DNA of 64,000 bases from Candidatus Laterigemmans baculatus (GTDB taxonomy: Bacteria; Planctomycetota; Planctomycetia; Pirellulales; Pirellulaceae). The stretch lies in NCBI RefSeq assembly GCF_010367455.1, contig NZ_WRPR01000042.1, positions 186,001 through 250,000 on the forward strand. Reading direction: 5' to 3'. Positions within the stretch are counted from its first letter, which is position 1; every line of letters begins with the position of its first letter. The position numbers and the translations under genes were made by a program. Below the pieces are notes generated by a model. It did no database searches. It was given only the letters and a program-made list of their open reading frames with translations, and was not told where the DNA came from. Shown here in pieces: positions 1-64,000 of the stretch.

Positions 1-1
1 A

Positions 2-487
2 GGCTACCTTCTGACCTGCGTAATAGCTGTTGCCTTCGTGGGTGCTGCAGCCTGGGCTTCTTGGCAGTTTGCGGAATCGTGCGTGCTGTTCGCCAGGCTC
101 AGGAACGCGGTTTCCGCCCCAGCACGAATCGTGTCCTTGCGGCGTGAAGGCGGAAAGCGTCCCTATATCGTCGCGACCTATACATACGAGTTTGAAGGGA
201 AGGCCTTCAGTTCGGACACGCGGGGCCACTTTTCGTGGAGCAAGTACCGGGACGGCGACCTGAAGCGTTTAAAGGAAAATAGAACGCCTCTGTCGTGCTT
301 CGTGGACCCGGACGATCCCTCCGTGAGCGTGCTCGATAACACGTTTTCCCTCAGTCGCTTTGTCGTTAGTTTGGCCTTCGCATCTGTATTCCTGGGTGGG
401 GCGTTGGTTACGTCCGTTGTCGCGTATAACGAGATTAGACATCAGTTGATACCGATGTCAGCTACGCGGCCTGAGGATGTGCCATGA
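2..487 (+). CDS. DUF3592-like membrane protein, 5' truncated by window edge
   Basis: The reading frame is open from the first bases, so the true start lies upstream; 161 residues are visible. A hydrophobic segment begins at the edge, followed by a soluble stretch with ARIVSLRREG, Y-x-Y-E-F-E-G and CFVDPDDPSVSVLD, then a second hydrophobic helix near the end (SLAFASVFLGGALVTSVVAY). Two helices bracketing a beta-rich loop with a Y-x-P-D-D/N-P-x-x-x-V-L-type motif is the layout of DUF3592 proteins, whose function is unknown. A GTG at 38 is an internal candidate start, but it would cut the first helix. It lies in the proposed island. Confidence 0.6.
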   Translation, partial: GYLLTCVIAVAFVGAAAWASWQFAESCVLFARLRNAVSAPARIVSLRREGGKRPYIVATYTYEFEGKAFSSDTRGHFSWSKYRDGDLKRLKENRTPLSCFVDPDDPSVSVLDNTFSLSRFVVSLAFASVFLGGALVTSVVAYNEIRHQLIPMSATRPEDVP

Positions 488-609
488 CTTTGGCCGGGGC
501 CCCTACGCACCGGTGTTGCTCGTCACCAGAGGGCAGGGCGATACCATGCACCAGAGCGGGCGGAACTTGGCACAGCGGAAATTAACCACCGCCGATCTGC
601 GGCATTCGG

Positions 610-1038
610 ATGGTTGAAAACAAAAGCGGACGCATGTCCTCGATTGCTCGACGGTTGGTTTACATTGCTGCCGCAACGCTTCTGGTCGGTATGGCGATTG
701 CCATCGTCGTTGTAGTTCGTGCTGTCAATAGGTCGCTCGTGGCGGAGGAGAATTTTCAAGCATTCTTCCATGCCCAGCAAGCGACCGTGGCATACGTAGA
801 ACAATACGACGGGCGATGGCCCAGGTCATGGGACCATCTGCGTGCGGTGCGGCCAAAAGCGGATTTCGACTGGGTGGCCGAGCATGTGAGCTTTGATTTC
901 GCCGCCGATCCAGACGAAGTCGTAGATCAGACTCCCGAAACGTTTACCGCAATTGAACCGGATCGCCCCTGTTTCAGAATTGACGACTTGGTCCAAAGCC
1001 TAATCGATACACTGAGGAAACATCGCAAAATTGATTGA
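610..1038 (+). CDS. membrane-anchored hypothetical protein (planctomycete WP-SWDxL type)
   Basis: This 142-residue protein has a single N-terminal transmembrane helix (about residues 14-36) and a periplasmic part with an F-x-A-x-Q-A-x-x-A-Y-x-E-x-x-D-G-R-W-P-x-S-W-D-x-L pattern. Small planctomycete proteins of this style are common and uncharacterised; the helix followed by a 'GxWPxSW' stretch faintly resembles pseudopilin-like proteins, but no prepilin cleavage site is visible. ATG at 610 was taken; ATG at 634 is an alternative and would leave a shorter N-terminus before the helix. No function can be assigned. Confidence 0.65.
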   Translation: MVENKSGRMSSIARRLVYIAAATLLVGMAIAIVVVVRAVNRSLVAEENFQAFFHAQQATVAYVEQYDGRWPRSWDHLRAVRPKADFDWVAEHVSFDFAADPDEVVDQTPETFTAIEPDRPCFRIDDLVQSLIDTLRKHRKID

Positions 1039-1061
1039 CTTCAGCGGATTCAGCACCAGGC

Positions 1062-1268
1062 ATGACAAAGGGAGTACTCCTGGTTCCCGCCGACACCAGG
1101 AACGGAAAGGTGATGCTCGTTGGGACGACGTTGCTTTTTTCAGGCGTCGTGGCGTTGATTCACTACTGCCCGATGTTTTTCATGTCGCGACCAACAGCGT
1201 ATGTTTGGTCGCGGTCGCATGAAAATTTGAGAATACCCCCTTCACAGTCGGCATTCCTTGCTCCCTAG
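1062..1268 (+). CDS. possible small one-helix membrane protein
   Basis: A 68-codon frame starting at ATG 1062 encodes a short N-terminal stretch, one hydrophobic helix (LVGTTLLFSGVVALIHYC) and a polar tail. A TTG start 27 bp upstream would overlap the preceding gene. Its stop codon shares the tetranucleotide CTAG with the stop of the convergent gene on the other strand. There is no recognisable family. It is listed because of the hydrophobic segment and its position in a run of small membrane-protein genes; it may be non-coding. Confidence 0.35.
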   Translation: MTKGVLLVPADTRNGKVMLVGTTLLFSGVVALIHYCPMFFMSRPTAYVWSRSHENLRIPPSQSAFLAP

Positions 1269-1753
1269 CGAGGAGTTCGTGCGGGGAGCCGGTCCCGAAA
1301 CCGGTCTCGGACGTGCCCCGGCCAAAGCACGATTACTGGGTAGGCGGATGCAGCGAAGAGAGCAAGGCAGGACAGCAGTTGAGACCGGAAGGATGAGCCA
1401 GCTTCTGAATCCGCAGAATCCATGGCGAGGGACAGCAGCACGGCCAATGCACCGCCAGTGGCCGTCGCGATCGCAAAAATCCCAACGAGCAAAGTGAATC
1501 GGCGAACCGGCCCCAGGCGAAAGTACAAACCGGTCGCGAAGGTCAGCCAAAGGAACGGGGAGAAATCCAGCGATGATTCGCCAAGCAGATGTGCTGGGAT
1601 GCTAACAAGCCCTATGTGGACCGCAAATAGGCCTACGAACCAGAGTGCCGTAGCGATTTCTGGGCGGGCGGGCCTGAGCAGCGAGGTTCCCGGAGTCGGT
1701 TCCGGTGCAGGCGTGGCCGGGGTTTCGTATGGGTTGAGCGTGGGGGCATTCAC
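1265..1753 (-). CDS. integral membrane protein with NPYETP N-terminus
   Basis: The frame is open much further upstream, but the start is placed at GTG 1753, which gives the N-terminus MNAPTLNPYETPATPAPEP. Several other small planctomycete membrane proteins begin this way, and a longer start would run into the next gene. The 162-residue product has a proline-rich leader of about 30 residues and then roughly four hydrophobic helices (for example ALWFVGLFAVHIGLVSIPA and FTLLVGIFAIATATGGALAV). Function is unknown. It is one of three consecutive minus-strand genes in the island coding for small membrane proteins with similar starts or layouts. Confidence 0.6.
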   Translation of the reverse strand: MNAPTLNPYETPATPAPEPTPGTSLLRPARPEIATALWFVGLFAVHIGLVSIPAHLLGESSLDFSPFLWLTFATGLYFRLGPVRRFTLLVGIFAIATATGGALAVLLSLAMDSADSEAGSSFRSQLLSCLALFAASAYPVIVLWPGHVRDRFRDRLPARTPR

Positions 1754-1860
1754 CTGGCGTTGATCATTGGCATCCGTCCTTTCAGCCAATTGTGTTCCTT
1801 CGGCCTGTCTGACTCGTTGCCTGGGCAAACAGGGCGGTAGGTATATGGCGTGCGACGGCC

Positions 1861-2316
1861 TCACAGGCTCATCGATCCTCTTCCGAACCATCCGAATCCC
1901 CCGTCGCAGGAGCGTTGGACGGAGGAGCGGTTGACGGAGGAGCGGTCGACGGAGGAGCGGTCGACGGAGGAGCGGGTCGGTATTGGCAGTGGGGGCCGCG
2001 ACCTGCCCTCGTACTGGACTGCCGGAATTGTCAGCCCATATAGAACCAGGCAAATGGCAACGACAGTGGCAGTCTCGACTGCCGTCCATCGCCGAGTGGA
2101 AATCGGATGCAAGTAAGAGCTGCCCGAAACAGAGGCAGCCCACCAGGCAAAGACGCATGCATAGAACGCATACATCCAGCCAATCACTCCAAACGCCCTC
2201 ACGCACCCAAGGGCGATGGCGAGGAGGACAACGGTGAAGAGCACGACCGCGAAGGAAAACTGCGGTCTGGCTTTCCCTGCTCGATCTGTTTTAGGTGGTG
2301 TATACGGATTGGACAC
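1861..2316 (-). CDS. small membrane protein with NPYTPP N-terminus and RSSVD-type repeats
   Basis: The start is placed at GTG 2316, giving MSNPYTPPKTDRAGKAR; upstream codons in frame do not look like protein. The 151-residue product has a short NPYTPP leader, about four hydrophobic helices (FAVVLFTVVLLAIALGCVRAF, MYAFYACVFAWWAASV, VATVVAICLVLYGLTIPAV region) and a Ser/Arg-rich tail in which RSSVD or RSSVN repeats four times, encoded by a perfect-looking 15-bp tandem repeat (1918-1977). The tail probably varies in length between strains. Function unknown. Confidence 0.55.
   Translation of the reverse strand: MSNPYTPPKTDRAGKARPQFSFAVVLFTVVLLAIALGCVRAFGVIGWMYAFYACVFAWWAASVSGSSYLHPISTRRWTAVETATVVAICLVLYGLTIPAVQYEGRSRPPLPIPTRSSVDRSSVDRSSVNRSSVQRSCDGGFGWFGRGSMSL
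1918..1977. repeat. 15-bp tandem repeat, 4 copies, in coding sequence
   Basis: Four head-to-tail copies of gacggaggagcggtc (the first and last copies differ by a base or two) lie in frame inside the small NPYTPP membrane protein gene and produce its RSSVx repeats. Because the unit is a multiple of three, copy-number change would keep the frame. Confidence 0.9.
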
Positions 2317-2368
2317 AACGGGACTCCGGCAAGAAACGGCTGTAGATCGACACCACCGCACGCGATAG

Positions 2369-2719
2369 TCATCGCCACGTGCTGATCCAAAGCCACGCAA
2401 GATACAGCAAATACCCAGCTACGACGGTGCGGACGGTGAGGCTAAAAAGCGAGTAGCCGAGTCGGCCTTTCTCTCGACGGACTGGAAAAGGCAGTTCGCA
2501 TTTCCAAAACTCTCCAGAATTCAATCCGAAGTGATATTGTTCTTCGGCAGTCTCGACCTTCAGCACATAGCCGGGAAAAATGAAGTTTGAGCGAACGGAG
2601 TACAAAATAGCTTCGCGAATATGCTCATATTCGACACGCCAGTCACCGCACTCCAAATGGTCATCGAATACCTTCAGCGTGCCGCGGCGAGAAAGCAGCC
2701 AGTTCGGGCCATATCGCAT
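2369..2719 (-). CDS. hypothetical protein, PH-like domain with C-terminal membrane helix
   Basis: The start is put at ATG 2719, preceded by a good GGAAGG Shine-Dalgarno eight bases upstream; the longer open frame to 2788 has no support. The 116-residue product starts MRYGPNWLLSRRGTLKVFDD and continues as alternating beta strands (VEYEHIREAILYSVRS, GYVLKVETAEEQYHFGL) like a small bacterial PH-like domain. It ends with a transmembrane helix (VVAGYLLYLAWLWI). The domain call is by pattern only. It sits between two minus-strand small-protein genes with short gaps. Confidence 0.5.
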   Translation of the reverse strand: MRYGPNWLLSRRGTLKVFDDHLECGDWRVEYEHIREAILYSVRSNFIFPGYVLKVETAEEQYHFGLNSGEFWKCELPFPVRREKGRLGYSLFSLTVRTVVAGYLLYLAWLWISTWR

Positions 2720-2811
2720 CTGATCGCCTTCCGCGATCGTTGCTTTGGTTTTGCATCTATGGAGAAGCGAGGGCATTCTGGATACCACGGAATTTCGGGG
2801 GCTTCACGTCC

Positions 2812-3186
2812 TCAATCGCGGACGATCTCGTATTCAGCCACTCGATCGCTTTCGTCAAACCGAATCACTAGCCACTCAGAGTCGATACTGATGAACCCGC
2901 GTTCGGGGCCGAGCCAGTAAACCAGGTCCCAGTCCCGAAAGTACTCGGTCGGCGGCGGTTCGCCCAGGAGTTCGACGACTTCGGCCCGTGACAGACCAGT
3001 GAGTGTACCGCGAACGACCAGGTGATCCGCCATTTCCAGCCGAATACCGGTTCCGACCAGAGTGTCGTCTCTCCAGGCTACAGGATCCAGCGGCTGCCCA
3101 CGAAACCACCAGCCCGAGAGAGTCAAAGCCGCCGCTACCGCCAGACCGCACGCGGTGATCGCCGCTGTCCGTCGTCGGATTGCCAT
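2812..3186 (-). CDS. secreted BamE/SmpA-like small protein
   Basis: ATG 3186 was chosen over the TTG three bases upstream. The 124-residue product has an N-terminal hydrophobic signal/anchor (AAITACGLAVAAALTLSGWWF) and then the pattern L-T-G-L-S-R-A-E-V-V-E-L-L-G-E-P...YWLGPERGFISIDSEWLVIRFD...VAEYEIVRD. A 'G-x-x-R-x-E-V-x-x-L-L-G-x-P' helix followed by strands ending in an 'R-F-D-x-x-x-x-V-x-x-x-x-V' motif is typical of the BamE/SmpA fold. That fold is widely used for small periplasmic proteins, so this need not be BamE itself. Confidence 0.55.
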   Translation of the reverse strand: MAIRRRTAAITACGLAVAAALTLSGWWFRGQPLDPVAWRDDTLVGTGIRLEMADHLVVRGTLTGLSRAEVVELLGEPPPTEYFRDWDLVYWLGPERGFISIDSEWLVIRFDESDRVAEYEIVRD

Positions 3187-3260
3187 CAAGCCGCGATCCA
3201 GGTCAGAGGAAGAAGACTTCCAGGCCGAGGATCAAATGCAATGCAGTACGCGAATGGACC

Positions 3261-3653
3261 TCACAGGGGAGGATTGATCACTCGCTCCAGAATCTGAATC
3301 GTCAAGTACAGAACGAACCAAGATCCGAAGTTCAGAGACAACGCGGTCAAAAATTGCCTGCGGAGCCACTTCCGTCCCGCAAGCAAATTGGCCATAGATC
3401 CGACAGCCAAGGTGGCCGTCATCAGCACGGCTACTATCGCGAATCGTAATGGTGTAGTTCGCTCAGTCTCGCTGACTTCGATCGCCTGGATTACCCAGGA
3501 GACGATGCCCACCGCCAGCAGCCCTGCGAGAAGGAAGCTGAGAGTAGCGGGAATGATGGCGAATCGAAACCGGCTGCCGACGCCATGGTCCTCGATCGTA
3601 GGAGGAGGATCGGTGCCAGTGGCCGCTTCAGGTGGCAAATATGGATTGGGCAT
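3261..3653 (-). CDS. small membrane protein with NPYLPP N-terminus
   Basis: This 130-residue protein begins MPNPYLPPEAATGTDPP, the clearest case in the window of the NPYxPP leader. The leader is followed by four predicted helices (FAIIPATLSFLLAGLLAVGI, FAIVAVLMTATLAVGSMANL, FLTALSLNFGSWFVLYLTIQ and an amphipathic end). Nothing catalytic is visible. It is the last of a run of minus-strand small membrane-protein genes in the island. Confidence 0.65.
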   Translation of the reverse strand: MPNPYLPPEAATGTDPPPTIEDHGVGSRFRFAIIPATLSFLLAGLLAVGIVSWVIQAIEVSETERTTPLRFAIVAVLMTATLAVGSMANLLAGRKWLRRQFLTALSLNFGSWFVLYLTIQILERVINPPL

Positions 3654-3880
3654 GTGGACTTCCCGGAGATCAAAATCGGTCTGGGGGAGCCATCAGCGGA
3701 GGCAGAGCCACCGTCATCTCAGGACAGGATGAGCCGTTGACGCATTCCACCGGAAGGCTCCAAACACGATTATGCGGGATTTGTGTTGGTGATGGTGCTC
3801 CGGCATCGACAAATACGCCTTGACGCCACAGGAGGGGGCGGGGTAGTGAGGCGAGGGTTCCTCAACAGAAGGCGTCCGGA

Positions 3881-4165
3881 ATGATAAAAAGCCGCGTAAT
3901 TTATCGCTGGATGCTCGTCGCCGTCCTCTCGGCCTGCACACTTACGGGGCAAGTGGGCTGCCGATCCGGGCTTCAGCGAGGTGGGTTCAGCGGGCTGACT
4001 CCGCCAAATCAACCTCTCGTGGCTCCCCCGCCCCAAGGCACGGTCGGAAAAGTGAAGGAAGCCGCCGCTGAAACGGCTAGAGTTGCGGGACTCGCAATTG
4101 TCGGTGTGCTCTACCTTGGCCTCTGCCTCTGGGTAGATGATGACGACGAGGACGGATTCTCATGA
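3881..4165 (+). CDS. small lipoprotein-like membrane protein
   Basis: This 94-residue product has a basic N-terminus, a hydrophobic stretch (WMLVAVLSACTLTGQVGC) with cysteines that could act as a lipobox, a Pro/Gly-rich linker and then a C-terminal hydrophobic helix (VAGLAIVGVLYLGLCLWV) ending in a very acidic tail (DDDDEDGFS). Small proteins with a signal peptide, one helix and an acidic end are frequent in planctomycetes; function is unknown. Confidence 0.5.
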   Translation: MIKSRVIYRWMLVAVLSACTLTGQVGCRSGLQRGGFSGLTPPNQPLVAPPPQGTVGKVKEAAAETARVAGLAIVGVLYLGLCLWVDDDDEDGFS

Positions 4166-4293
4166 TGCTTAGCCGCCGTCCTTCCTCTTCATGCCCAGCC
4201 TATGGTGGTTCTGCAAACGCGGTCCGGGCATGGGGCAGAAACGCCTGCTAAACTGCAGGGGCAGTTTGTTCCTGCCCATTGGATAGCCGCCCC

Positions 4294-5232
4294 GTGAACG
4301 CAAGCCGACAAAAGCGACTGAGGCTGACCAGGTCCAGCCTTCGCGGTGGACTATTTGCCGTCACCGTCTTCGCAGTCTGGTTCGGACTGCACATGCAGAG
4401 CGTGAAGCGGCAGCGAGAGGCGATCGAGGCACTCAGTCAGTACGGGGCCACAGTCCTCTACAACTACGGTGTCGCGAGCAATCCGCCGTACTGGGAAGCT
4501 GGTCTATATGAGACCGAAGTGAATTCGCCCGTCCCGGATTGGTTGCTCTCCACCCTGGGCCACGACCACTTCCACTCCGTCGGTCAGCTCAGTACCTATA
4601 GCACTTGGGGGGACAGCCCGGACGGGCAGTTTTTCATTTCCCGCGATATGCTACAGCACCTGAGGAGCTTGCCTCGCCTTCAGGTTTTGAAGCTCGACCG
4701 GACTCCGGTAAATGATGATGACTTGAGCGTGATCCGAAGCCTGAGCCAACTTCAAAAACTGCACCTCGGTCGTGCCGCTGAGGTGACTGACGAGGGTGTC
4801 GCGTCGCTGTCGCAGCTTCGCGATCTTGAATATCTTGAACTGAACTACACCCGCCTTACAGATAAATCCGTCGAGGCACTATCACGCTTACCTCGCTTGA
4901 GTGTGCTGCGGCTGTCCGGGCAGTTTTCAGACGACTCTCTTCGGCACGTCGGCGGAATGGCACAGCTTCGAGAGCTAACGCTCGGCGGTGTCGAAAGAAC
5001 TGGCATCAGCAATGAAGGCCTCGTACATCTTCGCGGCTTGACGGATCTGGAGGAACTTAACCTTTATAACTCGCGGGTTACCGAAGAGGGCCTGCGGCAC
5101 TTGAGCCACATGCGGAATCTTCGGAGACTAGATTTGCGAAAGACCGATGTTGAGGACGCAAGTTGGCTATTTCATCGCCTCCCCAAATGCGAAATCGTGA
5201 CCTTGTCACGCACCTGGCGTCCGCAACCGTGA
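4294..5232 (+). CDS. membrane-anchored leucine-rich-repeat protein
   Basis: GTG 4294 was taken as start, since it puts the typical planctomycete leader (R-L-T-R-S-S-L-R-G-G-L-F-A-V-T-V-F-A-V-W-F-G) near the N-terminus; TTG 4279 is possible. The 312-residue product has one N-terminal helix and from about residue 120 onward a series of leucine-rich repeats of about 24 residues (LQVLKLDRTPVNDDDL, LEYLELNYTRLTDKSVEAL, LEELNLYNSRVTEEGLRHL, LRRLDLRKTDVED). The 'L-x-x-L-x-L-x-x-T-x-V/I-x-D-x-x-L' repeats match the internalin/LRR-RI-like class abundant in planctomycetes, presumably binding proteins at the envelope. Confidence 0.75.
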   Translation: MNASRQKRLRLTRSSLRGGLFAVTVFAVWFGLHMQSVKRQREAIEALSQYGATVLYNYGVASNPPYWEAGLYETEVNSPVPDWLLSTLGHDHFHSVGQLSTYSTWGDSPDGQFFISRDMLQHLRSLPRLQVLKLDRTPVNDDDLSVIRSLSQLQKLHLGRAAEVTDEGVASLSQLRDLEYLELNYTRLTDKSVEALSRLPRLSVLRLSGQFSDDSLRHVGGMAQLRELTLGGVERTGISNEGLVHLRGLTDLEELNLYNSRVTEEGLRHLSHMRNLRRLDLRKTDVEDASWLFHRLPKCEIVTLSRTWRPQP

Positions 5233-5322
5233 GGCGTCGATGACAAGTGCCATTTGCGGGTGTGCACGAAAAAGCAGAGCGTGGTGGACGGGCACACTGA
5301 GATCACGAACGGATGAGGCCGT

Positions 5323-5865
5323 ATGACCCCCGCATCCCGAACACCTGAAGGCTGGCCGAATCGCTGCCCCATTTGCGGCGAAGCCGTAACGATTGATCCC
5401 TCGCTACCGCCCGGCGATGCCCCTTGCCCGCGTTGCGGTTGCCTCCTCTGGTTCGATTCTCGCTGGATCGATGAGTTGGATTTTCTCGTGCCCGAGGCAT
5501 GTTCGGCGGATTTTAGCCAATGCACGAAGGAAGAGGCCATCAGCCGGATGGTCGATTCACTGGTGGAGGTCGGGGCCATCCCCGCCGAGGTGGGCGAAGA
5601 TGCTGCAGAACTGGTGCTGAAGAGAGAGCAGGTGGGGACAACCGGTATTGGCCGAGGATTTGCCGTGCCCCACGCAAAGCATCCTGACCTGAAACGTGTC
5701 GTTGGATGTATTGCTCGCTCCAGCCACGGCATCGACTTTGACAGCCTGGACGGAGAGCCCGTGCATCTACTGATCCTGCTCCTGTCTCCGGCTGACCAGT
5801 TCGACGCTCACATGCGGGCGTTGGAGCGGACCTCGACGTGGCTCCTTGGCCAACCGTTACCGTAG
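5323..5865 (+). CDS. zinc-ribbon plus PTS EIIA (fructose/Ntr type) protein, short C-terminus
   Basis: The 180-residue product starts with a small zinc ribbon (CPIC at 15-18, CPRC at 35-38) followed by a type-2 EIIA domain from about residue 65. It carries the phosphorylatable histidine context G-I-G-R-G-F-A-V-P-H-A-K-H (His117). The frame stops about 30-40 residues earlier than usual for this domain, just after MRALERTSTWLL, so the last helix is missing. No EI, HPr or EIIBC gene is visible nearby, so it is likely regulatory rather than a transporter. Whether the missing end is real or a frameshift cannot be settled here. Confidence 0.65.
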   Translation: MTPASRTPEGWPNRCPICGEAVTIDPSLPPGDAPCPRCGCLLWFDSRWIDELDFLVPEACSADFSQCTKEEAISRMVDSLVEVGAIPAEVGEDAAELVLKREQVGTTGIGRGFAVPHAKHPDLKRVVGCIARSSHGIDFDSLDGEPVHLLILLLSPADQFDAHMRALERTSTWLLGQPLP

Positions 5866-5989
5866 TGGCTGCGACTCAGCTCTCCGCAGTTAAAAGGGGC
5901 CGTGCGTTTGTTCAGAAAATGTCTCGGGCAGGCTGGTAGGCACAAAACGTTAATACAGCAATCGCACATGAACCAGGGAGAAGAGGTGA

Positions 5990-7288
5990 ATGACGATGGA
6001 GAACCGGTTACGGCTTCCTGAGGTGGAGCAGCGAGTTTGCGACGTTGCCTCTGAGCAACTGGGTATTTCCCGCCCCAAAATCTCTCCAAACGATCGACTG
6101 ATCGAAGACTTGCAGTGCGACAGTCTCAGCATGGTTGAACTGCTGATGGAACTGGAAGATGAATTCGCAGTTACGCTGCCAAACGATCCTCCCAATTCGA
6201 TCTACAAGGCAGTATTCACTCGCCAGCCGTTTAGAATTTCGGACCTCGCCGAATTGATCTATCTCCAGCAGGGAAGCGGTACCCCTGAGCGAAAGCGATG
6301 GCGGCAACCGAAAACGAAGCCTCCGGTGACCATCTCGATGCCGTTCAGCCAGCTTGACGGGCAGTGGGAAGGTCTGGCGGCCACTGAACGTCGGCTTTTC
6401 GAGCCGATGGAGGCCGAGGGACCCTTTGATCAGTACCGCAGGCGTTCTGATGGAATGCGGTGCATTCTGATCCCTTCAGCTTTCGTCGAGATCGGTTGCG
6501 AATCGCCTGATGGCCTCCCCGACGAACAGCCACAGCACGCCGTCCACCTGGACGCCTTTCTTATGGATGCCGAGCCGGTGTCGACTACTGCCTACTGCCG
6601 TTTCCTGAACTCCATCGGCGAGGTCCCACCCGAGGTGGTGGCGGATTGGTTTGTCGTCGATCCGCAGGATCACCGCATCGAGCATCTCCTCATCGCTCGC
6701 AAAGCCACAGAGTGGCGGCCCGTACTGAGGACCGAGAAATGGCCGATGATTCTCGTGTCCTGGTTCGGTGCCAATGCATATTCCCTGTGGGCGAATGGAC
6801 AGGACTGGAAGGACTATCGAGATTCCTCGGGCGACGAGTTTCACTGTTTTCTGCCCACTGAAGCTCAGTGGGAATATGCCGCACGGGGCGTTCGCTCTCA
6901 GCCGTTTCCATGGGGCGACGAGCCGCCCACCCAACAGCATATGCGGTATGGCCTGCATCGCAAATCAGAAACATACAACGCTGATACGCTTCCGATGGCC
7001 GACGTTAATGAGCAGCTCGGGATGTCACCGTTCGGGCTCCAGCACATGGCGGGCAACGTCTGGCAGTGGTGTCGCGACTGGTATGACAAGGGGTTTTACT
7101 CGAAACCAGAAGCCAACCGAGCGAATCCACTGAATCGACTTGCCACTCAGGTCCGGAGCGAACGGGGCGGCAGTTGGATCGGCCCTGCTGAACTCTGCCG
7201 CAGCTCATATCGCCGGGGCCGCCCTCCAAGTGCTCGTGGCCGCTGCCTGGGATTCCGCTGTATCAGCTCTGCTGCGGACTGTTCTTGA
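5990..7288 (+). CDS. acyl carrier protein fused to FGE-like (SUMF1) domain
   Basis: This 432-residue fusion starts with an acyl-carrier domain (about residues 8-90) with the phosphopantetheine attachment motif CDSLSMVELLMELEDEF; Ser45 is the modifiable serine. From about 150 to the end is a formylglycine-generating-enzyme-type fold: GMRCILIPSAFVEIGC, LPTEAQWEYAARG, FPWGDE, GNVWQWCRDWYD, RGGSW and GFRC. Of the two cysteines that bind copper in true FGE, the first position is glycine (GGSWIGPAELC), so sulfatase activation is unlikely. An EgtB/PvdO-like oxidation acting on an ACP-bound substrate is a reasonable inference, not shown. It lies in the island. Confidence 0.75.
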   Translation: MTMENRLRLPEVEQRVCDVASEQLGISRPKISPNDRLIEDLQCDSLSMVELLMELEDEFAVTLPNDPPNSIYKAVFTRQPFRISDLAELIYLQQGSGTPERKRWRQPKTKPPVTISMPFSQLDGQWEGLAATERRLFEPMEAEGPFDQYRRRSDGMRCILIPSAFVEIGCESPDGLPDEQPQHAVHLDAFLMDAEPVSTTAYCRFLNSIGEVPPEVVADWFVVDPQDHRIEHLLIARKATEWRPVLRTEKWPMILVSWFGANAYSLWANGQDWKDYRDSSGDEFHCFLPTEAQWEYAARGVRSQPFPWGDEPPTQQHMRYGLHRKSETYNADTLPMADVNEQLGMSPFGLQHMAGNVWQWCRDWYDKGFYSKPEANRANPLNRLATQVRSERGGSWIGPAELCRSSYRRGRPPSARGRCLGFRCISSAADCS

Positions 7289-7355
7289 TCCCTGTAAATC
7301 GCCTATCGCCAGTCATCGTTGCTGGTTTAGCCAATGCGGAAGCTGGCGGCTCAGC

Positions 7356-7715
7356 TTAGAGAAATGGAACCGCCAAAGCCGGAGCGAAAATCACCAGCAC
7401 GATTATTGTGACGAACCAGAGCAGAAGGGAGCGGATCTGAGAGCCGAAGTACATTCGGAGAATTGGATTCACCGGGTGACCGGCAGCACATCGACGCTCC
7501 ACCACATCTTTTAGCTCCAGCATCAGCCCGAGCACGCACCCCACCAGCACCGCGATGAGAAACGCGGCAGCGAACGCCGTCACAGGAACGGCTGCTATGC
7601 CGCCGTTCTGCACCGCGAATTCCAGCATCCCCGCGATCACGACAAACGCAGTGACCCCAGCGGAAATCGCGATCTTCAGCACGAGCGACCGTGCATTTTG
7701 TAGAAGCTCATTCAA
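7356..7715 (-). CDS. hypothetical membrane protein with three helices
   Basis: The 119-residue product has an amphipathic N-terminus (MNELLQNARSLVLK), three hydrophobic helices (SAGVTAFVVIAGMLEFAV, PVTAFAAAFLIAVLVGCVLG, LLLWFVTIIVLVIFAPALAV) and a short basic loop with two Cys/His residues between helices 2 and 3. No family is recognised. It lies between the ACP-FGE fusion and the integrase, convergent with the fusion gene. Confidence 0.6.
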   Translation of the reverse strand: MNELLQNARSLVLKIAISAGVTAFVVIAGMLEFAVQNGGIAAVPVTAFAAAFLIAVLVGCVLGLMLELKDVVERRCAAGHPVNPILRMYFGSQIRSLLLWFVTIIVLVIFAPALAVPFL

Positions 7716-7836
7716 CGCGGACTTGAATGGAATGAAGATGTGTCGGCTCTCCGTCGAAAGGGGCTGATCAGCGGCTGGTGGTCTCGCTGTCCGGGGTCAA
7801 TCTTAGAAATTCGCGATGCCGTAGCGGTTGGGACTC

Positions 7837-9318
7837 TCATTTTGTTTCGTGACGCCCTTTCGGAGACTCGGTGTCGTGCAGAAGAGATCCTAGTCTTTGT
7901 AAGGCCTTGTCTAGCTCCTCTTGTGGTGGGTCAATGTAATGTTTTGCCGCTGTCCCGCTCGGCGTCTGTCCAAGGAATTTGATCTGTAGGCTGATCTGGT
8001 TCGATCTGTCGCCGTTATCTGCCATCAGTAGGTTTGCTGACGTCTTCCTGATGTGTTTCATTTGCAGTCGGACCTTGCGTTCCTTCGCAAAGGGAGTCCA
8101 TAGGTCTCGGATCGCATCGTGTTTGCTGATCTTCCCGTCGGGTCTCTGGTGCTCCAGCTTCCACGGTTTGCCATCCTCGCGGGTGAAGACTAACCCGTTT
8201 TCGTCGGTGCGGTACTGTTCCACCAGTTGGGCTGTCTTGTCCCATAGCTTCCATGATACGGTTGGGATGCGTTTGCCCTTCGCTTTTTTGCTCCGTTGGC
8301 GGGTAATGTAGCCCTCCCGCAGCATCTCCGGTGTCAGTGTTGCAATGTCGGACTGGTAGAATCCGCAGTTTGCCATCAGATAGGTGAAGCATTGCAGTAT
8401 TCCGGGTGCGTTGTGGAGGATGTCCTGCAGTTCCTCCTGTGTGTAATGCTCAATTTTTCCGGTGTGTACGGTTGCCTTCAAGCTTCGGATGTTGCGAGGG
8501 AGGTCGATTTGGCGTTGCTCATAAAGGTATTGCAGGAAACTTCGGGTCGTCGACAGCCGATCCCGCTGTGTGTAGGTGCTTCCTCCCTCCATCACCCTCA
8601 GATACCACCGCTCCCAAGTCGCTTCGGTGATCTGGTCCACCGTGGCTGCCGACCCCATGTGGTCGCAGAATGCGTTGACATCCCGCAGGATGTTATCCAG
8701 CCGCCCAATGCTGATCCGTTTGTCTGCTCGTTTCAGTGCCAGCCACTGGTCCCGCCAGCGGGTCAGTAGCTTTTCCTCCGGCTCTGGCTCTCGGTCGATG
8801 TCTTGAAGCAGCAACCGCCGTTGAATCGTCAGGTCTTCGCCGATGTTGCCAGCCAGCACCTTTGCCGCTTCCAGCCGCTTGTCTCGGATCTGGTCGAAGT
8901 CCTGCCCCTGCTGGTCGGCGTATTGCCTCATTCGGATTTCGTAGTTCGCGTCGGCGATCTCGGCTCGGTTCTGGTCCGCCGTCTCTGGATCTCCCATCAC
9001 TTCAACTTCCCGCTCCAGTTCGGCGATCCGCTCTCTCAGCCGGTCCACCTGGCTTTTGCCTTTGCCAGCTTCGCCGTCAATCGCCGCTTGCACGTACTCC
9101 GCCCATCGGTTGGCGGCAGCGGTGCTCCCGTCCTTGGTGTGGCTGCTGATCTCTTGCGGCTCCAGTGATAGCTCCAGCCCATGCCAGTTCTTCGCCCATC
9201 CTCGGGCTAGCTGCTTGGTCGATACTTGAAGGACATCGGACTTGCCGGTGGGGTGCCGGTATCGCTTGCTCCATTGCTTCCGGCTGGCGATCCAGCTTGC
9301 TTCGGTTCGCTTCGGCAT
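7837..9318 (-). CDS. tyrosine recombinase (phage-type integrase), variant active site
   Basis: The start is placed at ATG 9318 (MPKRTEASWIASRKQWSKRY); the longer frame to 9363 runs through repeat DNA. The 493-residue product has an arm-binding-like N-terminus, a coiled coil (VDRLRERIAELEREVEVM), a SAM-like core-binding domain (about 190-290) and a C-terminal catalytic domain. The Arg II box is present (K-H-I-R424-K-T) and so is the nucleophile Tyr461 (AKHYIDPP). The box I arginine is replaced (N-C-G-F-Y-Q-S-D-I), the HxxR histidine is Lys421, and the LGH histidine is Gln (L-G-Q). It is transcribed away from the adjacent tRNA-Val attachment remnant and is presumably the integrase that inserted the island. 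Confidence 0.85.
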   Translation of the reverse strand: MPKRTEASWIASRKQWSKRYRHPTGKSDVLQVSTKQLARGWAKNWHGLELSLEPQEISSHTKDGSTAAANRWAEYVQAAIDGEAGKGKSQVDRLRERIAELEREVEVMGDPETADQNRAEIADANYEIRMRQYADQQGQDFDQIRDKRLEAAKVLAGNIGEDLTIQRRLLLQDIDREPEPEEKLLTRWRDQWLALKRADKRISIGRLDNILRDVNAFCDHMGSAATVDQITEATWERWYLRVMEGGSTYTQRDRLSTTRSFLQYLYEQRQIDLPRNIRSLKATVHTGKIEHYTQEELQDILHNAPGILQCFTYLMANCGFYQSDIATLTPEMLREGYITRQRSKKAKGKRIPTVSWKLWDKTAQLVEQYRTDENGLVFTREDGKPWKLEHQRPDGKISKHDAIRDLWTPFAKERKVRLQMKHIRKTSANLLMADNGDRSNQISLQIKFLGQTPSGTAAKHYIDPPQEELDKALQRLGSLLHDTESPKGRHETK

Positions 9319-9350
9319 CGTGGAGGCTCTGGGGCTTGTTGTGTGTGGGA

Positions 9351-9410
9351 TTTTTACACACACAATTTACACACAAAACGGCTCTCTAGGGGGGCGAATG
9401 TGTGTAAAAA
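9351..9410. repeat. inverted and direct TTTACACACA repeats upstream of integrase
   Basis: TTTTTACACACA (9351-9362) and its exact reverse complement TGTGTGTAAAAA (9399-9410) form a 12-bp perfect inverted repeat. A third direct copy of the core (TTTACACACAAA) lies at 9366-9377. They sit between the integrase start and the attachment site, where recombinase or excisionase arm sites are normally found, and may also be the operator of the integrase promoter. Confidence 0.6.
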
Positions 9411-9441
9411 TGGACGTAAGTCCTTATTTCTCGGTGCAATT

Positions 9442-9488
9442 TTACGTTGACATCGTGGAGGTCACAGATTCGAGTTCTGTATCGCCCA
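9442..9488 (+). tRNA. 3' half of tRNA-Val(GAC), attachment-site remnant
   Basis: From the anticodon stem onward the sequence folds as a tRNA. The anticodon stem is ttacg/cgtgg (two G-U pairs) with loop TTGACAT, where U33 precedes anticodon GAC. The variable loop is aggtc, the T stem is acaga/tctgt with loop TTCGAGT, the acceptor strand is atcgccc (9481-9487) and the discriminator is A9488; CCA is not encoded. No D arm or 5' acceptor strand is found upstream, so only the 3' half is here. This is the expected scar where an integrative element regenerates the tRNA at its far end. The gene's own terminator follows directly. Confidence 0.8.
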
Positions 9489-9493
9489 CTCCC

Positions 9494-9531
9494 AAAAACC
9501 CCGCAAAGCCCAGCGTTTTGCGGGGTTTTTT
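9494..9531 (+). terminator. intrinsic terminator after the tRNA remnant
   Basis: A 14-bp perfect stem (aaaaaccccgcaaa, 9494-9507, with tttgcggggttttt, 9517-9530) closes a 9-base loop and ends in a T run. It is one of the strongest hairpins in the window and fits the native terminator of the tRNA-Val gene. Confidence 0.92.
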
Positions 9532-9684
9532 CGTTTCGGGCCCGCACCTCTTCCGGGCTCACGAAGGCTTGCACGGCTAGGCTTGATCCGGTGCTGGACC
9601 GCGGATCACACGGAGAACGCAGATGAAAGGGGATTGATGACAGAAAGTTGCAAGAAACTACAGCTCGGCTCGATTCCTATTCAG

Positions 9685-11268
9685 GGTGCGTCCCAATACT
9701 GTTCGGCACGAGAATTGCGCACTCGGCGGGTCGGCAGTCAAGTGCTGCCGATTTGACCGAGTGCGGAGCGAGCAGTGGCTAAAGCGAAGCGTGACGATCG
9801 ACTGAAGCGACCGCCGGCCGCTGCTGCGCGCACGCCCGGGCCAGAGCATCAACCCGCCAGCGATGAAAAACTCAAGATCAAAGCCGCGGATCTTCAGGGG
9901 CTGAAATACTTTAAATCGCTGCGCCCACTACTCAACCGACTCCACGAGGTTGGAACGAAGCGCGACGTCGCGGGCAATCGCGAATTGCATATGGATCAGT
10001 ACTGTGTCCTGATCCTACTTTGGCTCTACAGCCCCATCCTGACATCCCTCCGCGGCCTCCAGCAAGCGAGCGAGCTGGACAAAGTGCGCAAGCGTTTCGG
10101 CGTGGGGCGAGCCTCTCTGGGCTCCCTCTCCGAATCGGTCTCGCTCTTCGATCCCGAACCGCTCAAAGAGATCGCAGCGGAACTCTCCGAGCAGTTTCCC
10201 CAGCCCAAACAGGGACGCTTTGACGAGATCGGGAAGACGATTACCGCCGTGGATGGCTCGGTGGTCGATACGGTGGTCCGCGTGGCCCGCCTGGCGTGGC
10301 TGCCAAAATCCGGGCAGAAGACCAATTGCGGATACCGGCTGCACACGCAGTTCGAAGTTTTCCGTGGCACGGTGAGCCGAATTGACGTCACCGGCTCAAA
10401 ACCAAAAGGTGAAGCCGATGAGCGCGCCGTGCTCGCGCGAACGGTCGAGCCGGATCGCTGCTATGTGATCGATCGCGGTTATGCGAAGTTCACCCTCTGG
10501 AACGCAATTCACCAGGCACAGAGCAGCTATGTCTGCCGGGTACGGGACAATTCCGCTTATGAGGTGGTCGAGCAGCGTGAGCTGAGCGATTCGGATCGAG
10601 CGGCGGGCGTGCTGAGCGATGAGATCGTCGAGTTCGGCAAGTCGAGCAAGAAAGACTCACGCCCCGATCACATAACTCGTCTGGTTATCGTATCCGCCCC
10701 GGCACATACCAGTCGTGGCAAGTCGCGAAAGAAAGGTTCGAGCACGGGGCCCGACTGCGATGGCAAGCTGCGGATCGCGACCGACATGCTTGATATCCCC
10801 GCCGAGCTGATCGCGGAACTCTACCGATTGAGATGGTTAATTGAACTATTCTTCAGGATGTTCAAACAACTTCTCGGCTGCCGCCATCTGCTGAGCACCA
10901 AACAAAATGGCGTGGCGATCCAGGCATATATGGCAATTATCGCTTGCCTGCTGATCCTTATCCACACCGGCCGGAGTCCGACGAAGCGGACCTTCGAAAT
11001 GATCTGCTTTTATATGGCCGGATGGGCGAGTCTCGAAGAGTTGGAGCGGCATATCGAAAAACTAAAACCACAGACCGCCTAGAGATCGCGCGCGCCGATG
11101 GTGCGTGGGTCGTTTGCTGCTGCGCGGTCACCAAGAAATCGACGTAATTGACGCGGCACCCTCCGATGCTTTCGGCACTCAAGCCGCTCGTCCGATTCAA
11201 ATTCAGCGCCGGCCCCACCACTCAACCCCGTTCAGCAGCGAGCGTGCCGAACAGTATTGGGTGCGTCC
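9685..11268. mobile_element. IS4-family insertion sequence with 9-bp target duplication
   Basis: The element itself is 9694-11259 (1566 bp). Its ends are perfect 17-bp inverted repeats, CAATACTGTTCGGCACG at 9694-9710 and its complement at 11243-11259. It is flanked by the direct repeat GGTGCGTCC (9685-9693 and 11260-11268), a 9-bp target duplication. It contains one full-length transposase gene. Intact ends, intact target duplication and an intact ORF point to a recent, probably still active insertion. The right end lies two bases from the stop codon of the neighbouring hypothetical gene. Confidence 0.93.
9775..11082 (+). CDS. IS4-family DDE transposase
   Basis: The 435-residue transposase starts at GTG 9775, 81 bp inside the left inverted repeat. 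It shows the RNase-H-like DDE pattern: first Asp in ITAVDGSVVD, second in RCYVIDRGYAKF, and the glutamate in the Y-(2)-R-(3)-E-(6)-K signature of IS4 transposases (YRLRWLIELFFRMFK). The N-terminal part is basic and helical, suited to inverted-repeat binding. The frame is uninterrupted. Subgroup within IS4 not determined. Confidence 0.93.
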   Translation: MAKAKRDDRLKRPPAAAARTPGPEHQPASDEKLKIKAADLQGLKYFKSLRPLLNRLHEVGTKRDVAGNRELHMDQYCVLILLWLYSPILTSLRGLQQASELDKVRKRFGVGRASLGSLSESVSLFDPEPLKEIAAELSEQFPQPKQGRFDEIGKTITAVDGSVVDTVVRVARLAWLPKSGQKTNCGYRLHTQFEVFRGTVSRIDVTGSKPKGEADERAVLARTVEPDRCYVIDRGYAKFTLWNAIHQAQSSYVCRVRDNSAYEVVEQRELSDSDRAAGVLSDEIVEFGKSSKKDSRPDHITRLVIVSAPAHTSRGKSRKKGSSTGPDCDGKLRIATDMLDIPAELIAELYRLRWLIELFFRMFKQLLGCRHLLSTKQNGVAIQAYMAIIACLLILIHTGRSPTKRTFEMICFYMAGWASLEELERHIEKLKPQTA

Positions 11269-11270
11269 TC

Positions 11271-11852
11271 TTATTTGCTCAGCATCCCGTTAGTGGCTTC
11301 GCTCCGGACGACTTGCGAGGGCGGACCCGTTGTGGCTAACGCTTCCTTCTTTGGAGGTGAGAGAGTCACGCGGAGTTCGAAATCGGCGGGGCCGTCGCCA
11401 GAGACTCGGTGACGGCCGCCGCGGATCAACCAGTCTCCCGGCTCGGCTGGACCCTGCCCCCGCTCGGTCGTCACCCCCGCATCGAGAAAGGGATTCGGAA
11501 GTGAGCCGTGCATGACCTGGGTGTCTGCGTACCAGCAGTAGTCGAGGCGAGCATCGGCGGTGCGTTCAAGTAACAGAACGACCGTGGAACCACCCTGCAC
11601 GGTCGAGCCACCCCCGCCCGCCTTTTTGCCATCGACGAAGCCCGTCAGCTCGAGCATCCAGCCGTCCTTGGATTGCGGTATTTCCAAAGTGTATCGCCGA
11701 ACTCCCATCAGCATTTGCAGTTCCGCGGCCGAGGCAGTTGCCCAAGGGTTCTGCAGCCGGCTGAGGGCCGGCATAACGTACATCGTCACCGCGATCGGCC
11801 AAGCAACGAGGAAGCTGAGCAGCAGCAGCCAACGGATCGTCGTGCGAATCAT
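11271..11852 (-). CDS. hypothetical secreted or membrane-anchored protein
   Basis: The 193-residue product has an N-terminal transmembrane or signal segment (WLLLLSFLVAWPIAVTMYV) followed by a beta-rich soluble part with a Gly-rich loop (KKAGGGGSTVQGGSTVVLLL) and a Pro/Thr-rich end. No family was recognised. The IS element was inserted just after its stop codon (TAA at 11271-11273), so the gene itself appears intact, but any downstream terminator or co-transcribed gene has been displaced. Confidence 0.6.
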   Translation of the reverse strand: MIRTTIRWLLLLSFLVAWPIAVTMYVMPALSRLQNPWATASAAELQMLMGVRRYTLEIPQSKDGWMLELTGFVDGKKAGGGGSTVQGGSTVVLLLERTADARLDYCWYADTQVMHGSLPNPFLDAGVTTERGQGPAEPGDWLIRGGRHRVSGDGPADFELRVTLSPPKKEALATTGPPSQVVRSEATNGMLSK

Positions 11853-11916
11853 GCGGTACTCGCAGGCAGCAGTCTGGGATCTTCGGAGGGCGGGAATGGA
11901 ACTGGCAGGAATGCGG

Positions 11917-12387
11917 CTAATCTACCAGTACCCCTTCGGCTATGTGTGGTAGGTCAGCGTCGCGAACAATCCGCTGGAAATCGGCTCCCGAGCCTGGAGG
12001 GCACTCGTCTCCTGTGATGTAGGCCCAGCGGGCATCAAAAATATCGCAAAAGTCCATCAGCACCTTCCGGGCAAATCTTTCAGGGACCTCCAACCCCATG
12101 ATTAGTTCGCTGCTGCTTGTGTAGAAAACCATCGCTTGGGCAATGTCATCTCTGCTGCTCAGTTGACGTGGGTTCCAGTACACGGAATAGCTCGCGTGCT
12201 TCTCTCGTTCGAGTCGCTCGAGTAGCGAGTCCGTATCCGGATATACCGCGTCTGGCGCGTCTGAGTACTGCGGGTACTCGAATTCATCGGCACACGGTGT
12301 TCGCTCACGCATGAAGTGATCTAGAAAGCCTTCGACGTTTCGTCGGCTTCGGTCCGGAGACAAGGCATAGGTATTTACCGTGCTCAT
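11917..12387 (-). CDS. conserved-looking hypothetical protein, possibly immunity-like
   Basis: ATG 12387 was chosen (MSTVNTYALSPDRSRRN); ATG 12402 is an alternative. The 156-residue soluble protein has a compact alpha/beta look: RRNVEGFLDHFMRE, then Y-P-Q-Y-S-D-A-P-D-A-V-Y-P-D, SYSVYWNP, AMVFYTSSSELIMGLEV and AYITGDECPPGSGADFQR. Proteins with this kind of 'SVYW...MVFYT...GLEV' pattern occur as stand-alone small proteins next to polymorphic toxins, but no toxin is seen here, so this is only a suggestion. Codon use is less GC-rich than that of the neighbours. Confidence 0.55.
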   Translation of the reverse strand: MSTVNTYALSPDRSRRNVEGFLDHFMRERTPCADEFEYPQYSDAPDAVYPDTDSLLERLEREKHASYSVYWNPRQLSSRDDIAQAMVFYTSSSELIMGLEVPERFARKVLMDFCDIFDARWAYITGDECPPGSGADFQRIVRDADLPHIAEGVLVD

Positions 12388-12668
12388 AGCCTTTCGTTTC
12401 ATCGTCGTATGCGCTGGTTGGCTTCTATGGCGACGCTGATTCACTTGAGGCGTCGACTCGGACCGTGCTCCATTTTAGGGCTTGGGGTCGAGCACCGCGA
12501 ATCGGGCGGGGAGTCCGCCTGTCGTTGCCCGTGCTTGCTTCCACCGATCGCCGTGCGGCGGAGGAACCACGGAGAGCACGGAGAGCACGAAGGAAGCGTT
12601 GGGACGAATGGGTGACGCGGACGGTAAAGGGCCGCGGATCACGCGGAGACCGCGGATGAGAATTGATT
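12388..12668. other. non-coding gap with dispersed cacggagaacgc-type repeats
   Basis: No gene is supported between 12388 and the coding-like remnant at 12669. The stretch 12565-12660 contains gaaccacggagagcacgg and ccgcggatcacgcggagaccgc, degenerate copies of the dispersed repeat that also appears near 9600-9640, 40741-40880 and 52800-53400. Confidence 0.6.
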
Positions 12669-12800
12669 CCGTGACGGGAGAGTCTTCCAGCCGCGCCCGA
12701 TCGCGTACCAGCGTACGTCGGAGGGCATGATTCCGGCGTGGGAGTCGAAGCCGGCTCTGGCGGCGACAGCGGGCAGGTACGCGTAGCTCCGCTCGGTCAC
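12669..12800 (-). pseudogene. coding-like gene remnant without complete ORF
   Basis: Read on the minus strand from 12800, 44 codons give VTERSYAYLPAVAARAGFDS and then HAGIMPSDVRWYAIGRGW. The third codon positions are almost all G or C, as in real genes of this genome, and the residues look like folded protein. There is no upstream start that makes a full gene, and the frame runs on into repeat DNA before a stop near 12645. It is most simply the 3' end of a decayed gene. The parent family was not recognised. Confidence 0.35.
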
Positions 12801-12813
12801 GACTCGTTGTCGG

Positions 12814-14145
12814 TCACGCGGTCGCCTCCACCAATTCCCGGGCCGCGTTGCGTTTCTTGAGTTCCTCGCTCCAAGTTTGGATTCCGCTCCAGTAGTCCGC
12901 CGGTGGGGCGATTCCAGCGAATTTCTCGGTGGGTTCGTCCGTGGCGGCAGCGGGCGCTTCGCCGTCGCCCGGCGGGTTGCGGTTGAGGTGGTTCACGATC
13001 ACCAGCACGTCGAGCGGGCCGACGCTGCCGGTCCCGCGGACATCCAGGTAGGGAGGCGGCTGATTTCCCGCAGCCGTCGCTGGCAAACGGCCTCCGCCGG
13101 TGCGATTGAGATGGTTGATCACGACTAAGGCATCCAGAGGTGTGATCCGGCCATCGGCGTTGACGTCCAGCGGTTGAGCGAAGTTATGCCACTGCGACGG
13201 TTCCGGAGTGTAGATCTCCGCTTCGGTGAACACGACGTCCACTTTGCGATTCTCCCCGTTGACTTGGACGTTCCTGATCTCGATGGGCTGTCGCAATAGC
13301 TCCTCGCCAACCAAAACCGTATAGACGCCGTTGGGAACCTGCAGCGAGTAGCCGCCGGATGGGCCGGTCTGCGTGGAATACGACCTCCCGCTGGATTGCT
13401 CCACCGCACTGATCGTCACGTCGCCCCATCCCTCTCCGACCGAATAGAATTCGTCTTCCACCTCTTGGTCGCTATAGGCGACTCCCGTGATGAAAGAGTT
13501 TCCGGAGCGGGATCCATAATTTTCCGTTAACAGGCTCGCGCTCCAGTCCTCCCCATGCTCGGTAAAGAGTCCGTGCCTGACGCCGACACCGATCTCCTTG
13601 AAACTGCCATTCAGGGTGTTCAGGCGGTGCCCGGGGCTAAGAAAGAGACCATCCCGGTGATCGGAGACGACATACTCGTTGTCGACGTCAAATCCAGGCC
13701 AGATCGACCAAAGGGAGATGTTCTCTCCCGCCTGTCTATAGGAGTAGCCCGCCTCCGCCATGCGATCCCCCGGCTGATCGCCATCGGGATTCACATGCTC
13801 AAAGTAATCGCGGTCGAGCATGTCCTGGGAGTGCGCGATGGCCGCATCGACCAGGGCTTGATGCGGCGCAAGCGGCTGTTTGGGGGCCGCGGAGATCTGT
13901 TGGTTTCTGGGGATCCCCTCGTTCAAGTCGATCCCGTGTCGCTCGGCTTCGGCCACCGGGTCCATGCGTGCTCGATTGATCAACTCGATGGCTAGCTGTT
14001 CGAGATCGCTCATCACCACCGCTGCCAACAATTGCCGCGATTCGAGTGCCTCGAGCCGCAGGTGGCGATGGACGTTCCGCTCGGGAGCACGTTTCACCGT
14101 TCGTGCAGTTCGTCGCCCACTTCTGAAAATTCTCATCCCACTCAT
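12814..14145 (-). CDS. secreted CAP (SCP) domain protein with dockerin-like repeats
   Basis: The 443-residue product starts with an Arg-rich leader and the planctomycete LEPR-xLL-type element (L-R-L-E-A-L-E-S-R-Q-L-L-A, about residues 29-41). A CAP/SCP domain (about 46-215) follows, with the usual AIAHSQDMLDRDYFEHVNPDG, AGYSYRQAGENI and GHRLNTLNGSFKEIGVGV motifs. Next is a carboxypeptidase-regulatory-like beta domain (GGYSLQVPNGVYTVLV). Last come two dockerin-type calcium loops (DVNADGRITPLDALVVINHL and DVRGTGSVGPLDVLVIVNHL). CAP domains can bind lipids or act as proteases; dockerin loops mediate assembly with cohesins. It is exported, target unknown. Confidence 0.85.
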   Translation of the reverse strand: MSGMRIFRSGRRTARTVKRAPERNVHRHLRLEALESRQLLAAVVMSDLEQLAIELINRARMDPVAEAERHGIDLNEGIPRNQQISAAPKQPLAPHQALVDAAIAHSQDMLDRDYFEHVNPDGDQPGDRMAEAGYSYRQAGENISLWSIWPGFDVDNEYVVSDHRDGLFLSPGHRLNTLNGSFKEIGVGVRHGLFTEHGEDWSASLLTENYGSRSGNSFITGVAYSDQEVEDEFYSVGEGWGDVTISAVEQSSGRSYSTQTGPSGGYSLQVPNGVYTVLVGEELLRQPIEIRNVQVNGENRKVDVVFTEAEIYTPEPSQWHNFAQPLDVNADGRITPLDALVVINHLNRTGGGRLPATAAGNQPPPYLDVRGTGSVGPLDVLVIVNHLNRNPPGDGEAPAAATDEPTEKFAGIAPPADYWSGIQTWSEELKKRNAARELVEATA

Positions 14146-14429
14146 GTCCTAGCGTCATGGTCCGCGGCGCAGCACGCGAGCCCGCATGCGGAAGCGGGTG
14201 TCGAAGCTGTTGTACCAGTGAAGCACTAGGATGGCTCGAAGGAGTCGAGTCCGCAATCCACTGCGGCGGAGACTCGCAACGCGGCCGTGGGGACGTAGCC
14301 GAACGACTCCGGGCCATCGGCAACAACCCGCCGTGGGTTTTCAAACCGCGGCGGCCGACAGGGGCGAGTGGGGCCCTGCCAACCGCCGCTCGTCGAGCCG
14401 CGAGTTGTTTGGCCGGCTTACCCGCGAGC

Positions 14430-15356
14430 TCAGTTTTCGTCGATCGCTCGGCCAATCGCGGAACCGATCTCCGAGCCGATTCGCGAGCCGCGTTCGCCTC
14501 CGAGAACGCCGCCGATGCTGCCACCGATGCGGGCCCCTTCGCGACGATTGCCGCGATTCCATCCCCGGTTCCAGTTGTCGTACCGGTTCCAGTTGTCATA
14601 GCGGTTCCAGCCGTCGTCCCAGTCGTAGCGGTAGCTGCGGTAGCGCGGACTCGAATCCCACTGCCACTGGCGGCCGTCACGATACCAACTGCGATCGCGG
14701 CGGCGGTCGTCCCTCCAGCGGCGGCGGTTGTCGTAGTCCTCGTACCACCAGTCTTCGTAGTCACGGACATTGTCCCGACGGCGCCCGTCACGCCAGCGGT
14801 CGTCGTCCCTCCAGCGGTCGTCGTCACGCCAGCGGTCGTCATCACGCCAGCGGTCGTCATCCCACCAGTCGTCGTAGTCGCGGCGATTCCCCCGGCGGCG
14901 ATCGTCGCGCCAGCGGTCGTCGTCGTCCCACCAGTCTCGAACTTCGTCGCGGCGGCGGTCGCCTCGCCGCCGCCGGTCGTCGTCCCCCCAGTCGTCAAAG
15001 TCGCGGCCTCGGTCGTCCCATCGGTCGCGGTCCCGGTCACTGCGGTCCCGGTCACTGCGGTCGCCTCGATCTCGGTCGTTGCGGCCGCGATCATCCCGAT
15101 CCCGGTCCCGATCGCGGTCATCCCGATCATCCCGATCCCGGTCGCGATCGCCGCGGCGGTCGCCGTCGCCGTAGTCTTCGTACCACCAGTCGGAGTAATC
15201 GCGGCGACGGTTCTCGTCTCGCCGCTCGCGGTCACCGTCCCGCGTCTGGACACGGCGATCGCCGTCACTCCGCCCGTCCCGATCTTGAGCCGTGGCGACC
15301 GTGGGCACACTCATCACCACGCTGGCGATCACCGCCGCTATCCATCTCGCTCGCAT
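14430..15356 (-). CDS. secreted Arg/Asp-rich polyampholyte protein with glycine zipper
   Basis: The 308-residue product has a clear signal peptide (MRARWIAAVIASVVMSVPTVATA, cleavage near 23). About 220 residues made almost entirely of Arg and Asp with Trp, Tyr and Gly follow: runs of DRD, repeated DDRWRD units, and recurring D-Y-x-D-W-W-Y-E-D-Y blocks. The C-terminus changes abruptly to a glycine-zipper segment (ARIGGSIGGVLGGERG then IGSEIGSAIGRAID) of the type that inserts in outer membranes. Alternating opposite charges favour disorder and condensate-like or matrix behaviour. The repeats also create long false ORFs on the opposite strand. Function unknown. Confidence 0.75.
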   Translation of the reverse strand: MRARWIAAVIASVVMSVPTVATAQDRDGRSDGDRRVQTRDGDRERRDENRRRDYSDWWYEDYGDGDRRGDRDRDRDDRDDRDRDRDRDDRGRNDRDRGDRSDRDRSDRDRDRWDDRGRDFDDWGDDDRRRRGDRRRDEVRDWWDDDDRWRDDRRRGNRRDYDDWWDDDRWRDDDRWRDDDRWRDDDRWRDGRRRDNVRDYEDWWYEDYDNRRRWRDDRRRDRSWYRDGRQWQWDSSPRYRSYRYDWDDGWNRYDNWNRYDNWNRGWNRGNRREGARIGGSIGGVLGGERGSRIGSEIGSAIGRAIDEN

Positions 15357-15618
15357 CGCTTTCCTCCTCGCCGTTTCCGGCTGCTATTTGGTTGCTGTTC
15401 GGGCGCGTGCGTAACACGTACATCCACTCCGCACGCTATCTCCCGTCTCAGCGCTTTAGGCCCGCAACCAACGTTCCACCGGTTCGGCCCGCGAATCGTT
15501 GCGAAAACAGCCGTGGCAGCGGGAGTGGTCATGGCTGAGCAGGCGATTCAAACGTCCTGCACGGACGTGGGCTGCGGGCGTCTCGCCGGATGCGCCCGAT
15601 CGCCCTCAAGGACCGGGC

Positions 15619-18600
15619 ATGCGGCGGACGAAGGTTGTGGAAATGTGTTCGATGAATTCGCTTCCCGACATCGCACCCTCGGACGGTTGCAGCGACGGTC
15701 CTTTCCCGCCGGCCGCGCCGCAGGGTTTAGCCCTTTCGCTCGCCGCGGCCATTCCGCCCGCTTCGGCGACGCAGCTGCACGGCCGCCAGCGGGAGCTGGA
15801 AGCGCTCTCCACCGCCTTTGCCCGAGTGGGAGGAGGCGAAGGGCTGGTGCTGCTCGTCTCCGGTAACTCCGGGGCGGGCAAAACCTCGCTCGTGCACGCG
15901 CTGCGTCGCAGCGTTGTGAAGGAGAACGGTTACTTCATCGAAGGGAAGTTCAACCAGTACCAGCGCGACATTCCCCTGTTCGCGATCCGGCAAGCGATCC
16001 GGCAGTTGGCGTTGGAGTTGGCCGCGGTGCCCGCTTCGCAGCAACAGCGGTGGAAGGAATGGATCCTCGAGGCGGTCGGTGATTTCGGCCGCTTGCTGAC
16101 CGATCTCGCGCCGGAGCTCGAAGCGGTGCTCGGGGTTCAGCCGCCGGTGGCTCGGATCAGTCCCCGCGAAGCTCCCCATCGCTTCGCCGCCGTGCTCCGC
16201 AGTTTTCTCGGCGTGTTCTGCCAAGCCGAGCACCCGGTCGTGCTGTTCATCGACGATTGGCAATGGGCCGATGCCGCCTCGCTGGCCGTGCTCCGGCAGC
16301 TGCAGGTGAACAAAACTTTGCGGTATTTGCTGGTGATTGCCTCCTACCGGGACGAGGAGGTGGACGCGTCGCACCCGCTGGCGGCCGCGGTGGAGGAGTT
16401 GCATCGGCAGGAGGTGCCCACGGAGAAATTGGAGGTTCGTGGCCTGGGTGCGGACCATCTCCAATCGCTGCTGGCCGCCGCGCTGCCTCCCGCGGTGGAG
16501 GGTTTGGAGGAGCTGGCCGAACGTTTTCATGCGCATTCCGGCGGGAACCCGTTTTTCGCCAAGACTTTGCTCGAGTACCTCCACTCCGAGGGCGAGGTGT
16601 GGTTCGATGCGGCGGGGCAGACGTGGCGGTGGAGCCCCGCGGCGGTTGCGGATGCGGCGCGGGCTGACGATGTGGTCCGGCTGTTCGTCCGCAGGCTCGA
16701 CCGGCTTCCGCTCGGGTGCCGCGAGCTGTTGTCGCTCGGGGCGTGCATCGGCAATCGCTTCGACCTGGAAACGCTATCGCTGGTGAGCGAGCAGTCGTCG
16801 ACCGAGTGCCGCAAGCGGTTGGCTCCGGCGGTGGACGAGGGGGTTCTCGAGGAAGTCGAGGAGTCTCGTCGGTTCGTTTTTCAGCACGACCGGGTGCAGC
16901 AGGCTGCCCATGCGCTGCTCGTTCCCGCCGAGCTGCCCGCGGTGCGGCTGCGGATCGGTCGGCTGCTGGTTTCCCAGTTGCCGGCGGAACAACTCCAGGA
17001 GCGGATTCTGGAGGTGGCGGATCATTGGAACGCGGGGCGAACGCTGATCGGCGACGATGCGGATCGGCTGCGGCTGGTGCAGCTGAACGTTGCCGCGGGG
17101 GAGCGGGCATGGGCCGCCACTGCCTACAAAGCGGCGCTCGAGTTCTACCGGATCGCGGGTGAGTGCCTAGCCGATGCGGAGCTGGCCGAAACGTTCTGGA
17201 GGGGGCATCACGAACAGGCCTTGGCGTTGTACAAGGCGTGGGCGGAGAGCGAGTTTCTCGAAGGGGAGCGAGGCGCGGCCGAGCGCTGCATTCGCGAGGC
17301 GGTGGCCCGCGCTCGCACGCCGGTGGAGGAGGCGGACGCGCTGTGCGTGCTGATCGTCCACTACACGCTATTGGCCAAGTACCCGCAGGCGATCGACGCC
17401 GGGCGGCGGGCTCTGGCAGCACTGGGGATCGTGCTCCCCGAGGCCGACTTCGACTCTGCTCGGGATGCTGAGATCGAGCGGGTGCGCCAGTGCCTCCGCG
17501 GCCGGTCGGCCGCAGCGCTCCGCGAGCTGCCTCGGATGACCGATCCGGTGATGCTGACCGCCGCGCGAGTGCTCACGACGATCGGCCCTCCTTGTTACCG
17601 CTCGCAGCCGCGGCTGTGGAGCGTCATCGTCCCCAAGATCGTCGGCCTGACGCTGCAGCATGGACACATCCCGCAGGTCGGATACAGCCACACCGGCTTC
17701 GGCGGATTGCTGGCTTGGGTTGCCAACGACTATGCGACCGCGCGGGAATTCGGTGAGCTGGCCGAGCAGCTGATGGGTGAGGTCTTTCAGTCCGCCTCCG
17801 ACCGCAGCGTGTTCTCGCTGATGATGGGCAGCTCGCTGCGGCACTGGCTCGAGCATCTCTCGGCCGCCAGCGGTGACTACGCCCAGGCGTGGGAGACCGG
17901 GCTCCGGTCGGGGAACCTGCAGTACGCCGCCTACGCCACCGGCCACAACATGTACTGCCGCTTCTTCCAAGGCGTGCCGCTGCCGGAGCTGATCGACGAG
18001 TCGCAGCGATCGCTGGAGTTCAGCCGCACCCACACCAATGAATGGACGATCGATCTGCTCGAAGGCGGGCTGCGGGTCTTCCAGGTCTTGGCGGGTTCCG
18101 CATCCAGCGACGGCTCCTTCGAGGGGACGACCGAGTCGGACTATTTGCACCGCGTGCAGCGACATCAGAACCTGCAGGTCGCGTGCATCTACCGCGTCCT
18201 CAAAGCATCGTCGCTGTTGGTGCTCGGCGAGTACCAGCGGGCGCTCGCTCTGAGCGACCAGGCGGCGACGCTGCTCGAGGCGGTCGGCACGCAAGGGCTG
18301 CTCCCTTGGCCAGAGCACGTTTTCACGCGGCTGCTCCTGCTGGCTGCGGTCGAGAGATCGGGGGGCGAGCGATCGGGGGGCGTCGGGCGGCAAGCGGAGA
18401 ACCGCCGGGAGATTGATCGGCTTCTCAGCCAGTTGCGGGTTTGGGCGAATCAATGTCCAGCGAACTACCGCCACAAATGGTCGCTCGCCGAAGCCGAGGT
18501 GGCGCGGCTCGACGGTCGAGCGACCGAAGCGGTGCGCCTGTACGAGCGGGCGAGCGAAGAGGCGCGGGCAGGCAGCTTTACGCAGTGGGAGGCGATGGCC

Positions 18601-19806
18601 CACGAGCGAGCCGCCGCACTGTGCGACGAAGTCGGCGATTGCCACATGGCCCAGGTCTACTGGCAGGCAGCCTACGGTTGCTACCATCGCTGGGGAGCAC
18701 ACGGGAAGCTGCGCACCCTCGAGGCGGAGTTCCGCAGCCGACTCGCCTGCGGGATCCTCCACGCGCGCGGGACCAGTGCGGTCGTGTCCGGCCCGGCCGT
18801 TGCCGCGCATCCCCTGGCCGACGTGCTGGACGCTCGCGTCGGCGGCTATTTCCAGGCCCTCGCCGCCTCGGCCGCCTGCTCTCCCGGCTTGGACGAGCAG
18901 CGCGAACGGGCGAGTCTGATCGAAGAGCTGACGCAGGCCACAGTCAATCTGCGAGAAGAAGTCGCCGAGCGGAAGCGGATCCAGGCCGAGTTGCAGCGGC
19001 ATCGTGAGCAGTTGGCCCGGGAGATCGAGGAGAAGACCGCCGCCTGTCAGCGGGCCGAAGAGGCCAGCGCAGCTTTGCTCCAGACGCAGAAGACCGAGGC
19101 GATCGGTCGCTTGGCGGGCGGAGTGGCGCATGACTTCAACAATCTGCTCACGGTCATCAATGGCGGCAGCGAACTGCTGATGTCGATGATTCCCGCCGAT
19201 GATCCCAAACGGCCACTGCTCGACGACATCCACGGCGCGGGCGAGCGGGCTGCCAACCTGACCCGGCAACTGCTGGCATTCAGTCGCAAGCAGATCCTCA
19301 GCCCCCGCGTTCTGGACCTAAACACCATCGTCTCCCGCATGGAGCGAATCCTGCTTCGCCTGATCGGCGAAGACGTCGAATTTCGGTGCGATCTCGGACG
19401 CGACCTCTGGCCGGTAACCGTCGACCCCGGGCAGATCGAACAAGTCATCATCAATCTGGCGATCAACGCCCGCGACGCACTCCCGAGCGGCGGCCGGATC
19501 ATGATCAAGACCAGCAACCTCACGGTTGGCGATGAGATGCAGGAGACGCGGCTCGGTGCCGAACCTGGTTCCTATGTCGTCATGACCGTCTCGGATTCGG
19601 GTTGCGGCATGCCGCCGGAAGTCGTCTCACGATTATTTGAACCCTTTTTCACGACCAAAGAGATCGGTAAGGGAACGGGGCTGGGGCTAGCAACCGTATT
19701 CGGGATCGTCAAACAGAGCAACGGGCTGATCGACGTGCAGAGCGAGATTGGCAGCGGCACGACGTTCCGAATCCTGCTGCCCGCTGAAGCAGAGCGATCC
19801 GCCTGA
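15619..19806 (+). CDS. ATPase/TPR-like sensor histidine kinase
   Basis: The start is set at ATG 15619 (MRRTKVVEMC); ATG 15643 or TTG 15499 are possible. The ~1395-residue protein has an AAA/STAND-type NTPase module (Walker A GNSGAGKTS near residue 85, Walker B VVLFIDDWQWAD near 210). A long helical TPR-like region (about 480-1080), a coiled coil (EELTQATVNLREEVAERKRI) and a histidine-kinase core follow: H-box GGVAHDFNNLLTVI with His near 1171, N-box INLAINARDAL near 1276, and G-box GKGTGLGLATVF near 1351. This is the layout of the multidomain ATP-binding sensor kinases, without their Ser/Thr kinase, GAF or receiver domains. No response regulator is adjacent. Confidence 0.88.
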   Translation: MRRTKVVEMCSMNSLPDIAPSDGCSDGPFPPAAPQGLALSLAAAIPPASATQLHGRQRELEALSTAFARVGGGEGLVLLVSGNSGAGKTSLVHALRRSVVKENGYFIEGKFNQYQRDIPLFAIRQAIRQLALELAAVPASQQQRWKEWILEAVGDFGRLLTDLAPELEAVLGVQPPVARISPREAPHRFAAVLRSFLGVFCQAEHPVVLFIDDWQWADAASLAVLRQLQVNKTLRYLLVIASYRDEEVDASHPLAAAVEELHRQEVPTEKLEVRGLGADHLQSLLAAALPPAVEGLEELAERFHAHSGGNPFFAKTLLEYLHSEGEVWFDAAGQTWRWSPAAVADAARADDVVRLFVRRLDRLPLGCRELLSLGACIGNRFDLETLSLVSEQSSTECRKRLAPAVDEGVLEEVEESRRFVFQHDRVQQAAHALLVPAELPAVRLRIGRLLVSQLPAEQLQERILEVADHWNAGRTLIGDDADRLRLVQLNVAAGERAWAATAYKAALEFYRIAGECLADAELAETFWRGHHEQALALYKAWAESEFLEGERGAAERCIREAVARARTPVEEADALCVLIVHYTLLAKYPQAIDAGRRALAALGIVLPEADFDSARDAEIERVRQCLRGRSAAALRELPRMTDPVMLTAARVLTTIGPPCYRSQPRLWSVIVPKIVGLTLQHGHIPQVGYSHTGFGGLLAWVANDYATAREFGELAEQLMGEVFQSASDRSVFSLMMGSSLRHWLEHLSAASGDYAQAWETGLRSGNLQYAAYATGHNMYCRFFQGVPLPELIDESQRSLEFSRTHTNEWTIDLLEGGLRVFQVLAGSASSDGSFEGTTESDYLHRVQRHQNLQVACIYRVLKASSLLVLGEYQRALALSDQAATLLEAVGTQGLLPWPEHVFTRLLLLAAVERSGGERSGGVGRQAENRREIDRLLSQLRVWANQCPANYRHKWSLAEAEVARLDGRATEAVRLYERASEEARAGSFTQWEAMAHERAAALCDEVGDCHMAQVYWQAAYGCYHRWGAHGKLRTLEAEFRSRLACGILHARGTSAVVSGPAVAAHPLADVLDARVGGYFQALAASAACSPGLDEQRERASLIEELTQATVNLREEVAERKRIQAELQRHREQLAREIEEKTAACQRAEEASAALLQTQKTEAIGRLAGGVAHDFNNLLTVINGGSELLMSMIPADDPKRPLLDDIHGAGERAANLTRQLLAFSRKQILSPRVLDLNTIVSRMERILLRLIGEDVEFRCDLGRDLWPVTVDPGQIEQVIINLAINARDALPSGGRIMIKTSNLTVGDEMQETRLGAEPGSYVVMTVSDSGCGMPPEVVSRLFEPFFTTKEIGKGTGLGLATVFGIVKQSNGLIDVQSEIGSGTTFRILLPAEAERSA

Positions 19807-19826
19807 GAGGTCGGTTCTCAGTGCAA

Positions 19827-19897
19827 TCAGCCGCCACGCGCTAGCGTCCGGTTTCCGCAGTGTTTCGAGGCACCGGAGGGCAGCACGTGGCGGCTGA
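19827..19897. repeat. REP-like palindrome pair (CAGCCGCC type)
   Basis: TCAGCCGCCACG (19827-19838) and CGTGGCGGCTGA (19886-19897) are exact complements. They bracket a gcgctagcgtccgg core and lie right after the histidine kinase stop codon. The same arrangement recurs at 58202-58272 and in part at 30221-30386. Confidence 0.8.
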
Positions 19898-19928
19898 TGA
19901 ATCGTGAAAACCGAACCGTGCTGCCGCC

Positions 19929-20012
19929 TTAGAAGCGGCGAGCTGCATGGCGGCGGCCAAACAGCGAGCGAAGGATTTTCGTAACGGCGAAAATCTTGAG
20001 TAGGCGTCCCAT
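19929..20012 (-). CDS. 27-residue basic small protein with strong Shine-Dalgarno
   Basis: ATG 20012 is preceded by AAAGGAGAG six bases upstream, among the best ribosome-binding sites in the window, and opens a 27-codon frame (MGRLLKIFAVTKILRSLFGR, then RHAARRF). The peptide is basic and amphipathic, with L, I, V and F on one face and K and R on the other, as in membrane-active or membrane-attached small proteins. It lies alone, antisense-oriented, between the histidine kinase and the acetyltransferase, and is flanked by REP elements. Translation is inferred from the ribosome-binding site only. Confidence 0.45.
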   Translation of the reverse strand: MGRLLKIFAVTKILRSLFGRRHAARRF

Positions 20013-20111
20013 GTCTCTCTCCTTTGCGGAAAATCGAAGGTTGCATCCGTTTGACTGGACCTTCGACTCACGCAACCCGGGTGCCAACAGTTAGGCTCGG
20101 TCAGAAAACCC

Positions 20112-20201
20112 TGAGCCGACGGCGCTAGCCGCGGGTGAGCCGACGGCGCTAGCCGCGGGTGCTGCAGCGGAAATCCCGGGGCTGCGAGGCCCGAGGCTAG
20201 C
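20112..20201. repeat. REP-like repeats (GAGCCGACGGCGCTAGCC type), tandem
   Basis: Two tandem copies of tgagccgacggcgctagccg plus cggg (20112-20135 and 20136-20159) are followed by an inverted partial copy cccgaggctagc ending near 20201. The GCTAGC hexamer sits at the centre of each unit. Confidence 0.8.
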
Positions 20202-20268
20202 TGGACAGCGCCATTTTCTCACGCTGAATTGCCATAAAGTCAGCAGTGCCCAGCAGTTGGCTACCAAG

Positions 20269-20337
20269 TCGTTTAACGGCAAGCCGCAGGCGACTGTGTT
20301 TTAGAAAAGCAGTCGCCTGCGGCTTGCCGTTAAACGA
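20269..20337. repeat. perfect 28-bp inverted repeat with 13-base loop
   Basis: The arms 20269-20296 and 20310-20337 are exact reverse complements (arm begins tcgtttaacggcaagccgca), separated by tgttttagaaaag. There is no T run after either arm, so it is not a classic intrinsic terminator. It ends 15 bp before the acetyltransferase start and could act as an RNA processing or stabilising hairpin, or be a mobile palindrome. Confidence 0.9.
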
Positions 20338-20352
20338 TCAAGACTGGGAGAG

Positions 20353-20838
20353 ATGGTTGTGCGGATTCGGCCCACTGAGCCACGCGATCTAGATCGCTTC
20401 CGAGAGATTACGATCGCGGCCTTCGAAGGGGTTTCGATCGACCAGCGTGTCGAGGAGGCATTTGGTGCCTTCCATGGCCACGATTGGCGTTGGCGCAAGG
20501 GGCAAGCGATCCGCGCGGACTGGGAGCGCGAGCCGAGTGGGATCTTCGTGGCCGAGATCGACGGCGAAGTCGTGGGCGGAATCACGACGTGGCATGACGC
20601 GGAGGCGGGGATCGGTTTCATTCCCAATCTAGCGATCGATGCGAACCGCCGCGGCGAGGGGATCGGCCGCAAGTTGATCGAGCACGCGGTTGACCACTTC
20701 CGCCAACTGGGGCTGTCGGTGGCACGGATCGAAACGCTCGCCCACAACGAAGTCGGCAACCACCTCTACCGCGCGGTAGGCTTCGAAGAGGTCGCCCGCC
20801 AAGTCCATTTCGCAATGCGGCTCGAGAGAACGTCCTGA
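20353..20838 (+). CDS. GNAT-family N-acetyltransferase
   Basis: The 161-residue single-domain protein has the GNAT order: strand 1 (VRIRPTEPRDLDRFREI), helices with an EAF-GAF-HGHDW stretch, the beta-3/4 hairpin (GIFVAEIDGEVVGGITTW), and motif A ending in the acetyl-CoA loop R-R-G-E-G-I-G-R-K-L-I (about 103-113). Motif B (HNEVGNHLYRAVGFEEVAR) follows. Substrate cannot be told. It is isolated, bounded by the 28-bp palindrome upstream and REP elements downstream. Confidence 0.9.
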   Translation: MVVRIRPTEPRDLDRFREITIAAFEGVSIDQRVEEAFGAFHGHDWRWRKGQAIRADWEREPSGIFVAEIDGEVVGGITTWHDAEAGIGFIPNLAIDANRRGEGIGRKLIEHAVDHFRQLGLSVARIETLAHNEVGNHLYRAVGFEEVARQVHFAMRLERTS

Positions 20839-20844
20839 GTCATT

Positions 20845-20974
20845 GAGCCGTAGGCGCTAGCCTCGGGCCTATTCCGGTTGGTGCCGTGAGATAGCAGTTC
20901 GCAGGAGCGGCGTGCAATCGCGACCATCATCCATTCGGCAGTGTGACAAACCCGCGGCTAGCGCCGTCGACTCA
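20845..20974. repeat. REP-like pair flanking a short spacer
   Basis: gagccgtaggcgctagcctc plus ggg (20845-20867) faces the inverted cccgcggctagcgccgtcga plus ctc (about 20951-20973) across about 80 bp. The following gene (21022-22515) has another REP cluster immediately after it, so it is bracketed by these elements. Confidence 0.75.
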
Positions 20975-21021
20975 GGGCTCTCTGGCAGGTTTTTGGAATT
21001 CCCGCTGGGATAAAGTGCTTC

Positions 21022-22515
21022 ATGGAACAGACCGATCCGCAGACAGAGAGTCTCCGAGCGAAGCCGCTCTGGCGCCGCCCCGATCTGATTGCGATGTTCG
21101 TGTTCGCCGGCGGTTTTATGACGATCGCTTTGGTCGTCGCGGCTTCGTTGCTGTTCCCGCAGCCGGGCAAGGCAAGGTCGCTGGCCTTGGGTATCTTCGC
21201 GGTCTTGATGTTCGGTTCCGTGGGGGCGGGGGTGGCTTGGCTGTCGGTCTGGGTTGCGCGGGAGCTGAAGCGAGAGGAACGTGCTCGGGAGCAGTGGCCG
21301 AAGCAGCCGTGGCGATGGCAAGAGGATTGGGCGAAGGGCGAGGTCACTTACTCGCAGTGGAAGAAGCCGGCGGGTTTAGCCGTCTTCGCGCTGTTGTGGA
21401 ACGCGATGAGCTGGTTCGGCTTGTATACGTTTGTGTTCGCCGAGCAGGCCAAGCCGGAATTTCTAGCCGCACTGGTGGTCGCACCATTCTGTATGATCGG
21501 AATCGGCCTGGTGGTGATGTTCGCCAGATCCGTCTGCGAGTCGCGACGGTGGGGCTCGAGCCGGTTGGTGTTGAAGACTTGCCCCGCTGTAATCGGCAAT
21601 TCTCTTGTTGGTTATATCAATACTTCGCAAGCTATCGCAGGTGAATCCGAAATTCGATTAACACTCACCTGCCTCGAATCGCGAATCGCCAGAGCAAAGG
21701 TGGGTCGATTCGAAGTCGGTAAAGGCGAGCGTTACGATCATCTCCTGTGGCAAGGGAGCCGAGTCGTTCATAAGCGATTGCCCGGTGCAGAGCGTGAATC
21801 CACCCGAATTCCCGTCGCCTTCAGCATTCCCGATGGGGTTAGGTCTTCTGGTTCTTCCATTTCATGGGTTCTGGAAGCCGATGCGGATGGTCATTGGCCG
21901 CGTTACCATTCAGATTTTGAAGTCCCTGTTTTTCGAATTCAGGGCGGAGCGGGCCGACTCGCTTTAGATGCCGAAGCGTTGGGTGAATGGGTTTCTGATG
22001 AAACCTTTGCGTCGATGGTCGGGCGGGCGAGCGGCCAAGTCATCTGTGATGGTCCACGTTCGCTCGAGTTGAGTTTTACCACCGAGCACAGCAGAAGGGT
22101 GCTCATCGGACAAGGCTTGCTAGGCATCCTATGGATGATTGTGAGCTGGGGAATAGCTGCAAGTCCTCAGGTTCCTATGATCATCCGATTCCTGTTTCCG
22201 CTGGCCGGGGTGATTCTCGGAGGTGCGATTATCGTGGAATGGCTAACCGTGCTCACATTAGAAGTATCCCCGCGGTCGATCGTTCGCCGACGCCGAATTC
22301 TGGGGGTAGAGTTGCTCAGAGAGATCGAAGTTGCGGACGTTGAGCAGGTCGAGGTTGTGCAGAAGCGTCATGGAGTGCTCTCGCTGGCGGATCAATGCGT
22401 GAGAGTCCGGACACGAAACGGAAAAACGCATCTTCTCGTCCACGGTTTGCCGCAGCGAGTCATTGGCGAGGCTATTGCCAGAAAGGTGGAAGGGATACTT
22501 GCCGGCAACCCCTGA
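21022..22515 (+). CDS. large hypothetical membrane protein
   Basis: The 497-residue product has helices at about 23-45 and 52-75, then 117-137 and 150-170, a soluble beta-rich middle (about 185-340) and two more helices (LIGQGLLGILWMIVSWGIA, FLFPLAGVILGGAIIVEWL). A C-terminal PH-like stretch (TLEVSPRSIVRRRRILGVEL) follows. The layout resembles planctomycete proteins with an arrestin-like/PH-like cytosolic part, but no named family was recognised. Codon use is less GC-rich than in most neighbours. It lies between two REP clusters. Confidence 0.6.
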   Translation: MEQTDPQTESLRAKPLWRRPDLIAMFVFAGGFMTIALVVAASLLFPQPGKARSLALGIFAVLMFGSVGAGVAWLSVWVARELKREERAREQWPKQPWRWQEDWAKGEVTYSQWKKPAGLAVFALLWNAMSWFGLYTFVFAEQAKPEFLAALVVAPFCMIGIGLVVMFARSVCESRRWGSSRLVLKTCPAVIGNSLVGYINTSQAIAGESEIRLTLTCLESRIARAKVGRFEVGKGERYDHLLWQGSRVVHKRLPGAERESTRIPVAFSIPDGVRSSGSSISWVLEADADGHWPRYHSDFEVPVFRIQGGAGRLALDAEALGEWVSDETFASMVGRASGQVICDGPRSLELSFTTEHSRRVLIGQGLLGILWMIVSWGIAASPQVPMIIRFLFPLAGVILGGAIIVEWLTVLTLEVSPRSIVRRRRILGVELLREIEVADVEQVEVVQKRHGVLSLADQCVRVRTRNGKTHLLVHGLPQRVIGEAIARKVEGILAGNP

Positions 22516-22516
22516 C

Positions 22517-22627
22517 CTGATGGCGCTAGCCGCGGGTTCTGCAGCGGAAACGTCAGGGTTGCGAGGCCCGAGGCTAGCGCCTGCGGCTCAGGGGGCCCGA
22601 GGCTAGCGCCTGCGGCTCAGGGGGCCG
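22517..22627. repeat. REP-like cluster with two tandem units
   Basis: A unit tgatggcgctagccgcgggt (from about 22519) is followed by two identical head-to-tail units of ggcccgaggctagcgcctgc plus ggctcaggg (22565-22622). It separates the convergent membrane-protein and DUF1501 genes. Confidence 0.85.
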
Positions 22628-22646
22628 GAACCACTCGGCGTCCGCG

Positions 22647-24083
22647 CTACGCCAGCAGGTCTTCGATGACTTTGGCGGGTTGGCCGTCGAGGAGTGATTG
22701 CTCTCGGCCGTTCTGCTCGTAGGTCAGGTGTTCGGCGTCGATTCCGAACAAGCGGAGCAGGGTGGCGTGGTAGTCGAAATGGTTGACTGGGTTTTCGACG
22801 GCGTGGTGGCCGAACTCGTCGGTCTCTCCATACATGCCGGCGCGGAAGCCGCCGCCGGCGACCCACATCGAGAAACCGTAGGTGTTGTGGTCGCGACCGA
22901 TGTTCGCTTCGTTCTGGATCACCGGCAGGCGACCCATTTCGCCTCCCCAGTGGACGATCGTCGAATCGAGCAGCCCCCGTTGCTTGAGGTCCTTGACCAG
23001 CGCCGCGGCGGGCTTGTCGACCGCCCGGCACGAAGCGGGGAGCGCGTTGACGATCCCCCCATGGTGGTCCCAGTATTGATTCTTGGTGAACAGCTGGACG
23101 AATCGCACCCCGCGTTCGATCAGCCGGCGGGCGATCAGGCATCGGCGGCCAAAGTCGTCGGTTTCCGGTTGGCCGATCCCATACATCTCGTGAGTCGCTT
23201 GGGATTCGCGGCTCAGGTCGGTCGCTTCGTCGGCCGAGAGCTGCATCCGTTCGGCCAATTCATAGTTGGCGATTCGCGCTTGCAGCTCGTGGTCCCCAGG
23301 CCGCCGCTCGGCGTGGCGGCGGTTCAGCGATTCGAGCATCTCGAGATAGTTGCGTTGGATTTCTCCATCCAAGTGGGGCGGTGGCTGAAGATTGAGGATC
23401 CGCGGCTCGACCGGACGGATCACGGTCCCTTGGAACAGCGAGGGGAGCCAACCGTTGGACCAGTTCAAGACGCCTTCGACGGGCAGCCCTTTGGGATCGG
23501 TCATGGCGATGAACGCGGGCAGACTCTCGCTCTCGGCGCCCAGGGCATACGTCAGCCAGCTGCCGAGCGCCGGCCGGCCCTTGAGCGGCCGGCCTCCGTT
23601 CATCGCGTGGATCGATTGACCATGGTTGTTGACGCCGGTCTGCATCGAGCGGATCACGAGCGCGTCGTCGACGATCTCCGAGAAATGGGGAAGCAGCTCC
23701 GACACGTCGGTGCCATGCTCGCCATACTTTTGAAACTTCCACGGCGAACCAAACACTTTGGAGCTCGCCTGGGCGGCATTGTCGTATTTGATTTTGCCGG
23801 GGAACTTCTGCATGTGCAGTTTGTTCAACAGCGGCTTGGGATCGAACAGATCGATCTGGCTCGGTCCTCCCTGCATGAACATCGAGATCATCGCCGTCGC
23901 CCGCGGCTGGAGCGGCGGTTGCTTGGGCTTGAGGTCGAAGCCGACACCCATCTTGGGTTTGGGCGGAGCCGCCTGAGCTCGCTGGGCCAGCAGGCAGGCG
24001 AGCGCGAGCGGGCCTCCCTTGATCACCGACGAGGCCAAGAAGTGGCGGCGAGTGGACCGTGCGATGGAGTTGTGGGTGTTCAT
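22647..24083 (-). CDS. DUF1501 family protein (Tat-exported, alkaline-phosphatase-like fold)
   Basis: The start at ATG 24083 gives MNTHNSIARSTRRHFLASS with a twin-arginine signal (STRRHFLAS) and 478 residues. Diagnostic segments are ATAMISMFMQGGPSQIDLFDPKPLLN, ALVIRSMQTGVNNHGQSIHAMNGG, IVHWGGEMGRLP, GRDHNTYGFSMWVAGGGFRAG and NHFDYHATLLRLFGID, the metal-site landmarks of DUF1501/sulfatase-like proteins. It is almost always encoded after a DUF1549/DUF1553 gene, as here with a 94-bp gap. Joint action on an extracytoplasmic substrate is inferred; the reaction is unknown. Confidence 0.9.
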   Translation of the reverse strand: MNTHNSIARSTRRHFLASSVIKGGPLALACLLAQRAQAAPPKPKMGVGFDLKPKQPPLQPRATAMISMFMQGGPSQIDLFDPKPLLNKLHMQKFPGKIKYDNAAQASSKVFGSPWKFQKYGEHGTDVSELLPHFSEIVDDALVIRSMQTGVNNHGQSIHAMNGGRPLKGRPALGSWLTYALGAESESLPAFIAMTDPKGLPVEGVLNWSNGWLPSLFQGTVIRPVEPRILNLQPPPHLDGEIQRNYLEMLESLNRRHAERRPGDHELQARIANYELAERMQLSADEATDLSRESQATHEMYGIGQPETDDFGRRCLIARRLIERGVRFVQLFTKNQYWDHHGGIVNALPASCRAVDKPAAALVKDLKQRGLLDSTIVHWGGEMGRLPVIQNEANIGRDHNTYGFSMWVAGGGFRAGMYGETDEFGHHAVENPVNHFDYHATLLRLFGIDAEHLTYEQNGREQSLLDGQPAKVIEDLLA

Positions 24084-24104
24084 TGGTCCGTATTGGGTTC
24101 GGCT

Positions 24105-24149
24105 GGCCCTCCCCGGGCCTGAGAGCCCGACCCTCCCAGGGGGAGGGTG
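24105..24149. repeat. half copy of the MITE-like element
   Basis: ggccctccccgggcctgaga to gggagggtg is one half of the element seen complete at 31141-31273, 48208-48335 and 63126-63253. It lies in the short gap between the DUF1553 and DUF1501 genes, so it is probably co-transcribed. Confidence 0.8.
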
Positions 24150-24177
24150 ATGGTGGAGGGCAGGGTTCTGAGGGCAC

Positions 24178-27084
24178 CTAGTCGATGTAAATAAATTGAT
24201 TGGAGCTGAACATCGCTTGGCAGGCGGTGGCCAAGGCCATGCGGTCGATTGTTTCGGGGGCCAGCTTGGGATCGCGGGATTGGAACGTCGCAGCCTGCTT
24301 TTCGACAAACTGGACTAGTTCGGCCAACACCGGCTCTTCGATCGGGCGGCCGAAGCAGCGCTGCCACGCTCTGGAGAGTTGTTCGGGCAACTCATCGCTG
24401 GTCGCGATCATTCGTTCGGCGAGACGGTCGGCCTGGTCGATCACGAATTGGCTGTTCATCATCAACAGCGCTTGCATCGACACGTTCGAATAGCTGCGGC
24501 TGGTGCAGTTGGGCGAGACGGTGGCGATGTCAAAAGTTTCGAGCACGGCTAGCGGGCGGCTGCGGCGGACTTGGATGTAGACGCTCCGTCGTGAGCTTCC
24601 AGGCGAGTTGAGCTCTTCGCCGGTCGGCTTGCGTTCGCCATCGAGCATTTCTTTGCCGATCACGATCTGACCGACCGCATCTTCTTTGACCGGAACGGGC
24701 GGACCGTGGAGTTGGTTCAGCAGGGAGTGATTGACTGCGAGCATCGCGTCGCGGATCGCTTCGGACTCGAGTCGGCGGACCGACATCCGCGCGTACAGCC
24801 GGTTGTCGGGATCGACCGAGTCGAGCGTTTCGCTCCGCGCGGAGCTTTGCCGGTAGGTCTGCGAGAGCATCAGCAGGCGATGCATCCGCTTCAGGTCCCA
24901 GCCGCTCCGCATCAATTCATCCGCCAGCCAGTCGAGCAATTCCGGGTGGGTGGGAGCTGAGCCGAGCCGGCCAAAATCTCCCGGTGTGTCGACGATCCCG
25001 CGGCCAAAGTGGTGCATCCAAACGCGGTTCATCAGGACCCGGGAGAGCAGCGGATGTTCGCCGCTGGTCAGGTGCCGGGCATAGGCCAGCCGGCGGCCGG
25101 TCGTGGAAAGTTCGGGATCATCGACCGGGATGCTCGCCGGGGTGAAAGTTGTCAGCACGGTCAGCTCGTTCGGCTCGAGTTGCGGGCCGAGCTGGTTGTG
25201 ATCGCCGCGGATGAACAGGTGCGTCGGCGGCGTGTGATTGGTCGGCTCAGTCAAAACGCGGACGAATCGTTCCTCGGGGGCGGTGCTGCGGATCGCGGCG
25301 ACCGCCTCTTGCATCTCGGCCAGCTCGGCCTGAGCGTTTTGCTCGCGGCAGATGCGAGCTGCCTCGCGGTACCGCTGAACCTCGGCAAAACCCTCTGGAT
25401 CGAACTCGGCGAGCGTTTCGGCGGTGACGAGCTGCTCCGCTTGAGCGCTCTGATCGGACTGATCAGCCTGCAATTTCTGTTGGGCCGCGGCGATGTATTT
25501 GGCTTCCCGCTCGGCGGCCGCCTTCTCGATGTCGCCGGCTCGTCGAGCCCGCTGCTGGGCGTACAGGTAGAGCGATCCGGGCGAGATGTTCCCGACGCTT
25601 GGGTACTCTTCGAGGAGGGCGACTTGAACTTCGCTGCGTTTCGACTTTTCCGTCTTGTAAGCCACTCGCAGCGCGTCGCGGACCTCGTCGGGAACGACCA
25701 GCAATTCCTCTTCCAGGGTGCGGTCGATGTGTTCCTGTTGCCGCCGAGTGCGCGCCTCCTGGGCCTCTTGGGCTCGAGCTTCGACCGCTGCCCGCTCGCG
25801 GCGGTCCTCGGCCGTGTAGAGCGAGATCCGCCGCTGGCGGGGCTGTTTCCACTGCTTCCAGTCGAGTGCGGGCTCAAAGATCGCCCGCAGCCGGAAATAG
25901 TCGGCTTGGCTGATCGGGTCGTAGCGGTGGTCGTGGCAGCGGGCACAGCCGACGGTCAGCCCGAGCAGCGACGTCGAGACGATCTCGAGCGTGTCGGCGA
26001 TCGTTTCATTGATCGCCAAGTCGCGATCGATCCCGCCGCTCGCCGTGCCGTCGGGGGCCATCCGCAGAAACCCGGTCGCCGCGAGCTGGGCAATCCGCTC
26101 GGGCGTCAACTCTGCGTCGCCGCTGGCTATTTCATCGCCGGCCATCTCATCGCCGGCCAACTGCTCGCGGATGAACTGGTCGAGCGGTTTGTTGCTGTTG
26201 AAGCTGTCGATGACGTAGTCGCGGTAGAAGTAAGCGAACTCGCGCTCCACGTCTTCGTTGGTGTAGCCGTCGGAGTCCGCGTAGCCGGCGACGTCCAACC
26301 AGTGCCGCCCCCACCGCTCGCCATAGCGGGGCGAAGCGAGCAGACGGTCGATCAGATTTTCGTAAGCCCGTGGATGTTCGTCGTGGACGAACGCCTCGAC
26401 CATTTCGGGCTCCGGTGGCAGCCCCCACAGATCGAACGTCGCCCGGCGAATCAGCGTCCGCCGGTCAGCCGGCTCGGAGAGCGCCAGCCCGTCGCGGTGC
26501 AGCCGCTCGAGGATGAAGGCGTCGATCGGCTGAGGAATGGCCGGCCCGCCGACCTGGGGAATCTCACCAACCTCGGGAACCGCAGGGCGGCGGATCGGCT
26601 GGAAGGCCCAGAAGTTCCGCTCCTCCTCGGTGATGTAGTCCCCGCCGTCGAGCGACTCGGGTTCCTCGCGAGCGGTCGTGGCTCCTTGGGTGATCCAGTC
26701 GCGGATCGAGGTGATCTCTTCGTCGCTAAGCTTGGTCTCGCCCGGCGGCATCTCCCCCGACTCGATCCGTTCGAGCAGCAGTGAGCCGTCTGCGTCGCCC
26801 GGGAGGATCGCTTCGCCCGAATCGCCGCCGCGGATCAGCCAGCGGCGGAGCCGCACGTCGAGCGCTCCTTCGGTGACGCCACTCTCGCCGTGGCAGTGGA
26901 AGCAGTGCGTCTTGAGGATCGGCCGCACATCGCGCTCAAACGTTCGCAGGCCAGCCGCCTGGGCTGGGGATGCCGTGGCTTCGGCCGCTTTCGCTTCGGC
27001 CGCCGTGGCTGTCGAAGCAGAGGCGAGGGGCGAGACCGCGGCCAGGGCGCCGAGCAGCAATGCGAGGGGGCGGGTCGGGTGCAT
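24178..27084 (-). CDS. planctomycete cytochrome protein (PSCyt1-DUF1549-DUF1553)
   Basis: ATG 27084 is chosen because it gives a signal peptide (MHPTRPLALLLGALAAVSPLA) and a 968-residue product. An N-terminal cytochrome-c-type domain carries one heme motif C61-F-H-C64-H65, then the DUF1549 (PSCyt2) domain (DAFILERLHRDGLALSEPAD, WGRHWLDVAGYADSDGY, RCHDHRYDPISQADYFRL) and the DUF1553 (PSD1) domain near the end (RVLMNRVWMHHFGRGIVDTPGDFG, SQTYRQSS, RRLESEAIRDAMLAV). Such proteins are a planctomycete hallmark, linked to polysaccharide-related gene sets. It forms a two-gene operon with the DUF1501 gene downstream. Confidence 0.93.
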   Translation of the reverse strand: MHPTRPLALLLGALAAVSPLASASTATAAEAKAAEATASPAQAAGLRTFERDVRPILKTHCFHCHGESGVTEGALDVRLRRWLIRGGDSGEAILPGDADGSLLLERIESGEMPPGETKLSDEEITSIRDWITQGATTAREEPESLDGGDYITEEERNFWAFQPIRRPAVPEVGEIPQVGGPAIPQPIDAFILERLHRDGLALSEPADRRTLIRRATFDLWGLPPEPEMVEAFVHDEHPRAYENLIDRLLASPRYGERWGRHWLDVAGYADSDGYTNEDVEREFAYFYRDYVIDSFNSNKPLDQFIREQLAGDEMAGDEIASGDAELTPERIAQLAATGFLRMAPDGTASGGIDRDLAINETIADTLEIVSTSLLGLTVGCARCHDHRYDPISQADYFRLRAIFEPALDWKQWKQPRQRRISLYTAEDRRERAAVEARAQEAQEARTRRQQEHIDRTLEEELLVVPDEVRDALRVAYKTEKSKRSEVQVALLEEYPSVGNISPGSLYLYAQQRARRAGDIEKAAAEREAKYIAAAQQKLQADQSDQSAQAEQLVTAETLAEFDPEGFAEVQRYREAARICREQNAQAELAEMQEAVAAIRSTAPEERFVRVLTEPTNHTPPTHLFIRGDHNQLGPQLEPNELTVLTTFTPASIPVDDPELSTTGRRLAYARHLTSGEHPLLSRVLMNRVWMHHFGRGIVDTPGDFGRLGSAPTHPELLDWLADELMRSGWDLKRMHRLLMLSQTYRQSSARSETLDSVDPDNRLYARMSVRRLESEAIRDAMLAVNHSLLNQLHGPPVPVKEDAVGQIVIGKEMLDGERKPTGEELNSPGSSRRSVYIQVRRSRPLAVLETFDIATVSPNCTSRSYSNVSMQALLMMNSQFVIDQADRLAERMIATSDELPEQLSRAWQRCFGRPIEEPVLAELVQFVEKQAATFQSRDPKLAPETIDRMALATACQAMFSSNQFIYID

Positions 27085-27170
27085 TTTCTGAGGCGGGGCG
27101 GGAGGGCAGAAACGCAGGCGGGAAGCGTCCATCATAAAGCGCCCGAGCGGGGGAAGCGATTGTTCTGCCG

Positions 27171-27350
27171 ATGGCGGGACTATCGCATGGGCCCAAGACG
27201 GCGCTGGTCGTTGATCCCGGTCGCGACGTGGAGCCGTATTTGGAGGCGGCCGAGACGCACATCCACGCCGACGATGTTGCCGGAGCCCGCGAGCTGGTTA
27301 CCGCGATTTCGGTTGCGTCGACAGATCGATCACGCCCAGGTCATTTTTAA
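27171..27350 (+). pseudogene. remnant of MBL-fold hydrolase (persulfide-dioxygenase-like)
   Basis: This 59-codon frame reads TALVVDPGRDVEPYLEAAE, then ETHIHADDVAGARELV. 'AxxVDPgrDvepYLe-A' and 'ETHiHADfvsGaREL' are the first two conserved blocks of ETHE1/rhodanese-type metallo-beta-lactamase hydrolases, including the H-x-H-x-D metal motif. In complete proteins about a dozen residues separate the blocks; here they are joined directly. After GARELV the similarity stops and the frame runs antisense through the end of the lipoprotein gene. N- and C-terminal truncation plus an internal deletion make this a dead gene scrap; the useful part is about 27198-27300. Confidence 0.65.
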
Positions 27351-27765
27351 CATCCTCGCCGACGACCAACCTGAACTCCGATTTCTCGGCGTCCGCGTAG
27401 CGTCCCTGGAGTTTGTCGGGGCCTCCATAGGACATCGACAGCGGATTGATCTGACCCCAAATGAAGGTCAGCAGGTAATTGCCCGCCGGTGCCCCGTCAC
27501 CGTTGGCATAGGTGGAAACGATGAGATTCCCCTGAGCGTCGGTGAAGGCAGTGGGGAAGGTGGGTTGTTTGACGTCGACGCCACGCTCATCGTGGAAGAC
27601 GACCTGGATGCCTTCCTGCGGCACTCCGTCGATTTTCACGACGCCGGTGATCGGAAACACCGGCTTCTCGTTCGGGTATTGCTTTTCACACCCGGCAAGG
27701 GTCAGGCAACCGAGCACCGAGAGCGTCCACAGTCGCCAGAACGAAGGATTTGGTGAGGAACCCAT
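27298..27765 (-). CDS. lipoprotein with transthyretin-like (carboxypeptidase-regulatory-like) domain
   Basis: ATG 27765 gives a lipoprotein signal (WTLSVLGCLTLAGC, lipobox L-A-G-C) and 155 residues. The rest is one beta-sandwich domain: FPITGVVKIDGVPQEGIQVVFHDE, TDAQGNLIVSTYANGDGAPAGNYLLTFIW, then GRYADAEKSEFRLVV. In planctomycetes such lipoproteins usually follow a DUF1559 gene, exactly as here (52-bp gap, same strand). They probably form an envelope pair; role unknown. Confidence 0.82.
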   Translation of the reverse strand: MGSSPNPSFWRLWTLSVLGCLTLAGCEKQYPNEKPVFPITGVVKIDGVPQEGIQVVFHDERGVDVKQPTFPTAFTDAQGNLIVSTYANGDGAPAGNYLLTFIWGQINPLSMSYGGPDKLQGRYADAEKSEFRLVVGEDVKNDLGVIDLSTQPKSR

Positions 27766-27817
27766 CAAAGTGCGTGTGGGGGAAGGAGGATTAGGAGCTA
27801 AGAAACCGCGGTTCGGA

Positions 27818-28825
27818 TCATTCGAGTGCGCCGACCGCTTCGCCCTTTTCCCGCGTGATTCGTGCGGCCAGCGGGAAGGGAGCGACCGATTCGCTGAGGA
27901 ATTGCACCGAGGCATCGGCCATCAAGAAATGGCACCCGCCCGGATGGAAGCTGTGGAAGCTGCTGCCGCGGAGATTGCTGCAATTGATCGCACAGGTTCC
28001 TTCGGGAGCTGGGAAGGTGGGGTTGCGGACGGTGCCGGCAAGCCAGTGCTCGCCGTTGAGCGGGTCGCCCCAGCCGCCGCCTTGGAGGCCGCTGTAGGGT
28101 GCGGGAACGTCGATCTGTCGGGTTCCCGAGTAGAACCGGTTTCCGCCGGTCCTTTCGCCCATCAAGAAGGTGTGGCTGGTACCATCGGTGATCGTCGCCA
28201 TCCGATTCGATTTCGGCGCGGCGAAAGTCGTTTGCAGCAGCGCTCCGTGGCGGCTGCCACCAGGGCCCCCGTGGTCGGCATAGGCCGCGGCCGCAAACGT
28301 CCCGAGCACGCCGCTGGTCACGCAGTAGTCCGACGGAGCGGCTCGCCAAGTGATTTGGGGCAGCCCGGGGAGTGAGCCCGCTGGAGCGATCCCGTCGTAG
28401 ATCCGATCGATCCCGCCGGGGGCCGAGGGACAGACGAAGGTCGCCAGCGGAGTCGAGATGACGACGACGTTCGCTTGGCTGATCGGGCCTCCTTCGTTGG
28501 TCGCCGAAAAGGAGGTGTCGTACTGGCTGTGCAGCGGTTCCTGCTCGAGAAATGGCAACAGCCCCACGCCCGAGCTCTGCAGGTTGTACGGCGGGGCGGG
28601 GGGATTGACGTACCAGGAGGCCGGAAAGGCGCTATAGGTAGATTCGTAATTGTGAAAGGCGAGCCCGATCTGCTTCAGGTTGTTCGCACAACTCATTCGC
28701 CGAGCTGCTTCGCGAGCCGCTTGGACCGCTGGCAGCAACAATCCCACCAGCACGCCAATGATGGCGATGACGACCAACAATTCGACGAGCGTAAAGCCCG
28801 TTCGGCGGAGGCGGCGCTGATCCAT
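27818..28825 (-). CDS. DUF1559 protein with type IV pilin-like N-terminus
   Basis: The 335-residue product begins with a prepilin-type leader and methylation site (R-R-T-G-F-T-L-V-E-L-L-V-V-I-A-I-I-G-V-L), then the DUF1559 signature AAREAARRMSCANNLKQIGL and AFHNYES. It ends with the characteristic H-S-F-H-P-G-G-C-H-F-L-M-A-D-A-S-V-Q-F-L motif. Cleavage and assembly by type II secretion/type IV pilus machinery is expected from the leader. DUF1559 genes occur in many copies per planctomycete genome. It is first of a two-gene operon with the transthyretin-like lipoprotein. Confidence 0.95.
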   Translation of the reverse strand: MDQRRLRRTGFTLVELLVVIAIIGVLVGLLLPAVQAAREAARRMSCANNLKQIGLAFHNYESTYSAFPASWYVNPPAPPYNLQSSGVGLLPFLEQEPLHSQYDTSFSATNEGGPISQANVVVISTPLATFVCPSAPGGIDRIYDGIAPAGSLPGLPQITWRAAPSDYCVTSGVLGTFAAAAYADHGGPGGSRHGALLQTTFAAPKSNRMATITDGTSHTFLMGERTGGNRFYSGTRQIDVPAPYSGLQGGGWGDPLNGEHWLAGTVRNPTFPAPEGTCAINCSNLRGSSFHSFHPGGCHFLMADASVQFLSESVAPFPLAARITREKGEAVGALE

Positions 28826-29010
28826 GGGAGCACGTGGGGGTTAATGGACAGGACGATTTCTGAACACAATTCCAGGTGTACTCTGGGCAGAAGCATGGCC
28901 CCTAAGGAGTGGCAATGGCCCTATTGTAAATGGCCCGCGCGGGGGAGTGTACTCATTCTTTTCGGGTGCCCGCTGAGCTTCCTAAAAATTGCCTCTGGAC
29001 CCGCTGGGCG

Positions 29011-30222
29011 ATGAGGCTCCGCGATTTGACCGATGTGGCTGAGGAAGCCTCACCCGGCTTGCTCGCGCGGGTGCGGGCCAACCTGCGGGAGGCTCGATTC
29101 AATCGCCACGAAGTCGCCGGTTCGCTTGGCGATCTGGGGACGTTCCTGCCGTTGCTGGTGGGGATGGCGGCCCAGAACGGGCTTGACTTCGCCACGGGGC
29201 TCTTCTTTGCCGGGTTCTTCAATCTGCTCACCGGGCTCCTGTTCGCGATTCCGCTGGCGGTCCAGCCGATGAAGGCGATCGCCGCGGTGGCGATTACCGA
29301 GGGTTTGACTCCGCCGCAGATTGCCGCCGCCGGAGCTTCGGTCGGCGGGGTGATACTCCTGCTCGGCCTGACCGGGTGGATCGAGTGGCTGCATCGAGCG
29401 GTGCCGCGCGGGGTCGTCCGGGGGCTGCAGCTAGCGGTCGGTCTCTCGCTGCTGGTCAAAGGCATCGAGATGGTCCGCGGCACCCAGGCGTGGTGGGGGC
29501 CCGACAGCTATCTCACCGGCTTGGCCGCGGCCGCCGTGGTCGTGCTGCTGATCTCCTCCCGCAAGCTCCCGGCGGCGCTGGTGCTGTTCGCCGCCGGGGT
29601 CGCCTTGGCCGCCCTCGGGCATCCCGAGGCGGTGCGGGCGATGGCTGCGGGGTTCGATTGGCCGCAGTGGTCTCCTCCCCAGTGGAGCGACTTTCGGAAG
29701 TCGTTTCCCGCGGCCGCGTTGCCCCAGATTCCGCTGACGACGCTCAACTCGGTGATCGCCGTCTGCGCGCTCTCGGAGAAACTCTTTCCCGATCGCGGCG
29801 CGGGACCCCGCGAAGTCTCGATTTCGGTGGCGCTGATGAATTTCGTCGCCTGTGGGTTCGGCGGGATGCCGATGTGCCACGGAGCAGGGGGCTTGGCCGG
29901 TCAGCACCGTTTTGGCGCTCGCAGCAACGGAGCGATCTTGTTCCTGGGGGCCGCCAAGATGTCGGTCGCAGTCGTCTTCGGTGCGACGCTGATGGCGTTC
30001 TGCCAAGCGTTCCCGCTGAGCATCCTGGGAGTGATGTTGGCGATCAGCGGGTTCGAACTGGGGATGGCCGCGGCCGGGGGCGAGCGGCGCAGCGAGTTCC
30101 TGGTGATCCTGCTCACCGCCGCGCTTTGTTTGGGGCTCGGCAATATCGCCGCCGGATTCGTGCTCGGCTGGGGACTAGCCGGGTTGCTCACGCTCGCCAC
30201 GAGTGGGCGACGACCAATTTGA
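29011..30222 (+). CDS. MOT1-type molybdate transporter (SulP-related)
   Basis: ATG 29011 (MRLRDLTDVAEEASPG) is preferred over the upstream frame. The 403-residue protein has about ten hydrophobic helices and the two MOT1 signature loops: EVAGSLGDLGTFLPLLVGMA near residue 35 and M-P-M-C-H-G-A-G-G-L-A-G-Q-H-R-F-G-A-R-S near 290. These loops are shared with the high-affinity molybdate transporters MOT1 of plants and algae. A moaA gene 1.4 kb away on the other strand supports a molybdenum role. Substrate is inferred from family. Confidence 0.85.
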   Translation: MRLRDLTDVAEEASPGLLARVRANLREARFNRHEVAGSLGDLGTFLPLLVGMAAQNGLDFATGLFFAGFFNLLTGLLFAIPLAVQPMKAIAAVAITEGLTPPQIAAAGASVGGVILLLGLTGWIEWLHRAVPRGVVRGLQLAVGLSLLVKGIEMVRGTQAWWGPDSYLTGLAAAAVVVLLISSRKLPAALVLFAAGVALAALGHPEAVRAMAAGFDWPQWSPPQWSDFRKSFPAAALPQIPLTTLNSVIAVCALSEKLFPDRGAGPREVSISVALMNFVACGFGGMPMCHGAGGLAGQHRFGARSNGAILFLGAAKMSVAVVFGATLMAFCQAFPLSILGVMLAISGFELGMAAAGGERRSEFLVILLTAALCLGLGNIAAGFVLGWGLAGLLTLATSGRRPI

Positions 30223-30386
30223 GCCGTAGGCGCTAGCCTCGGGCCTCGCGACTCGCCTCGGGCGTTCCGCTGCAGAATCCGCGGCTAGCGCCAGATGTTG
30301 CATCAGCCGCCGGGCGCTAGCCCCCGGTTTCTGAAAAATGCCATGACAACCGGACGCTAGCGCGTGGCGGCTGATTTCACACACCG
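30221..30386. repeat. REP-like cluster, both subtypes
   Basis: gagccgtaggcgctagcctc (30221) faces an inverted ccgcggctagcgcc near 30280. The second subtype, cagccgccgggcgctagccc (from about 30305), faces its partner ggacgctagcgcgtggcggc (ending about 30375). It separates the convergent transporter and lipoprotein genes. Confidence 0.85.
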
Positions 30387-30395
30387 GCGGTCCGG

Positions 30396-30950
30396 CTAGG
30401 CAGGTGGCTCGCTCGGTGCGAGTCCGGCGGCCGTCCGCAGCGTGCTCCAGAACTGGTCGATGCGGTCGAGCGGGCGCGTCTGGTAGCTCCCCGGCTCGAG
30501 GACGACCGGTTGGCCCGCGTGCGCCGAGAGGATTTCCTCGACCTGCGCGCGGCGCTCCGGTCCGGCGGGCAGGGGAATCGCTTCGAGCGGCTGCTCGGGG
30601 AGTTCGGGCTGCTGGGGGAGCGGCGGTTTGAGGCTCTGATGGACGGTCGCTGTCTCGGCTGGAAGGGGCGCGGCTGGAAGGGGCGCGGCTGGAAGCGCGG
30701 TGGTGAGCGACCGCGGAGGCAGGAACAGCGTGCCGTTGTAGAAATCGACCGCGAAGGCCACGAGTCCTGGAACGAAGAAGAAGACCAATCCGACACCGTC
30801 GAGGGCGACGACTTTCCAGTCGATCGGCCCGGTCCGCGGTTGCCCGACCCGCTCGGGAAACAGGATGCTCCCGCACCCTCCGGCGGCAGCCATCGTGCCG
30901 GCGGCGAGGGAGGAGAACAGCAGGCGGCGTCGGGTCGTAGAATCGGACAT
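30396..30950 (-). CDS. YceK/YidQ-like lipoprotein with Pro/Ala-rich tail
   Basis: The 184-residue product starts TTRRRLLFSSLAAGTMAAAGGC, which has both a twin-arginine-like pattern and a lipobox (A-A-G-G-C). After the cysteine comes C-G-S-I-L-F-P-E-R-x-G-Q...V-V-A-L-D-x-x-G-L-V-F-F-F-V-P-G-L-V-A-F-A-V-D-F-Y-N-G-T-L-F-L-P-P. The 'CGSI...LD...vFF..P...A.DF..G' order resembles the YceK/YidQ (DUF1375) lipoproteins. The remaining half is Pro/Ala-rich (three LPAAP-type repeats) and a short helical end. Role unknown. Confidence 0.6.
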   Translation of the reverse strand: MSDSTTRRRLLFSSLAAGTMAAAGGCGSILFPERVGQPRTGPIDWKVVALDGVGLVFFFVPGLVAFAVDFYNGTLFLPPRSLTTALPAAPLPAAPLPAETATVHQSLKPPLPQQPELPEQPLEAIPLPAGPERRAQVEEILSAHAGQPVVLEPGSYQTRPLDRIDQFWSTLRTAAGLAPSEPPA

Positions 30951-31140
30951 GGCTCAGCTTCGAGTCGGAGAAGAGGGCGAGTCGGAGAAGAGGGCGAGTC
31001 GAGGAGAGAAAAGGGGGGGCAAGCGGGCCCGCGTCGAAAAGGCGATGGAGCCGATTACGCCAAGCCGCTGGCCACTGTCAACGCCAGCCCCGCGATCCTC
31101 CCCGAGCGCTGGCCGCTACCGAAGTCATGCGCGTTCTCTT

Positions 31141-31273
31141 CACCCTCCCCCCGGGAGGGTCGGGCTCTCAGGCCCGGGGAGGGTCAGCCGTGATGTAGGT
31201 TGACGCCTTCCGATTGTTCGACCCGTCGATGCCCTCCCCGCTCGTTCCTCGCGACCCTCCCGGGGGGAGGGTG
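31141..31273. mobile_element. MITE-like element, copy 1
   Basis: The ends are the perfect inverted repeat caccctccccccgggagggt (31141-) and its complement finishing at 31273. Internal secondary palindromes read cgggctctcaggcccg and cgctcgttcctcgcg. There is no ORF. Relative to the copies at 48208 and 63126 the inside is inverted. It lies upstream of the WYL-only gene. Confidence 0.8.
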
Positions 31274-31393
31274 TCCTGATTTTTCTCCAAATTCTTCGTT
31301 CGTCCGTGACCGAAGGTGTCCGGCGGGGGGGCGATAATTGGGGCAGTGATTGATGGAAGAAACTCGTGGTCCGCTGTTTGGGAGGGACTTGGA

Positions 31394-31639
31394 ATGCGTG
31401 AAATCCTTCGCCGGGCAATGCAGCAGCCCGATGACCTGGTGATCCTGCTCGATTACACCGACTCCAAAGGGGTGGAGAGCCGCCGCGTGGTGAGCCCGAT
31501 CCGGTTCCTCTCGCCGGATCGCTTTCTGGCCCTCTGCCTGTGCCGCGAAGAGCCTCGGCAGTTTCACTTGGAGCGGTGCCGCAACGCCCGCTTGGGGCTG
31601 GCTTCGGAGGTGATGATGCCGATGCCGATGCTGAACTAG
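31394..31639 (+). CDS. stand-alone WYL-like domain protein
   Basis: ATG 31394 gives 81 residues (MREILRRAMQQPDDLVILLD). The body reads V-I-L-L-D-Y-T-D-S-K-G-V-E-S-R-R-V-V-S-P-I-R-F-L, then R-F-L-A-L-C-L-C-R-E-E-P-R-Q-F-H-L-E-R-C, matching a WYL-type SH3-like ligand domain (Y-x-x-x-G-x-x-x-x-R-x-V-x-P, L-x-A-x-C-x-x-R-x-x-x-R-x-F-x-L-x-R). No helix-turn-helix is attached, so by itself it is a sensor or adaptor. Its TAG stop overlaps the stop of the convergent moaA gene within one CTAG. Confidence 0.7.
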   Translation: MREILRRAMQQPDDLVILLDYTDSKGVESRRVVSPIRFLSPDRFLALCLCREEPRQFHLERCRNARLGLASEVMMPMPMLN

Positions 31640-32787
31640 CCGCCGATCTGGTACATCGGCCGGTCGGGTTGGCGGAACCCGGGCTGAGCGACCAGATGCC
31701 CCGCTTCCTTGGCTGCCAGGCAGCGGCGGATCTCCTCAAGCAGCTGCGAGTCGAGCAGCTGCGAATCGAGCAGCTCTGAATCAGACAGCCGTGAATCAGA
31801 CAGCCGTGACGCGTCGCTCTCGGCGAGCAGGGGAGCGAGGTTCCATTCGTGGTGCGAGAAGAGGCAGTTGCGCAGCGCCCCGGTGGCGGTCAGCCGGAGA
31901 CGGTTGCAGGCGCCGCAAAAAGGCTCGCTGACCGGATTGATAAACCCGATCCGCCCGCCGCCGTCGGCGTAGGCGAAATCGCGCGACGGCTGCGAAGGAT
32001 CGGGACGCGGGACCTCCCGCAGCGGCCCGAACGCCTCCTCGATCCGCTGCCGCACCGACGCTCCCGAGAGCATCTGCGTGCTCTGCCAGGAACGGTCGCC
32101 ACCGAGCGGCATGTATTCGATGAAGCGGAGCAACAACCGGCGGTCGCGAGCGAACTCGGCCAGCGGCAAAATCTGATCTTCGTTGAGTCCGCGAATCGCC
32201 AGCGCGTTCAGCCGGACCTCGTCGAAATCCGCGGCCAGCGCGGCGTCGATCCCCGCGAAAACTTGCTCTAGCCCCCTCCGCCGCGCGATCCGCCGAAACG
32301 CTTCTTCGCTGAGCGCATCGAGGCTGATGTTCACGCGACGCAAGCCGGCCCGGCGAAGCTCCGCGGCCACTGCCGGGAGCCGCATCCCGTTGGTCGTGAT
32401 CGCCAGATCCTCGATCCCCGGAATCGCCGCCAGCCGAGCCACCAGCTCCACGAGTCCTCGGCGGAGGAGCGGTTCGCCGCCGGTAAAGCGAACTTTGCGC
32501 ACCCCGGCCGCGGCCAGCACTCGGACGATCCGCTCGATCGCGTCGAACGAGAGCAGCGACGCGGAGTCCTCAAAGTCGTCGGCCGACTCGGGCATGCAGT
32601 ACAAGCAGCGGAGGTTGCAGCGATCGGTGACGCTCAACCGCAAGCTATCGTGGACGCGACCAAAAGCATCGGTCAGCGGCGTGCGAAACGAAGGTTTGAT
32701 AGCGGAGTCCCCAAGGGTCCTGAGCTGGGGAGCTAAGGCTCCCGGCGACGGTTCACCTGCATGCGGTTGATGCGTCCCTTCGATCAT
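31636..32787 (-). CDS. moaA: GTP 3',8-cyclase (molybdopterin synthesis protein A)
   Basis: This radical-SAM enzyme makes the first intermediate of molybdenum cofactor. ATG 32787 gives 383 residues; the true start could be slightly internal. The N-terminal cluster motif is D-R-C-N-L-R-C-L-Y-C-M-P, with VRFTGGEPLLRRGL for SAM and ITTNGMRLP downstream. The second 4Fe-4S site is FCGACNRLRLTATGALRNCL, and the protein ends in the catalytically required GG (MYQIGG). Between the second cluster and the end lies an unusual SDSRLSDSELLDSQLLDSQL repeat, encoded by short tandem repeats (about 31735-31815). Confidence 0.95.
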   Translation of the reverse strand: MIEGTHQPHAGEPSPGALAPQLRTLGDSAIKPSFRTPLTDAFGRVHDSLRLSVTDRCNLRCLYCMPESADDFEDSASLLSFDAIERIVRVLAAAGVRKVRFTGGEPLLRRGLVELVARLAAIPGIEDLAITTNGMRLPAVAAELRRAGLRRVNISLDALSEEAFRRIARRRGLEQVFAGIDAALAADFDEVRLNALAIRGLNEDQILPLAEFARDRRLLLRFIEYMPLGGDRSWQSTQMLSGASVRQRIEEAFGPLREVPRPDPSQPSRDFAYADGGGRIGFINPVSEPFCGACNRLRLTATGALRNCLFSHHEWNLAPLLAESDASRLSDSRLSDSELLDSQLLDSQLLEEIRRCLAAKEAGHLVAQPGFRQPDRPMYQIGG

Positions 32788-32853
32788 AGGCGCCGCTGCG
32801 GCGAAGGTCGACCAAGGCGGGCTCACAGGGGGAGCCGCCGTGTGCTGGTTGAG

Positions 32854-33123
32854 CCGTAGGCGCTAGCCTCGGGCCCAATTCGGTTGGCGCCGTGGGGAAA
32901 CGCTGTGCTGCAGTGACGTTCATCTCCAGGCTCGATCTGGACAGCAGCGCGACGGAACGCGCGGCTAGCGCCGTCGGCTAAAGGGGACCGAGACGGAACC
33001 CGAGGCTAGCGCCTACGGCTCAAGGGGCCCGAGACGGAACCCGAGGCTAGCGCCTACGGCTCAAGGGGCCCGAGGCTAGCGCCTACGGCTCAAGGGGCCC
33101 GAGGCTAGCGCCTACGGCTCAGA
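32854..33123. repeat. REP-like array, four tandem units
   Basis: It begins with gagccgtaggcgctagcctc near 32851. From about 32980 come four direct copies of cccgaggctagcgcctacgg plus ctcaagggg, the first two with an extra gagacggaac insert. The last unit overlaps the end of the TolC-like gene, supplying its stop codon (TAG at 33112-33114). There are no unique spacers of uniform length, so it is not a CRISPR array. The 32788-33111 gap holds no gene. Confidence 0.9.
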
Positions 33124-36100
33124 AGAACGGTCGAGGGCCGTGGGTGGGGCGTTTTGCGGGACGGGGACGACGACCACGGGGGCTTCATTGCGACCGACGC
33201 CGTCATCCGCGGCCCGGCCTGGGGCCTGCGCCGGAGGAGCGAGCAGCAGCGGCTGCCCCGCGGGCGGGACCGGGATCGGCTCAAAATCGCCTTCTTCGAT
33301 CAAGCCCTTTTCGATCACGCCGCCATCCATCGTGCCGCCATCCATCGTGCCGCCATCCATCATGCCGTGCTCATGAACCGCGGCCGGCGAGTGCAGCCTT
33401 GCGGGGTCGAGATGGATCCCCGGCCAGCCCTCCACCCCGTGCCCGCCATGCCCACCGTGGACCCCATGGACTCCATGCCCACCGTGGACCCCGGGCCCAC
33501 CATGGACCCCATGCTCACCGTCGAGCAATAGCGCCCCGTCGCGCCCGCTGCCGACGGTCTGCGGATTGATCCTGCCGGGATCGAGCCAGAGCCCTTCAGG
33601 TGTCAGCTCCATCGTGCCCAGATCGAGATCGAGGCTGCGGCGGACGACTTCGTAGTTGACCCAGACGTTGAGGAACGAGTTCTGGGCGTTGAGTAGGTCA
33701 TTGAGAGCGAAGATGATGTCCCGGGCGGCGGTCGGGCCGCTCGAGAGGCCGCGGGCGTCGCGGAGCTGGCGAATGTCCTCGTTCAAGGAGATTTGGTCGG
33801 CCGCGATCCGCACCGCCTGACGCTGCAGCTCGAAGTTGATCTGGTTGGCCCGCAGCTGCCGGAGCTGGCCGCGGAGGACCTGCCAGATCGAATCCTCGGC
33901 GCGATAAAAACCTCGCTTGGCTTGCTGGTATTCGATCAGCGCCTGGCGATAGGTGTTCCGCTCCTGGAGCCGAGTCAGCGGCGCGTCCCACTCGAGCCCG
34001 ACGCGGAGCCGACCGGTGCTGCCGCGGAGGTCGAGCGGGCCATTGGGTCCGTTGAGGATGTCGCCGCTGAAGGTGAGGTCGAGGTCGCTCTCGAGGTCGT
34101 CCGCGGTGAACTCGATCAGTCGCCACGTGTCGACCAGCGAGGCACGGGCGTTGGCCAAGTCGCGACGGTTGGCTTGAGCGATCTCAAACGCCGCCGGAGC
34201 GGTCAGATCGACTTCGGGCAAGACGACGCTTTCGGTCCGCGCCCGGGCCTGGATCAGCTGCAGGGCGAGGATGTCGTCGGACAGATCGGCCAACAGATCT
34301 TGGCTGGCGAGAATCACCTCGTCGCGAAGCCGCTCGGTGAGCTCGAAACTTCCCGGCTCCGCAGCCTCGGCGACGCCTGCCTCTTCGGCGGGCCCATTCT
34401 CGGCGGGTGAGGGAAGAGTCCCAGCGGCTTCTTCCGCCATCAGGCTCGCCACGACGCTCTCAATTCGCTTGATCTCCGCGGCTTTGGCTTCGAGTCGCTC
34501 GAGCAGCCGTTGGTGCTCGTCGCCAAGCTCTCGGTCGAGCTCCTGGATGGGGCTCAGATCAAACAGGCTCGATTCGATCGTCGAGGTTGGCAGCAGCGAA
34601 CAGATTTGCTCCCGCTCCCGCTCGAACGTTTCGGCCAATCGCGTGTTCTGTTGCTGACGCTCTGGGAACGACTCGCTGAACCGCTCGATATCCTCGGCGA
34701 CGACTGGAATGTCCTGGCGGACCAGCGATTCGCGGAGTTCGGAAATCGGCTGGAGTTGGCGACGCAGGTCGGCCAGCAGGGCGGCGAGTTCGGGAGAGTT
34801 TTCGATCCGGCGACGCGGGAGTCCGGTGGTCGGATCCTCCACGATCTCGCCGAGGCTGAGGATCGAGGTATTAATCTCGCCGACGCGATACCGCAGTTCG
34901 GCGATCTCGGTGCGGCGGGCTTTGAGGTCCTCGGTGATCAGCTCGAACTGGTTGAGCAGCGGGTCTTCGATTTTGACGCAGATGTAGGGTGGCAGTCCAA
35001 GTTCGGTGAGGAACTGGTCGACCGACGACTCGAACGCGTTCTGCGACTGCAGCAGTTGGCTGTTCGCTCCGAACAGCTGGCTCCGCGTCTGAGCGATCTG
35101 CAGACGCTGCCGCGGGATCGCCTCTTGGTCCTCGGGAATCGTCGTCAGCTGCTCCCGGAGGGTGTCTTCGAGCAGCAGCAGGCTCTCCCGTAGCCGAGCG
35201 ATGTTTTCCTCCTGGTTGCGGATCTGCAGCTGGTCCTGAAGCAAGCCCAGGAAGCCGCCGGCCTGCGCAAATCCGCCGCCGAAGCCGCCCAGCCCAATGA
35301 CCGGTACACCGCCGCCCCGCAGAACTCCCTGCTCGGTTTGCCGGCCGGTGGTGATGTTCAGATAGAAGCTGCGGCGGTAGCGTTCGAAGGTGCGGACGTT
35401 CGCCAGCAGGCGACGCTCCGAGAAGGTCAGGCTTTCCAGCACGCGATCGCGACCGGCGCCGCGGAGTAGCGGTTGGAGGAGCGTGAAATCAAGGATCGTC
35501 GATGAGCTGCGGGTATCGGGTCCACTCAGCTGCCAGGTGATCGTGTTGGCGAAGTTGACGACCAATTCGGCACCGGTGGCGAAGGCTCGCTGCATTCGAA
35601 GCGTCCGCCCCGTTTCGAATAGCGTGCTGCTCTCGCCCCCGGGGCCGAGCCGGTCGGGTCCGTCGGCCGTCAGCGCGGTGCTGAATCCCCCGAAGAATTG
35701 GGTGTCGAAGAGAAACCGTTCGCTGCTGACGTCGAGGGCCGAGAGGTAGAGCGTCTCGAGTTGTTCTTGGTATTCGGGCGAATGCAGCAGAGCGAGCTGC
35801 ACCGAAGTGTCGGCGTCGAGCACGAGCACGCCGTTCTCGTCGAGCGGCAGGAACTTCCACCAGTCGGGGCTCTCGACCGCGTTGGTCTGTCCGTTGGCAT
35901 GCCACAGCGGATAGCCCCGGCGGCCATCGACCTTGTGCATGTAGCGGTGCGAGCGGGGGTCGTCCAGCGGCATCGGCGGCTGGTCGGGGTCGAACGGATT
36001 GAACATCCGGCTGCGACGTTCCAGTTCGATCCGCAGCGGCTCGGGAGGTCGCTCCCCAGCGTGCACGACTTTCTCGTCGATGATGCAGTACGCTTCCTGG

Positions 36101-36231
36101 TCCGCCTGGGCGCGATAGTACGCTCTCTGGCAGCCACCGCTGATGCTGCTGGCCAGGCCGAGCAGACACAACAACGCGGCGCGCAGTCGCTGGCGGCGGA
36201 CGGTCGTGGTGCGTCGTTTGACCAGGGGCAT
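33112..36231 (-). CDS. TolC-family outer-membrane factor with His/Gly-rich tail
   Basis: The 1039-residue lipoprotein (lipobox I-S-G-G-C34) is about twice the length of ordinary TolC proteins. Two outer-membrane-efflux-like modules are visible: an N-terminal block (ADTSVQLALLHSPEYQEQLE, LDFTLLQPLLRGAGRDRVLE) and a C-terminal block (AFEIAQANRRDLANARASL, LRVGLEWDAPLTRLQERNTY, LNAQNSFLNVWVNYEVVRRS). Long coiled-coil insertions (about 370-640) separate them. The tail has VHGGPGVHGGHGVHGVHGGH repeats and MDGGTMDGG repeats, plausible metal-binding stretches. Its last codons and stop lie in a REP unit. It is divergent from the next envelope gene, so a shared promoter region is likely. Confidence 0.82.
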   Translation of the reverse strand: MPLVKRRTTTVRRQRLRAALLCLLGLASSISGGCQRAYYRAQADQEAYCIIDEKVVHAGERPPEPLRIELERRSRMFNPFDPDQPPMPLDDPRSHRYMHKVDGRRGYPLWHANGQTNAVESPDWWKFLPLDENGVLVLDADTSVQLALLHSPEYQEQLETLYLSALDVSSERFLFDTQFFGGFSTALTADGPDRLGPGGESSTLFETGRTLRMQRAFATGAELVVNFANTITWQLSGPDTRSSSTILDFTLLQPLLRGAGRDRVLESLTFSERRLLANVRTFERYRRSFYLNITTGRQTEQGVLRGGGVPVIGLGGFGGGFAQAGGFLGLLQDQLQIRNQEENIARLRESLLLLEDTLREQLTTIPEDQEAIPRQRLQIAQTRSQLFGANSQLLQSQNAFESSVDQFLTELGLPPYICVKIEDPLLNQFELITEDLKARRTEIAELRYRVGEINTSILSLGEIVEDPTTGLPRRRIENSPELAALLADLRRQLQPISELRESLVRQDIPVVAEDIERFSESFPERQQQNTRLAETFEREREQICSLLPTSTIESSLFDLSPIQELDRELGDEHQRLLERLEAKAAEIKRIESVVASLMAEEAAGTLPSPAENGPAEEAGVAEAAEPGSFELTERLRDEVILASQDLLADLSDDILALQLIQARARTESVVLPEVDLTAPAAFEIAQANRRDLANARASLVDTWRLIEFTADDLESDLDLTFSGDILNGPNGPLDLRGSTGRLRVGLEWDAPLTRLQERNTYRQALIEYQQAKRGFYRAEDSIWQVLRGQLRQLRANQINFELQRQAVRIAADQISLNEDIRQLRDARGLSSGPTAARDIIFALNDLLNAQNSFLNVWVNYEVVRRSLDLDLGTMELTPEGLWLDPGRINPQTVGSGRDGALLLDGEHGVHGGPGVHGGHGVHGVHGGHGGHGVEGWPGIHLDPARLHSPAAVHEHGMMDGGTMDGGTMDGGVIEKGLIEEGDFEPIPVPPAGQPLLLAPPAQAPGRAADDGVGRNEAPVVVVPVPQNAPPTALDRSSEP

Positions 36232-36579
36232 CCGTGCCTCGATGGGTTAGCGGTGACTTTCGTAGTCCTAATGGTTCGGTTGGAGGGGTCGTAGGACTTG
36301 ATCCGTGCGGTGCGGTTATTCCGGTTGCAAGGCCCGCGCGCTGCGGACGGTTCGCGTAGTGCCGGTTGGGGAGCTTGGGTTGTCTGCAGGGGCTGGCAAA
36401 ACCGAGTTTTGCAGTCAAGATCCGTGCCGCAGCCGCTGGCAAAACTTGACTGGCCAAACTGCCCAACTTAACATCGTTGAGTGCACTTCTCTTTTTCGAG
36501 AGCTGCACTGTCTTTTCTGAGAGTCGTCCTGTTGTGGGACGGCGTGCGGACCGCGTCGGATGCCAACGGCCCCTCGCTG
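36232..36579. promoter_or_regulatory. divergent intergenic region between TolC-like and coiled-coil genes
   Basis: This 348-bp gap between two divergently transcribed genes must hold promoters for both. Visible structure is limited: a short palindrome caaaaccgagttttg (about 36395-36410) and a partly repeated ctggcaaaac motif (36395 and 36439). No clear sigma-70 pair or known operator was found, and no ORF looks real. Confidence 0.4.
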
Positions 36580-38043
36580 ATGAAGATCGTCCTCCTGATC
36601 TTGCTGTTTGTTTACGTCATCGCCTTCTTCTGGATCCTCTGGAAGAGTGCCAGTGTGTGGCGTTGGTACCACATCACGCTGATGTCGCTGGCATTTTTGC
36701 TGGTGATCCCGTTGCTGCCGATGACGGCCGCGGTGCTCAAGAGTCGCTCGGAGTGGAGCCGAGTGCACGTCGATTTGAGCGAGCGGCTGGAGCGTGGAGA
36801 GCAAGAACAGCAGCGGCTCAAGCATGGCGATCCGGGCGATCCGGCAGGCGGGGTCGGGTTGCTCGCCCTGCAGGAACAATTGCGTTCGTTCAATCGCGAA
36901 GTCGGCCGCGTCAATCGGGACATGGTCGTTCGCAATCGCGGGCCGCAAGGCATCGTCCTTGCCCCGGCGCCGCAGCAGCAGGCCTTGCCGGAAGGAGTGC
37001 CGGTCGAGGAGGAGGCCGAAGCGGCGCCGCCAGCGGGGGCGAATCTGCCGCTGATCACGCCGGGGATGGTCGTCTACGCCTTTGTCGAACAGCCCTGGCA
37101 GCAGTCGGGCTTCACCGTGCCGACGTTCTACCTCGGCGAGTTTCGCGTCGAGCAGTCGACGCCCGATTCGGTCACCGTCGTTCCCAACGCTCCGCTCGAG
37201 CCGGGCCAGCAGCAGGCGGTCAATCAGGCCGGCCGCTGGGCGCTCTACGAATTGGTGCCGCTCGATGGTCACGACGTGTTTGTCGCCGAGGGGAGCCAGA
37301 GCGACGAGGACGCGATCTTCGGCCGCGTCAATGAGGAACTAGTCAACAGCTTGCTCGGCAACCGCGTGCTCCCCAAGACTTTGCAAAGCTATCTCCGCGA
37401 CGGGACACGGGCGCAGCCGGATGACCCGCCCGCGACTCGCTGGGTGAAGGTCGAGTTCACCAAGAACTACGAGATCACCGTCGATGGCCAGGATCAACGG
37501 AGCGCCAGCGATGGCGGCGCGTTCGACTCGCTCGGCCAAGCGGTCGATAGCCGTCTGCAGCGAACCGAAGGGGACGCGGTCAGCTTCTCGGCCGGCGACC
37601 AGCTGATCGTCAAGCAGGAAGCCGCCACGACCTTGATCAACGAAGGCGCGGCCAAGCTGGTCGATACCTACTTCGTCCGCCCGCTCAACAGCTACCGCCT
37701 GGTCCTCCCGGCCCTCCGCCAGCAGATCGATTACCTGACGCGCCAAGCCGAGAACCTGCAGCGGCAGCAGGAGGTCGTGCAGGAAGCGGTGACGCTCACG
37801 ACGGCGATGCAGACCGAAGGCCAGCAGCGGCAGCTGAATCTCGAGAAGGACGCCGCGCAGATCGGCCGCGAAGTGGCCGCCCTCAAGGCCTACCAGCAGC
37901 AGCTCGAAGAAAAGCTGCGAGCGACCAAGCGGAAGATGGCCGAGTTGTATCGTGATAACTTGGCCCGCGAGCGAGAACTGACCGCGATCCAGCAGCAGTT
38001 GACTCGCCAGATCGATGCTCGCGTCGGAGCGGCCGGTAGCTGA
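36580..38043 (+). CDS. planctomycete membrane protein with C-terminal coiled coil
   Basis: ATG 36580 (MKIVLLILLFVYVIAFFWIL) is chosen because it starts at a helix; the longer frame is not supported. The 487-residue product has two N-terminal helices (about 2-18 and 24-48), a coiled-coil segment, a Pro/Ala linker and a beta-rich periplasmic domain (PGMVVYAFVEQPWQQSGFTV, FRVEQSTPDSVTVVP). A long C-terminal coiled coil rich in Gln (ENLQRQQEVVQEAVTLTTAM, YQQQLEEKLRATKRKMAELY) ends the protein. Function is unknown. It is the first of a two-gene plus-strand set (73-bp gap) and divergent from the TolC-like gene. Confidence 0.7.
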   Translation: MKIVLLILLFVYVIAFFWILWKSASVWRWYHITLMSLAFLLVIPLLPMTAAVLKSRSEWSRVHVDLSERLERGEQEQQRLKHGDPGDPAGGVGLLALQEQLRSFNREVGRVNRDMVVRNRGPQGIVLAPAPQQQALPEGVPVEEEAEAAPPAGANLPLITPGMVVYAFVEQPWQQSGFTVPTFYLGEFRVEQSTPDSVTVVPNAPLEPGQQQAVNQAGRWALYELVPLDGHDVFVAEGSQSDEDAIFGRVNEELVNSLLGNRVLPKTLQSYLRDGTRAQPDDPPATRWVKVEFTKNYEITVDGQDQRSASDGGAFDSLGQAVDSRLQRTEGDAVSFSAGDQLIVKQEAATTLINEGAAKLVDTYFVRPLNSYRLVLPALRQQIDYLTRQAENLQRQQEVVQEAVTLTTAMQTEGQQRQLNLEKDAAQIGREVAALKAYQQQLEEKLRATKRKMAELYRDNLARERELTAIQQQLTRQIDARVGAAGS

Positions 38044-38116
38044 GCGGCGCTCTTCCCGTTTGCGGCGTACACTGGAATAGTCCCTGTCCGCCCACTCGCT
38101 TGGGAGCTGTGCTGCG

Positions 38117-40654
38117 TTGGAAGCCTTCTCGATCTCCTGCACGACCTGTGGCCGTCGGCTGCGGGTCCGCGATCCAGAGCTGATCGGGCAGATCCTGGCA
38201 TGTCCCAAATGCCACGGGATGGTTCTGATCACGCCCCCAACGGGCCCAACGCAAAGTGGCCCAGCCGAGAGCGATGCGGCGGCAGGCGGCTCGTCCGAAG
38301 CAGCCGATTCGCAGCAGATGGCCGTTGGCGATGGAGCGGTCGATAGCCAAGCGGTTACCCGCGAAGGAATCGAGAGTCGCTTGCCGCCGGAGCCTGGACG
38401 CCTCGTTCCGCCCGGTCCCCTCGGTTCACCGGGTCCCCTCGGTTCACCGGGTCCGGCTTGGGAGTCGGATCCTTCAGCCGTCCCGCCGATCGTTCCGCCG
38501 GTCGTCTCCTCAGACGCCCGCGCCGCAAACCCCGAGGGACCGATCAGCGGTGGAGACTTGGCCGCGGCCGCTCCCAATCCGCTGCCGCAGGGATCCAATC
38601 CGCTGCCGCCGGGGCATCCGGTCCAGTGGCAGAGCGAGTCGTCGCTGCGGACTCGGCAGATTGCCGGAATCGCCGTCCTGGGGCTGGTCAGCTTGGTCAC
38701 CGCCGTGGGGATCTTTGGATTCGTCGTCCGCCAGTGGCAGGCCTCGCGACAAGCGGCTCCAGCGGAAAGCGTTGCCGAGGGAGCCGCCGAGAGTGCTTCG
38801 GAAAACGTCACCGCCGCGGCCGATCCGAGCGGCACTCCGCCCGTCGATCCGGAAGCATTGCCGAGCGACGTGCCGACCCCGACCGACACGCCGACTCTGA
38901 CCGACGAGCCGACCCCGATCGATGAGCCCAGCCGCGATCCCCTGGCACCGACCGAAGAGACGGTCTCCGGGGACGAGGCAGCTAGCGGCGATGAGCCGGC
39001 GGCCGAAAAACCTTCCGCCGATCAGCCGGCTGTGGAGGAAGCGGCCAGCGATCCACCGGCGAGCGGATCGCCTGCGACTTCCGAAGCGACGGGCATTGCC
39101 GCGGCGGGGTCTGCCGCCAGCGGGTTGTTCGCCGAGGCGGGCGGGGTCGCGCCTGGCGGGGTCGCGATAGGGGGGGCCGAGGAGGTGATTCCCGAGGCGA
39201 CCGAGCTGCCGCCCGGGCTGCAGCAGTACATGCCGCTGATCGACGTTGCCCAGACGGCGGAGCAGCCGCGTGACAACGATCTGCCTCCTCCGCCGACGAT
39301 GGAAGAGTTGCGGATCGATGCCCCTGAAAAGGCGATTCCCGAGAGCGAGTATCCGCCACCGGCCGAGCCGGTCGATGTGCGGATGCGGATGCGTTCCCGA
39401 GTCTTGGGCATCGAAGCCAAGGATCGGCCGCTCGATCAAGTCGTCCGGGTGCTCGGGCAGATCGGCGGTGTTCCGATCCACTTCGATTTGCTCACGCTCG
39501 ACCTCGCGGGCATCGCTGCCGATACTCCGATCTCGCTCCGAGTCGCCGATCAAACGGCCGCCGTCGTGCTGGCCCGAGCGATCGACGCGGCTGGCTGCCG
39601 AATGACTCTCGGCGAGGATGGCATCGTCCGCGTCGTGCCAAAACCAGAGGCGTTGGCAGCGGAGCTCGACGAGGTGCTGTTGGTGAGCGATTTTGGCGGC
39701 GCGTTGCCGGTCTCCGCCGAAGAACTGCAGCGGATGATCCGCGGCGGTGAGAACGCCGGCCGTGCTGCTGGCGCTGAAGCGAACCAAGCCAACCCCGACG
39801 CCGATCCGGCAGCGGTCGCTGACGAGAACGCGCCTAAGCAACCGGATGGGGACGAGCAACCGGATGGGGACGAGCAACCGGATGGGGGCGAGGAAGGCGA
39901 TGCGGGCCAGGAAGGGGCGGCTCCGGCGGAAGCCGATGCGGAGCAAGCGGGGCAGCCGCAAACCGAAACCGCGGTGCAAGTGACGGCGGACGCGGCCACT
40001 GGAGGCTGGACGATTCGCGGTCCGGTGGAGGCGAGGATTCGCGCGGCGCTGATCTTGGAAGCGATCCGCCTGGCCCGTGGAATGCCGACGCGGCTGCCCT
40101 CCGAGCGGACTTCGCGTTGGCTGTTCGCCAATGCACCGGAGGCGGGAGTCGACTGGCAGCCGATTCCGGATCTCCCGGTGAGTCTCGATTTCGACCGCCC
40201 GCGGGCAATTGAAATGATCGTGGGCGCGGTGGCTCGCGAGCACGATGCGGCGGCGGTCATCGACTGGGACTCGGCCTGGTCGCACGGACTGACGCCCGAG
40301 GAGAGCACGCTGCCATGGCTCCGCGGACGCACCGCTCCGCAGGTGCTCGAGGAGACGCTCAAACCGTTCGGCCTCGAAGCGTTTGCGGCCGGGCAGGGCG
40401 TGTGGTGGGTCGGGACCCGCGACGCCTACGAGCAAGCGGAGGTGGTTGCGGTTCTGGAAACGCCGCTCGGAGCCGATGCCCCGGCCGCTCGCCGCGAGGA
40501 ACTGCTGCTCCGCGTCGCCTTGGCGGCCGGTCAAGAAACGCCGCGCAACGTGGCCGCGATGATCGACCCGCCCACGGGCAAGCTGATCGTTCGCCTGCCC
40601 CGTTACGTCGTCCGCGAACTGCCGGCAGTGATCGGTTCTGCCAGAAAACCCTGA
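38117..40654 (+). CDS. zinc-ribbon transmembrane protein with secretin-N-like domain
   Basis: It starts at TTG 38117, because the zinc ribbon (SISCTTCGRRLRVRDPELIG, then ACPKCHG) must be included. The 845-residue protein has the cytosolic ribbon, a Pro/Ser-rich linker with a duplicated LGSPGP unit, one transmembrane helix (IAGIAVLGLVSLVTAVGIFGF, about 180-200) and a long acidic Pro/Asp/Glu linker. A periplasmic part then shows a VLGIEAKDRPLDQVVRVLGQ stretch, like the STN/secretin-N fold, and a second similar block after a QPDGDEQPDGDEQ repeat. It may span the envelope together with the preceding gene product; partner and role unknown. Confidence 0.65.
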   Translation: MEAFSISCTTCGRRLRVRDPELIGQILACPKCHGMVLITPPTGPTQSGPAESDAAAGGSSEAADSQQMAVGDGAVDSQAVTREGIESRLPPEPGRLVPPGPLGSPGPLGSPGPAWESDPSAVPPIVPPVVSSDARAANPEGPISGGDLAAAAPNPLPQGSNPLPPGHPVQWQSESSLRTRQIAGIAVLGLVSLVTAVGIFGFVVRQWQASRQAAPAESVAEGAAESASENVTAAADPSGTPPVDPEALPSDVPTPTDTPTLTDEPTPIDEPSRDPLAPTEETVSGDEAASGDEPAAEKPSADQPAVEEAASDPPASGSPATSEATGIAAAGSAASGLFAEAGGVAPGGVAIGGAEEVIPEATELPPGLQQYMPLIDVAQTAEQPRDNDLPPPPTMEELRIDAPEKAIPESEYPPPAEPVDVRMRMRSRVLGIEAKDRPLDQVVRVLGQIGGVPIHFDLLTLDLAGIAADTPISLRVADQTAAVVLARAIDAAGCRMTLGEDGIVRVVPKPEALAAELDEVLLVSDFGGALPVSAEELQRMIRGGENAGRAAGAEANQANPDADPAAVADENAPKQPDGDEQPDGDEQPDGGEEGDAGQEGAAPAEADAEQAGQPQTETAVQVTADAATGGWTIRGPVEARIRAALILEAIRLARGMPTRLPSERTSRWLFANAPEAGVDWQPIPDLPVSLDFDRPRAIEMIVGAVAREHDAAAVIDWDSAWSHGLTPEESTLPWLRGRTAPQVLEETLKPFGLEAFAAGQGVWWVGTRDAYEQAEVVAVLETPLGADAPAARREELLLRVALAAGQETPRNVAAMIDPPTGKLIVRLPRYVVRELPAVIGSARKP

Positions 40655-40918
40655 ACCGACGCCGCGAGCCGCGGGTTTTGCAGTGGCAAGCCCCGGGGGC
40701 CGCGTTACCGAAGACGGGAAACCCCGAAGGGCACGAAGGAAAGGTAGGGAGTTGAACCACGGATAGCACCGAGAACGCCGATTTTTTGGCTTCCGAACTT
40801 CCCTGTCCTCTGCGTTCTCCGTGCTATCCGCGGCCCCTCTCCTTTCCGTGCTTTTTCGTGTCCTTCCGTGGCCACCATTCGTGTGGTTCGTGGTGGTTTC
40901 CCGGGGCACCGATCCGGC
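40655..40918. other. gap with dispersed repeat and long imperfect hairpin
   Basis: No gene is supported. The stretch has a degenerate REP unit (40655-40690), then aaccacggatagcaccgaga facing its near-complement tctgcgttctccgtgctatc, which can form a long hairpin (about 40753-40840). A ccttccgtggcc-type tail like the one repeated after mutL follows. Confidence 0.65.
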
Positions 40919-41839
40919 TTAGTTGTCGCCGCGATCACCGCCACGATCACCGCCGCGACGGCCTTCACCGCGGCGGCCTTCGCCATCGCCGCGGCGTCCA
41001 CCGCGTCCGCCAAAGCCTTCACCGCCGCGCTGGCCGCGGAATCCGCCCATCGCTCCGGCGGGCATTTCGAACGGCTTGCCGAGCATCTCGTCGAACTCTT
41101 GTTGCTGCTCGGAGGTCAGCACTTGGCGGGCTTCGGCCAGCGTGGCTTTCCGCGATTCGGCCATCATCTTGCCCATCGCTTCGCGGTCGCGGTCCTGCCC
41201 ACCCTCGCGGATCGCGGCGATCATTTTTTCGCGAGCCGATTGTTGGACCTGGTTCAGCTTTTCCTTCTGCTCTTCGCTCAGCTCGAGTTCCTTGGCGACT
41301 TGTGGATCGTAGAAGACGGCGACGCCTTGCTGCTGGAGGCCGATCTGCCGGAGCCGCTCATTCTGTTCGGGGAGCAGGACTTGGTCGAGTTGTTCGCGGA
41401 TCTTGGCGCTCGCTTCCTCGCCTCGCTTCCGCATCGTTTCGGCGAATTCTTGACGCTCGGCCGGAGTGGCGTTGCGGAAATCGAAATCGGGCCGCTCGCC
41501 GCGAACTTCCTGACCGACTTTTTGCAGGGCTTCGACCTGGTCGGGCATCAGGTCGAGCTCTTTTCGGACTTCGTCGACCCGCAGCAGCCCGAGCAGCATC
41601 ATATCGCCGCCGCCCATTCCGCCACCAAACATGCCACCGCCGAACGGGCCGCCGCCAAATGGGCCGCCGCGGCCCGGCCCGCCGCGGTCTGCCCCGCCGC
41701 GGCCTCCACGACGACCCTGGTCATCTTGATCGCCGTCGCGTTGGGCGAAGCAGGGGGAGGCGGCAACGACAGAAAGCAACGCCGCGACAGCAACCGACAG
41801 GCCGGACCGATGGATCATCCCAAACCGATGAATCCTCAT
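40919..41839 (-). CDS. periplasmic Spy/CpxP-like protein with Gly/Arg-rich ends
   Basis: ATG 41839 gives a signal peptide (LSVAVAALLSVVAASPCFA) and 306 residues. After a Gly-rich stretch (GGPFGGGPFGGGMFGGGMGG) comes a helical core with repeated 'L-x-x-x-Q' segments (LDLMPDQVEALQKV, VLLPEQNERLRQIG, LELSEEQKEKLNQV, VLTSEQQQEFDEML). These are the LTxxQ-type helices of Spy/CpxP periplasmic chaperones and metal-stress proteins. The tail is Gly/Arg/Asp-rich (RRGEGRRGGDRGGDRGDN). Chaperone activity is inferred from fold pattern only. Confidence 0.7.
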   Translation of the reverse strand: MRIHRFGMIHRSGLSVAVAALLSVVAASPCFAQRDGDQDDQGRRGGRGGADRGGPGRGGPFGGGPFGGGMFGGGMGGGDMMLLGLLRVDEVRKELDLMPDQVEALQKVGQEVRGERPDFDFRNATPAERQEFAETMRKRGEEASAKIREQLDQVLLPEQNERLRQIGLQQQGVAVFYDPQVAKELELSEEQKEKLNQVQQSAREKMIAAIREGGQDRDREAMGKMMAESRKATLAEARQVLTSEQQQEFDEMLGKPFEMPAGAMGGFRGQRGGEGFGGRGGRRGDGEGRRGEGRRGGDRGGDRGDN

Positions 41840-41884
41840 TGCGCGTCTCCAGAGTGAGCGAGAAGATTGGGGGGGAACAGAGCT

Positions 41885-41914
41885 GGAGCGGTGGAAGGAA
41901 TCTCCCACCGCTCC
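41885..41914 (-). terminator. hairpin after the sorbosone-dehydrogenase-like gene
   Basis: ggagcggtgg (41885-41894) pairs exactly with ccaccgctcc (41905-41914) around a 10-base loop, just downstream of the minus-strand gene ending at 41946 and before the next minus-strand gene. There is no good T run after it on the minus strand, so termination strength is uncertain. Confidence 0.45.
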
Positions 41915-41945
41915 GCCACTTTTCCATTCAACCTCCCGAATCGCC

Positions 41946-44471
41946 CTAGGTTCCGCTCCCGTAGAGCGGATGCTCCGGATTGCCGCCGCTGCGGAGATAG
42001 CCGAGCAGATCGAGGATCTCTTTGTCGGTCAGCGTATCGACCAGACCCGAGGGCATCATGCTATTCGGCGCCGAGCGGACCGATTCGATCTCATCCCGCT
42101 TGACCGGGGTCAGACTCGACGGATCGAGGAGGTTGGTCAGGACCTGCAGCACGTCGCCATTCATGTTGATGACCTTGCCGACGACGACTTGGCCGGAATC
42201 GGTCAGGAACTGGGTGGCGGCGTACTGGTCGCTGACTTCCTTATTGGGATCGATGATCGCGACCGCCAGATCCTTGGCGCTGAACCGACCCCCGGCACCG
42301 GTCAGGTCGGGGCCGAGGATTCCGCCGCTGACGCCCATTCGGTGGCATTTGTAGCACTGGGCGGCGGCGAACAGCTGCTTGCCGGCTTGGAAGTCGTAGT
42401 CATGCTCGTCAGCTTTGGCGAGCACCCCTTCGAGGTCCTCGACCGTCCACTGATGAACAAATTCCCGCGGCTCGAGATCGGCCAGCGGGTCCCGCGGCTC
42501 GGCCGGTTTGAGCAGCTCGGCGTAGGCTTCGCGTTCGGCGTCGCTGAGCGTCGCGACGGCGGCAGATTGGATGTTTTGCAAGAACCCGCCGAAAGACATC
42601 CCGCCGCGGGTCGAAGCGACATCCTGGAACCACTTCAGGTAGGCTTGGCGATCGGCCTTGGTCCAGCCTTCGGATTGATCGCGGAGGGCCATTGCGTAGT
42701 AGATCTGGTCTTCCTGGCTGGGCGCCTCGATCAGTTCGGCCACGACGCGGGTGATGATCCCCGGGGCTTGGAGGTAGACGAGCACGGTCGCCAGCTCGCG
42801 GTTGACCCGCGGGTCGCGGGTCGGGAAGGAATCGTTGAGCTGCGCGATGACCGCTTTCCGCTCCTCGGCCGACGGCTCGCCGAGCCGCAGGAAGCAGAGC
42901 CCGTAGGCTCGCAGCAGGTTGATGCGGTCCTCCGCGGGAAGGTTCTTCCAGTCGGCGGCGAGCAGAGCTTGGACCGCGGACTCGCGATCGGCGTCGGTCC
43001 CGCAGCGAGCCAGAGCGACGACGCCGAGGATCCGAGCCCGATCGCTCGAGAGCTCCAGGACCGTCTCCCGCCAGGCGTCGAGCGGCTGATGCTCGAGCGC
43101 GACGCGGGCCGCCAAGCTGACGCCGCGGTCGGCGTGTCCGAGCTGGGGGACGGCTGCCGCGACGGCCGCGGCGGTGGTTTCAGCCGACGGCTCTTCGCCG
43201 TGGAACGCTTCGAGCGAATGCCGCAGTTCCCGCAGTTGGACCGCTTCGGGATGGGGGGTGATCGCCGCCGGGGCGGTCGACTCGTTGCCGACGTAGCGGA
43301 TGCGATACAGGGCCGACTGGGTCCGCCGGCCGCCGATCGCAAAGTACAGCGCTCCGTCTTCGGGGTGCACGACCAAGTCGGTCACCGGCAGCGGAGCGGC
43401 GGTGGCGAAGGTCTCGTAGGTGCCCCCGTAGGTGCTGCCGTCCTCCTCCAGATGCACGGCGAAGATGTTGCCGTAGCTCCAGTCGCAGATGAACAATGCC
43501 CGCTGGAACTTTTCGGGGAATTTCGCTCCGGTGCCAAAACAGATTCCGGTCGGCGAACCCGGTCCGATGTCGACCGCCGCACCGAAGCTGTCGGGGTAGT
43601 AGGCCGGCCATTTGCCCGTGCCGTTACGCCAACCGAATTCGCCGCCGCTGATCACATGGTTGACGCGGGTCGGGCGGTACCAGGGCGTACCGACGTCCCA
43701 TTCCATGTCGGCATCGAACGTGAACAGTTCCCCCAGCGGATTGAAGGCGATGTCGTAGTGGTTGCGGAAGCCGGTCGCGACCAGCTCAAAATCTTTGCCG
43801 TCCGGATCGATCGAGGCGACGAACCCGCCGGGTGCCAGACGATCGGCGTTGTGGCCGCGGGCGTCGGGCATCCGGCCGAGCAAGTGGTCCTCGGACCAGT
43901 TCCGAGGCACGCGGCTCTGGTCGATCTGCTTGGGGAGAAACGTGTTGTTGCCGGCGCACAGGAAGATCCGCTTGCCGTCGGGGCTGAGCACCAGGGCGTG
44001 CGGCCCGTGCTCGCCGCCATTGTTCAGCTCGAGCAGATGCTCGACGCTGTCGAACGTGTCGTCGCCATCGGTGTCGCGGAGCCGGTAGATGCCGCCCGGC
44101 CGCGCGTCCTTGCCGGTCTGGTCGTTGACGTTCACGTACAGGCTGTCGAAGGCGAAGAGCAGCCCCTGGGCCATCCCGATTTCAACATCCAGCCGCTCCA
44201 CTTGCGGCTTCGCATCCGCGGCAAGCGTAATTCGGTACAGGCTGCCGTACTGGTCGCAGGCGACGAGCCGGCCTTGCGGATCGACCGTCAGGCTGACCCA
44301 CGAGCCTTGCTCTTCGGCCGGCACGGTGTAGAGCAGATCGACCGCAAACCCCTCGGGCACGCGGAACGCATCGGCCGGCGTGGCTCCCAAACCTTGGGCG
44401 CGGCCGACCGAGTGGCCAAGCGGGATGAGCAGCAGTAACAGCAGGCATAGAGGAATCGAACGTGGTCGCAC
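41946..44471 (-). CDS. secreted sorbosone-dehydrogenase-like beta-propeller with HEAT-like and cytochrome c domains
   Basis: GTG 44471 (MRPRSIPLCLLLLLLIPLGH) is the first start giving a signal peptide. The 841-residue product begins with a PQQ/sorbosone-dehydrogenase-like six-blade propeller (AFRVPEGFAVDLLYTVPAEE, SLTVDPQGRLVACDQYGSLY, GEHGPHALVLSPDGKRIFLC, ATGFRNHYDIAFNPLGELFT). A helical repeat region follows (about 420-650), and the C-terminal cytochrome c domain has the heme motif C-Y-K-C-H-R near residue 705 and GPDLTGAGGRF. This three-part layout is typical of planctomycete membrane-bound dehydrogenases. Substrate unknown, probably a carbohydrate. Confidence 0.88.
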   Translation of the reverse strand: MRPRSIPLCLLLLLLIPLGHSVGRAQGLGATPADAFRVPEGFAVDLLYTVPAEEQGSWVSLTVDPQGRLVACDQYGSLYRITLAADAKPQVERLDVEIGMAQGLLFAFDSLYVNVNDQTGKDARPGGIYRLRDTDGDDTFDSVEHLLELNNGGEHGPHALVLSPDGKRIFLCAGNNTFLPKQIDQSRVPRNWSEDHLLGRMPDARGHNADRLAPGGFVASIDPDGKDFELVATGFRNHYDIAFNPLGELFTFDADMEWDVGTPWYRPTRVNHVISGGEFGWRNGTGKWPAYYPDSFGAAVDIGPGSPTGICFGTGAKFPEKFQRALFICDWSYGNIFAVHLEEDGSTYGGTYETFATAAPLPVTDLVVHPEDGALYFAIGGRRTQSALYRIRYVGNESTAPAAITPHPEAVQLRELRHSLEAFHGEEPSAETTAAAVAAAVPQLGHADRGVSLAARVALEHQPLDAWRETVLELSSDRARILGVVALARCGTDADRESAVQALLAADWKNLPAEDRINLLRAYGLCFLRLGEPSAEERKAVIAQLNDSFPTRDPRVNRELATVLVYLQAPGIITRVVAELIEAPSQEDQIYYAMALRDQSEGWTKADRQAYLKWFQDVASTRGGMSFGGFLQNIQSAAVATLSDAEREAYAELLKPAEPRDPLADLEPREFVHQWTVEDLEGVLAKADEHDYDFQAGKQLFAAAQCYKCHRMGVSGGILGPDLTGAGGRFSAKDLAVAIIDPNKEVSDQYAATQFLTDSGQVVVGKVINMNGDVLQVLTNLLDPSSLTPVKRDEIESVRSAPNSMMPSGLVDTLTDKEILDLLGYLRSGGNPEHPLYGSGT

Positions 44472-44674
44472 CTGAGCATTCCCTGAGCGATAGGACCGAG
44501 CGATTGGAAAAAGACGGTAAGGGGGACGGAGGTTTAGCTTAACGTCCGCTACGGGAGGATACCAACGCACACGGCCCGGTTCATCAGCCGCCGGGCGCCC
44601 CACGGGCTGACGATTTTCCACTTTCCCGGCAGAATGGAGCGCTTTGTTCGATCTCCGTCGCAAGGACTTCCCGG

Positions 44675-47600
44675 ATGCAGACTCCTCCGAACCGAGAATG
44701 GCTGGAACGATCGCTCGGCTGGTTCCGCACCACTTGGACCGACCCGGATGAGCGCGCCCAGCTTCGCAGCTACATCGCCCTCCAACTCGCCTCGACCGGT
44801 CTGCTCCCGGAGGGGCACGACGCGATCGACCACAGCCTGGCCGACTTCTCCCGCGGGCTGCTTGAGAATCTCCGCGAGAAGACGCGTCTGCTGGCCGACT
44901 ACCGGGCGCCGGTGGACGAGCGGGTCGAGGCGTTTTTGGCGAAGTACTTTGCCGACGTCGCCGACGAAGCACCGTTGCGACTGCCCGACCGTTCGTTGGG
45001 GCTCGACCGCCACGGGATGGCGCGGGAGCTGAGCCTGCCGGCCGACGGCGCGCGGTTCAAGTCGGAGCTGCTCGAGAGCTATCGCTGCCACAACGGGGTG
45101 CTGCACAATCCGGCGAGCGACCGGCGGACCACGGCCGGAACGTTCCACGTAACCGAAGGGGGCTTGCCGATTCCCGGGGACAAGCGGGCGGTGCCCAAGC
45201 GAACCTTCATGCGGCTGTTCCGCGCGGCGATCCAGCCTCCCGAGTCGCTGATGGTTCTCCCCTACACGGCCACCGCGCCGACTCCATCGCACACCTGGGT
45301 CTCGCTGTTGCTGCGTCCGCTCGTCTGTCCCAGCGTGCCCGGCTTTTGCCGCGCCCAGACGATGGAGACGCGGTTCTTCGCCCCCGGCAATCTCGTCAGC
45401 AATTTGGACTTCGTCGAATCGATCTTCGGCAACGCCGGCGATCCGGTGATTCCCGAAAACGACGCGGCGGTCGACGTCCAGCGGTGGAGCGGCCACACCG
45501 GCTGCGTGATCCTCGCGCCGCACCTGGTGCGGATGACGAAAAAGGAGATGGGGCTGCCGCATTACGACCAGGCGACCGAGCGGCAGCGCCACGATTCGAT
45601 GTGCTGGAAAGACGAGGCGGAGCTGTACAACGATGGCTCGGCGTTCAAGCTGACATGCCGCGATGACTCCGGGGTGATCGTGACCCTGATCGCCGACAAC
45701 TACTTCGGCTACTGCAAGAAAGAGGTCAAGACGCAGATCAGCTACGCCGCGAACCTGATGGGAGGCGTGGAGGAAGAGCATGCCGGCGGGGCGATGGCGT
45801 TCGCTTCGTACTCGCTCGGCGATGAGTTCCAAGTCAACAGCCGGCGGTACAACGGCCGCACGTTCGACGACGTGGCTCGCGATTACGCTTCCTTCGTCGA
45901 CGTCCGCCCCGAAGGTTATGGCGTCGACCGGAACTGGCCAAGCGTGGTTTACATTCCAGAAAATGCCAAAGCCACGCTCACCGAGCGATGCATTAAATGG
46001 ACTCGCGAGGGCCGCGAGCATCGCATCCGGCTTTCACCAGATGAGATTTATATTGCGCCGAGCGGTTATAAGATTCGGCTCGAGAAACACCCCAACGCCC
46101 CCTCGTGGCGATTGGTCGGCACGGTCGGTGAAGGAGTCCTCTGCCACAAACCGTGCACCGTCTCCGGAGGTGGTAAGAGTGAGATCAGCAAGAGTCTCCG
46201 CGACTACATGCTCTACAAACCGATTTATGTGGCCAACATCGATCGCGACTTCGAAGAGCTCGATCGATTGTTCCAGCGATCGTATGAGGACCGCTGGCGG
46301 GAGGATTTGCCCGACAAGCCCGAGTACCGCAGCGAGCCGAGCCGCAGCGTGCTCGACCCCCGCCGGAGCCTCGGCAGCTTGATCCAGCTGCTGACGCCGT
46401 CGCCCGACTACAGCGACCAGTACAACGCGTTCTTGGCTGGAATTCCCGAGCATATCTATGCGATGGCGCTGATCATCAAACGCTTCATGCGCCCCGAGTG
46501 GGGAGAGGATTGGAAGCAGCGATTCGGGGTCGATGTGGTCAACGGTTCGCCGGGACACGAGCTGAAGGTCGAGGCTCGGGAACTGGTCGGGACGTACCTT
46601 CGCGTGGGGCTCGAAGGTGCCGATGGCGGGACGGCGGGACCGCAGCGGTGGCGGACGTTTAAGTTGCGGCAGGACTTCATCGCCTCGGCCAAAGTCCAGA
46701 TGGAGGATGACATCACGGCCAGCACGCTCGCACCGGCCGGTCAGCTCGGGGAGCTCGGGCCGGCGATCGCTCCGGCAACCAGCTACAAATTCGTCGCCAA
46801 CTGCGAATTCCGGCTGTTCCAGCGCCCCGACGACGCGATCCACCGCGGGCTCGATACGCAGACCGAATCGGACCTCTCGCGGGTCGGGAATTTCGTCAGC
46901 AACTTCGAGCCCCTCTCCTCGGCCGAGGTGGGAGAGATCATCGAGGACGTGATCGAGTTCGATCGCTACAGCCCGCCGATGCAAGCCCTGCTGAAGACCG
47001 CTGCGGAAGCGAACACCGGGTACGTCGTCAGCAGCGCCCACCCCCGCGTGCTCGCCGACGGGACGCGGTCGAAGAACCCGCGGTACTTGCAGGACCGGCC
47101 CGACCTCGTCAACGCCCGCGACGCCTATGTCGCCGAGCGGGGGATGCGGCTGTTTCGCAAGATTCCCGCCGACCAGCCGGTGCACGCTCCGGTCGGAGCG
47201 ATCCTCAGCGGACGCCGCAACAATCCACCCGACCCGGTGGCCGGTTTCCGCTCGCTGGCCGTCTACGGTCCGCTCCATTACCAGGATCTGCCCGAGTTGA
47301 TGATGGACTACATCTGCTCGCTGACCGGCAAGAGCCCGAGCACGACCGGCGCCGGCAGCGAGGGGGCGCTGACCAAAGGCCCCTTCAACGCGCTGATCCC
47401 CACGGCCGATTTGAACGCGGCTTACATCTCGATGGTCCTCTCCGGGCTCGGCGGGTTCAGCACGCCGGCCGGACACATCGGTCCCAAGCTGGAAGTCGGC
47501 CACGATATCAGCTTGCTGATTCCCGAAGTCTGGTGCCGGATGGGGCCCGAGGAACGCGACCCGCGGACGATGATCGAGGAAGGGATGCTCGAGCGGATCG

Positions 47601-48202
47601 ACGATTTTGAGCACGAGGGAAAGACCGTTCCGGCCAGCCGCCTCGGCTACCGGATCACGGCCCGCTTCGTCCGCAATTATCTCGCCCGCGTGTTCGACAA
47701 TCCCTCCAAAGTCTTCACCGCTGAGATCTTGCAGCCCGAGAAGCAGGACTTGGAATCGTACGTCGACGGAATTTTTCACATCGCCGAAGCCCAGCAGCGG
47801 GTCGCCCAGCGGTACCTCGACGACGGTTCCTACGCTTCGGCCTGCCCGCCGATCCAGGCGCTGCTGTCGATCATGGCCGACGGCCAGTGGAACGGCCACG
47901 ATGCGGCGAGCGAGGAAGTGCGGCGGCTGTTCACCCGCGAATACCTGCTCGAGAGCGACTGGTATCGGGAGCGGCTCGAGACGAAACGGCAGCGGGATCG
48001 GGAGCTGTTCGAGCGGCATCTGGCTTCGCTCGAAAAATACCTCAGCGAGACGCACCACGCCGATGCGGCGATTAGCCTGGGGTTGGAACAGAAGCTGCAA
48101 TTTGTTCGCCAACAGCTCGAGCGGATTGCCAGCGACGGGTACGTGGACGAGCTCGTCGGAACGCTCGGCGCCGATCCGCTCACCCAGGCTCTGGAGCGAT
48201 GA
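44675..48202 (+). CDS. probable PPi-dependent phosphoenolpyruvate carboxykinase
   Basis: The very large soluble protein (1175 residues) has no signal peptide. Its length and internal motifs fit the pyrophosphate-type PEP carboxykinases known from Entamoeba and Propionibacterium, which interconvert PEP, CO2 and phosphate with oxaloacetate and pyrophosphate. Notable segments are S-G-G-G-K-S-E-I-S-K-S near residue 497 (phosphate-binding-like), HTGCVILAPHLVRMTKKEMG, CRAQTMETRFFAPGNLVSNL and TGKSPSTTGAGSEGALTKGP. The assignment rests on size and recalled family features, without alignment; otherwise it is a conserved planctomycete protein of unknown function. Long antisense ORFs here are shadows. 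Confidence 0.55.
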   Translation: MQTPPNREWLERSLGWFRTTWTDPDERAQLRSYIALQLASTGLLPEGHDAIDHSLADFSRGLLENLREKTRLLADYRAPVDERVEAFLAKYFADVADEAPLRLPDRSLGLDRHGMARELSLPADGARFKSELLESYRCHNGVLHNPASDRRTTAGTFHVTEGGLPIPGDKRAVPKRTFMRLFRAAIQPPESLMVLPYTATAPTPSHTWVSLLLRPLVCPSVPGFCRAQTMETRFFAPGNLVSNLDFVESIFGNAGDPVIPENDAAVDVQRWSGHTGCVILAPHLVRMTKKEMGLPHYDQATERQRHDSMCWKDEAELYNDGSAFKLTCRDDSGVIVTLIADNYFGYCKKEVKTQISYAANLMGGVEEEHAGGAMAFASYSLGDEFQVNSRRYNGRTFDDVARDYASFVDVRPEGYGVDRNWPSVVYIPENAKATLTERCIKWTREGREHRIRLSPDEIYIAPSGYKIRLEKHPNAPSWRLVGTVGEGVLCHKPCTVSGGGKSEISKSLRDYMLYKPIYVANIDRDFEELDRLFQRSYEDRWREDLPDKPEYRSEPSRSVLDPRRSLGSLIQLLTPSPDYSDQYNAFLAGIPEHIYAMALIIKRFMRPEWGEDWKQRFGVDVVNGSPGHELKVEARELVGTYLRVGLEGADGGTAGPQRWRTFKLRQDFIASAKVQMEDDITASTLAPAGQLGELGPAIAPATSYKFVANCEFRLFQRPDDAIHRGLDTQTESDLSRVGNFVSNFEPLSSAEVGEIIEDVIEFDRYSPPMQALLKTAAEANTGYVVSSAHPRVLADGTRSKNPRYLQDRPDLVNARDAYVAERGMRLFRKIPADQPVHAPVGAILSGRRNNPPDPVAGFRSLAVYGPLHYQDLPELMMDYICSLTGKSPSTTGAGSEGALTKGPFNALIPTADLNAAYISMVLSGLGGFSTPAGHIGPKLEVGHDISLLIPEVWCRMGPEERDPRTMIEEGMLERIDDFEHEGKTVPASRLGYRITARFVRNYLARVFDNPSKVFTAEILQPEKQDLESYVDGIFHIAEAQQRVAQRYLDDGSYASACPPIQALLSIMADGQWNGHDAASEEVRRLFTREYLLESDWYRERLETKRQRDRELFERHLASLEKYLSETHHADAAISLGLEQKLQFVRQQLERIASDGYVDELVGTLGADPLTQALER

Positions 48203-48207
48203 AACGA

Positions 48208-48335
48208 CACTCTCCCCCCGGGAGGGTCGCGAGGAACGAGCGGGGAGGGCGATGCGCGACGTGGATCACTGGGCGTGGTAGGGTTCAGTTCGCCCTCCCC
48301 GGGCCTAAGAGCCCGACCCTCCCGGGAGGAGGGTG
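48208..48335. mobile_element. MITE-like element, copy 2
   Basis: It runs from cactctccccccgggagggt (48208) to the complementary cgaccctcccgggaggaggg and tg (ending 48335), with one or two mismatches in the terminal repeats. The interior has ggtcgcgaggaacgagcggg and gggcctaagagccc palindromes. It begins five bases after the preceding stop codon and contains no ORF. Confidence 0.8.
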
Positions 48336-48393
48336 AATCACAAGGCGTCTGGCATGAATAGAGACGGATGCCCAAGGGGAAGGGTGATGTGGC

Positions 48394-50019
48394 GTGGCTA
48401 AGCGAGTGGTGCAATACGTTGTCGACGCGGTGCGCGGTCCGGCCGCCGAGCTGACGCGTCATCAGCGGAGGCTCCGCCGCGCCTGGGATCTGGGCACCCA
48501 CTGCCTGCGCGTGTTGCAGCGGCATCGGGCCGAAGGGATGGCGGCCGAGCTGACCTACCGCACGATCTTCGCGCTGATCCCGCTGGTCGTCCTCAGCCTC
48601 GTCACGTTCCGCGTGATCGGCGGTCTGGAAGAGGTCGAGCGGCAAGTCGAAGACCAGCTGTATTCGTTCTTCGGCGTTCCCGAAATCCCCCTCGAAGCGT
48701 ACGTCGACGAGCCGGCGGGCGACGCGGAGGAGGGGGAGGCGCTGATTGAAGGGCCGGCGGCGGAGGACGTCGAGGAGGTCGTGCCGCCGGGAGCGGCGCT
48801 CCCCGAGCCCGAGATTCCCGAGGCCGACGTTCCCGAGGCCGACGTTCTCGAGGCCAGTCCGCCCGAGATTGGTGCGCCCGATTCTGCGGCTCCCGAAGGG
48901 GCGGTGGCCCCTGCGGAGAAGAGCGAAGCCGAAGCGGCCGAGCGGGCGGCTGCGGCGGCGGTCGAGGAGCAAACGCAGGCGACGATCCGCTGGGCGCTGC
49001 GGGAGCTGACCAGCAAGGTGGCGAGCCTCGATTTCGCCAGCATTGGGATCCTGGGGCTGCTGCTATTCATCTATGCGGCGATCGCGCTGGCCGACTCGGT
49101 CGAGAGCGTCTTCAACTTGATCTACGAAGCGCCTGCCGGGCGGCCGATCCACATCCGCTTGGCGATCCACTGGTCGATCCTGACTTTGGGGTCGGGACTG
49201 CTGGCGATGAGCCTGTACATGAGCGGGCGGATCGTCGACTACTTGAGCACCGAGTCGGGGCTGCCGATCGGCTGGTACGTGCGGCACGTGGTCGCCCTAC
49301 TGGCGAGCTGGATTTTGCTGTTCCTGCTCTACGCCCTGATGCCCAACACCAAGGTCTCGACGCGGGCGGCAGCGGTCGGAGGGCTCGTCGCGGCTACGCT
49401 GTGGGAAGTCGCCAAGCTTGGGTTCCAGCTCTACGTGGCGACCGCGGTTCCCTATTCGGCCTTCTACGGCTCACTCGGGTTGATCCCGCTGTTTTTGTTT
49501 TGGGTCTACATCACCTGGTTCATTTTTCTGTTCGGGCTGGTCTGGGCGTACACGCTGCAGACCGCTCGCGGCCATGTGCCGACTAAGGCCGAGGACGAGA
49601 TTGCCGAGGATCTCCTGCTGGGCGACCCGCACTGGTTGCTGCTGTTGATGGTCGAAGTGGCCGCCGCGTTTGAGCAGGGCGAGGCGCTTGATCGGACCCA
49701 ATTGCAGCAGCGGTTGGGATTGCCCTCGCGCGTGCTGCTGCCGCTTTGCGAGACGTTGGAAAAAAGCGGCCTGCTGCGGCGGATCGAGTGCGAACACAGC
49801 GACCAATTCGTCCCGGCTCGGCCGGCCGAGCGAATCACGGTCGCCGATATCGTGCAGGCCGGACGATTCACGCCAGCCAATCCGGCTTCCAAGTCCTGGA
49901 CCGTGCTCGGCGGACTGCTCGCCCAAGTCGATTCAGAGTTGGGGCAGCGGACGTTGGCCGAGCTGAGCTACGCCCAGGCTTCCAGCCAATTTCGTCCGGC
50001 GGGCATCGCAGGCTCTTGA
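48394..50019 (+). CDS. YihY/BrkB-family membrane protein with acidic insertion
   Basis: GTG 48394 gives 541 residues. The YihY/BrkB fold is clear: amphipathic start (RHRAEGMAAELTYRTIFALI), then helices LLLFIYAAIALADSVESVFN, SILTLGSGLLAMSLYMSG, VALLASWILLFLLYALMP, and the family motif A-A-A-V-G-G-L-V-A-A-T-L-W-E-V-A-K, followed by YGSLGLIPLFLFWVYITWFI. Between helix 1 and helix 2 an extra ~90-residue acidic Ala/Pro/Glu stretch is inserted (about 100-190). After the membrane part, a ~120-residue soluble tail looks like a winged helix (LQQRLGLPSRVLLPLCETLE). The family is of unknown function despite old RNase BN annotation. Confidence 0.85.
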   Translation: MAKRVVQYVVDAVRGPAAELTRHQRRLRRAWDLGTHCLRVLQRHRAEGMAAELTYRTIFALIPLVVLSLVTFRVIGGLEEVERQVEDQLYSFFGVPEIPLEAYVDEPAGDAEEGEALIEGPAAEDVEEVVPPGAALPEPEIPEADVPEADVLEASPPEIGAPDSAAPEGAVAPAEKSEAEAAERAAAAAVEEQTQATIRWALRELTSKVASLDFASIGILGLLLFIYAAIALADSVESVFNLIYEAPAGRPIHIRLAIHWSILTLGSGLLAMSLYMSGRIVDYLSTESGLPIGWYVRHVVALLASWILLFLLYALMPNTKVSTRAAAVGGLVAATLWEVAKLGFQLYVATAVPYSAFYGSLGLIPLFLFWVYITWFIFLFGLVWAYTLQTARGHVPTKAEDEIAEDLLLGDPHWLLLLMVEVAAAFEQGEALDRTQLQQRLGLPSRVLLPLCETLEKSGLLRRIECEHSDQFVPARPAERITVADIVQAGRFTPANPASKSWTVLGGLLAQVDSELGQRTLAELSYAQASSQFRPAGIAGS

Positions 50020-50094
50020 GAAGTTGTTACGCTTAGGGCGTGCGGGCGGTCCGCACAAACTTTGATGGTACAGCTTTGAGTTGGTAGGTGAGAG

Positions 50095-50508
50095 ATGAAC
50101 GTTTTGCGGAATGCCATGCTGGGAGGATTGTTGGTTGCCGGTTTCGCGCTCCTCGCGCCGCAGGCGGCGACTGCGGGAGTCGGCCACGTCGTCGCCGAGC
50201 CGGGGTGTGGTCTTGAGCCCGTCTGTGGGACCGAGCCCGTCTGTGGGACCGAACCCGTCTGCTGCCCCGAGCCGGTCTGCTGCACGCCTCCGCCGGTCGA
50301 GGTCACGCTGTGCGTCGTCGATCCCTGCACCGGGTGCCCCTACAAGGTTTCGGTGTGCGTGCCGGCTTGCTGTGCGGGGGAAATTCCCTGCCTGGACGGC
50401 TGGAAGAAGGGGATCTTCGGTCGCAAGGTGCTGACCTATAAATGGTCGTGCGGGCACTGCGTCGACGTGGTGATCACCAAGCACGGCCGGACGATCGTTC
50501 GCGACTGA
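50095..50508 (+). CDS. secreted Cys-rich protein with CGTEPV repeats
   Basis: The 137-residue product has a signal peptide (MLGGLLVAGFALLAPQAATA) and a mature part with about 19 cysteines. An N-terminal run repeats C-G-T/L-E-P-V-C three to four times, then C-C-P-E-P-V-C-C-T-P-P-P. A compact Cys-rich domain (VDPCTGCPYKVSVCVPACC) and a basic end (YKWSCGHCVDVVITKHGRTI) follow. It is probably disulfide-stabilised or metal-binding in the planctomycete envelope. The repeat is encoded by an 18-bp-type DNA repeat (50207-50260). Function unknown. Confidence 0.7.
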   Translation: MNVLRNAMLGGLLVAGFALLAPQAATAGVGHVVAEPGCGLEPVCGTEPVCGTEPVCCPEPVCCTPPPVEVTLCVVDPCTGCPYKVSVCVPACCAGEIPCLDGWKKGIFGRKVLTYKWSCGHCVDVVITKHGRTIVRD

Positions 50509-50598
50509 TGCAGGAGGGGGTGGGCATGGTATGGTGAACGGACAGTCTCCTGCTGTTTCTAGCGAGACGGTCGCCTTTGCCTTCACGACATTTGTGCC

Positions 50599-52734
50599 AT
50601 GCCTGAAATCCGCCAACTCCCACCCAATCTGATCAACCAGATCGCCGCTGGCGAGGTCATCGAACGTCCCGCCTCGGTCGTCAAAGAGCTGTTGGAAAAC
50701 AGCATCGACGCCGGGGCGCGACGGATCGAAGTGATGATCGAGAAGGGCGGTTCGGAGTTGATCCGGATCAGCGACGACGGTTGTGGGATGACCGCCGAGC
50801 AGCTGCCGCTGGCGATCGCCAGCCACGCCACGAGCAAGCTCGGCGACGACGACGCGCTCTTCAATGTCCAAACGCTCGGGTTCCGAGGCGAGGCGCTGGC
50901 GTCGATCGGTTCGGTCTCGCATCTGACCATCCGCAGCCGCACCGCCGAGAGCGAAGGGGGCGCGGAGATCGAAGTTCGCGGTGGCACCATCGATGGCCCG
51001 ACCCCCTGCGGGTGTCCGGTGGGGACCGTGATGGAGATCCGCAACCTGTTCTTCAATACGCCGGTGCGGCGGAAGTTCATGCGGACGCCCCAGACCGAAA
51101 TGGGGCACATCGTCGAGGCGTTCACGCGGATCGCCTTGGCCCATCCGGCGGTCCACATGACGATTCGCAGCGGCGGCCGGGAGCTGCATGACCTGCCGCC
51201 GACGACCAACTGGTCCGAGCGAATCGCGGCCTTCTTCGGGGGTGAGATCGCCGACTCGTTAATCGCCGTCAACAGCGACGACGGCCAGATTCGAGTCAGC
51301 GGCTACGTCTGCGACCCCTCGGTCAGCCGCGGCAACACCCGGATGCAGTATCTGATCCTCAACGGTCGCCACATCCGCGATCGCTCGCTCCAGCACGCCC
51401 TCGGCGAAGCCTACCGTGGGTTGTTGATGACCGGCCGCAGCCCGGTCTGCTTTTTGAAGCTGGAGCTGCCGGCCGAAATGGTCGACGTCAACGTGCATCC
51501 CACGAAGCTGGAGGTGCGGTTTGCCGATGGCGGCCGAATCTACAGCCGCGTGCTGCAGACGCTGCGTCACAAGTTCCTGGCCTCCGACTTGACCATGCGG
51601 GTTGGTCCCTCCGGAGGCTCGTCGTCCACCGCCGCATCGGAATCCGATGGCTCGCCCTCAGCCACCGCGTCGCAGGCCGCCGCCAGCGACGCTCACCGGC
51701 TGCGCCCCGCGGCCGGCAATGGAAGCGTTCTGGGGCTCTCGCCAGCAGTCGAGGAAGCCCAGCGGCAGAGCGTCATCGAGTGGGCCCGGAGCGGCGGAAG
51801 CACGCCCGCCTTTCGCCCCTTCGGCGACCCCCGCACCTCCCAGCCCGTCCGCCGCCCCGAATTCGACGCCGCCCCACCCAGCTCAATCTCACCCAGCTCA
51901 ATCTCAGCCGGCCCAACTTCAGCCGACGCAATCTCAACCGGCTCGGCGGCCCCCGACCCGGCGGCGGTCGCACCCTGGGAGCAGGACGAGGCGGTCGCTG
52001 GCAGCGATTCCGACGGCAGCGGTTCCGGCGGCAGCGATTCCGACAGCGGCCCAAAGATTCTCGACCACCAATCGCACACTCACCAATCGCACACTCACCA
52101 GCCGCATGCCCACCAGCCGCATGCTGGGCCGCCGCTGAGCCACCTCGGCTACCAGATCCACGATCGCTACCTGGTCACCCAGGACGAGCGGGGGATGGTG
52201 GTCGTCGACCAGCACGCGCTGCACGAGCGGATCTTGTACGAGCGGATTCGCGAAAAAGTCCTCGGCGGATCGCTCGAAACCCAGCGGCTGCTAGTCCCCG
52301 AACCGGTCTCGCTGACCCCGGCCGAACGCAACTCGGCGCTCGACGCCAGCGAGCTGCTGGCGAAAGTCGGCATCGAAATTGAACCGTTCGGTGGCGACAG
52401 CGTGCTGGTCCGCGGCTACCCGGCGATGCTGGCCAATCTGGGGCCGGCGGAAATGCTCCGGCAGGCCCTCGAGTCGCTGATCGCCGCGGGCAAAGATCCT
52501 GAGATTCGCGATCTGCTCGACCATCTCCTGCACACGATCGCTTGCAAGGCAGCGATCAAAGCGGGCGACCGATTGACCGCCGAAGAAGTGACCAGCCTGC
52601 TCGAACAACGAGAGATGTATCAGGACACCCACCACTGCCCGCACGGTCGACCGACTGCCCTGTTCTTCAGCCGCGATGAACTGGACCGCATGTTCGGAAG
52701 GCTCGGGCCAAGGGGCAGGGCAGGGAGTCGGTGA
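50599..52734 (+). CDS. mutL: DNA mismatch repair protein MutL
   Basis: The 711-residue protein has the GHKL ATPase N-terminus (INQIAAGEVIERPASVVKEL, then LENSIDAGA and DDGCGM, and the ATP-lid GFRGEAL). A Pro/Ser-rich linker contains THQSHTHQ repeats (about 480-510), and the C-terminal dimerisation/endonuclease domain follows. The latent nuclease motif D-Q-H-A-x2-E-x4-E is present (DQHALHERILYE, near 537), with ACKAAIKAGD and CPHGRPT as zinc-site partners. It is therefore a nicking-type MutL, as expected in an organism without MutH. Its last 15 codons (MFGRLGPRGRAGSR) belong to the first copy of the tandem repeat that follows. Confidence 0.97.
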   Translation: MPEIRQLPPNLINQIAAGEVIERPASVVKELLENSIDAGARRIEVMIEKGGSELIRISDDGCGMTAEQLPLAIASHATSKLGDDDALFNVQTLGFRGEALASIGSVSHLTIRSRTAESEGGAEIEVRGGTIDGPTPCGCPVGTVMEIRNLFFNTPVRRKFMRTPQTEMGHIVEAFTRIALAHPAVHMTIRSGGRELHDLPPTTNWSERIAAFFGGEIADSLIAVNSDDGQIRVSGYVCDPSVSRGNTRMQYLILNGRHIRDRSLQHALGEAYRGLLMTGRSPVCFLKLELPAEMVDVNVHPTKLEVRFADGGRIYSRVLQTLRHKFLASDLTMRVGPSGGSSSTAASESDGSPSATASQAAASDAHRLRPAAGNGSVLGLSPAVEEAQRQSVIEWARSGGSTPAFRPFGDPRTSQPVRRPEFDAAPPSSISPSSISAGPTSADAISTGSAAPDPAAVAPWEQDEAVAGSDSDGSGSGGSDSDSGPKILDHQSHTHQSHTHQPHAHQPHAGPPLSHLGYQIHDRYLVTQDERGMVVVDQHALHERILYERIREKVLGGSLETQRLLVPEPVSLTPAERNSALDASELLAKVGIEIEPFGGDSVLVRGYPAMLANLGPAEMLRQALESLIAAGKDPEIRDLLDHLLHTIACKAAIKAGDRLTAEEVTSLLEQREMYQDTHHCPHGRPTALFFSRDELDRMFGRLGPRGRAGSR

Positions 52735-53500
52735 AAGGTTTCAGGTTTCAGGTTTCAGGGGGGGTGGGCCACGGAAGGACACGGAAGGCCACGGAAAAGC
52801 AGGGAGAGGGGAAGGACCGCGGATAGCACGGAGAACGCGGATGAAAGGGGAATCCGAAAGCCACTAATCCGTGTATTCCATGGTTCACCTCCCCACCCCC
52901 CTTTCCGTGCTCTTCCGTGTCCGTCCGTGGCTCCCCCGCTCTCTTTCCGTGGCCTTCCGTATGTTCGGAAGGCTCGGGCCAAGGGGCAGGGCAGGGAGTC
53001 GGTGAAAGGTTTCAGGTTTCGGGTTTCAGGTTTCAGAGGGGGTGGGCCACGGAAGGACACGGAAGGCCACGGAAAAGCAGGGAGAGGGGAAGGACCGCGG
53101 ATAGCACGGAGAACGCGGATGAAAGGGGAATCCGAAAGCCACTAATCCGTGTATTCCATGGTTCACCTCCCCACCCCCCTTTCCGTGCTCTTCCGTGTCC
53201 GTCCGGGGCTCCCCCGCTCTCTTTCCGTGGCCTTCCGTATGTTCGGAAGGCTCGGGCCAAGGGGCAGGGCAGGGAGTCGGTGAAAGGTTTCAGGTTTCAG
53301 AGGGTGGGCCACGGAAGGACACGGAAGGCCACGGAAAAGCAGGGAGAGGGGAAGGACCGCGGATAGCACGGAGAACGCGGATGAAAGGGGAATCCGAAAG
53401 CCACTAATCCGTGTATTCCATGGTTCACCTCCCCACCCCCATTTCCGTGCTCTTCCGTGTCCGTCCGTGGCTCCCCCGCTCTCTTTCCGTGGCCTTCCGT
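52690..53500. repeat. triplicated ~270-bp tandem repeat that includes the 3' end of mutL
   Basis: Three direct copies start at atgttcggaaggctcgggcc: 52690 (in frame at the end of mutL), 52961 and 53239, giving units of 271, 278 and about 262 bp. Each holds a short gtttcaggtttcag run of variable length, the dispersed element gcggatagcacggagaacgc, and ends with ctctttccgtggccttccgt. Copies differ mainly in the number of gtttcag units and a few bases. Small ORFs inside are repeats of each other and not real genes. The last unit stops 46 bp before the next gene's start. Confidence 0.93.
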
Positions 53501-53545
53501 GGCCTTCCGTGTCATTCCGTGGCCACCATCGCGGAGGGGGGTTCG

Positions 53546-55756
53546 ATGTGGATTTGGCGTGCTGTATGGCTCTCCGGTTGGTTCGGCTTGGCGGCTCTTT
53601 GGTCGGGGCCTGGCGTGAGTGCCGAGGAGGCTCGGCCGCCAGTCGAGGCGGTGGCCGCGGCGGAACCGGTGCCGACGGTCGCCGGTCGCGAACTGGCCGG
53701 CTGGGTGGCGGATCTCGAAAGCGAGCAGCGCGTCGTTCGGCTCCGCGCCGTCCGCTCGCTGGCTCCGTTTGGCTCGGCAGCCGGCGAGCCGCTGCGGGGA
53801 GTACTCGAATCGGAAGATCCCGCCGTCCGCTATCTGGCGGCGATCGACCTGGGGCGGCTCGGCGGCGAACCGCTCGAGGCCTCGGTTGAGCGATTGAAGT
53901 CGCTTCGGGACGACCCGCATCCGGCAGTGCAAATGGCAGCCGCGTTTGCCCTCTGCCGGAGCGGCAATCGCGAGGGAAATCTCGACTTGTTGGTCGAGCG
54001 ACTCGACGATCCCGAGCGGGCCATGGCCTGCTCTGCCGCCCAGCTGCTCGAGCAACTCGACCCGCTACCCGAAGAGGCGGCCGCGGCGGTGCGGGAAGCG
54101 AAGCAGCGGGAGTGGGACGCCATCGAGGCTCGTCAATTTGCCGAGGCGGAAGAGGGGAGCGAGGGAGAAGGCCGCGGCGGTACTGAAACGCTTGGCGGCG
54201 AACCGAGCGCTTCGCCGGCTGTCGACCCCACCGATCAATTCCTGTTTCGCCGCCCCCAATCCCAGCCGCTCCAGGCGGGAAAGGACCATCCGAACGTTTT
54301 GTGGATGGTTGCCACCGACCTCTCGCCGGAGCTCGGCTGCTACGGGGATGCCGAGGCCCGAACGCCCCACCTCGATCAGCTGGCCAGCGAGGGGCTGCGA
54401 TTCGACCGCGCCCATGCTCCGGCCGGTACCGGGGCAGTGGTCCGCAGCGGAATGTTCACAGGGGTCTCGCCGCTGAGCCTCGGCAGTCAGAACGAGCCGA
54501 GCCGGATCGTGCCGCCGCACGAGGTGCGTCACGCCGGAGAGCTGTTTCGCGCCGCCGGTTACTACTGCACCCATCGCGGCGTGGGCGCTCTGCCGTTCGA
54601 GAATCCCTCGACCGCTTGGGATCGGCAGGGAAGCGAGCATGCCGATTGGCGGGAGCGAGACCAGGCGACGCAGCCGTTCTTTGCCGTCGTCGAGCTCTCT
54701 GGTTCCGAGCCCATCGGGCCGATTGATCCCATCGAGCCACCGACCGCCGAGCCACCGACCGCCGAGCCGCCAGCCGCTGCCCCACCCGCTGACGGCGATG
54801 TGCCTCTGCTGTATGCCGCCACCGCCGAAGAACGCGGCCAGTGGGCGCGGTACCGGGCTCGCGTCGCCCGAATCGATCGCCAGGTCGGCGAGTTGCTCGA
54901 GCGGCTCGCCGAGGACGGGCTCGAGGAACACACGCTGGTCGTGTTTACCAGCGTTTCGGGGCGGGGGCTGCCGGGGGGTTCGGTCTGGCTTGTCGAGAGC
55001 GCGACGCGGATTCCGCTGATCGTCCGCTGGCCTGCGGCGTTGCCGGGCGGACGCGTCCGGAAGGATTTGGTCAGCCTGCTCGATCTGCTGCCGACGATGC
55101 TCGCCGCCGCCGGCCTGCGGGAGCCCCAATCGCTGGGCGGGGACCAGTCACCGCGGGAGAGTTCGTTGCTGCAGGGGCGGAGGCTGCTCGTCGAGCGGTC
55201 CGCAGCGGAACCGGCTTATCTGTTTTTTCACCGCGACCGGGTCCGAGGCGACGTGGATCTTCAGCGGGCGGCCCGCGATCGCCGCTGGAAGTATCTCCGC
55301 AACTACGAGCCGTCGAAGCCGTACACCGCTCACCCGTGGCTGAGCCGCAAGCCGATCGAGGAGCTGTATGATTGCCAAAAGGACCCGGAGGAGGCGGAGA
55401 ACTTGGCCGAGCGACCCCAGTATGCCGAGCGGCTGGGGCGGATGCGGCGGGCGACTGAGCAGTGGCAGCAGGAGGTGGGGGATCAGGGACTGGTCCCCGA
55501 GGCGGTGCTGATGCACGAGCAGCGGCCCGGTGGACGATTTGAGCGGACCGCTCCGCCGGTGATCCGCCGCAGCGGTTCAACGGTTCTGATGTACTGCACG
55601 ACCGATGGTGCTGCGATTGCCTACCGCACGCGCTCCGAGGGTGAATGGTCGCGATGGAGACTGTATGTCGACGGGCTGAAGCTCGACGAAACGGAGCGTG
55701 TGGAAGCAAAAGCGGTCCGTATGGGCTATCGGGAGAGCAAAATCGCGCGGAATTGA
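53546..55756 (+). CDS. HEAT-repeat protein with degenerate (pseudo-)sulfatase domain
   Basis: ATG 53546 has a good ggaggggg Shine-Dalgarno and a signal peptide (VWLSGWFGLAALWSGPGVSA); the longer frame lies in repeat DNA. The 736-residue product has HEAT-like repeats (about 45-190) and then a sulfatase fold: NVLWMVATDLSPELGCYGDA, RTPHLDQLASEGLRFDRAHA, TLVVFTSVSGRG, ATRIPLIVRWPAALPGGRVR, DLVSLLDLLPTMLAAAGL, ELYDCQKDPEEAENLA. The formylglycine site is lost (C-x-P-x-R replaced by A-P-A-G-T-G-A-V-V-R), and the metal Asp pair is only TD. It should be catalytically dead; a binding or scaffold role is inferred. Confidence 0.85.
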   Translation: MWIWRAVWLSGWFGLAALWSGPGVSAEEARPPVEAVAAAEPVPTVAGRELAGWVADLESEQRVVRLRAVRSLAPFGSAAGEPLRGVLESEDPAVRYLAAIDLGRLGGEPLEASVERLKSLRDDPHPAVQMAAAFALCRSGNREGNLDLLVERLDDPERAMACSAAQLLEQLDPLPEEAAAAVREAKQREWDAIEARQFAEAEEGSEGEGRGGTETLGGEPSASPAVDPTDQFLFRRPQSQPLQAGKDHPNVLWMVATDLSPELGCYGDAEARTPHLDQLASEGLRFDRAHAPAGTGAVVRSGMFTGVSPLSLGSQNEPSRIVPPHEVRHAGELFRAAGYYCTHRGVGALPFENPSTAWDRQGSEHADWRERDQATQPFFAVVELSGSEPIGPIDPIEPPTAEPPTAEPPAAAPPADGDVPLLYAATAEERGQWARYRARVARIDRQVGELLERLAEDGLEEHTLVVFTSVSGRGLPGGSVWLVESATRIPLIVRWPAALPGGRVRKDLVSLLDLLPTMLAAAGLREPQSLGGDQSPRESSLLQGRRLLVERSAAEPAYLFFHRDRVRGDVDLQRAARDRRWKYLRNYEPSKPYTAHPWLSRKPIEELYDCQKDPEEAENLAERPQYAERLGRMRRATEQWQQEVGDQGLVPEAVLMHEQRPGGRFERTAPPVIRRSGSTVLMYCTTDGAAIAYRTRSEGEWSRWRLYVDGLKLDETERVEAKAVRMGYRESKIARN

Positions 55757-56050
55757 GAAAATTGTGTGGGGTGGGTTTTCTCCCCTAAGGGATCGGTTGG
55801 CGAGCCTTTTGACTGCCGTGGTTTGGGAAAACTGGGGCGGGCAAGGCAAGAGGGGGTTGCCAATTTCCCAATTCATCTTTTCCTGCTCCGCCGATCGAGT
55901 ATTTTGAGTAAATAGCTTGCGCAATGGCGCTTCAATCGCCACTGCGCTCGCGCGGTTCGGGAGACTTCCTGATGGCGATTCGCGGCGCTTGCAGGGGAGA
56001 GTCGAGGGCCGCTTCCATTTCCTGTTCGGATCCATTGGGGAACCTTGTTT
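55757..56050. promoter_or_regulatory. upstream region of glutamine synthetase
   Basis: The 294 bp between the pseudo-sulfatase and glutamine synthetase genes have no supported ORF. A small palindrome ggcaagagggggttgcc lies at about 55842-55858. The region is more AT-rich around 55870-55920 (tattttgagtaaatagc), the best place for a promoter. No convincing sigma-54 box with correct GG/GC spacing was found. Confidence 0.4.
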
Positions 56051-57076
56051 ATGACCAAGTGCAAGCTCGAATACATCTGGCTCGATGGTTATCAGCCGAC
56101 GCAGAGCCTTCGCAGCAAGACCAAGATCGTTGACAATTTCAGCGGCAAATACGAAGACGCCCCGATGTGGTCTTTCGACGGTTCGAGCACGGCGCAGGCC
56201 CCCGGCGGGTCGAGCGATTGTCTGCTCAAGCCGGTCGCCTGCTTCCCCGATCCGGGCCGTCTGGGGACCGGGTTCCTGGTGATGTGCGAAGTGCTCAACG
56301 CCGATGGGACGCCGCACCGCACCAACGGCCGGGCCACGATCCAGGATCGCGACGACGACTTCTGGTTTGGCTTTGAGCAGGAATACACGATCTGGGATCC
56401 GGAGACGAACAAGCCGGTCGGGTTCCCGCAGGAGGGTTACCCGGGGCCCCAGGGTCCGTACTACTGCTCGGTCGGTTCGGGCAAAGCGGTTGGCCGCGAG
56501 ATCGTCGAAGAGCATCTCGAATTGTGCCTCGAAGCTGGGCTGAACGTCGAAGGCATCAACGCCGAAGTGATGATGGGCCAGTGGGAGTTCCAGATTTTCT
56601 CCAAGAGCGCCGAGAACGCTGGCGACCAGGTCTGGGTGGCTCGCTACCTGCTCGAGCGGACCGCCGAGGCGCATGGGCTGGTGATCAACTGGCACTGCAA
56701 GCCGGTCAAGGGTGACTGGAACGGCAGCGGGATGCACGCCAACTTCAGCAACACCACGCTGCGGACCTGCGGCAGCCGCGAGGTTTACGAAGCGATCTGC
56801 CAGGCCTTCCAGCCGCGGATCAAGGAGCACATCGACGTCTACGGTGCGGACAACGAGCAGCGTCTGACCGGTCTGCACGAGACGCAGTCGATCGACAAGT
56901 TCAGCTACGGGGTGAGCGACCGCGGGGCATCGATCCGGATTCCGATCGGGACGGTCGAGAACGGTTGGAAGGGTTGGCTGGAAGATCGCCGTCCCGCCTC
57001 CAACGCCGACCCCTACATGGTGGCCTCGGCGATCATTTCTACGGTAAAATCAGCGAAGTTGCCGGTCACCGCCTAA
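56051..57076 (+). CDS. glnII: type II (eukaryote-like) glutamine synthetase
   Basis: ATG 56051 (MTKCKLEYIWLDGYQPTQSL) gives 341 residues, the usual GSII length and much shorter than GSI. Characteristic segments are LRSKTKIVDNF, WSFDGSSTAQAPGGSSDCLL, FWFGFEQEYTIWD, GPQGPYYCSVG (GSII-specific), INAEVMMGQWEFQIF, NWHCKPVKGDWNGSGMHANF and the C-terminal ASIRIPIGTVENGWKGWLED. It makes glutamine from glutamate, ammonia and ATP. A strong terminator follows directly, so it is transcribed alone. GSII occurs in some bacteria by ancient transfer or shared ancestry with eukaryotes. Confidence 0.95.
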   Translation: MTKCKLEYIWLDGYQPTQSLRSKTKIVDNFSGKYEDAPMWSFDGSSTAQAPGGSSDCLLKPVACFPDPGRLGTGFLVMCEVLNADGTPHRTNGRATIQDRDDDFWFGFEQEYTIWDPETNKPVGFPQEGYPGPQGPYYCSVGSGKAVGREIVEEHLELCLEAGLNVEGINAEVMMGQWEFQIFSKSAENAGDQVWVARYLLERTAEAHGLVINWHCKPVKGDWNGSGMHANFSNTTLRTCGSREVYEAICQAFQPRIKEHIDVYGADNEQRLTGLHETQSIDKFSYGVSDRGASIRIPIGTVENGWKGWLEDRRPASNADPYMVASAIISTVKSAKLPVTA

Positions 57077-57108
57077 CGGTGCTGATGGGCCTTCACTAGC
57101 GTGCTCGG

Positions 57109-57145
57109 GGCTCGGTGACCCTTCCCGGTCACCGAGCCTTTTTTT
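57109..57145 (+). terminator. intrinsic terminator of glutamine synthetase
   Basis: ggctcggtgacc (57109-57120) pairs exactly with ggtcaccgagcc (57127-57138) around a six-base loop, followed by seven T (57139-57145). The placement 33 bp after the stop codon is textbook. Confidence 0.93.
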
Positions 57146-57168
57146 CGTTTGATGGGAGCCCCCTCCGC

Positions 57169-58176
57169 ATGTCGATGACCCCTGAAGGCTACCCTGAAAT
57201 CATCCTCTCCGGGACCGATCCCGATCTCCCCACCGAGCCCGCCTGGGGGCTGGCCAAATACGCCAACTTTCGCGAGATGGCGCGGGGCGGCAACGCGATC
57301 TTGCGGTCCTGCTGGGATCCGATCATCGGCCGCACGATCGCCGTCAAGACGCTGCAGCCGCAGGCGATGCTCGACCGCCACGAACGCCGCCGCTTTCTCC
57401 GCGAGGCCCGCGTTACCGCCCAGCTGCAGCACCCTAACACGGTCCCGGTCTACGAGATCGGGGACGACCCGCAGGAAGGCGTCTACTTCACGATGAAACG
57501 GATCTCGGGGGAGAACTTCTTCGAGGTCCTCAAGCGACTGGCCCGCCACGACGAAGCGACCGAAGCCGCCTTTCCCGTCTCTCGGCGGCTGGAGATCGTC
57601 GTCGAACTCTGCCAAGCCCTCAGCTACGCCCATGCTCGCGGGGTGATCCACCGCGACGTCAAACCCGAAAACATCTGGGTGGGTAACTTCGGCGAAGTGA
57701 TCCTACTCGACTGGGGAGTGGCGAAGGTTTGGGGACACGCCGACGATAATGAACCGGTACGGCAGAGCACCTTGGCCCAGCCGCTCGAAGACACCACGCA
57801 GCTGCGGACGTTGACGATGGGAGGCCAGCGGCCGGGAACGCCGCTGTACATGTCTCCCGAGCAGGTCGAGGGGAAGCGGGCGATCGACGAGCGGACCGAC
57901 GTCTTCAGCGTCGGCGTGGTGCTCTACGAGATGCTGGCGATCCGCGAGCCGTTCCGGGGAGCCAACATCGACGAAACGTTTAACAACATCCTTCACAACG
58001 ATCCGACTCCGCCGAGCGAGCGTTCGCCCGATCGCCACGTGCCGCCACAGCTCGAGGCGGTGCTGATGCGGGCCCTGCGGAAAAAGCCTGGCGAGCGACA
58101 GCAATCGATGCGAGAGCTGATCGGCGACCTCCGCGAGGCGGCGCTGACGATCGATGAATTGCCCGAGTCCCGGTGA
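57169..58176 (+). CDS. serine/threonine protein kinase (Hanks type, cytosolic)
   Basis: ATG 57169 ([20 protein letters not shown]) gives 335 residues. It is a single kinase domain without transmembrane or sensor parts. The glycine-rich loop is weak ([20 protein letters not shown]), then IAVKTL (catalytic lysine), [12 protein letters not shown] (catalytic loop near residue 162), [11 protein letters not shown] (DWG in place of DFG), [13 protein letters not shown] and [19 protein letters not shown]. The HRD and DxG motifs are intact, so it should be active. Target unknown; it starts just after the glutamine synthetase terminator. Confidence 0.9.
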
Positions 58177-58201
58177 TCCGGAGAGTGCACGATCAGTGAT
58201 A

Positions 58202-58272
58202 TCAGCCGCCACGCGCTAGCGTCCGGTTTTCCCGCGTTTTTCGGAAACCGGGGGCTAGCGCCCGGCGGCTGA
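58202..58272. repeat. REP-like palindrome pair (CAGCCGCC type)
   Basis: tcagccgccacgcgctagcg at 58202 faces gggggctagcgcccggcggc plus tga ending at 58272. Each half carries the GCTAGC core and the outer 9 bp are exact complements. It lies between the kinase and asnB. Confidence 0.85.
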
Positions 58273-58335
58273 TCGGATCTTGGGGCGAGAGGCCCTGATC
58301 CTGAATAAGGCCCCGTTTCCACAGTTAGGCGTTGC

Positions 58336-60243
58336 ATGTGCGGGATCACCGGAGCGGTCTGGACTTCGCCCGAGCGAGCGATCGCTCGCGAAGTGCTCGA
58401 TCGCATGACCGAAGCGGTGCGGCACCGCGGTCCCGACGACGCCCGTTCGCACCTCGAGACGCTGCGGCACCAGGCGGCTGGCGACGTCCCCGGCGTCGCC
58501 CTCGGGTTTCGCCGCTTGAGCATCATCGATCTGGCCGGTGCGCCGCAGCCGATGTGCAACGAGGACGGCAGCATCTGGTTGGTCTTCAACGGTGAGATCT
58601 ATAACTTCCACGAGCTCCGCCAGCGGCTCGAGGGGAACGGCCATCGCTTTTCCACCGATGGCGACGGCGAAACGATCCTGCACCTCTACGAGGATCTCGG
58701 CACCGACTGCTTTGCCCATCTCAACGGGATGTTTGCGGTCGGCATCTGGGATCGCAATCGGCGGCGGTTGGTGCTGGCCCGCGACCGGGCGGGCCAAAAG
58801 CCGCTGTACTATGCTGAGCAGCCCGAGCGGCTGCTGTTCGGCAGCGAACTGAAATGTTTGGCGGAGGTTCAGGACCTGCCGCGGGAGATCGATCCCTCGG
58901 CGATCGACGACTACCTGACCTACCAGTACGTTCCCCACCCGAAAACCATCTGGAAGGGAATCCGCAAGCTGCCGCCGGGGCACTTGGCGGTTTACGAGCA
59001 GGGTCGGCTCCGCGTCGAGCGGTACTGGGACTGTGATTTTTCCCGCGAAGTGCCGATCAGCCGAGCCGCGGCGGCCGAGCGGCTCCGCGAGCTGTTTGAG
59101 GATTCGATCCGGCTGCGGCTGCAGGCCGACGTGCCGCTCGGAGCGTTCCTCTCCGGCGGAATCGATTCGTCGCTCGTGTGCGCGATCGCCCAGGGGCAGC
59201 GGGCCGAACCGGTGCGGACTTTCAGCATCGGGTTTCCCGTCAAAGATTTCGATGAGACCCGCTACGCCCAGCTGGTCGCCGATGCGCTGGGGACCGAGCA
59301 TCAGCGGTTCGAGGTTACTCCCAACGCGGTCGACGTTCTCGACCGGCTGGTTTGGCATTACGACGAACCGTTTGGCGATTCGAGCGCGATTCCCACCTGG
59401 TATCTCTCGGAGCTGACCAGCCGCCACGTGACGGTCGCCCTTTCCGGAGACGGCGGCGATGAGCTGTTTGCCGGTTACGATCGCTACCGGGCGCTGTGGC
59501 TCGCCCGGCAGCTCGATCGCGTGCTGCCAAGCCGGCGGATTCTCGGCGCCGAATGGATCCAGCGGCTGCCCGACTCGAATCGCCAGCGGTCGCTGGTTCG
59601 CCGGGGCAAGCGGTTTCTCCAAGCGCTCAGCCAGCCGACCGCCCGGCGGTACATGAACTGGATCCAGATCTTCCCCGAGCGGCTGCGGGCGGAAATCTAC
59701 TCCGAGGCGATGGTCGCCGCCTTGCCGGGGGACGATCCGTTTGAGTTTTTCCACCAGGCCTGGAAACGGGTCGGCGAGCGGGACGTGGTCAGCCGCGCTT
59801 CGCTGGCCGATCTGCAAACCTACCTCCCGGGCGACTTGATGACGAAAGTCGATATCGCCTCGATGGCTCATGGTTTGGAAGTCCGTCAGCCGATGCTCGA
59901 TTACCGGATCATCGAGTTCGCCGCCTCGCTCCCGGTCGGCCTGAAGTTTCGGGGCGGGCGTGGTAAGTTGCTGCTCCGCGACGCCTTTGCCGATCGCATT
60001 CCCCAGGCGATCTGGAAGCGACCCAAAATGGGCTTTGGCGTCCCGATCGCCGACTGGTTCCGCGGGCCGCTACGGCCCCTGACTCACGATCTGCTGCTCT
60101 CGCCCGAGGCTCGCAGCGGCACCTACCTGCGGCGCGAGGTCGTCGAGCGATTGGTGTCGGAGCATGAAACGGGGCGGGTGAATCATTGTTACCGGCTGTG
60201 GAACCTGCTGGTATTGGAAAAGTGGTTGAGGCGGTGGGGTTGA
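58336..60243 (+). CDS. asnB: asparagine synthase (glutamine-hydrolysing)
   Basis: The 635-residue product starts with the catalytic cysteine (M-C2-G-I-T-G-A-V). The class II glutaminase domain follows (RHRGPDDARSHL, RRLSIIDL, NGEIYNF, GDGETILHLY), then the ATP-pyrophosphatase synthase domain with the P-loop LSGGIDSSLV near residue 273, TFSIGFPVKDFDETRYAQLV, LSGDGGDELFAGYDRY and KVDIASMAHGLEVRQPMLDY. It transfers glutamine amide nitrogen to aspartate or, in some relatives, to a sugar or peptide substrate. Placement two genes after glutamine synthetase II fits nitrogen use, but an exopolysaccharide-type role cannot be excluded. Confidence 0.93.
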   Translation: MCGITGAVWTSPERAIAREVLDRMTEAVRHRGPDDARSHLETLRHQAAGDVPGVALGFRRLSIIDLAGAPQPMCNEDGSIWLVFNGEIYNFHELRQRLEGNGHRFSTDGDGETILHLYEDLGTDCFAHLNGMFAVGIWDRNRRRLVLARDRAGQKPLYYAEQPERLLFGSELKCLAEVQDLPREIDPSAIDDYLTYQYVPHPKTIWKGIRKLPPGHLAVYEQGRLRVERYWDCDFSREVPISRAAAAERLRELFEDSIRLRLQADVPLGAFLSGGIDSSLVCAIAQGQRAEPVRTFSIGFPVKDFDETRYAQLVADALGTEHQRFEVTPNAVDVLDRLVWHYDEPFGDSSAIPTWYLSELTSRHVTVALSGDGGDELFAGYDRYRALWLARQLDRVLPSRRILGAEWIQRLPDSNRQRSLVRRGKRFLQALSQPTARRYMNWIQIFPERLRAEIYSEAMVAALPGDDPFEFFHQAWKRVGERDVVSRASLADLQTYLPGDLMTKVDIASMAHGLEVRQPMLDYRIIEFAASLPVGLKFRGGRGKLLLRDAFADRIPQAIWKRPKMGFGVPIADWFRGPLRPLTHDLLLSPEARSGTYLRREVVERLVSEHETGRVNHCYRLWNLLVLEKWLRRWG

Positions 60244-60309
60244 GCGCTCCGCCCGGTCCTCCTTCACTCGAGTTTCTGGACGATTTTTGACGAAACGGAT
60301 TGATAAACG

Positions 60310-61560
60310 ATGCGAGATACGATCGCCATCATCTTGGCTGGAGGTCGCGGTTCGCGGCTCGAACCGCTGACCCGTGACCGCGCCAAGCCCGCGGTCCCGA
60401 TCGGCGGGTTGTATCGGATTATCGATTTCGTGCTCAGCAACTGCTTGAACAGCGGCATGCGACGCTTGTTGCTGATGACGCAGTACAAGGGGCAGAGCCT
60501 CGACCGTCACATCAGCACCGGATGGCGGGGATACTTCTGCCGCGAGCTGGGGGAATTCATCGATGTGGTCCCGCCCCAGCAACGGATCGATGAATCGTGG
60601 TATCAAGGAACAGCCGACGCGGTTTATCAGAATATCTATGCGATCGAGCGCGAGCGGCCCAAGTATGTGGTCGTGCTGGCCGGCGACCATATTTATAAGA
60701 TGAATTATAAGGGGATGGTCGATTACCATCGCCAAACCGGAGCCGACGTGACGGTCGGCGCGCTCCGCGTGTCCCGCCGCGAGGCGACCCAGTTTGGCGT
60801 GATGGAGGTCGACAGCGATCAGCGAATCGTCGCCTTCGCCGAAAAGCCGGCCGATCCCAAACCGACTCCCGAGGATCCCGAAGTCTGCCTGGCCTCGATG
60901 GGGATCTACGTCTTTTCGACTGCGTTCCTGTTCGAACAGTTATGCCATGATGCGACGCTGCCCGAGAGCCGGCATGACTTTGGGACGAACATCATCCCAG
61001 GAGCGATCGACCAGTACCGCGTGATGGCTTTCCCGTTCCGTGACGAGAACCGCAAGCGGGATGCGTACTGGCGCGACGTCGGGACGCTGGACGCCTACTA
61101 CGAAGCCAACATGGATCTGGTGGGGGTCGATCCGGAGCTGAATCTGTACGACGAGCAGTGGCCGATCCGCAGCTACCAGCCGAATCTGCCGCCGCCGAAG
61201 TTCGTCTTCGGCAGCGCCGGCGAGAGCGACCGCCGCGGCGTGGCCCTCGATTCGATCGTCTGCCAGGGAACGATCGTCAGCGGCGGGCAGGTCAGCCGTA
61301 GCGTGCTCGGTCCGAACGTCCGCGTGAACAGTTACGCCGAGGTCGAAGGGAGCATTCTGTTCGAGGGCGTCGACGTCGGCCGCCGGGCACGGATCCGCCG
61401 CGCGATCATCGACAAGGGGGTCTCGATCCCGGCGGGAATGGAAATCGGCTATGATCCCGAACAGGACCGGGCGCGAGGATTCACGATCAGCCCCGGCGGC
61501 GTGGTCGTGATCGCCCGCGGCGAGCGGATCGAAGCACCGTCTTACTCCAGGCAGGACTGA
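60310..61560 (+). CDS. glgC: glucose-1-phosphate adenylyltransferase (ADP-glucose synthesis)
   Basis: The 416-residue product has the nucleotidyltransferase signature [15 protein letters not shown] near the N-terminus with the following [50 protein letters not shown] and a C-terminal left-handed beta-helix ([20 protein letters not shown]) follow, all standard for GlgC. It makes ADP-glucose for glycogen. It is followed after six bases by the peptide transporter gene, so the two are probably co-transcribed. Confidence 0.96.
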
Positions 61561-61566
61561 GCAACC

Positions 61567-63078
61567 ATGCACGACCGATCTTCGGAAAACTCGCCCTACG
61601 AGCCCCCCGCGTCCACTTTGTCGGCAGGTGCGGCCACGGCCACCGAGACCGCTCCAGCCGAAGGCTTGGCCGGACGGATCGCAGCACGGGATCGGGCCAA
61701 GTACCAGGTGGTTCCCTACCAGCTGAAGGGAATGCCTCCCGGGATTCCGTTCATTATCGGTAATGAAGCGGCCGAGCGTTTCAGCTTCTATGGCATGAAG
61801 GCTATCCTGACCGTCTTCATGACGCAGTACTTGCTCGGAAGCGGTGGCAACCTGCAAGTCATGGGCGGGGAGGACGCCAAATTCTGGGTCCACACCTTTG
61901 TGATGGTGGCGTACTTCACGCCGCTGCTCGGAGCCCTCCTCGCCGACTGGCTGCTGGGAAAATACCGAACGATCCTGTGGCTCTCGATCTTATACTGCTT
62001 AGGGCACTTGGCATTGGCACTCGATGAGACCCGCCTTGGGCTGGCAATCGGTCTGTCGCTGATCGCCCTGGGGACCGGTGCCATCAAGCCTTGTGTCTCT
62101 GCTCACGTGGGGGACCAGTTCGGTAGTGCCAACAAGCATCTTTTGGAGAAGGTGTTTGGTTGGTTCTATGTCGCGATCAATCTGGGCGCCTTCGCCTCCA
62201 CGCTGCTGACTCCACTGCTGCTCGAGTGGTACGGGCCTCATATTGCGTTTGGGGTACCCGGCATCCTGATGGCCATCGCCACGCTCTTGTTCTGGTTGGG
62301 CAGAAACCGGTTCGTCCATATCCCGCCGCGCGGTTCGTCCATTTTTCGCGATGCCTTCACGGGGGATGGGCTGAACGCCATCCTGCGGTTGGCCCCGGTC
62401 TATCTCCTGGTCGCCGTGTTCTGGAGCTTGTTTGACCAAACCGCCAGCGCGTGGGTGTTGCAGGCGGAGAATATGGACACCCAGGTGCTGGGGATGGAAG
62501 TCTTGCCCAGCCAAGTCCAGGCCGCCAATCCGCTGCTGATTCTGCTGCTGGTGCCGCTGTTCAGTTACGCCATCTATCCGCTGATCAACCGCGTTTTTCC
62601 TCTGACGCCACTCCGCAAAGTTTCGATCGGGATGTTCGTGACAGTGTTGGCGTTCTCCGTCAGCGCTCTGATCGAAACCGACATCCAGAACGGAGGGCGA
62701 CCGACGATCGCCTGGCAGGTGCTGGCCTATGTGATTCTGACCGCCGCCGAGGTCATGATCTCGATTACCTGCCTCGAGTTCAGCTATACCCAGGCGCCGA
62801 ACAGCATCAAGTCGATCGTGATGAGCATCTATATGCTCTCGGTCTCGCTAGGCAACTTGATTACGGCCGGAGTGAATCTGTTCATTCAGAATGCCGACGG
62901 CACTTCGAAGTTGCCCGGAGCCAGCTACTACTGGTTCTTTACCGGATTGATGGCGGTTGCCGCCGTCGCATTCATCGGTGTGGCCAAGCTCTATCGAGGC
63001 CGAACCTACATCCAGGATGAAGCCGACGACGCCCGTTCGGAAAGAGCGAAGGGAGAAGGGGTGGAGGCCGGGTTGTAG
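61567..63078 (+). CDS. POT/PTR-family peptide transporter
   Basis: The 503-residue MFS protein has a planctomycete-style N-terminus (NSPYEPPASTLSAGAAT) and about 12-14 helices. Family motifs are FIIGNEAAERFSFYGMKAIL (the ExxER-type start), GALLADWLLGKYRTILWLSI, GTGAIKPCVSAHVGDQFG and FGWFYVAINLGAFASTLLTP (the PTR2 signature). E-A-A-E-R-F is the proton-coupling ExxERF motif. It imports di/tripeptides or related compounds with protons. The gene starts six bases after glgC. Confidence 0.93.
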   Translation: MHDRSSENSPYEPPASTLSAGAATATETAPAEGLAGRIAARDRAKYQVVPYQLKGMPPGIPFIIGNEAAERFSFYGMKAILTVFMTQYLLGSGGNLQVMGGEDAKFWVHTFVMVAYFTPLLGALLADWLLGKYRTILWLSILYCLGHLALALDETRLGLAIGLSLIALGTGAIKPCVSAHVGDQFGSANKHLLEKVFGWFYVAINLGAFASTLLTPLLLEWYGPHIAFGVPGILMAIATLLFWLGRNRFVHIPPRGSSIFRDAFTGDGLNAILRLAPVYLLVAVFWSLFDQTASAWVLQAENMDTQVLGMEVLPSQVQAANPLLILLLVPLFSYAIYPLINRVFPLTPLRKVSIGMFVTVLAFSVSALIETDIQNGGRPTIAWQVLAYVILTAAEVMISITCLEFSYTQAPNSIKSIVMSIYMLSVSLGNLITAGVNLFIQNADGTSKLPGASYYWFFTGLMAVAAVAFIGVAKLYRGRTYIQDEADDARSERAKGEGVEAGL

Positions 63079-63125
63079 AGGCGAAGCGAACTGCAACGTC
63101 GGAGATGGCGTAACGTTCTGAACGA

Positions 63126-63253
63126 CACCCTCCCCCCGGGAGGGTCGCGAGGAACGAGCGGGGAGGGCGTTAAGCGACGTAGAGTCGCGAGCAAAGATGG
63201 ATTCAGCTGGCCCTCCCCGGGCCTGAGAGCCCGACCCTCCCGGGGGGAGGGTG
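63126..63253. mobile_element. MITE-like element, copy 3 (best preserved)
   Basis: It starts caccctccccccgggagggt (63126) and ends with the exact complement at 63253. The terminal repeats are perfect over 22 bp and themselves contain ccctcccccc/ggggggaggg palindromes. The interior is ggtcgcgaggaacgagcggg on the left, gggcctgagagccc on the right and ~55 bp of unrelated sequence. No ORF and no clear target duplication. It separates the convergent transporter and glycosyltransferase genes. Confidence 0.85.
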
Positions 63254-63295
63254 AGGGGAATTCCTATTGCCGCAGCACTCAATAGCTGCACGGTC

Positions 63296-64000
63296 TCAGC
63301 GCCTCTCCCGCAATTCCTCGGCCATGTCCGCGATCGGCGTTTGCCAGTCGCCGACCTCCTGCTGCCTCCAGAGGCGATGGGCGGCGTACCAGGGAGTGGT
63401 GCTGCCGCGGAGCCCCCACCGCCAATCGGGGACGCGGCCCAGCAGCAGCCACGTCGGAACCCCTAACGCCCCGGCTAAGTGGCCGGCCGAGGTGTCGGTG
63501 GTGATCACCAGGTCGAGTCCCCGCATCACCGCCGCGGTGTCCAAAAACGCGCCGCTGCTTTGGTCGAGGTTTTCGGGCAGGCGGTGCAGGCGGTCCCCAA
63601 ATTCGACGCTCGTGAGTTGCTCGCTGCCGTGCCCATGCTGGAGGCTGATCCAGCTGACGTTCGGCAGCTCCATCAGCGGTGCAAACGCGGCGAGCGGCAC
63701 CGAGCGGTAGGGATCGGCGTGGTGGGCGGGATTGCCTTGCCAGCAGAGGCCGATCCGCTTGCCCGGCAGGGCCTCCAGGTACCGCTGCCAGTAAGCCGCC
63801 AGCGACTCGGAAATCTCGAGGTACGGCGCTCCCGAAATCTGGGCCTCGCCTTGCCAGGTGTGGTCGGTGGCGTCGACCAGCGAGGCATGGTAATCGACGC
63901 GGTCGAAGGTGCCGCCGAAGGGGATGATCTTGCCCACGCCGCGAACGCCGCTGAGCAGCGGGAGCAATTTGGGATCGCAGCCGAGAACCACCGTCGCGCC
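63296..64000 (-). CDS. glycosyltransferase family 9-like domain (C-terminal part), truncated by window edge
   Basis: The frame is open through the end of the window on the minus strand, so the start is outside; 234 residues are visible. IGLCWQGNPAHHADPYRSVP, FAPLMELPNVSWISLQHGHG, LDTAAVMRGLDLVITTDTSA, GHLAGALGVPTWLLLGRVPD and WRQQEVGDWQTPIADMAEEL match the C-terminal half of ADP-heptose/GT9-type transferases. In planctomycetes and proteobacteria this half is often fused to N-terminal TPR repeats. The donor and acceptor cannot be told. Confidence 0.85.
   Translation of the reverse strand, partial: GATVVLGCDPKLLPLLSGVRGVGKIIPFGGTFDRVDYHASLVDATDHTWQGEAQISGAPYLEISESLAAYWQRYLEALPGKRIGLCWQGNPAHHADPYRSVPLAAFAPLMELPNVSWISLQHGHGSEQLTSVEFGDRLHRLPENLDQSSGAFLDTAAVMRGLDLVITTDTSAGHLAGALGVPTWLLLGRVPDWRWGLRGSTTPWYAAHRLWRQQEVGDWQTPIADMAEELRERR

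Follow-up and report, generated by a model that had tools for sequence, protein, structure and literature searches.

Proteins with the fold of the formylglycine-generating enzyme (FGE) are numerous in bacteria. In EgtB, OvoA, and SenA-like sulfoxide and selenium enzymes, the iron ligands are carried by a DinB-like domain, and noncatalytic FGE-fold platforms occur as ring proteins of type IX secretion and as variable proteins of diversity-generating elements; to our knowledge, the function of FGE-fold proteins without the copper cysteines is mostly open. For FGE itself, PMC4505483 reports altered activity upon mutation of Ser333, Cys336, His337, Tyr340, and Cys341; of these, Cys341 makes the disulfide to the substrate cysteine. 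Here, we describe a conserved two-domain protein of planctomycetes, in which an AcpP-like carrier domain with its serine is joined to an FGE fold that has no copper site and retains the cysteine by which FGE binds its substrate. Compared with copper FGE (SUMF1), the protein has the same fold (Z up to 27.9) and keeps the equivalents of Ser333 and Cys341, but it lacks the Cys336-Cys341 pair, His337, and Tyr340 and carries an acyl carrier protein (ACP) domain. PvdO, CalU17, and ToxD, which share the fold and stand in metabolite-pathway settings, were among the best structure matches, with identities to the fusion of 23%, 26%, and 28%, respectively; however, an attached carrier is absent from the titles of those entries. 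Like AcpP of fatty-acid synthesis, the carrier has a DSL serine, a four-helix fold, and an acidic helix II; it differs from AcpP in an extended stretch before the last helix (F.R...R..D) and in the attached FGE domain. In several lineages, though not in the genome of the window, the fusion lies in the gene neighborhood of RlaP, PNKP, and RNA-ligase repair systems.

The fusion gene was found in a window of 64,000 nucleotides from Candidatus Laterigemmans baculatus (NZ_WRPR01000042.1, positions 186,001 to 250,000), and the features of the gene and its surroundings are given in table 1. The first-pass annotation had described an ACP domain with its attachment serine, joined to an FGE fold, and this architecture was confirmed, in one intact reading frame, by Pfam, NCBIfam, and fold models. 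Pfam assigned residues 14-64 to PP-binding (E 1.1e-7, 32.5 bits against a cut-off of 20.8), within the region of residues 8-90 in which the carrier was expected, and residues 158-425 to FGE-sulfatase (E 5.5e-41). The NCBIfam acyl-carrier models matched residues 11-71 with a best E of 3.3e-15, under their curated cut-offs, and a PDB sequence search with the fusion protein returned both FGE chains and acyl carrier proteins. A sequencing artefact had also been considered; as the same fusion occurs in 28 genomes of two families, we concluded that it is neither an artefact nor a product of chance. The scan for promoters yielded one promoter-like site, the same number as in shuffled sequences, and the scan for terminators yielded five terminator-like sites, compared with 2.0 on average (SD 1.6) after shuffling. 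The PTS EIIA gene upstream of the fusion had no relative in the 13 other fusion loci compared.

Table 1. Position and basis of assignment of the fusion gene, its domains and key codons, and nearby genes (numbered from the first nucleotide of the window)
Feature	Position	Strand	Basis
ACP-FGE fusion gene, 432 aa	5990..7288	+	Intact ORF; two Pfam domains; domain order repeated in 28 genomes
Acyl carrier domain, residues ~9-97	6014..6280	+	Pfam PP-binding 14-64; NCBIfam ACP 11-71; four-helix model like ACP structures
Ser45 codon (DSL motif), predicted phosphopantetheine attachment site	6122..6124	+	Invariant in 28/28 fusions
Extended stretch preceding the last ACP helix, residues 64-88, FTRQPFRxxDLAE-like motif	6179..6253	+	F76, R78, R82, D85 invariant in 28/28
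FGE-fold domain, residues ~134-430	6389..7279	+	Pfam FGE-sulfatase 158-425; model like FGE, PvdO, and EgtB structures
Former FGE active-site loop, residues 392-411 (RGGSWIGPAELCRSSYRRGR)	7163..7222	+	RSERGGSW.GP..LC in 28/28 fusions
Gly398 codon, position of human FGE Cys336	7181..7183	+	FGE alignment; Gly in 28/28
Cys403 codon, position of human FGE Cys341 (substrate-anchoring Cys)	7196..7198	+	FGE alignment; Cys in 28/28
Gene upstream of the fusion on the same strand; N-terminus rich in Cys, by eye ribbon-like, and PTS EIIA-2 domain	5323..5865	+	Pfam PTS_EIIA_2
Phage-integrase-like gene, same low-GC stretch as the fusion	7837..9363	-	Phage_int_SAM_1, E 2.2e-4, 21.9 bits, just below cut-off 22.3
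DDE transposase gene	9775..11082	+	DDE_Tnp_1, E 2.1e-20

We addressed the structure of the carrier domain by single-sequence AlphaFold modeling of residues 1-130, which produced helices at 9-24, 45-59, 71-76, and 83-93, with Ser45 opening the second; the mean pLDDT was 70.5, and only the best two of five models exceeded 50. Fold comparison of this model returned named ACP structures (e.g., 1x3o, Z 11.4, rmsd 1.8, 80 aligned residues). The top match was 8xks_R, an unnamed chain of 85 residues in a large complex (Z 12.0); among the best 50 matches, many were titled acyl carrier protein, and most of the rest belonged to large complexes, as chains of comparable length that the entry titles do not specify. 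The DSL serine was kept in all 28 full-length fusions, and in helix II, E56 was invariant and E50 nearly so. In three housekeeping ACPs that were read alongside (G037, G040, and G059), the F.R...R..D-type stretch was absent. A forerunner with split ACP and FGE genes was also considered and rejected: the order-level ACP matches in these same three genomes (L032-L034) were, by eye, housekeeping ACPs beside ketosynthase-like genes. The genome of the window (G000) encodes two ACPS-type transferases (PF01648) above the cut-off.

In an AlphaFold model built with 79 FGE-like rows, the FGE region reached high confidence and the ACP part did not, since hardly any of the rows cover the ACP. The FGE part matched FGE itself (2q17, Z 27.9, rmsd 3.1, 245 aligned residues), PvdO (Z 27.5), and EgtB (4x8b, Z 24.1), and further matches included CalU17, ToxD, CarF, PorK, and variable proteins. 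The NCBIfam equivalog cut-off for PvdO (dihydropyoverdine dehydrogenase) was not reached (54.9 of 500 bits), and Pfam found no DinB family match in the protein at E <= 0.1. In the alignment to human and T. curvata FGE, with the human residue numbers counted along the motif, Ser395, Gly398, Pro399, Leu402, and Cys403 corresponded to Ser333, Cys336, His337, Tyr340, and Cys341, respectively. The substitution of the first active-site cysteine by glycine, noted previously from the single sequence, was thus borne out, and Gly398, Pro399, and Leu402 were invariant in all 28 fusions, as was Cys403, with the Ser333 equivalent also kept. This five-residue mapping indicated that the oxidase site is broken in a fixed way, while the substrate-anchoring thiol is retained. 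Across the full-length fusions, 89 positions were invariant, six of them cysteines; because these positions include E56 of the carrier helix II, both halves of the protein are under constraint. The loss of one cysteine, considered as remarkable in itself, was rejected as such: among 79 other FGE-like domains, a mixed-phylum sample chosen by similarity to the fusion family rather than at random, 57 had neither cysteine, 14 only the second, 6 both, and 2 lacked the motif, so the state with a lone second cysteine is not unusual.

The same domain order had been proposed for a search elsewhere, and it was found in full length in 28 genomes of two families. In the family of the window (f1), the fusion was present in 13 of 241 genomes, the genome of the window included, with frames of 419-472 amino acids when the ACP region was used as the query; a further genome (G237) carries a degraded copy in two frames (L082, 9484-10220), with a macro-gene fragment upstream. 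In the second family (f21), 16 of 170 genomes had the fusion at E <= 1e-60, 15 in full length and one truncated where its contig stops. Among 392 genomes sampled evenly across the phylum, 10 gave full-length matches at E <= 1e-40, 3 in f1 and 7 in f21, and two more genomes matched in the FGE part only, within much longer frames. As the DSL serine, the Gly/Cys state, and the 89 invariant positions are shared, the 28 full-length copies look like one subfamily. In the tree, the window copy falls within the f21 clade (branches 97/94 and 95/93), despite the f1 membership of its genome. It lies in positions 1-13000, where the GC content is 58.0% compared with 64.7% in the rest of the window, and integrase-like and transposase genes are nearby, which is in line with the island setting described earlier for this gene. 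Given the nesting, the low GC, and these mobility-type genes, the window copy is most simply explained as a horizontal acquisition. A viral or plasmid origin was also examined and set aside, as no match to the whole fusion was found among the viral, plasmid, and phage sequences searched: the ACP-part query, which reaches close relatives only, had no match in viral contigs; none of the 79 viral and 80 genome-contig loci kept from a search with the fusion alignment, mainly FGE-part matches, spans the whole fusion, the genome-contig matches listed being short of the true members; and no plasmid or phage record covers at least 80% of the query (partial matches in 380 plasmid and 13 phage records). 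Elsewhere in the window, we observed short repeats readable in several frames (1850-2200), a protein with CAP and dockerin-like parts and a weak match to a planctomycete extracellular signal (12814-14145; 24.1 bits against a cut-off of 25.5), an Asp/Arg-rich repeat protein of 308 amino acids whose long opposite-strand frames look like its shadow (14430-15356), and a frame of 1435 amino acids with AAA_16, HisKA, and HATPase_c domains (15499-19806).

Gene maps and Pfam scans of a selection of neighbors were used to characterize the fusion loci, and genes of RNA repair or ADP-ribose metabolism (RlaP, PNKP, RNA ligase, Thg1, R2K, macro, and PARG) were found near 14 of the 28. At L081, R2K, RlaP, the fusion, and PNKP follow in close succession on one strand, with relatives of RNA ligase, HD-kinase, and Thg1 farther upstream; L031 and L076 share the order R2K-macro-fusion, and a PARG gene lies at a distance of 2-6 kb on the opposite strand; L077 has the fusion followed by a hydrolase, a protein of 269 amino acids, and two RlaP genes, with an RNA ligase ~8 kb further; and at L073, a pair of RlaP genes lies <2 kb from the fusion. 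In the genus g94 of f21, RNA ligase and HD-kinase occur within ~2-8 kb of the fusion at 7 of 9 loci, four of which also have Thg1 and four PNKP inside the stretch read; of the remaining two, L176 carries genes of NAD synthesis together with an ADP-ribosylglycohydrolase, and L177 has none of the repair or ADP-ribose genes tested. The macro neighbor resembles DarG (PADLOC, E 3.7e-12), and the end of the macro gene is represented by fragments upstream of the fusion at L074 and of the degraded copy L082. An alpha/beta-hydrolase gene lies directly downstream at the f1 loci L074, L076, and L077 and at L082; this hydrolase is the neighbor that best hints at carrier chemistry, and its position fits the release of a carrier-bound group, on thin evidence. 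Neighboring genes otherwise vary widely between lineages. Two PcfJ-like proteins are encoded near the fusion at L180 of g94 (10669-12150 and 14482-15702).

To quantify the linkage, at least one repair or ADP-ribose gene was counted by tblastn at 14 of 28 fusion loci versus 0 of 40 control stretches of 19.9 kb (Fisher P 3e-7); this and the next three P values, for the same counts with loci excluded or merged, overstate the case, because the reference proteins were drawn from eight of the fusion loci. Positions for the control stretches were chosen by hand in 22 of the 28 fusion genomes, and the three shortest fusion loci measured 6.0, 7.3, and 15.1 kb, with the window cut at 17 kb. Excluding L074, which has a macro fragment only, left 13 positive loci (P 1e-6), and excluding also L176, which has the ADP-ribosylglycohydrolase only, left 12 (P 4e-6). 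Eight of the 14 positive loci belong to g94 and represent largely one block by descent; when this genus was counted once, 6 of 20 were positive (P 8e-4). Whole-genome searches found an RNA ligase above the cut-off in 17 fusion genomes, 11 of which have it no more than ~20 kb from the fusion; of the 22 fusion genomes with RlaP, at least 12 have a copy no more than 25 kb away. With g94 counted once, the repair gene was close in 5 of 15 and in 4 of 10 lineages, where a random place would be expected to give roughly 0.7% and 0.8%, both the lineage figures and the expectation being rough, with lineages and distances assigned by hand. In f1, RlaP was present in 11 of 13 fusion genomes versus 103 of 228 others (P 0.0055, a value that ignores common descent). 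The other 14 fusion loci, that of the window included, had none of the genes tested.

An adenylation or acyl-ACP-synthetase gene had been suggested as a neighbor to look for in other genomes. AMP-binding genes (PF00501) occur in all 28 fusion genomes, with 258 matches by per-genome counts; none of the ~150 matches listed lay within 20 kb of the fusion, with positions compared by eye, and the Pfam-scanned selection of neighbors contained no adenylation gene. An adenylation partner was therefore rejected within this scope, which agrees with the earlier remark that no PKS/NRPS partner is evident in the window, and repair and ADP-ribose genes were found near the fusion instead. Taken together, the first-pass annotation held for the ACP and FGE domains, Ser45, the glycine, the island-like setting, and the lack of an adenylation partner among the matches listed and the neighbors scanned, but not for its proposal of oxygen-dependent oxidation.

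Tentatively, and with less than even confidence, we proposed that the fusion is a carrier-tethered, copper-less FGE module that acts through thiol exchange at Cys403 and that serves a damage response where it lies near repair genes; its mechanism is inferred. Ser45 of the carrier would be charged with phosphopantetheine, possibly by one of the two ACPS-type transferases, and loaded with an acyl group or a similar thioester, which the carrier would present to the pocket of the FGE fold. Cys403 would then accept the group by thiol exchange (transthioesterification or a mixed disulfide) rather than by oxidation, and the product of a partner gene, in some genomes the alpha/beta hydrolase or the R2K ATP-grasp ligase, may release or transfer it. 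In genomes that encode the fusion among RNA-repair and ADP-ribose genes, a damage response is the process most likely to be served, and in the genome of the window, the fusion stands alone on a probably transferred stretch. The exchange chemistry draws on two domains supported by both sequence and fold, on the universal conservation of the DSL serine and Cys403 among the 89 invariant positions, on the alignment of Cys403 with the disulfide-forming Cys341 (PMC4505483), and on the downstream hydrolase of L074, L076, L077, and L082. On the other hand, the literature searched offered no report of an enzyme reaction by an FGE fold that lacks copper and has only the second cysteine, and Cys403, as one of six invariant cysteines, could be structural. 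For the damage response, the linkage (14 of 28 versus 0 of 40), the operon-like strings of L081, L031, L076, and L077, and the closeness of RNA ligase and RlaP to the fusion in the whole-genome searches argue in favor; against it stand the half of the loci without tested genes, the concentration of positive loci in g94, the slender content of L074 and L176, the origin of the reference proteins, a genome of g94 (G442) that has RlaP and no fusion, and the genome of the window, which has no RlaP, no RNA ligase, and a sole R2K match below the cut-off.

Several other explanations were weighed against this proposal. The fusion might serve as a tailoring protein in some small pathway for a lipid or metabolite, as other FGE folds without copper do in natural-product pathways, and lie near repair genes only since accessory genes share islands. 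We regard this as rather unlikely: PvdO, CalU17, ToxD, and CarF among the closest structures, the loci without tested genes, the patchy distribution with one copy out of place in the tree, and the lineage-dependent neighbors would all fit, whereas the compact one-strand arrays that separately placed f1 copies form with R2K, macro, RlaP, and PNKP, the repair block near the fusion in g94 of the second family, and the lack of a biosynthetic partner among the neighbors scanned (or of an adenylation gene within 20 kb among the matches listed) do not. Alternatively, the carrier could report the acyl-ACP state or dock fatty-acid enzymes, with the FGE fold as a noncatalytic binding platform. The AcpP-like carrier with its acidic E56 and E50, the lost copper site, and the matches to PorK and variable proteins point that way; nevertheless, the conservation of RSERGGSW.GP..LC with Cys403 in every fusion is more than a platform seems to need, and we consider a sensor or scaffold unlikely.

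It is very unlikely, in our assessment, that the carrier is a decoy or guard, luring a toxin or phage protein directed at ACPs, with the RNA-repair genes next to it dealing with other damage done by toxins. The repair and ADP-ribose neighbors, with the DarG-like macro gene, are compatible with such a role, but no PADLOC model matched the fusion and no toxin gene was seen among the neighbors scanned. Least probable of all is the earlier reading, in which the fusion would be an FGE-type enzyme that depends on oxygen and has an acyl or aminoacyl group tethered to its carrier as the substrate. It is true that the fold and the equivalents of Ser333 and Cys341 are kept; however, every one of the 28 fusions has Gly, Pro, and Leu where FGE has Cys336, His337, and Tyr340, no DinB-type domain was matched, and no adenylation partner was found among the neighbors scanned or the AMP-binding matches listed. 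Thus, on the census of these residues, oxidation was dropped as the leading reading, and thiol exchange at Cys403 was preferred.

The ACP-FGE fusion is not named in the titles and abstract openings that made up the literature searched. In a term search of the indexed text of three RNA-repair papers (PMC7824862, PMC9503650, and PMC6514570), "acyl carrier" was absent, and the one visible match for "FGE" was a journal string in a DOI; PMC9503650 has a single other match. Within this literature, the scope of which lies apart from the main survey (Burroughs and Aravind 2016), there was no sign of carrier-protein chemistry in RNA repair. What is new is the repair and ADP-ribose gene neighborhood of the fusion. 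The fusion represents a subfamily of FGE-fold proteins in which a built-in carrier comes with an active site altered in a fixed way and with gene neighbors that recur, and these three properties make its function testable. If the link with RNA repair is functional, carrier-protein chemistry would enter an RNA-repair pathway. In a more specific form, which we think decidedly unlikely, the ACP thioester would pass via Cys403 and, jointly with the R2K ligase, the repair enzymes, and macro or ADP-ribose hydrolases, modify or clear RNA ends that have been damaged, or else proteins sitting on such ends; if true, thioester chemistry would be coupled to RNA damage, with a carrier-protein arm at work in RNA repair.
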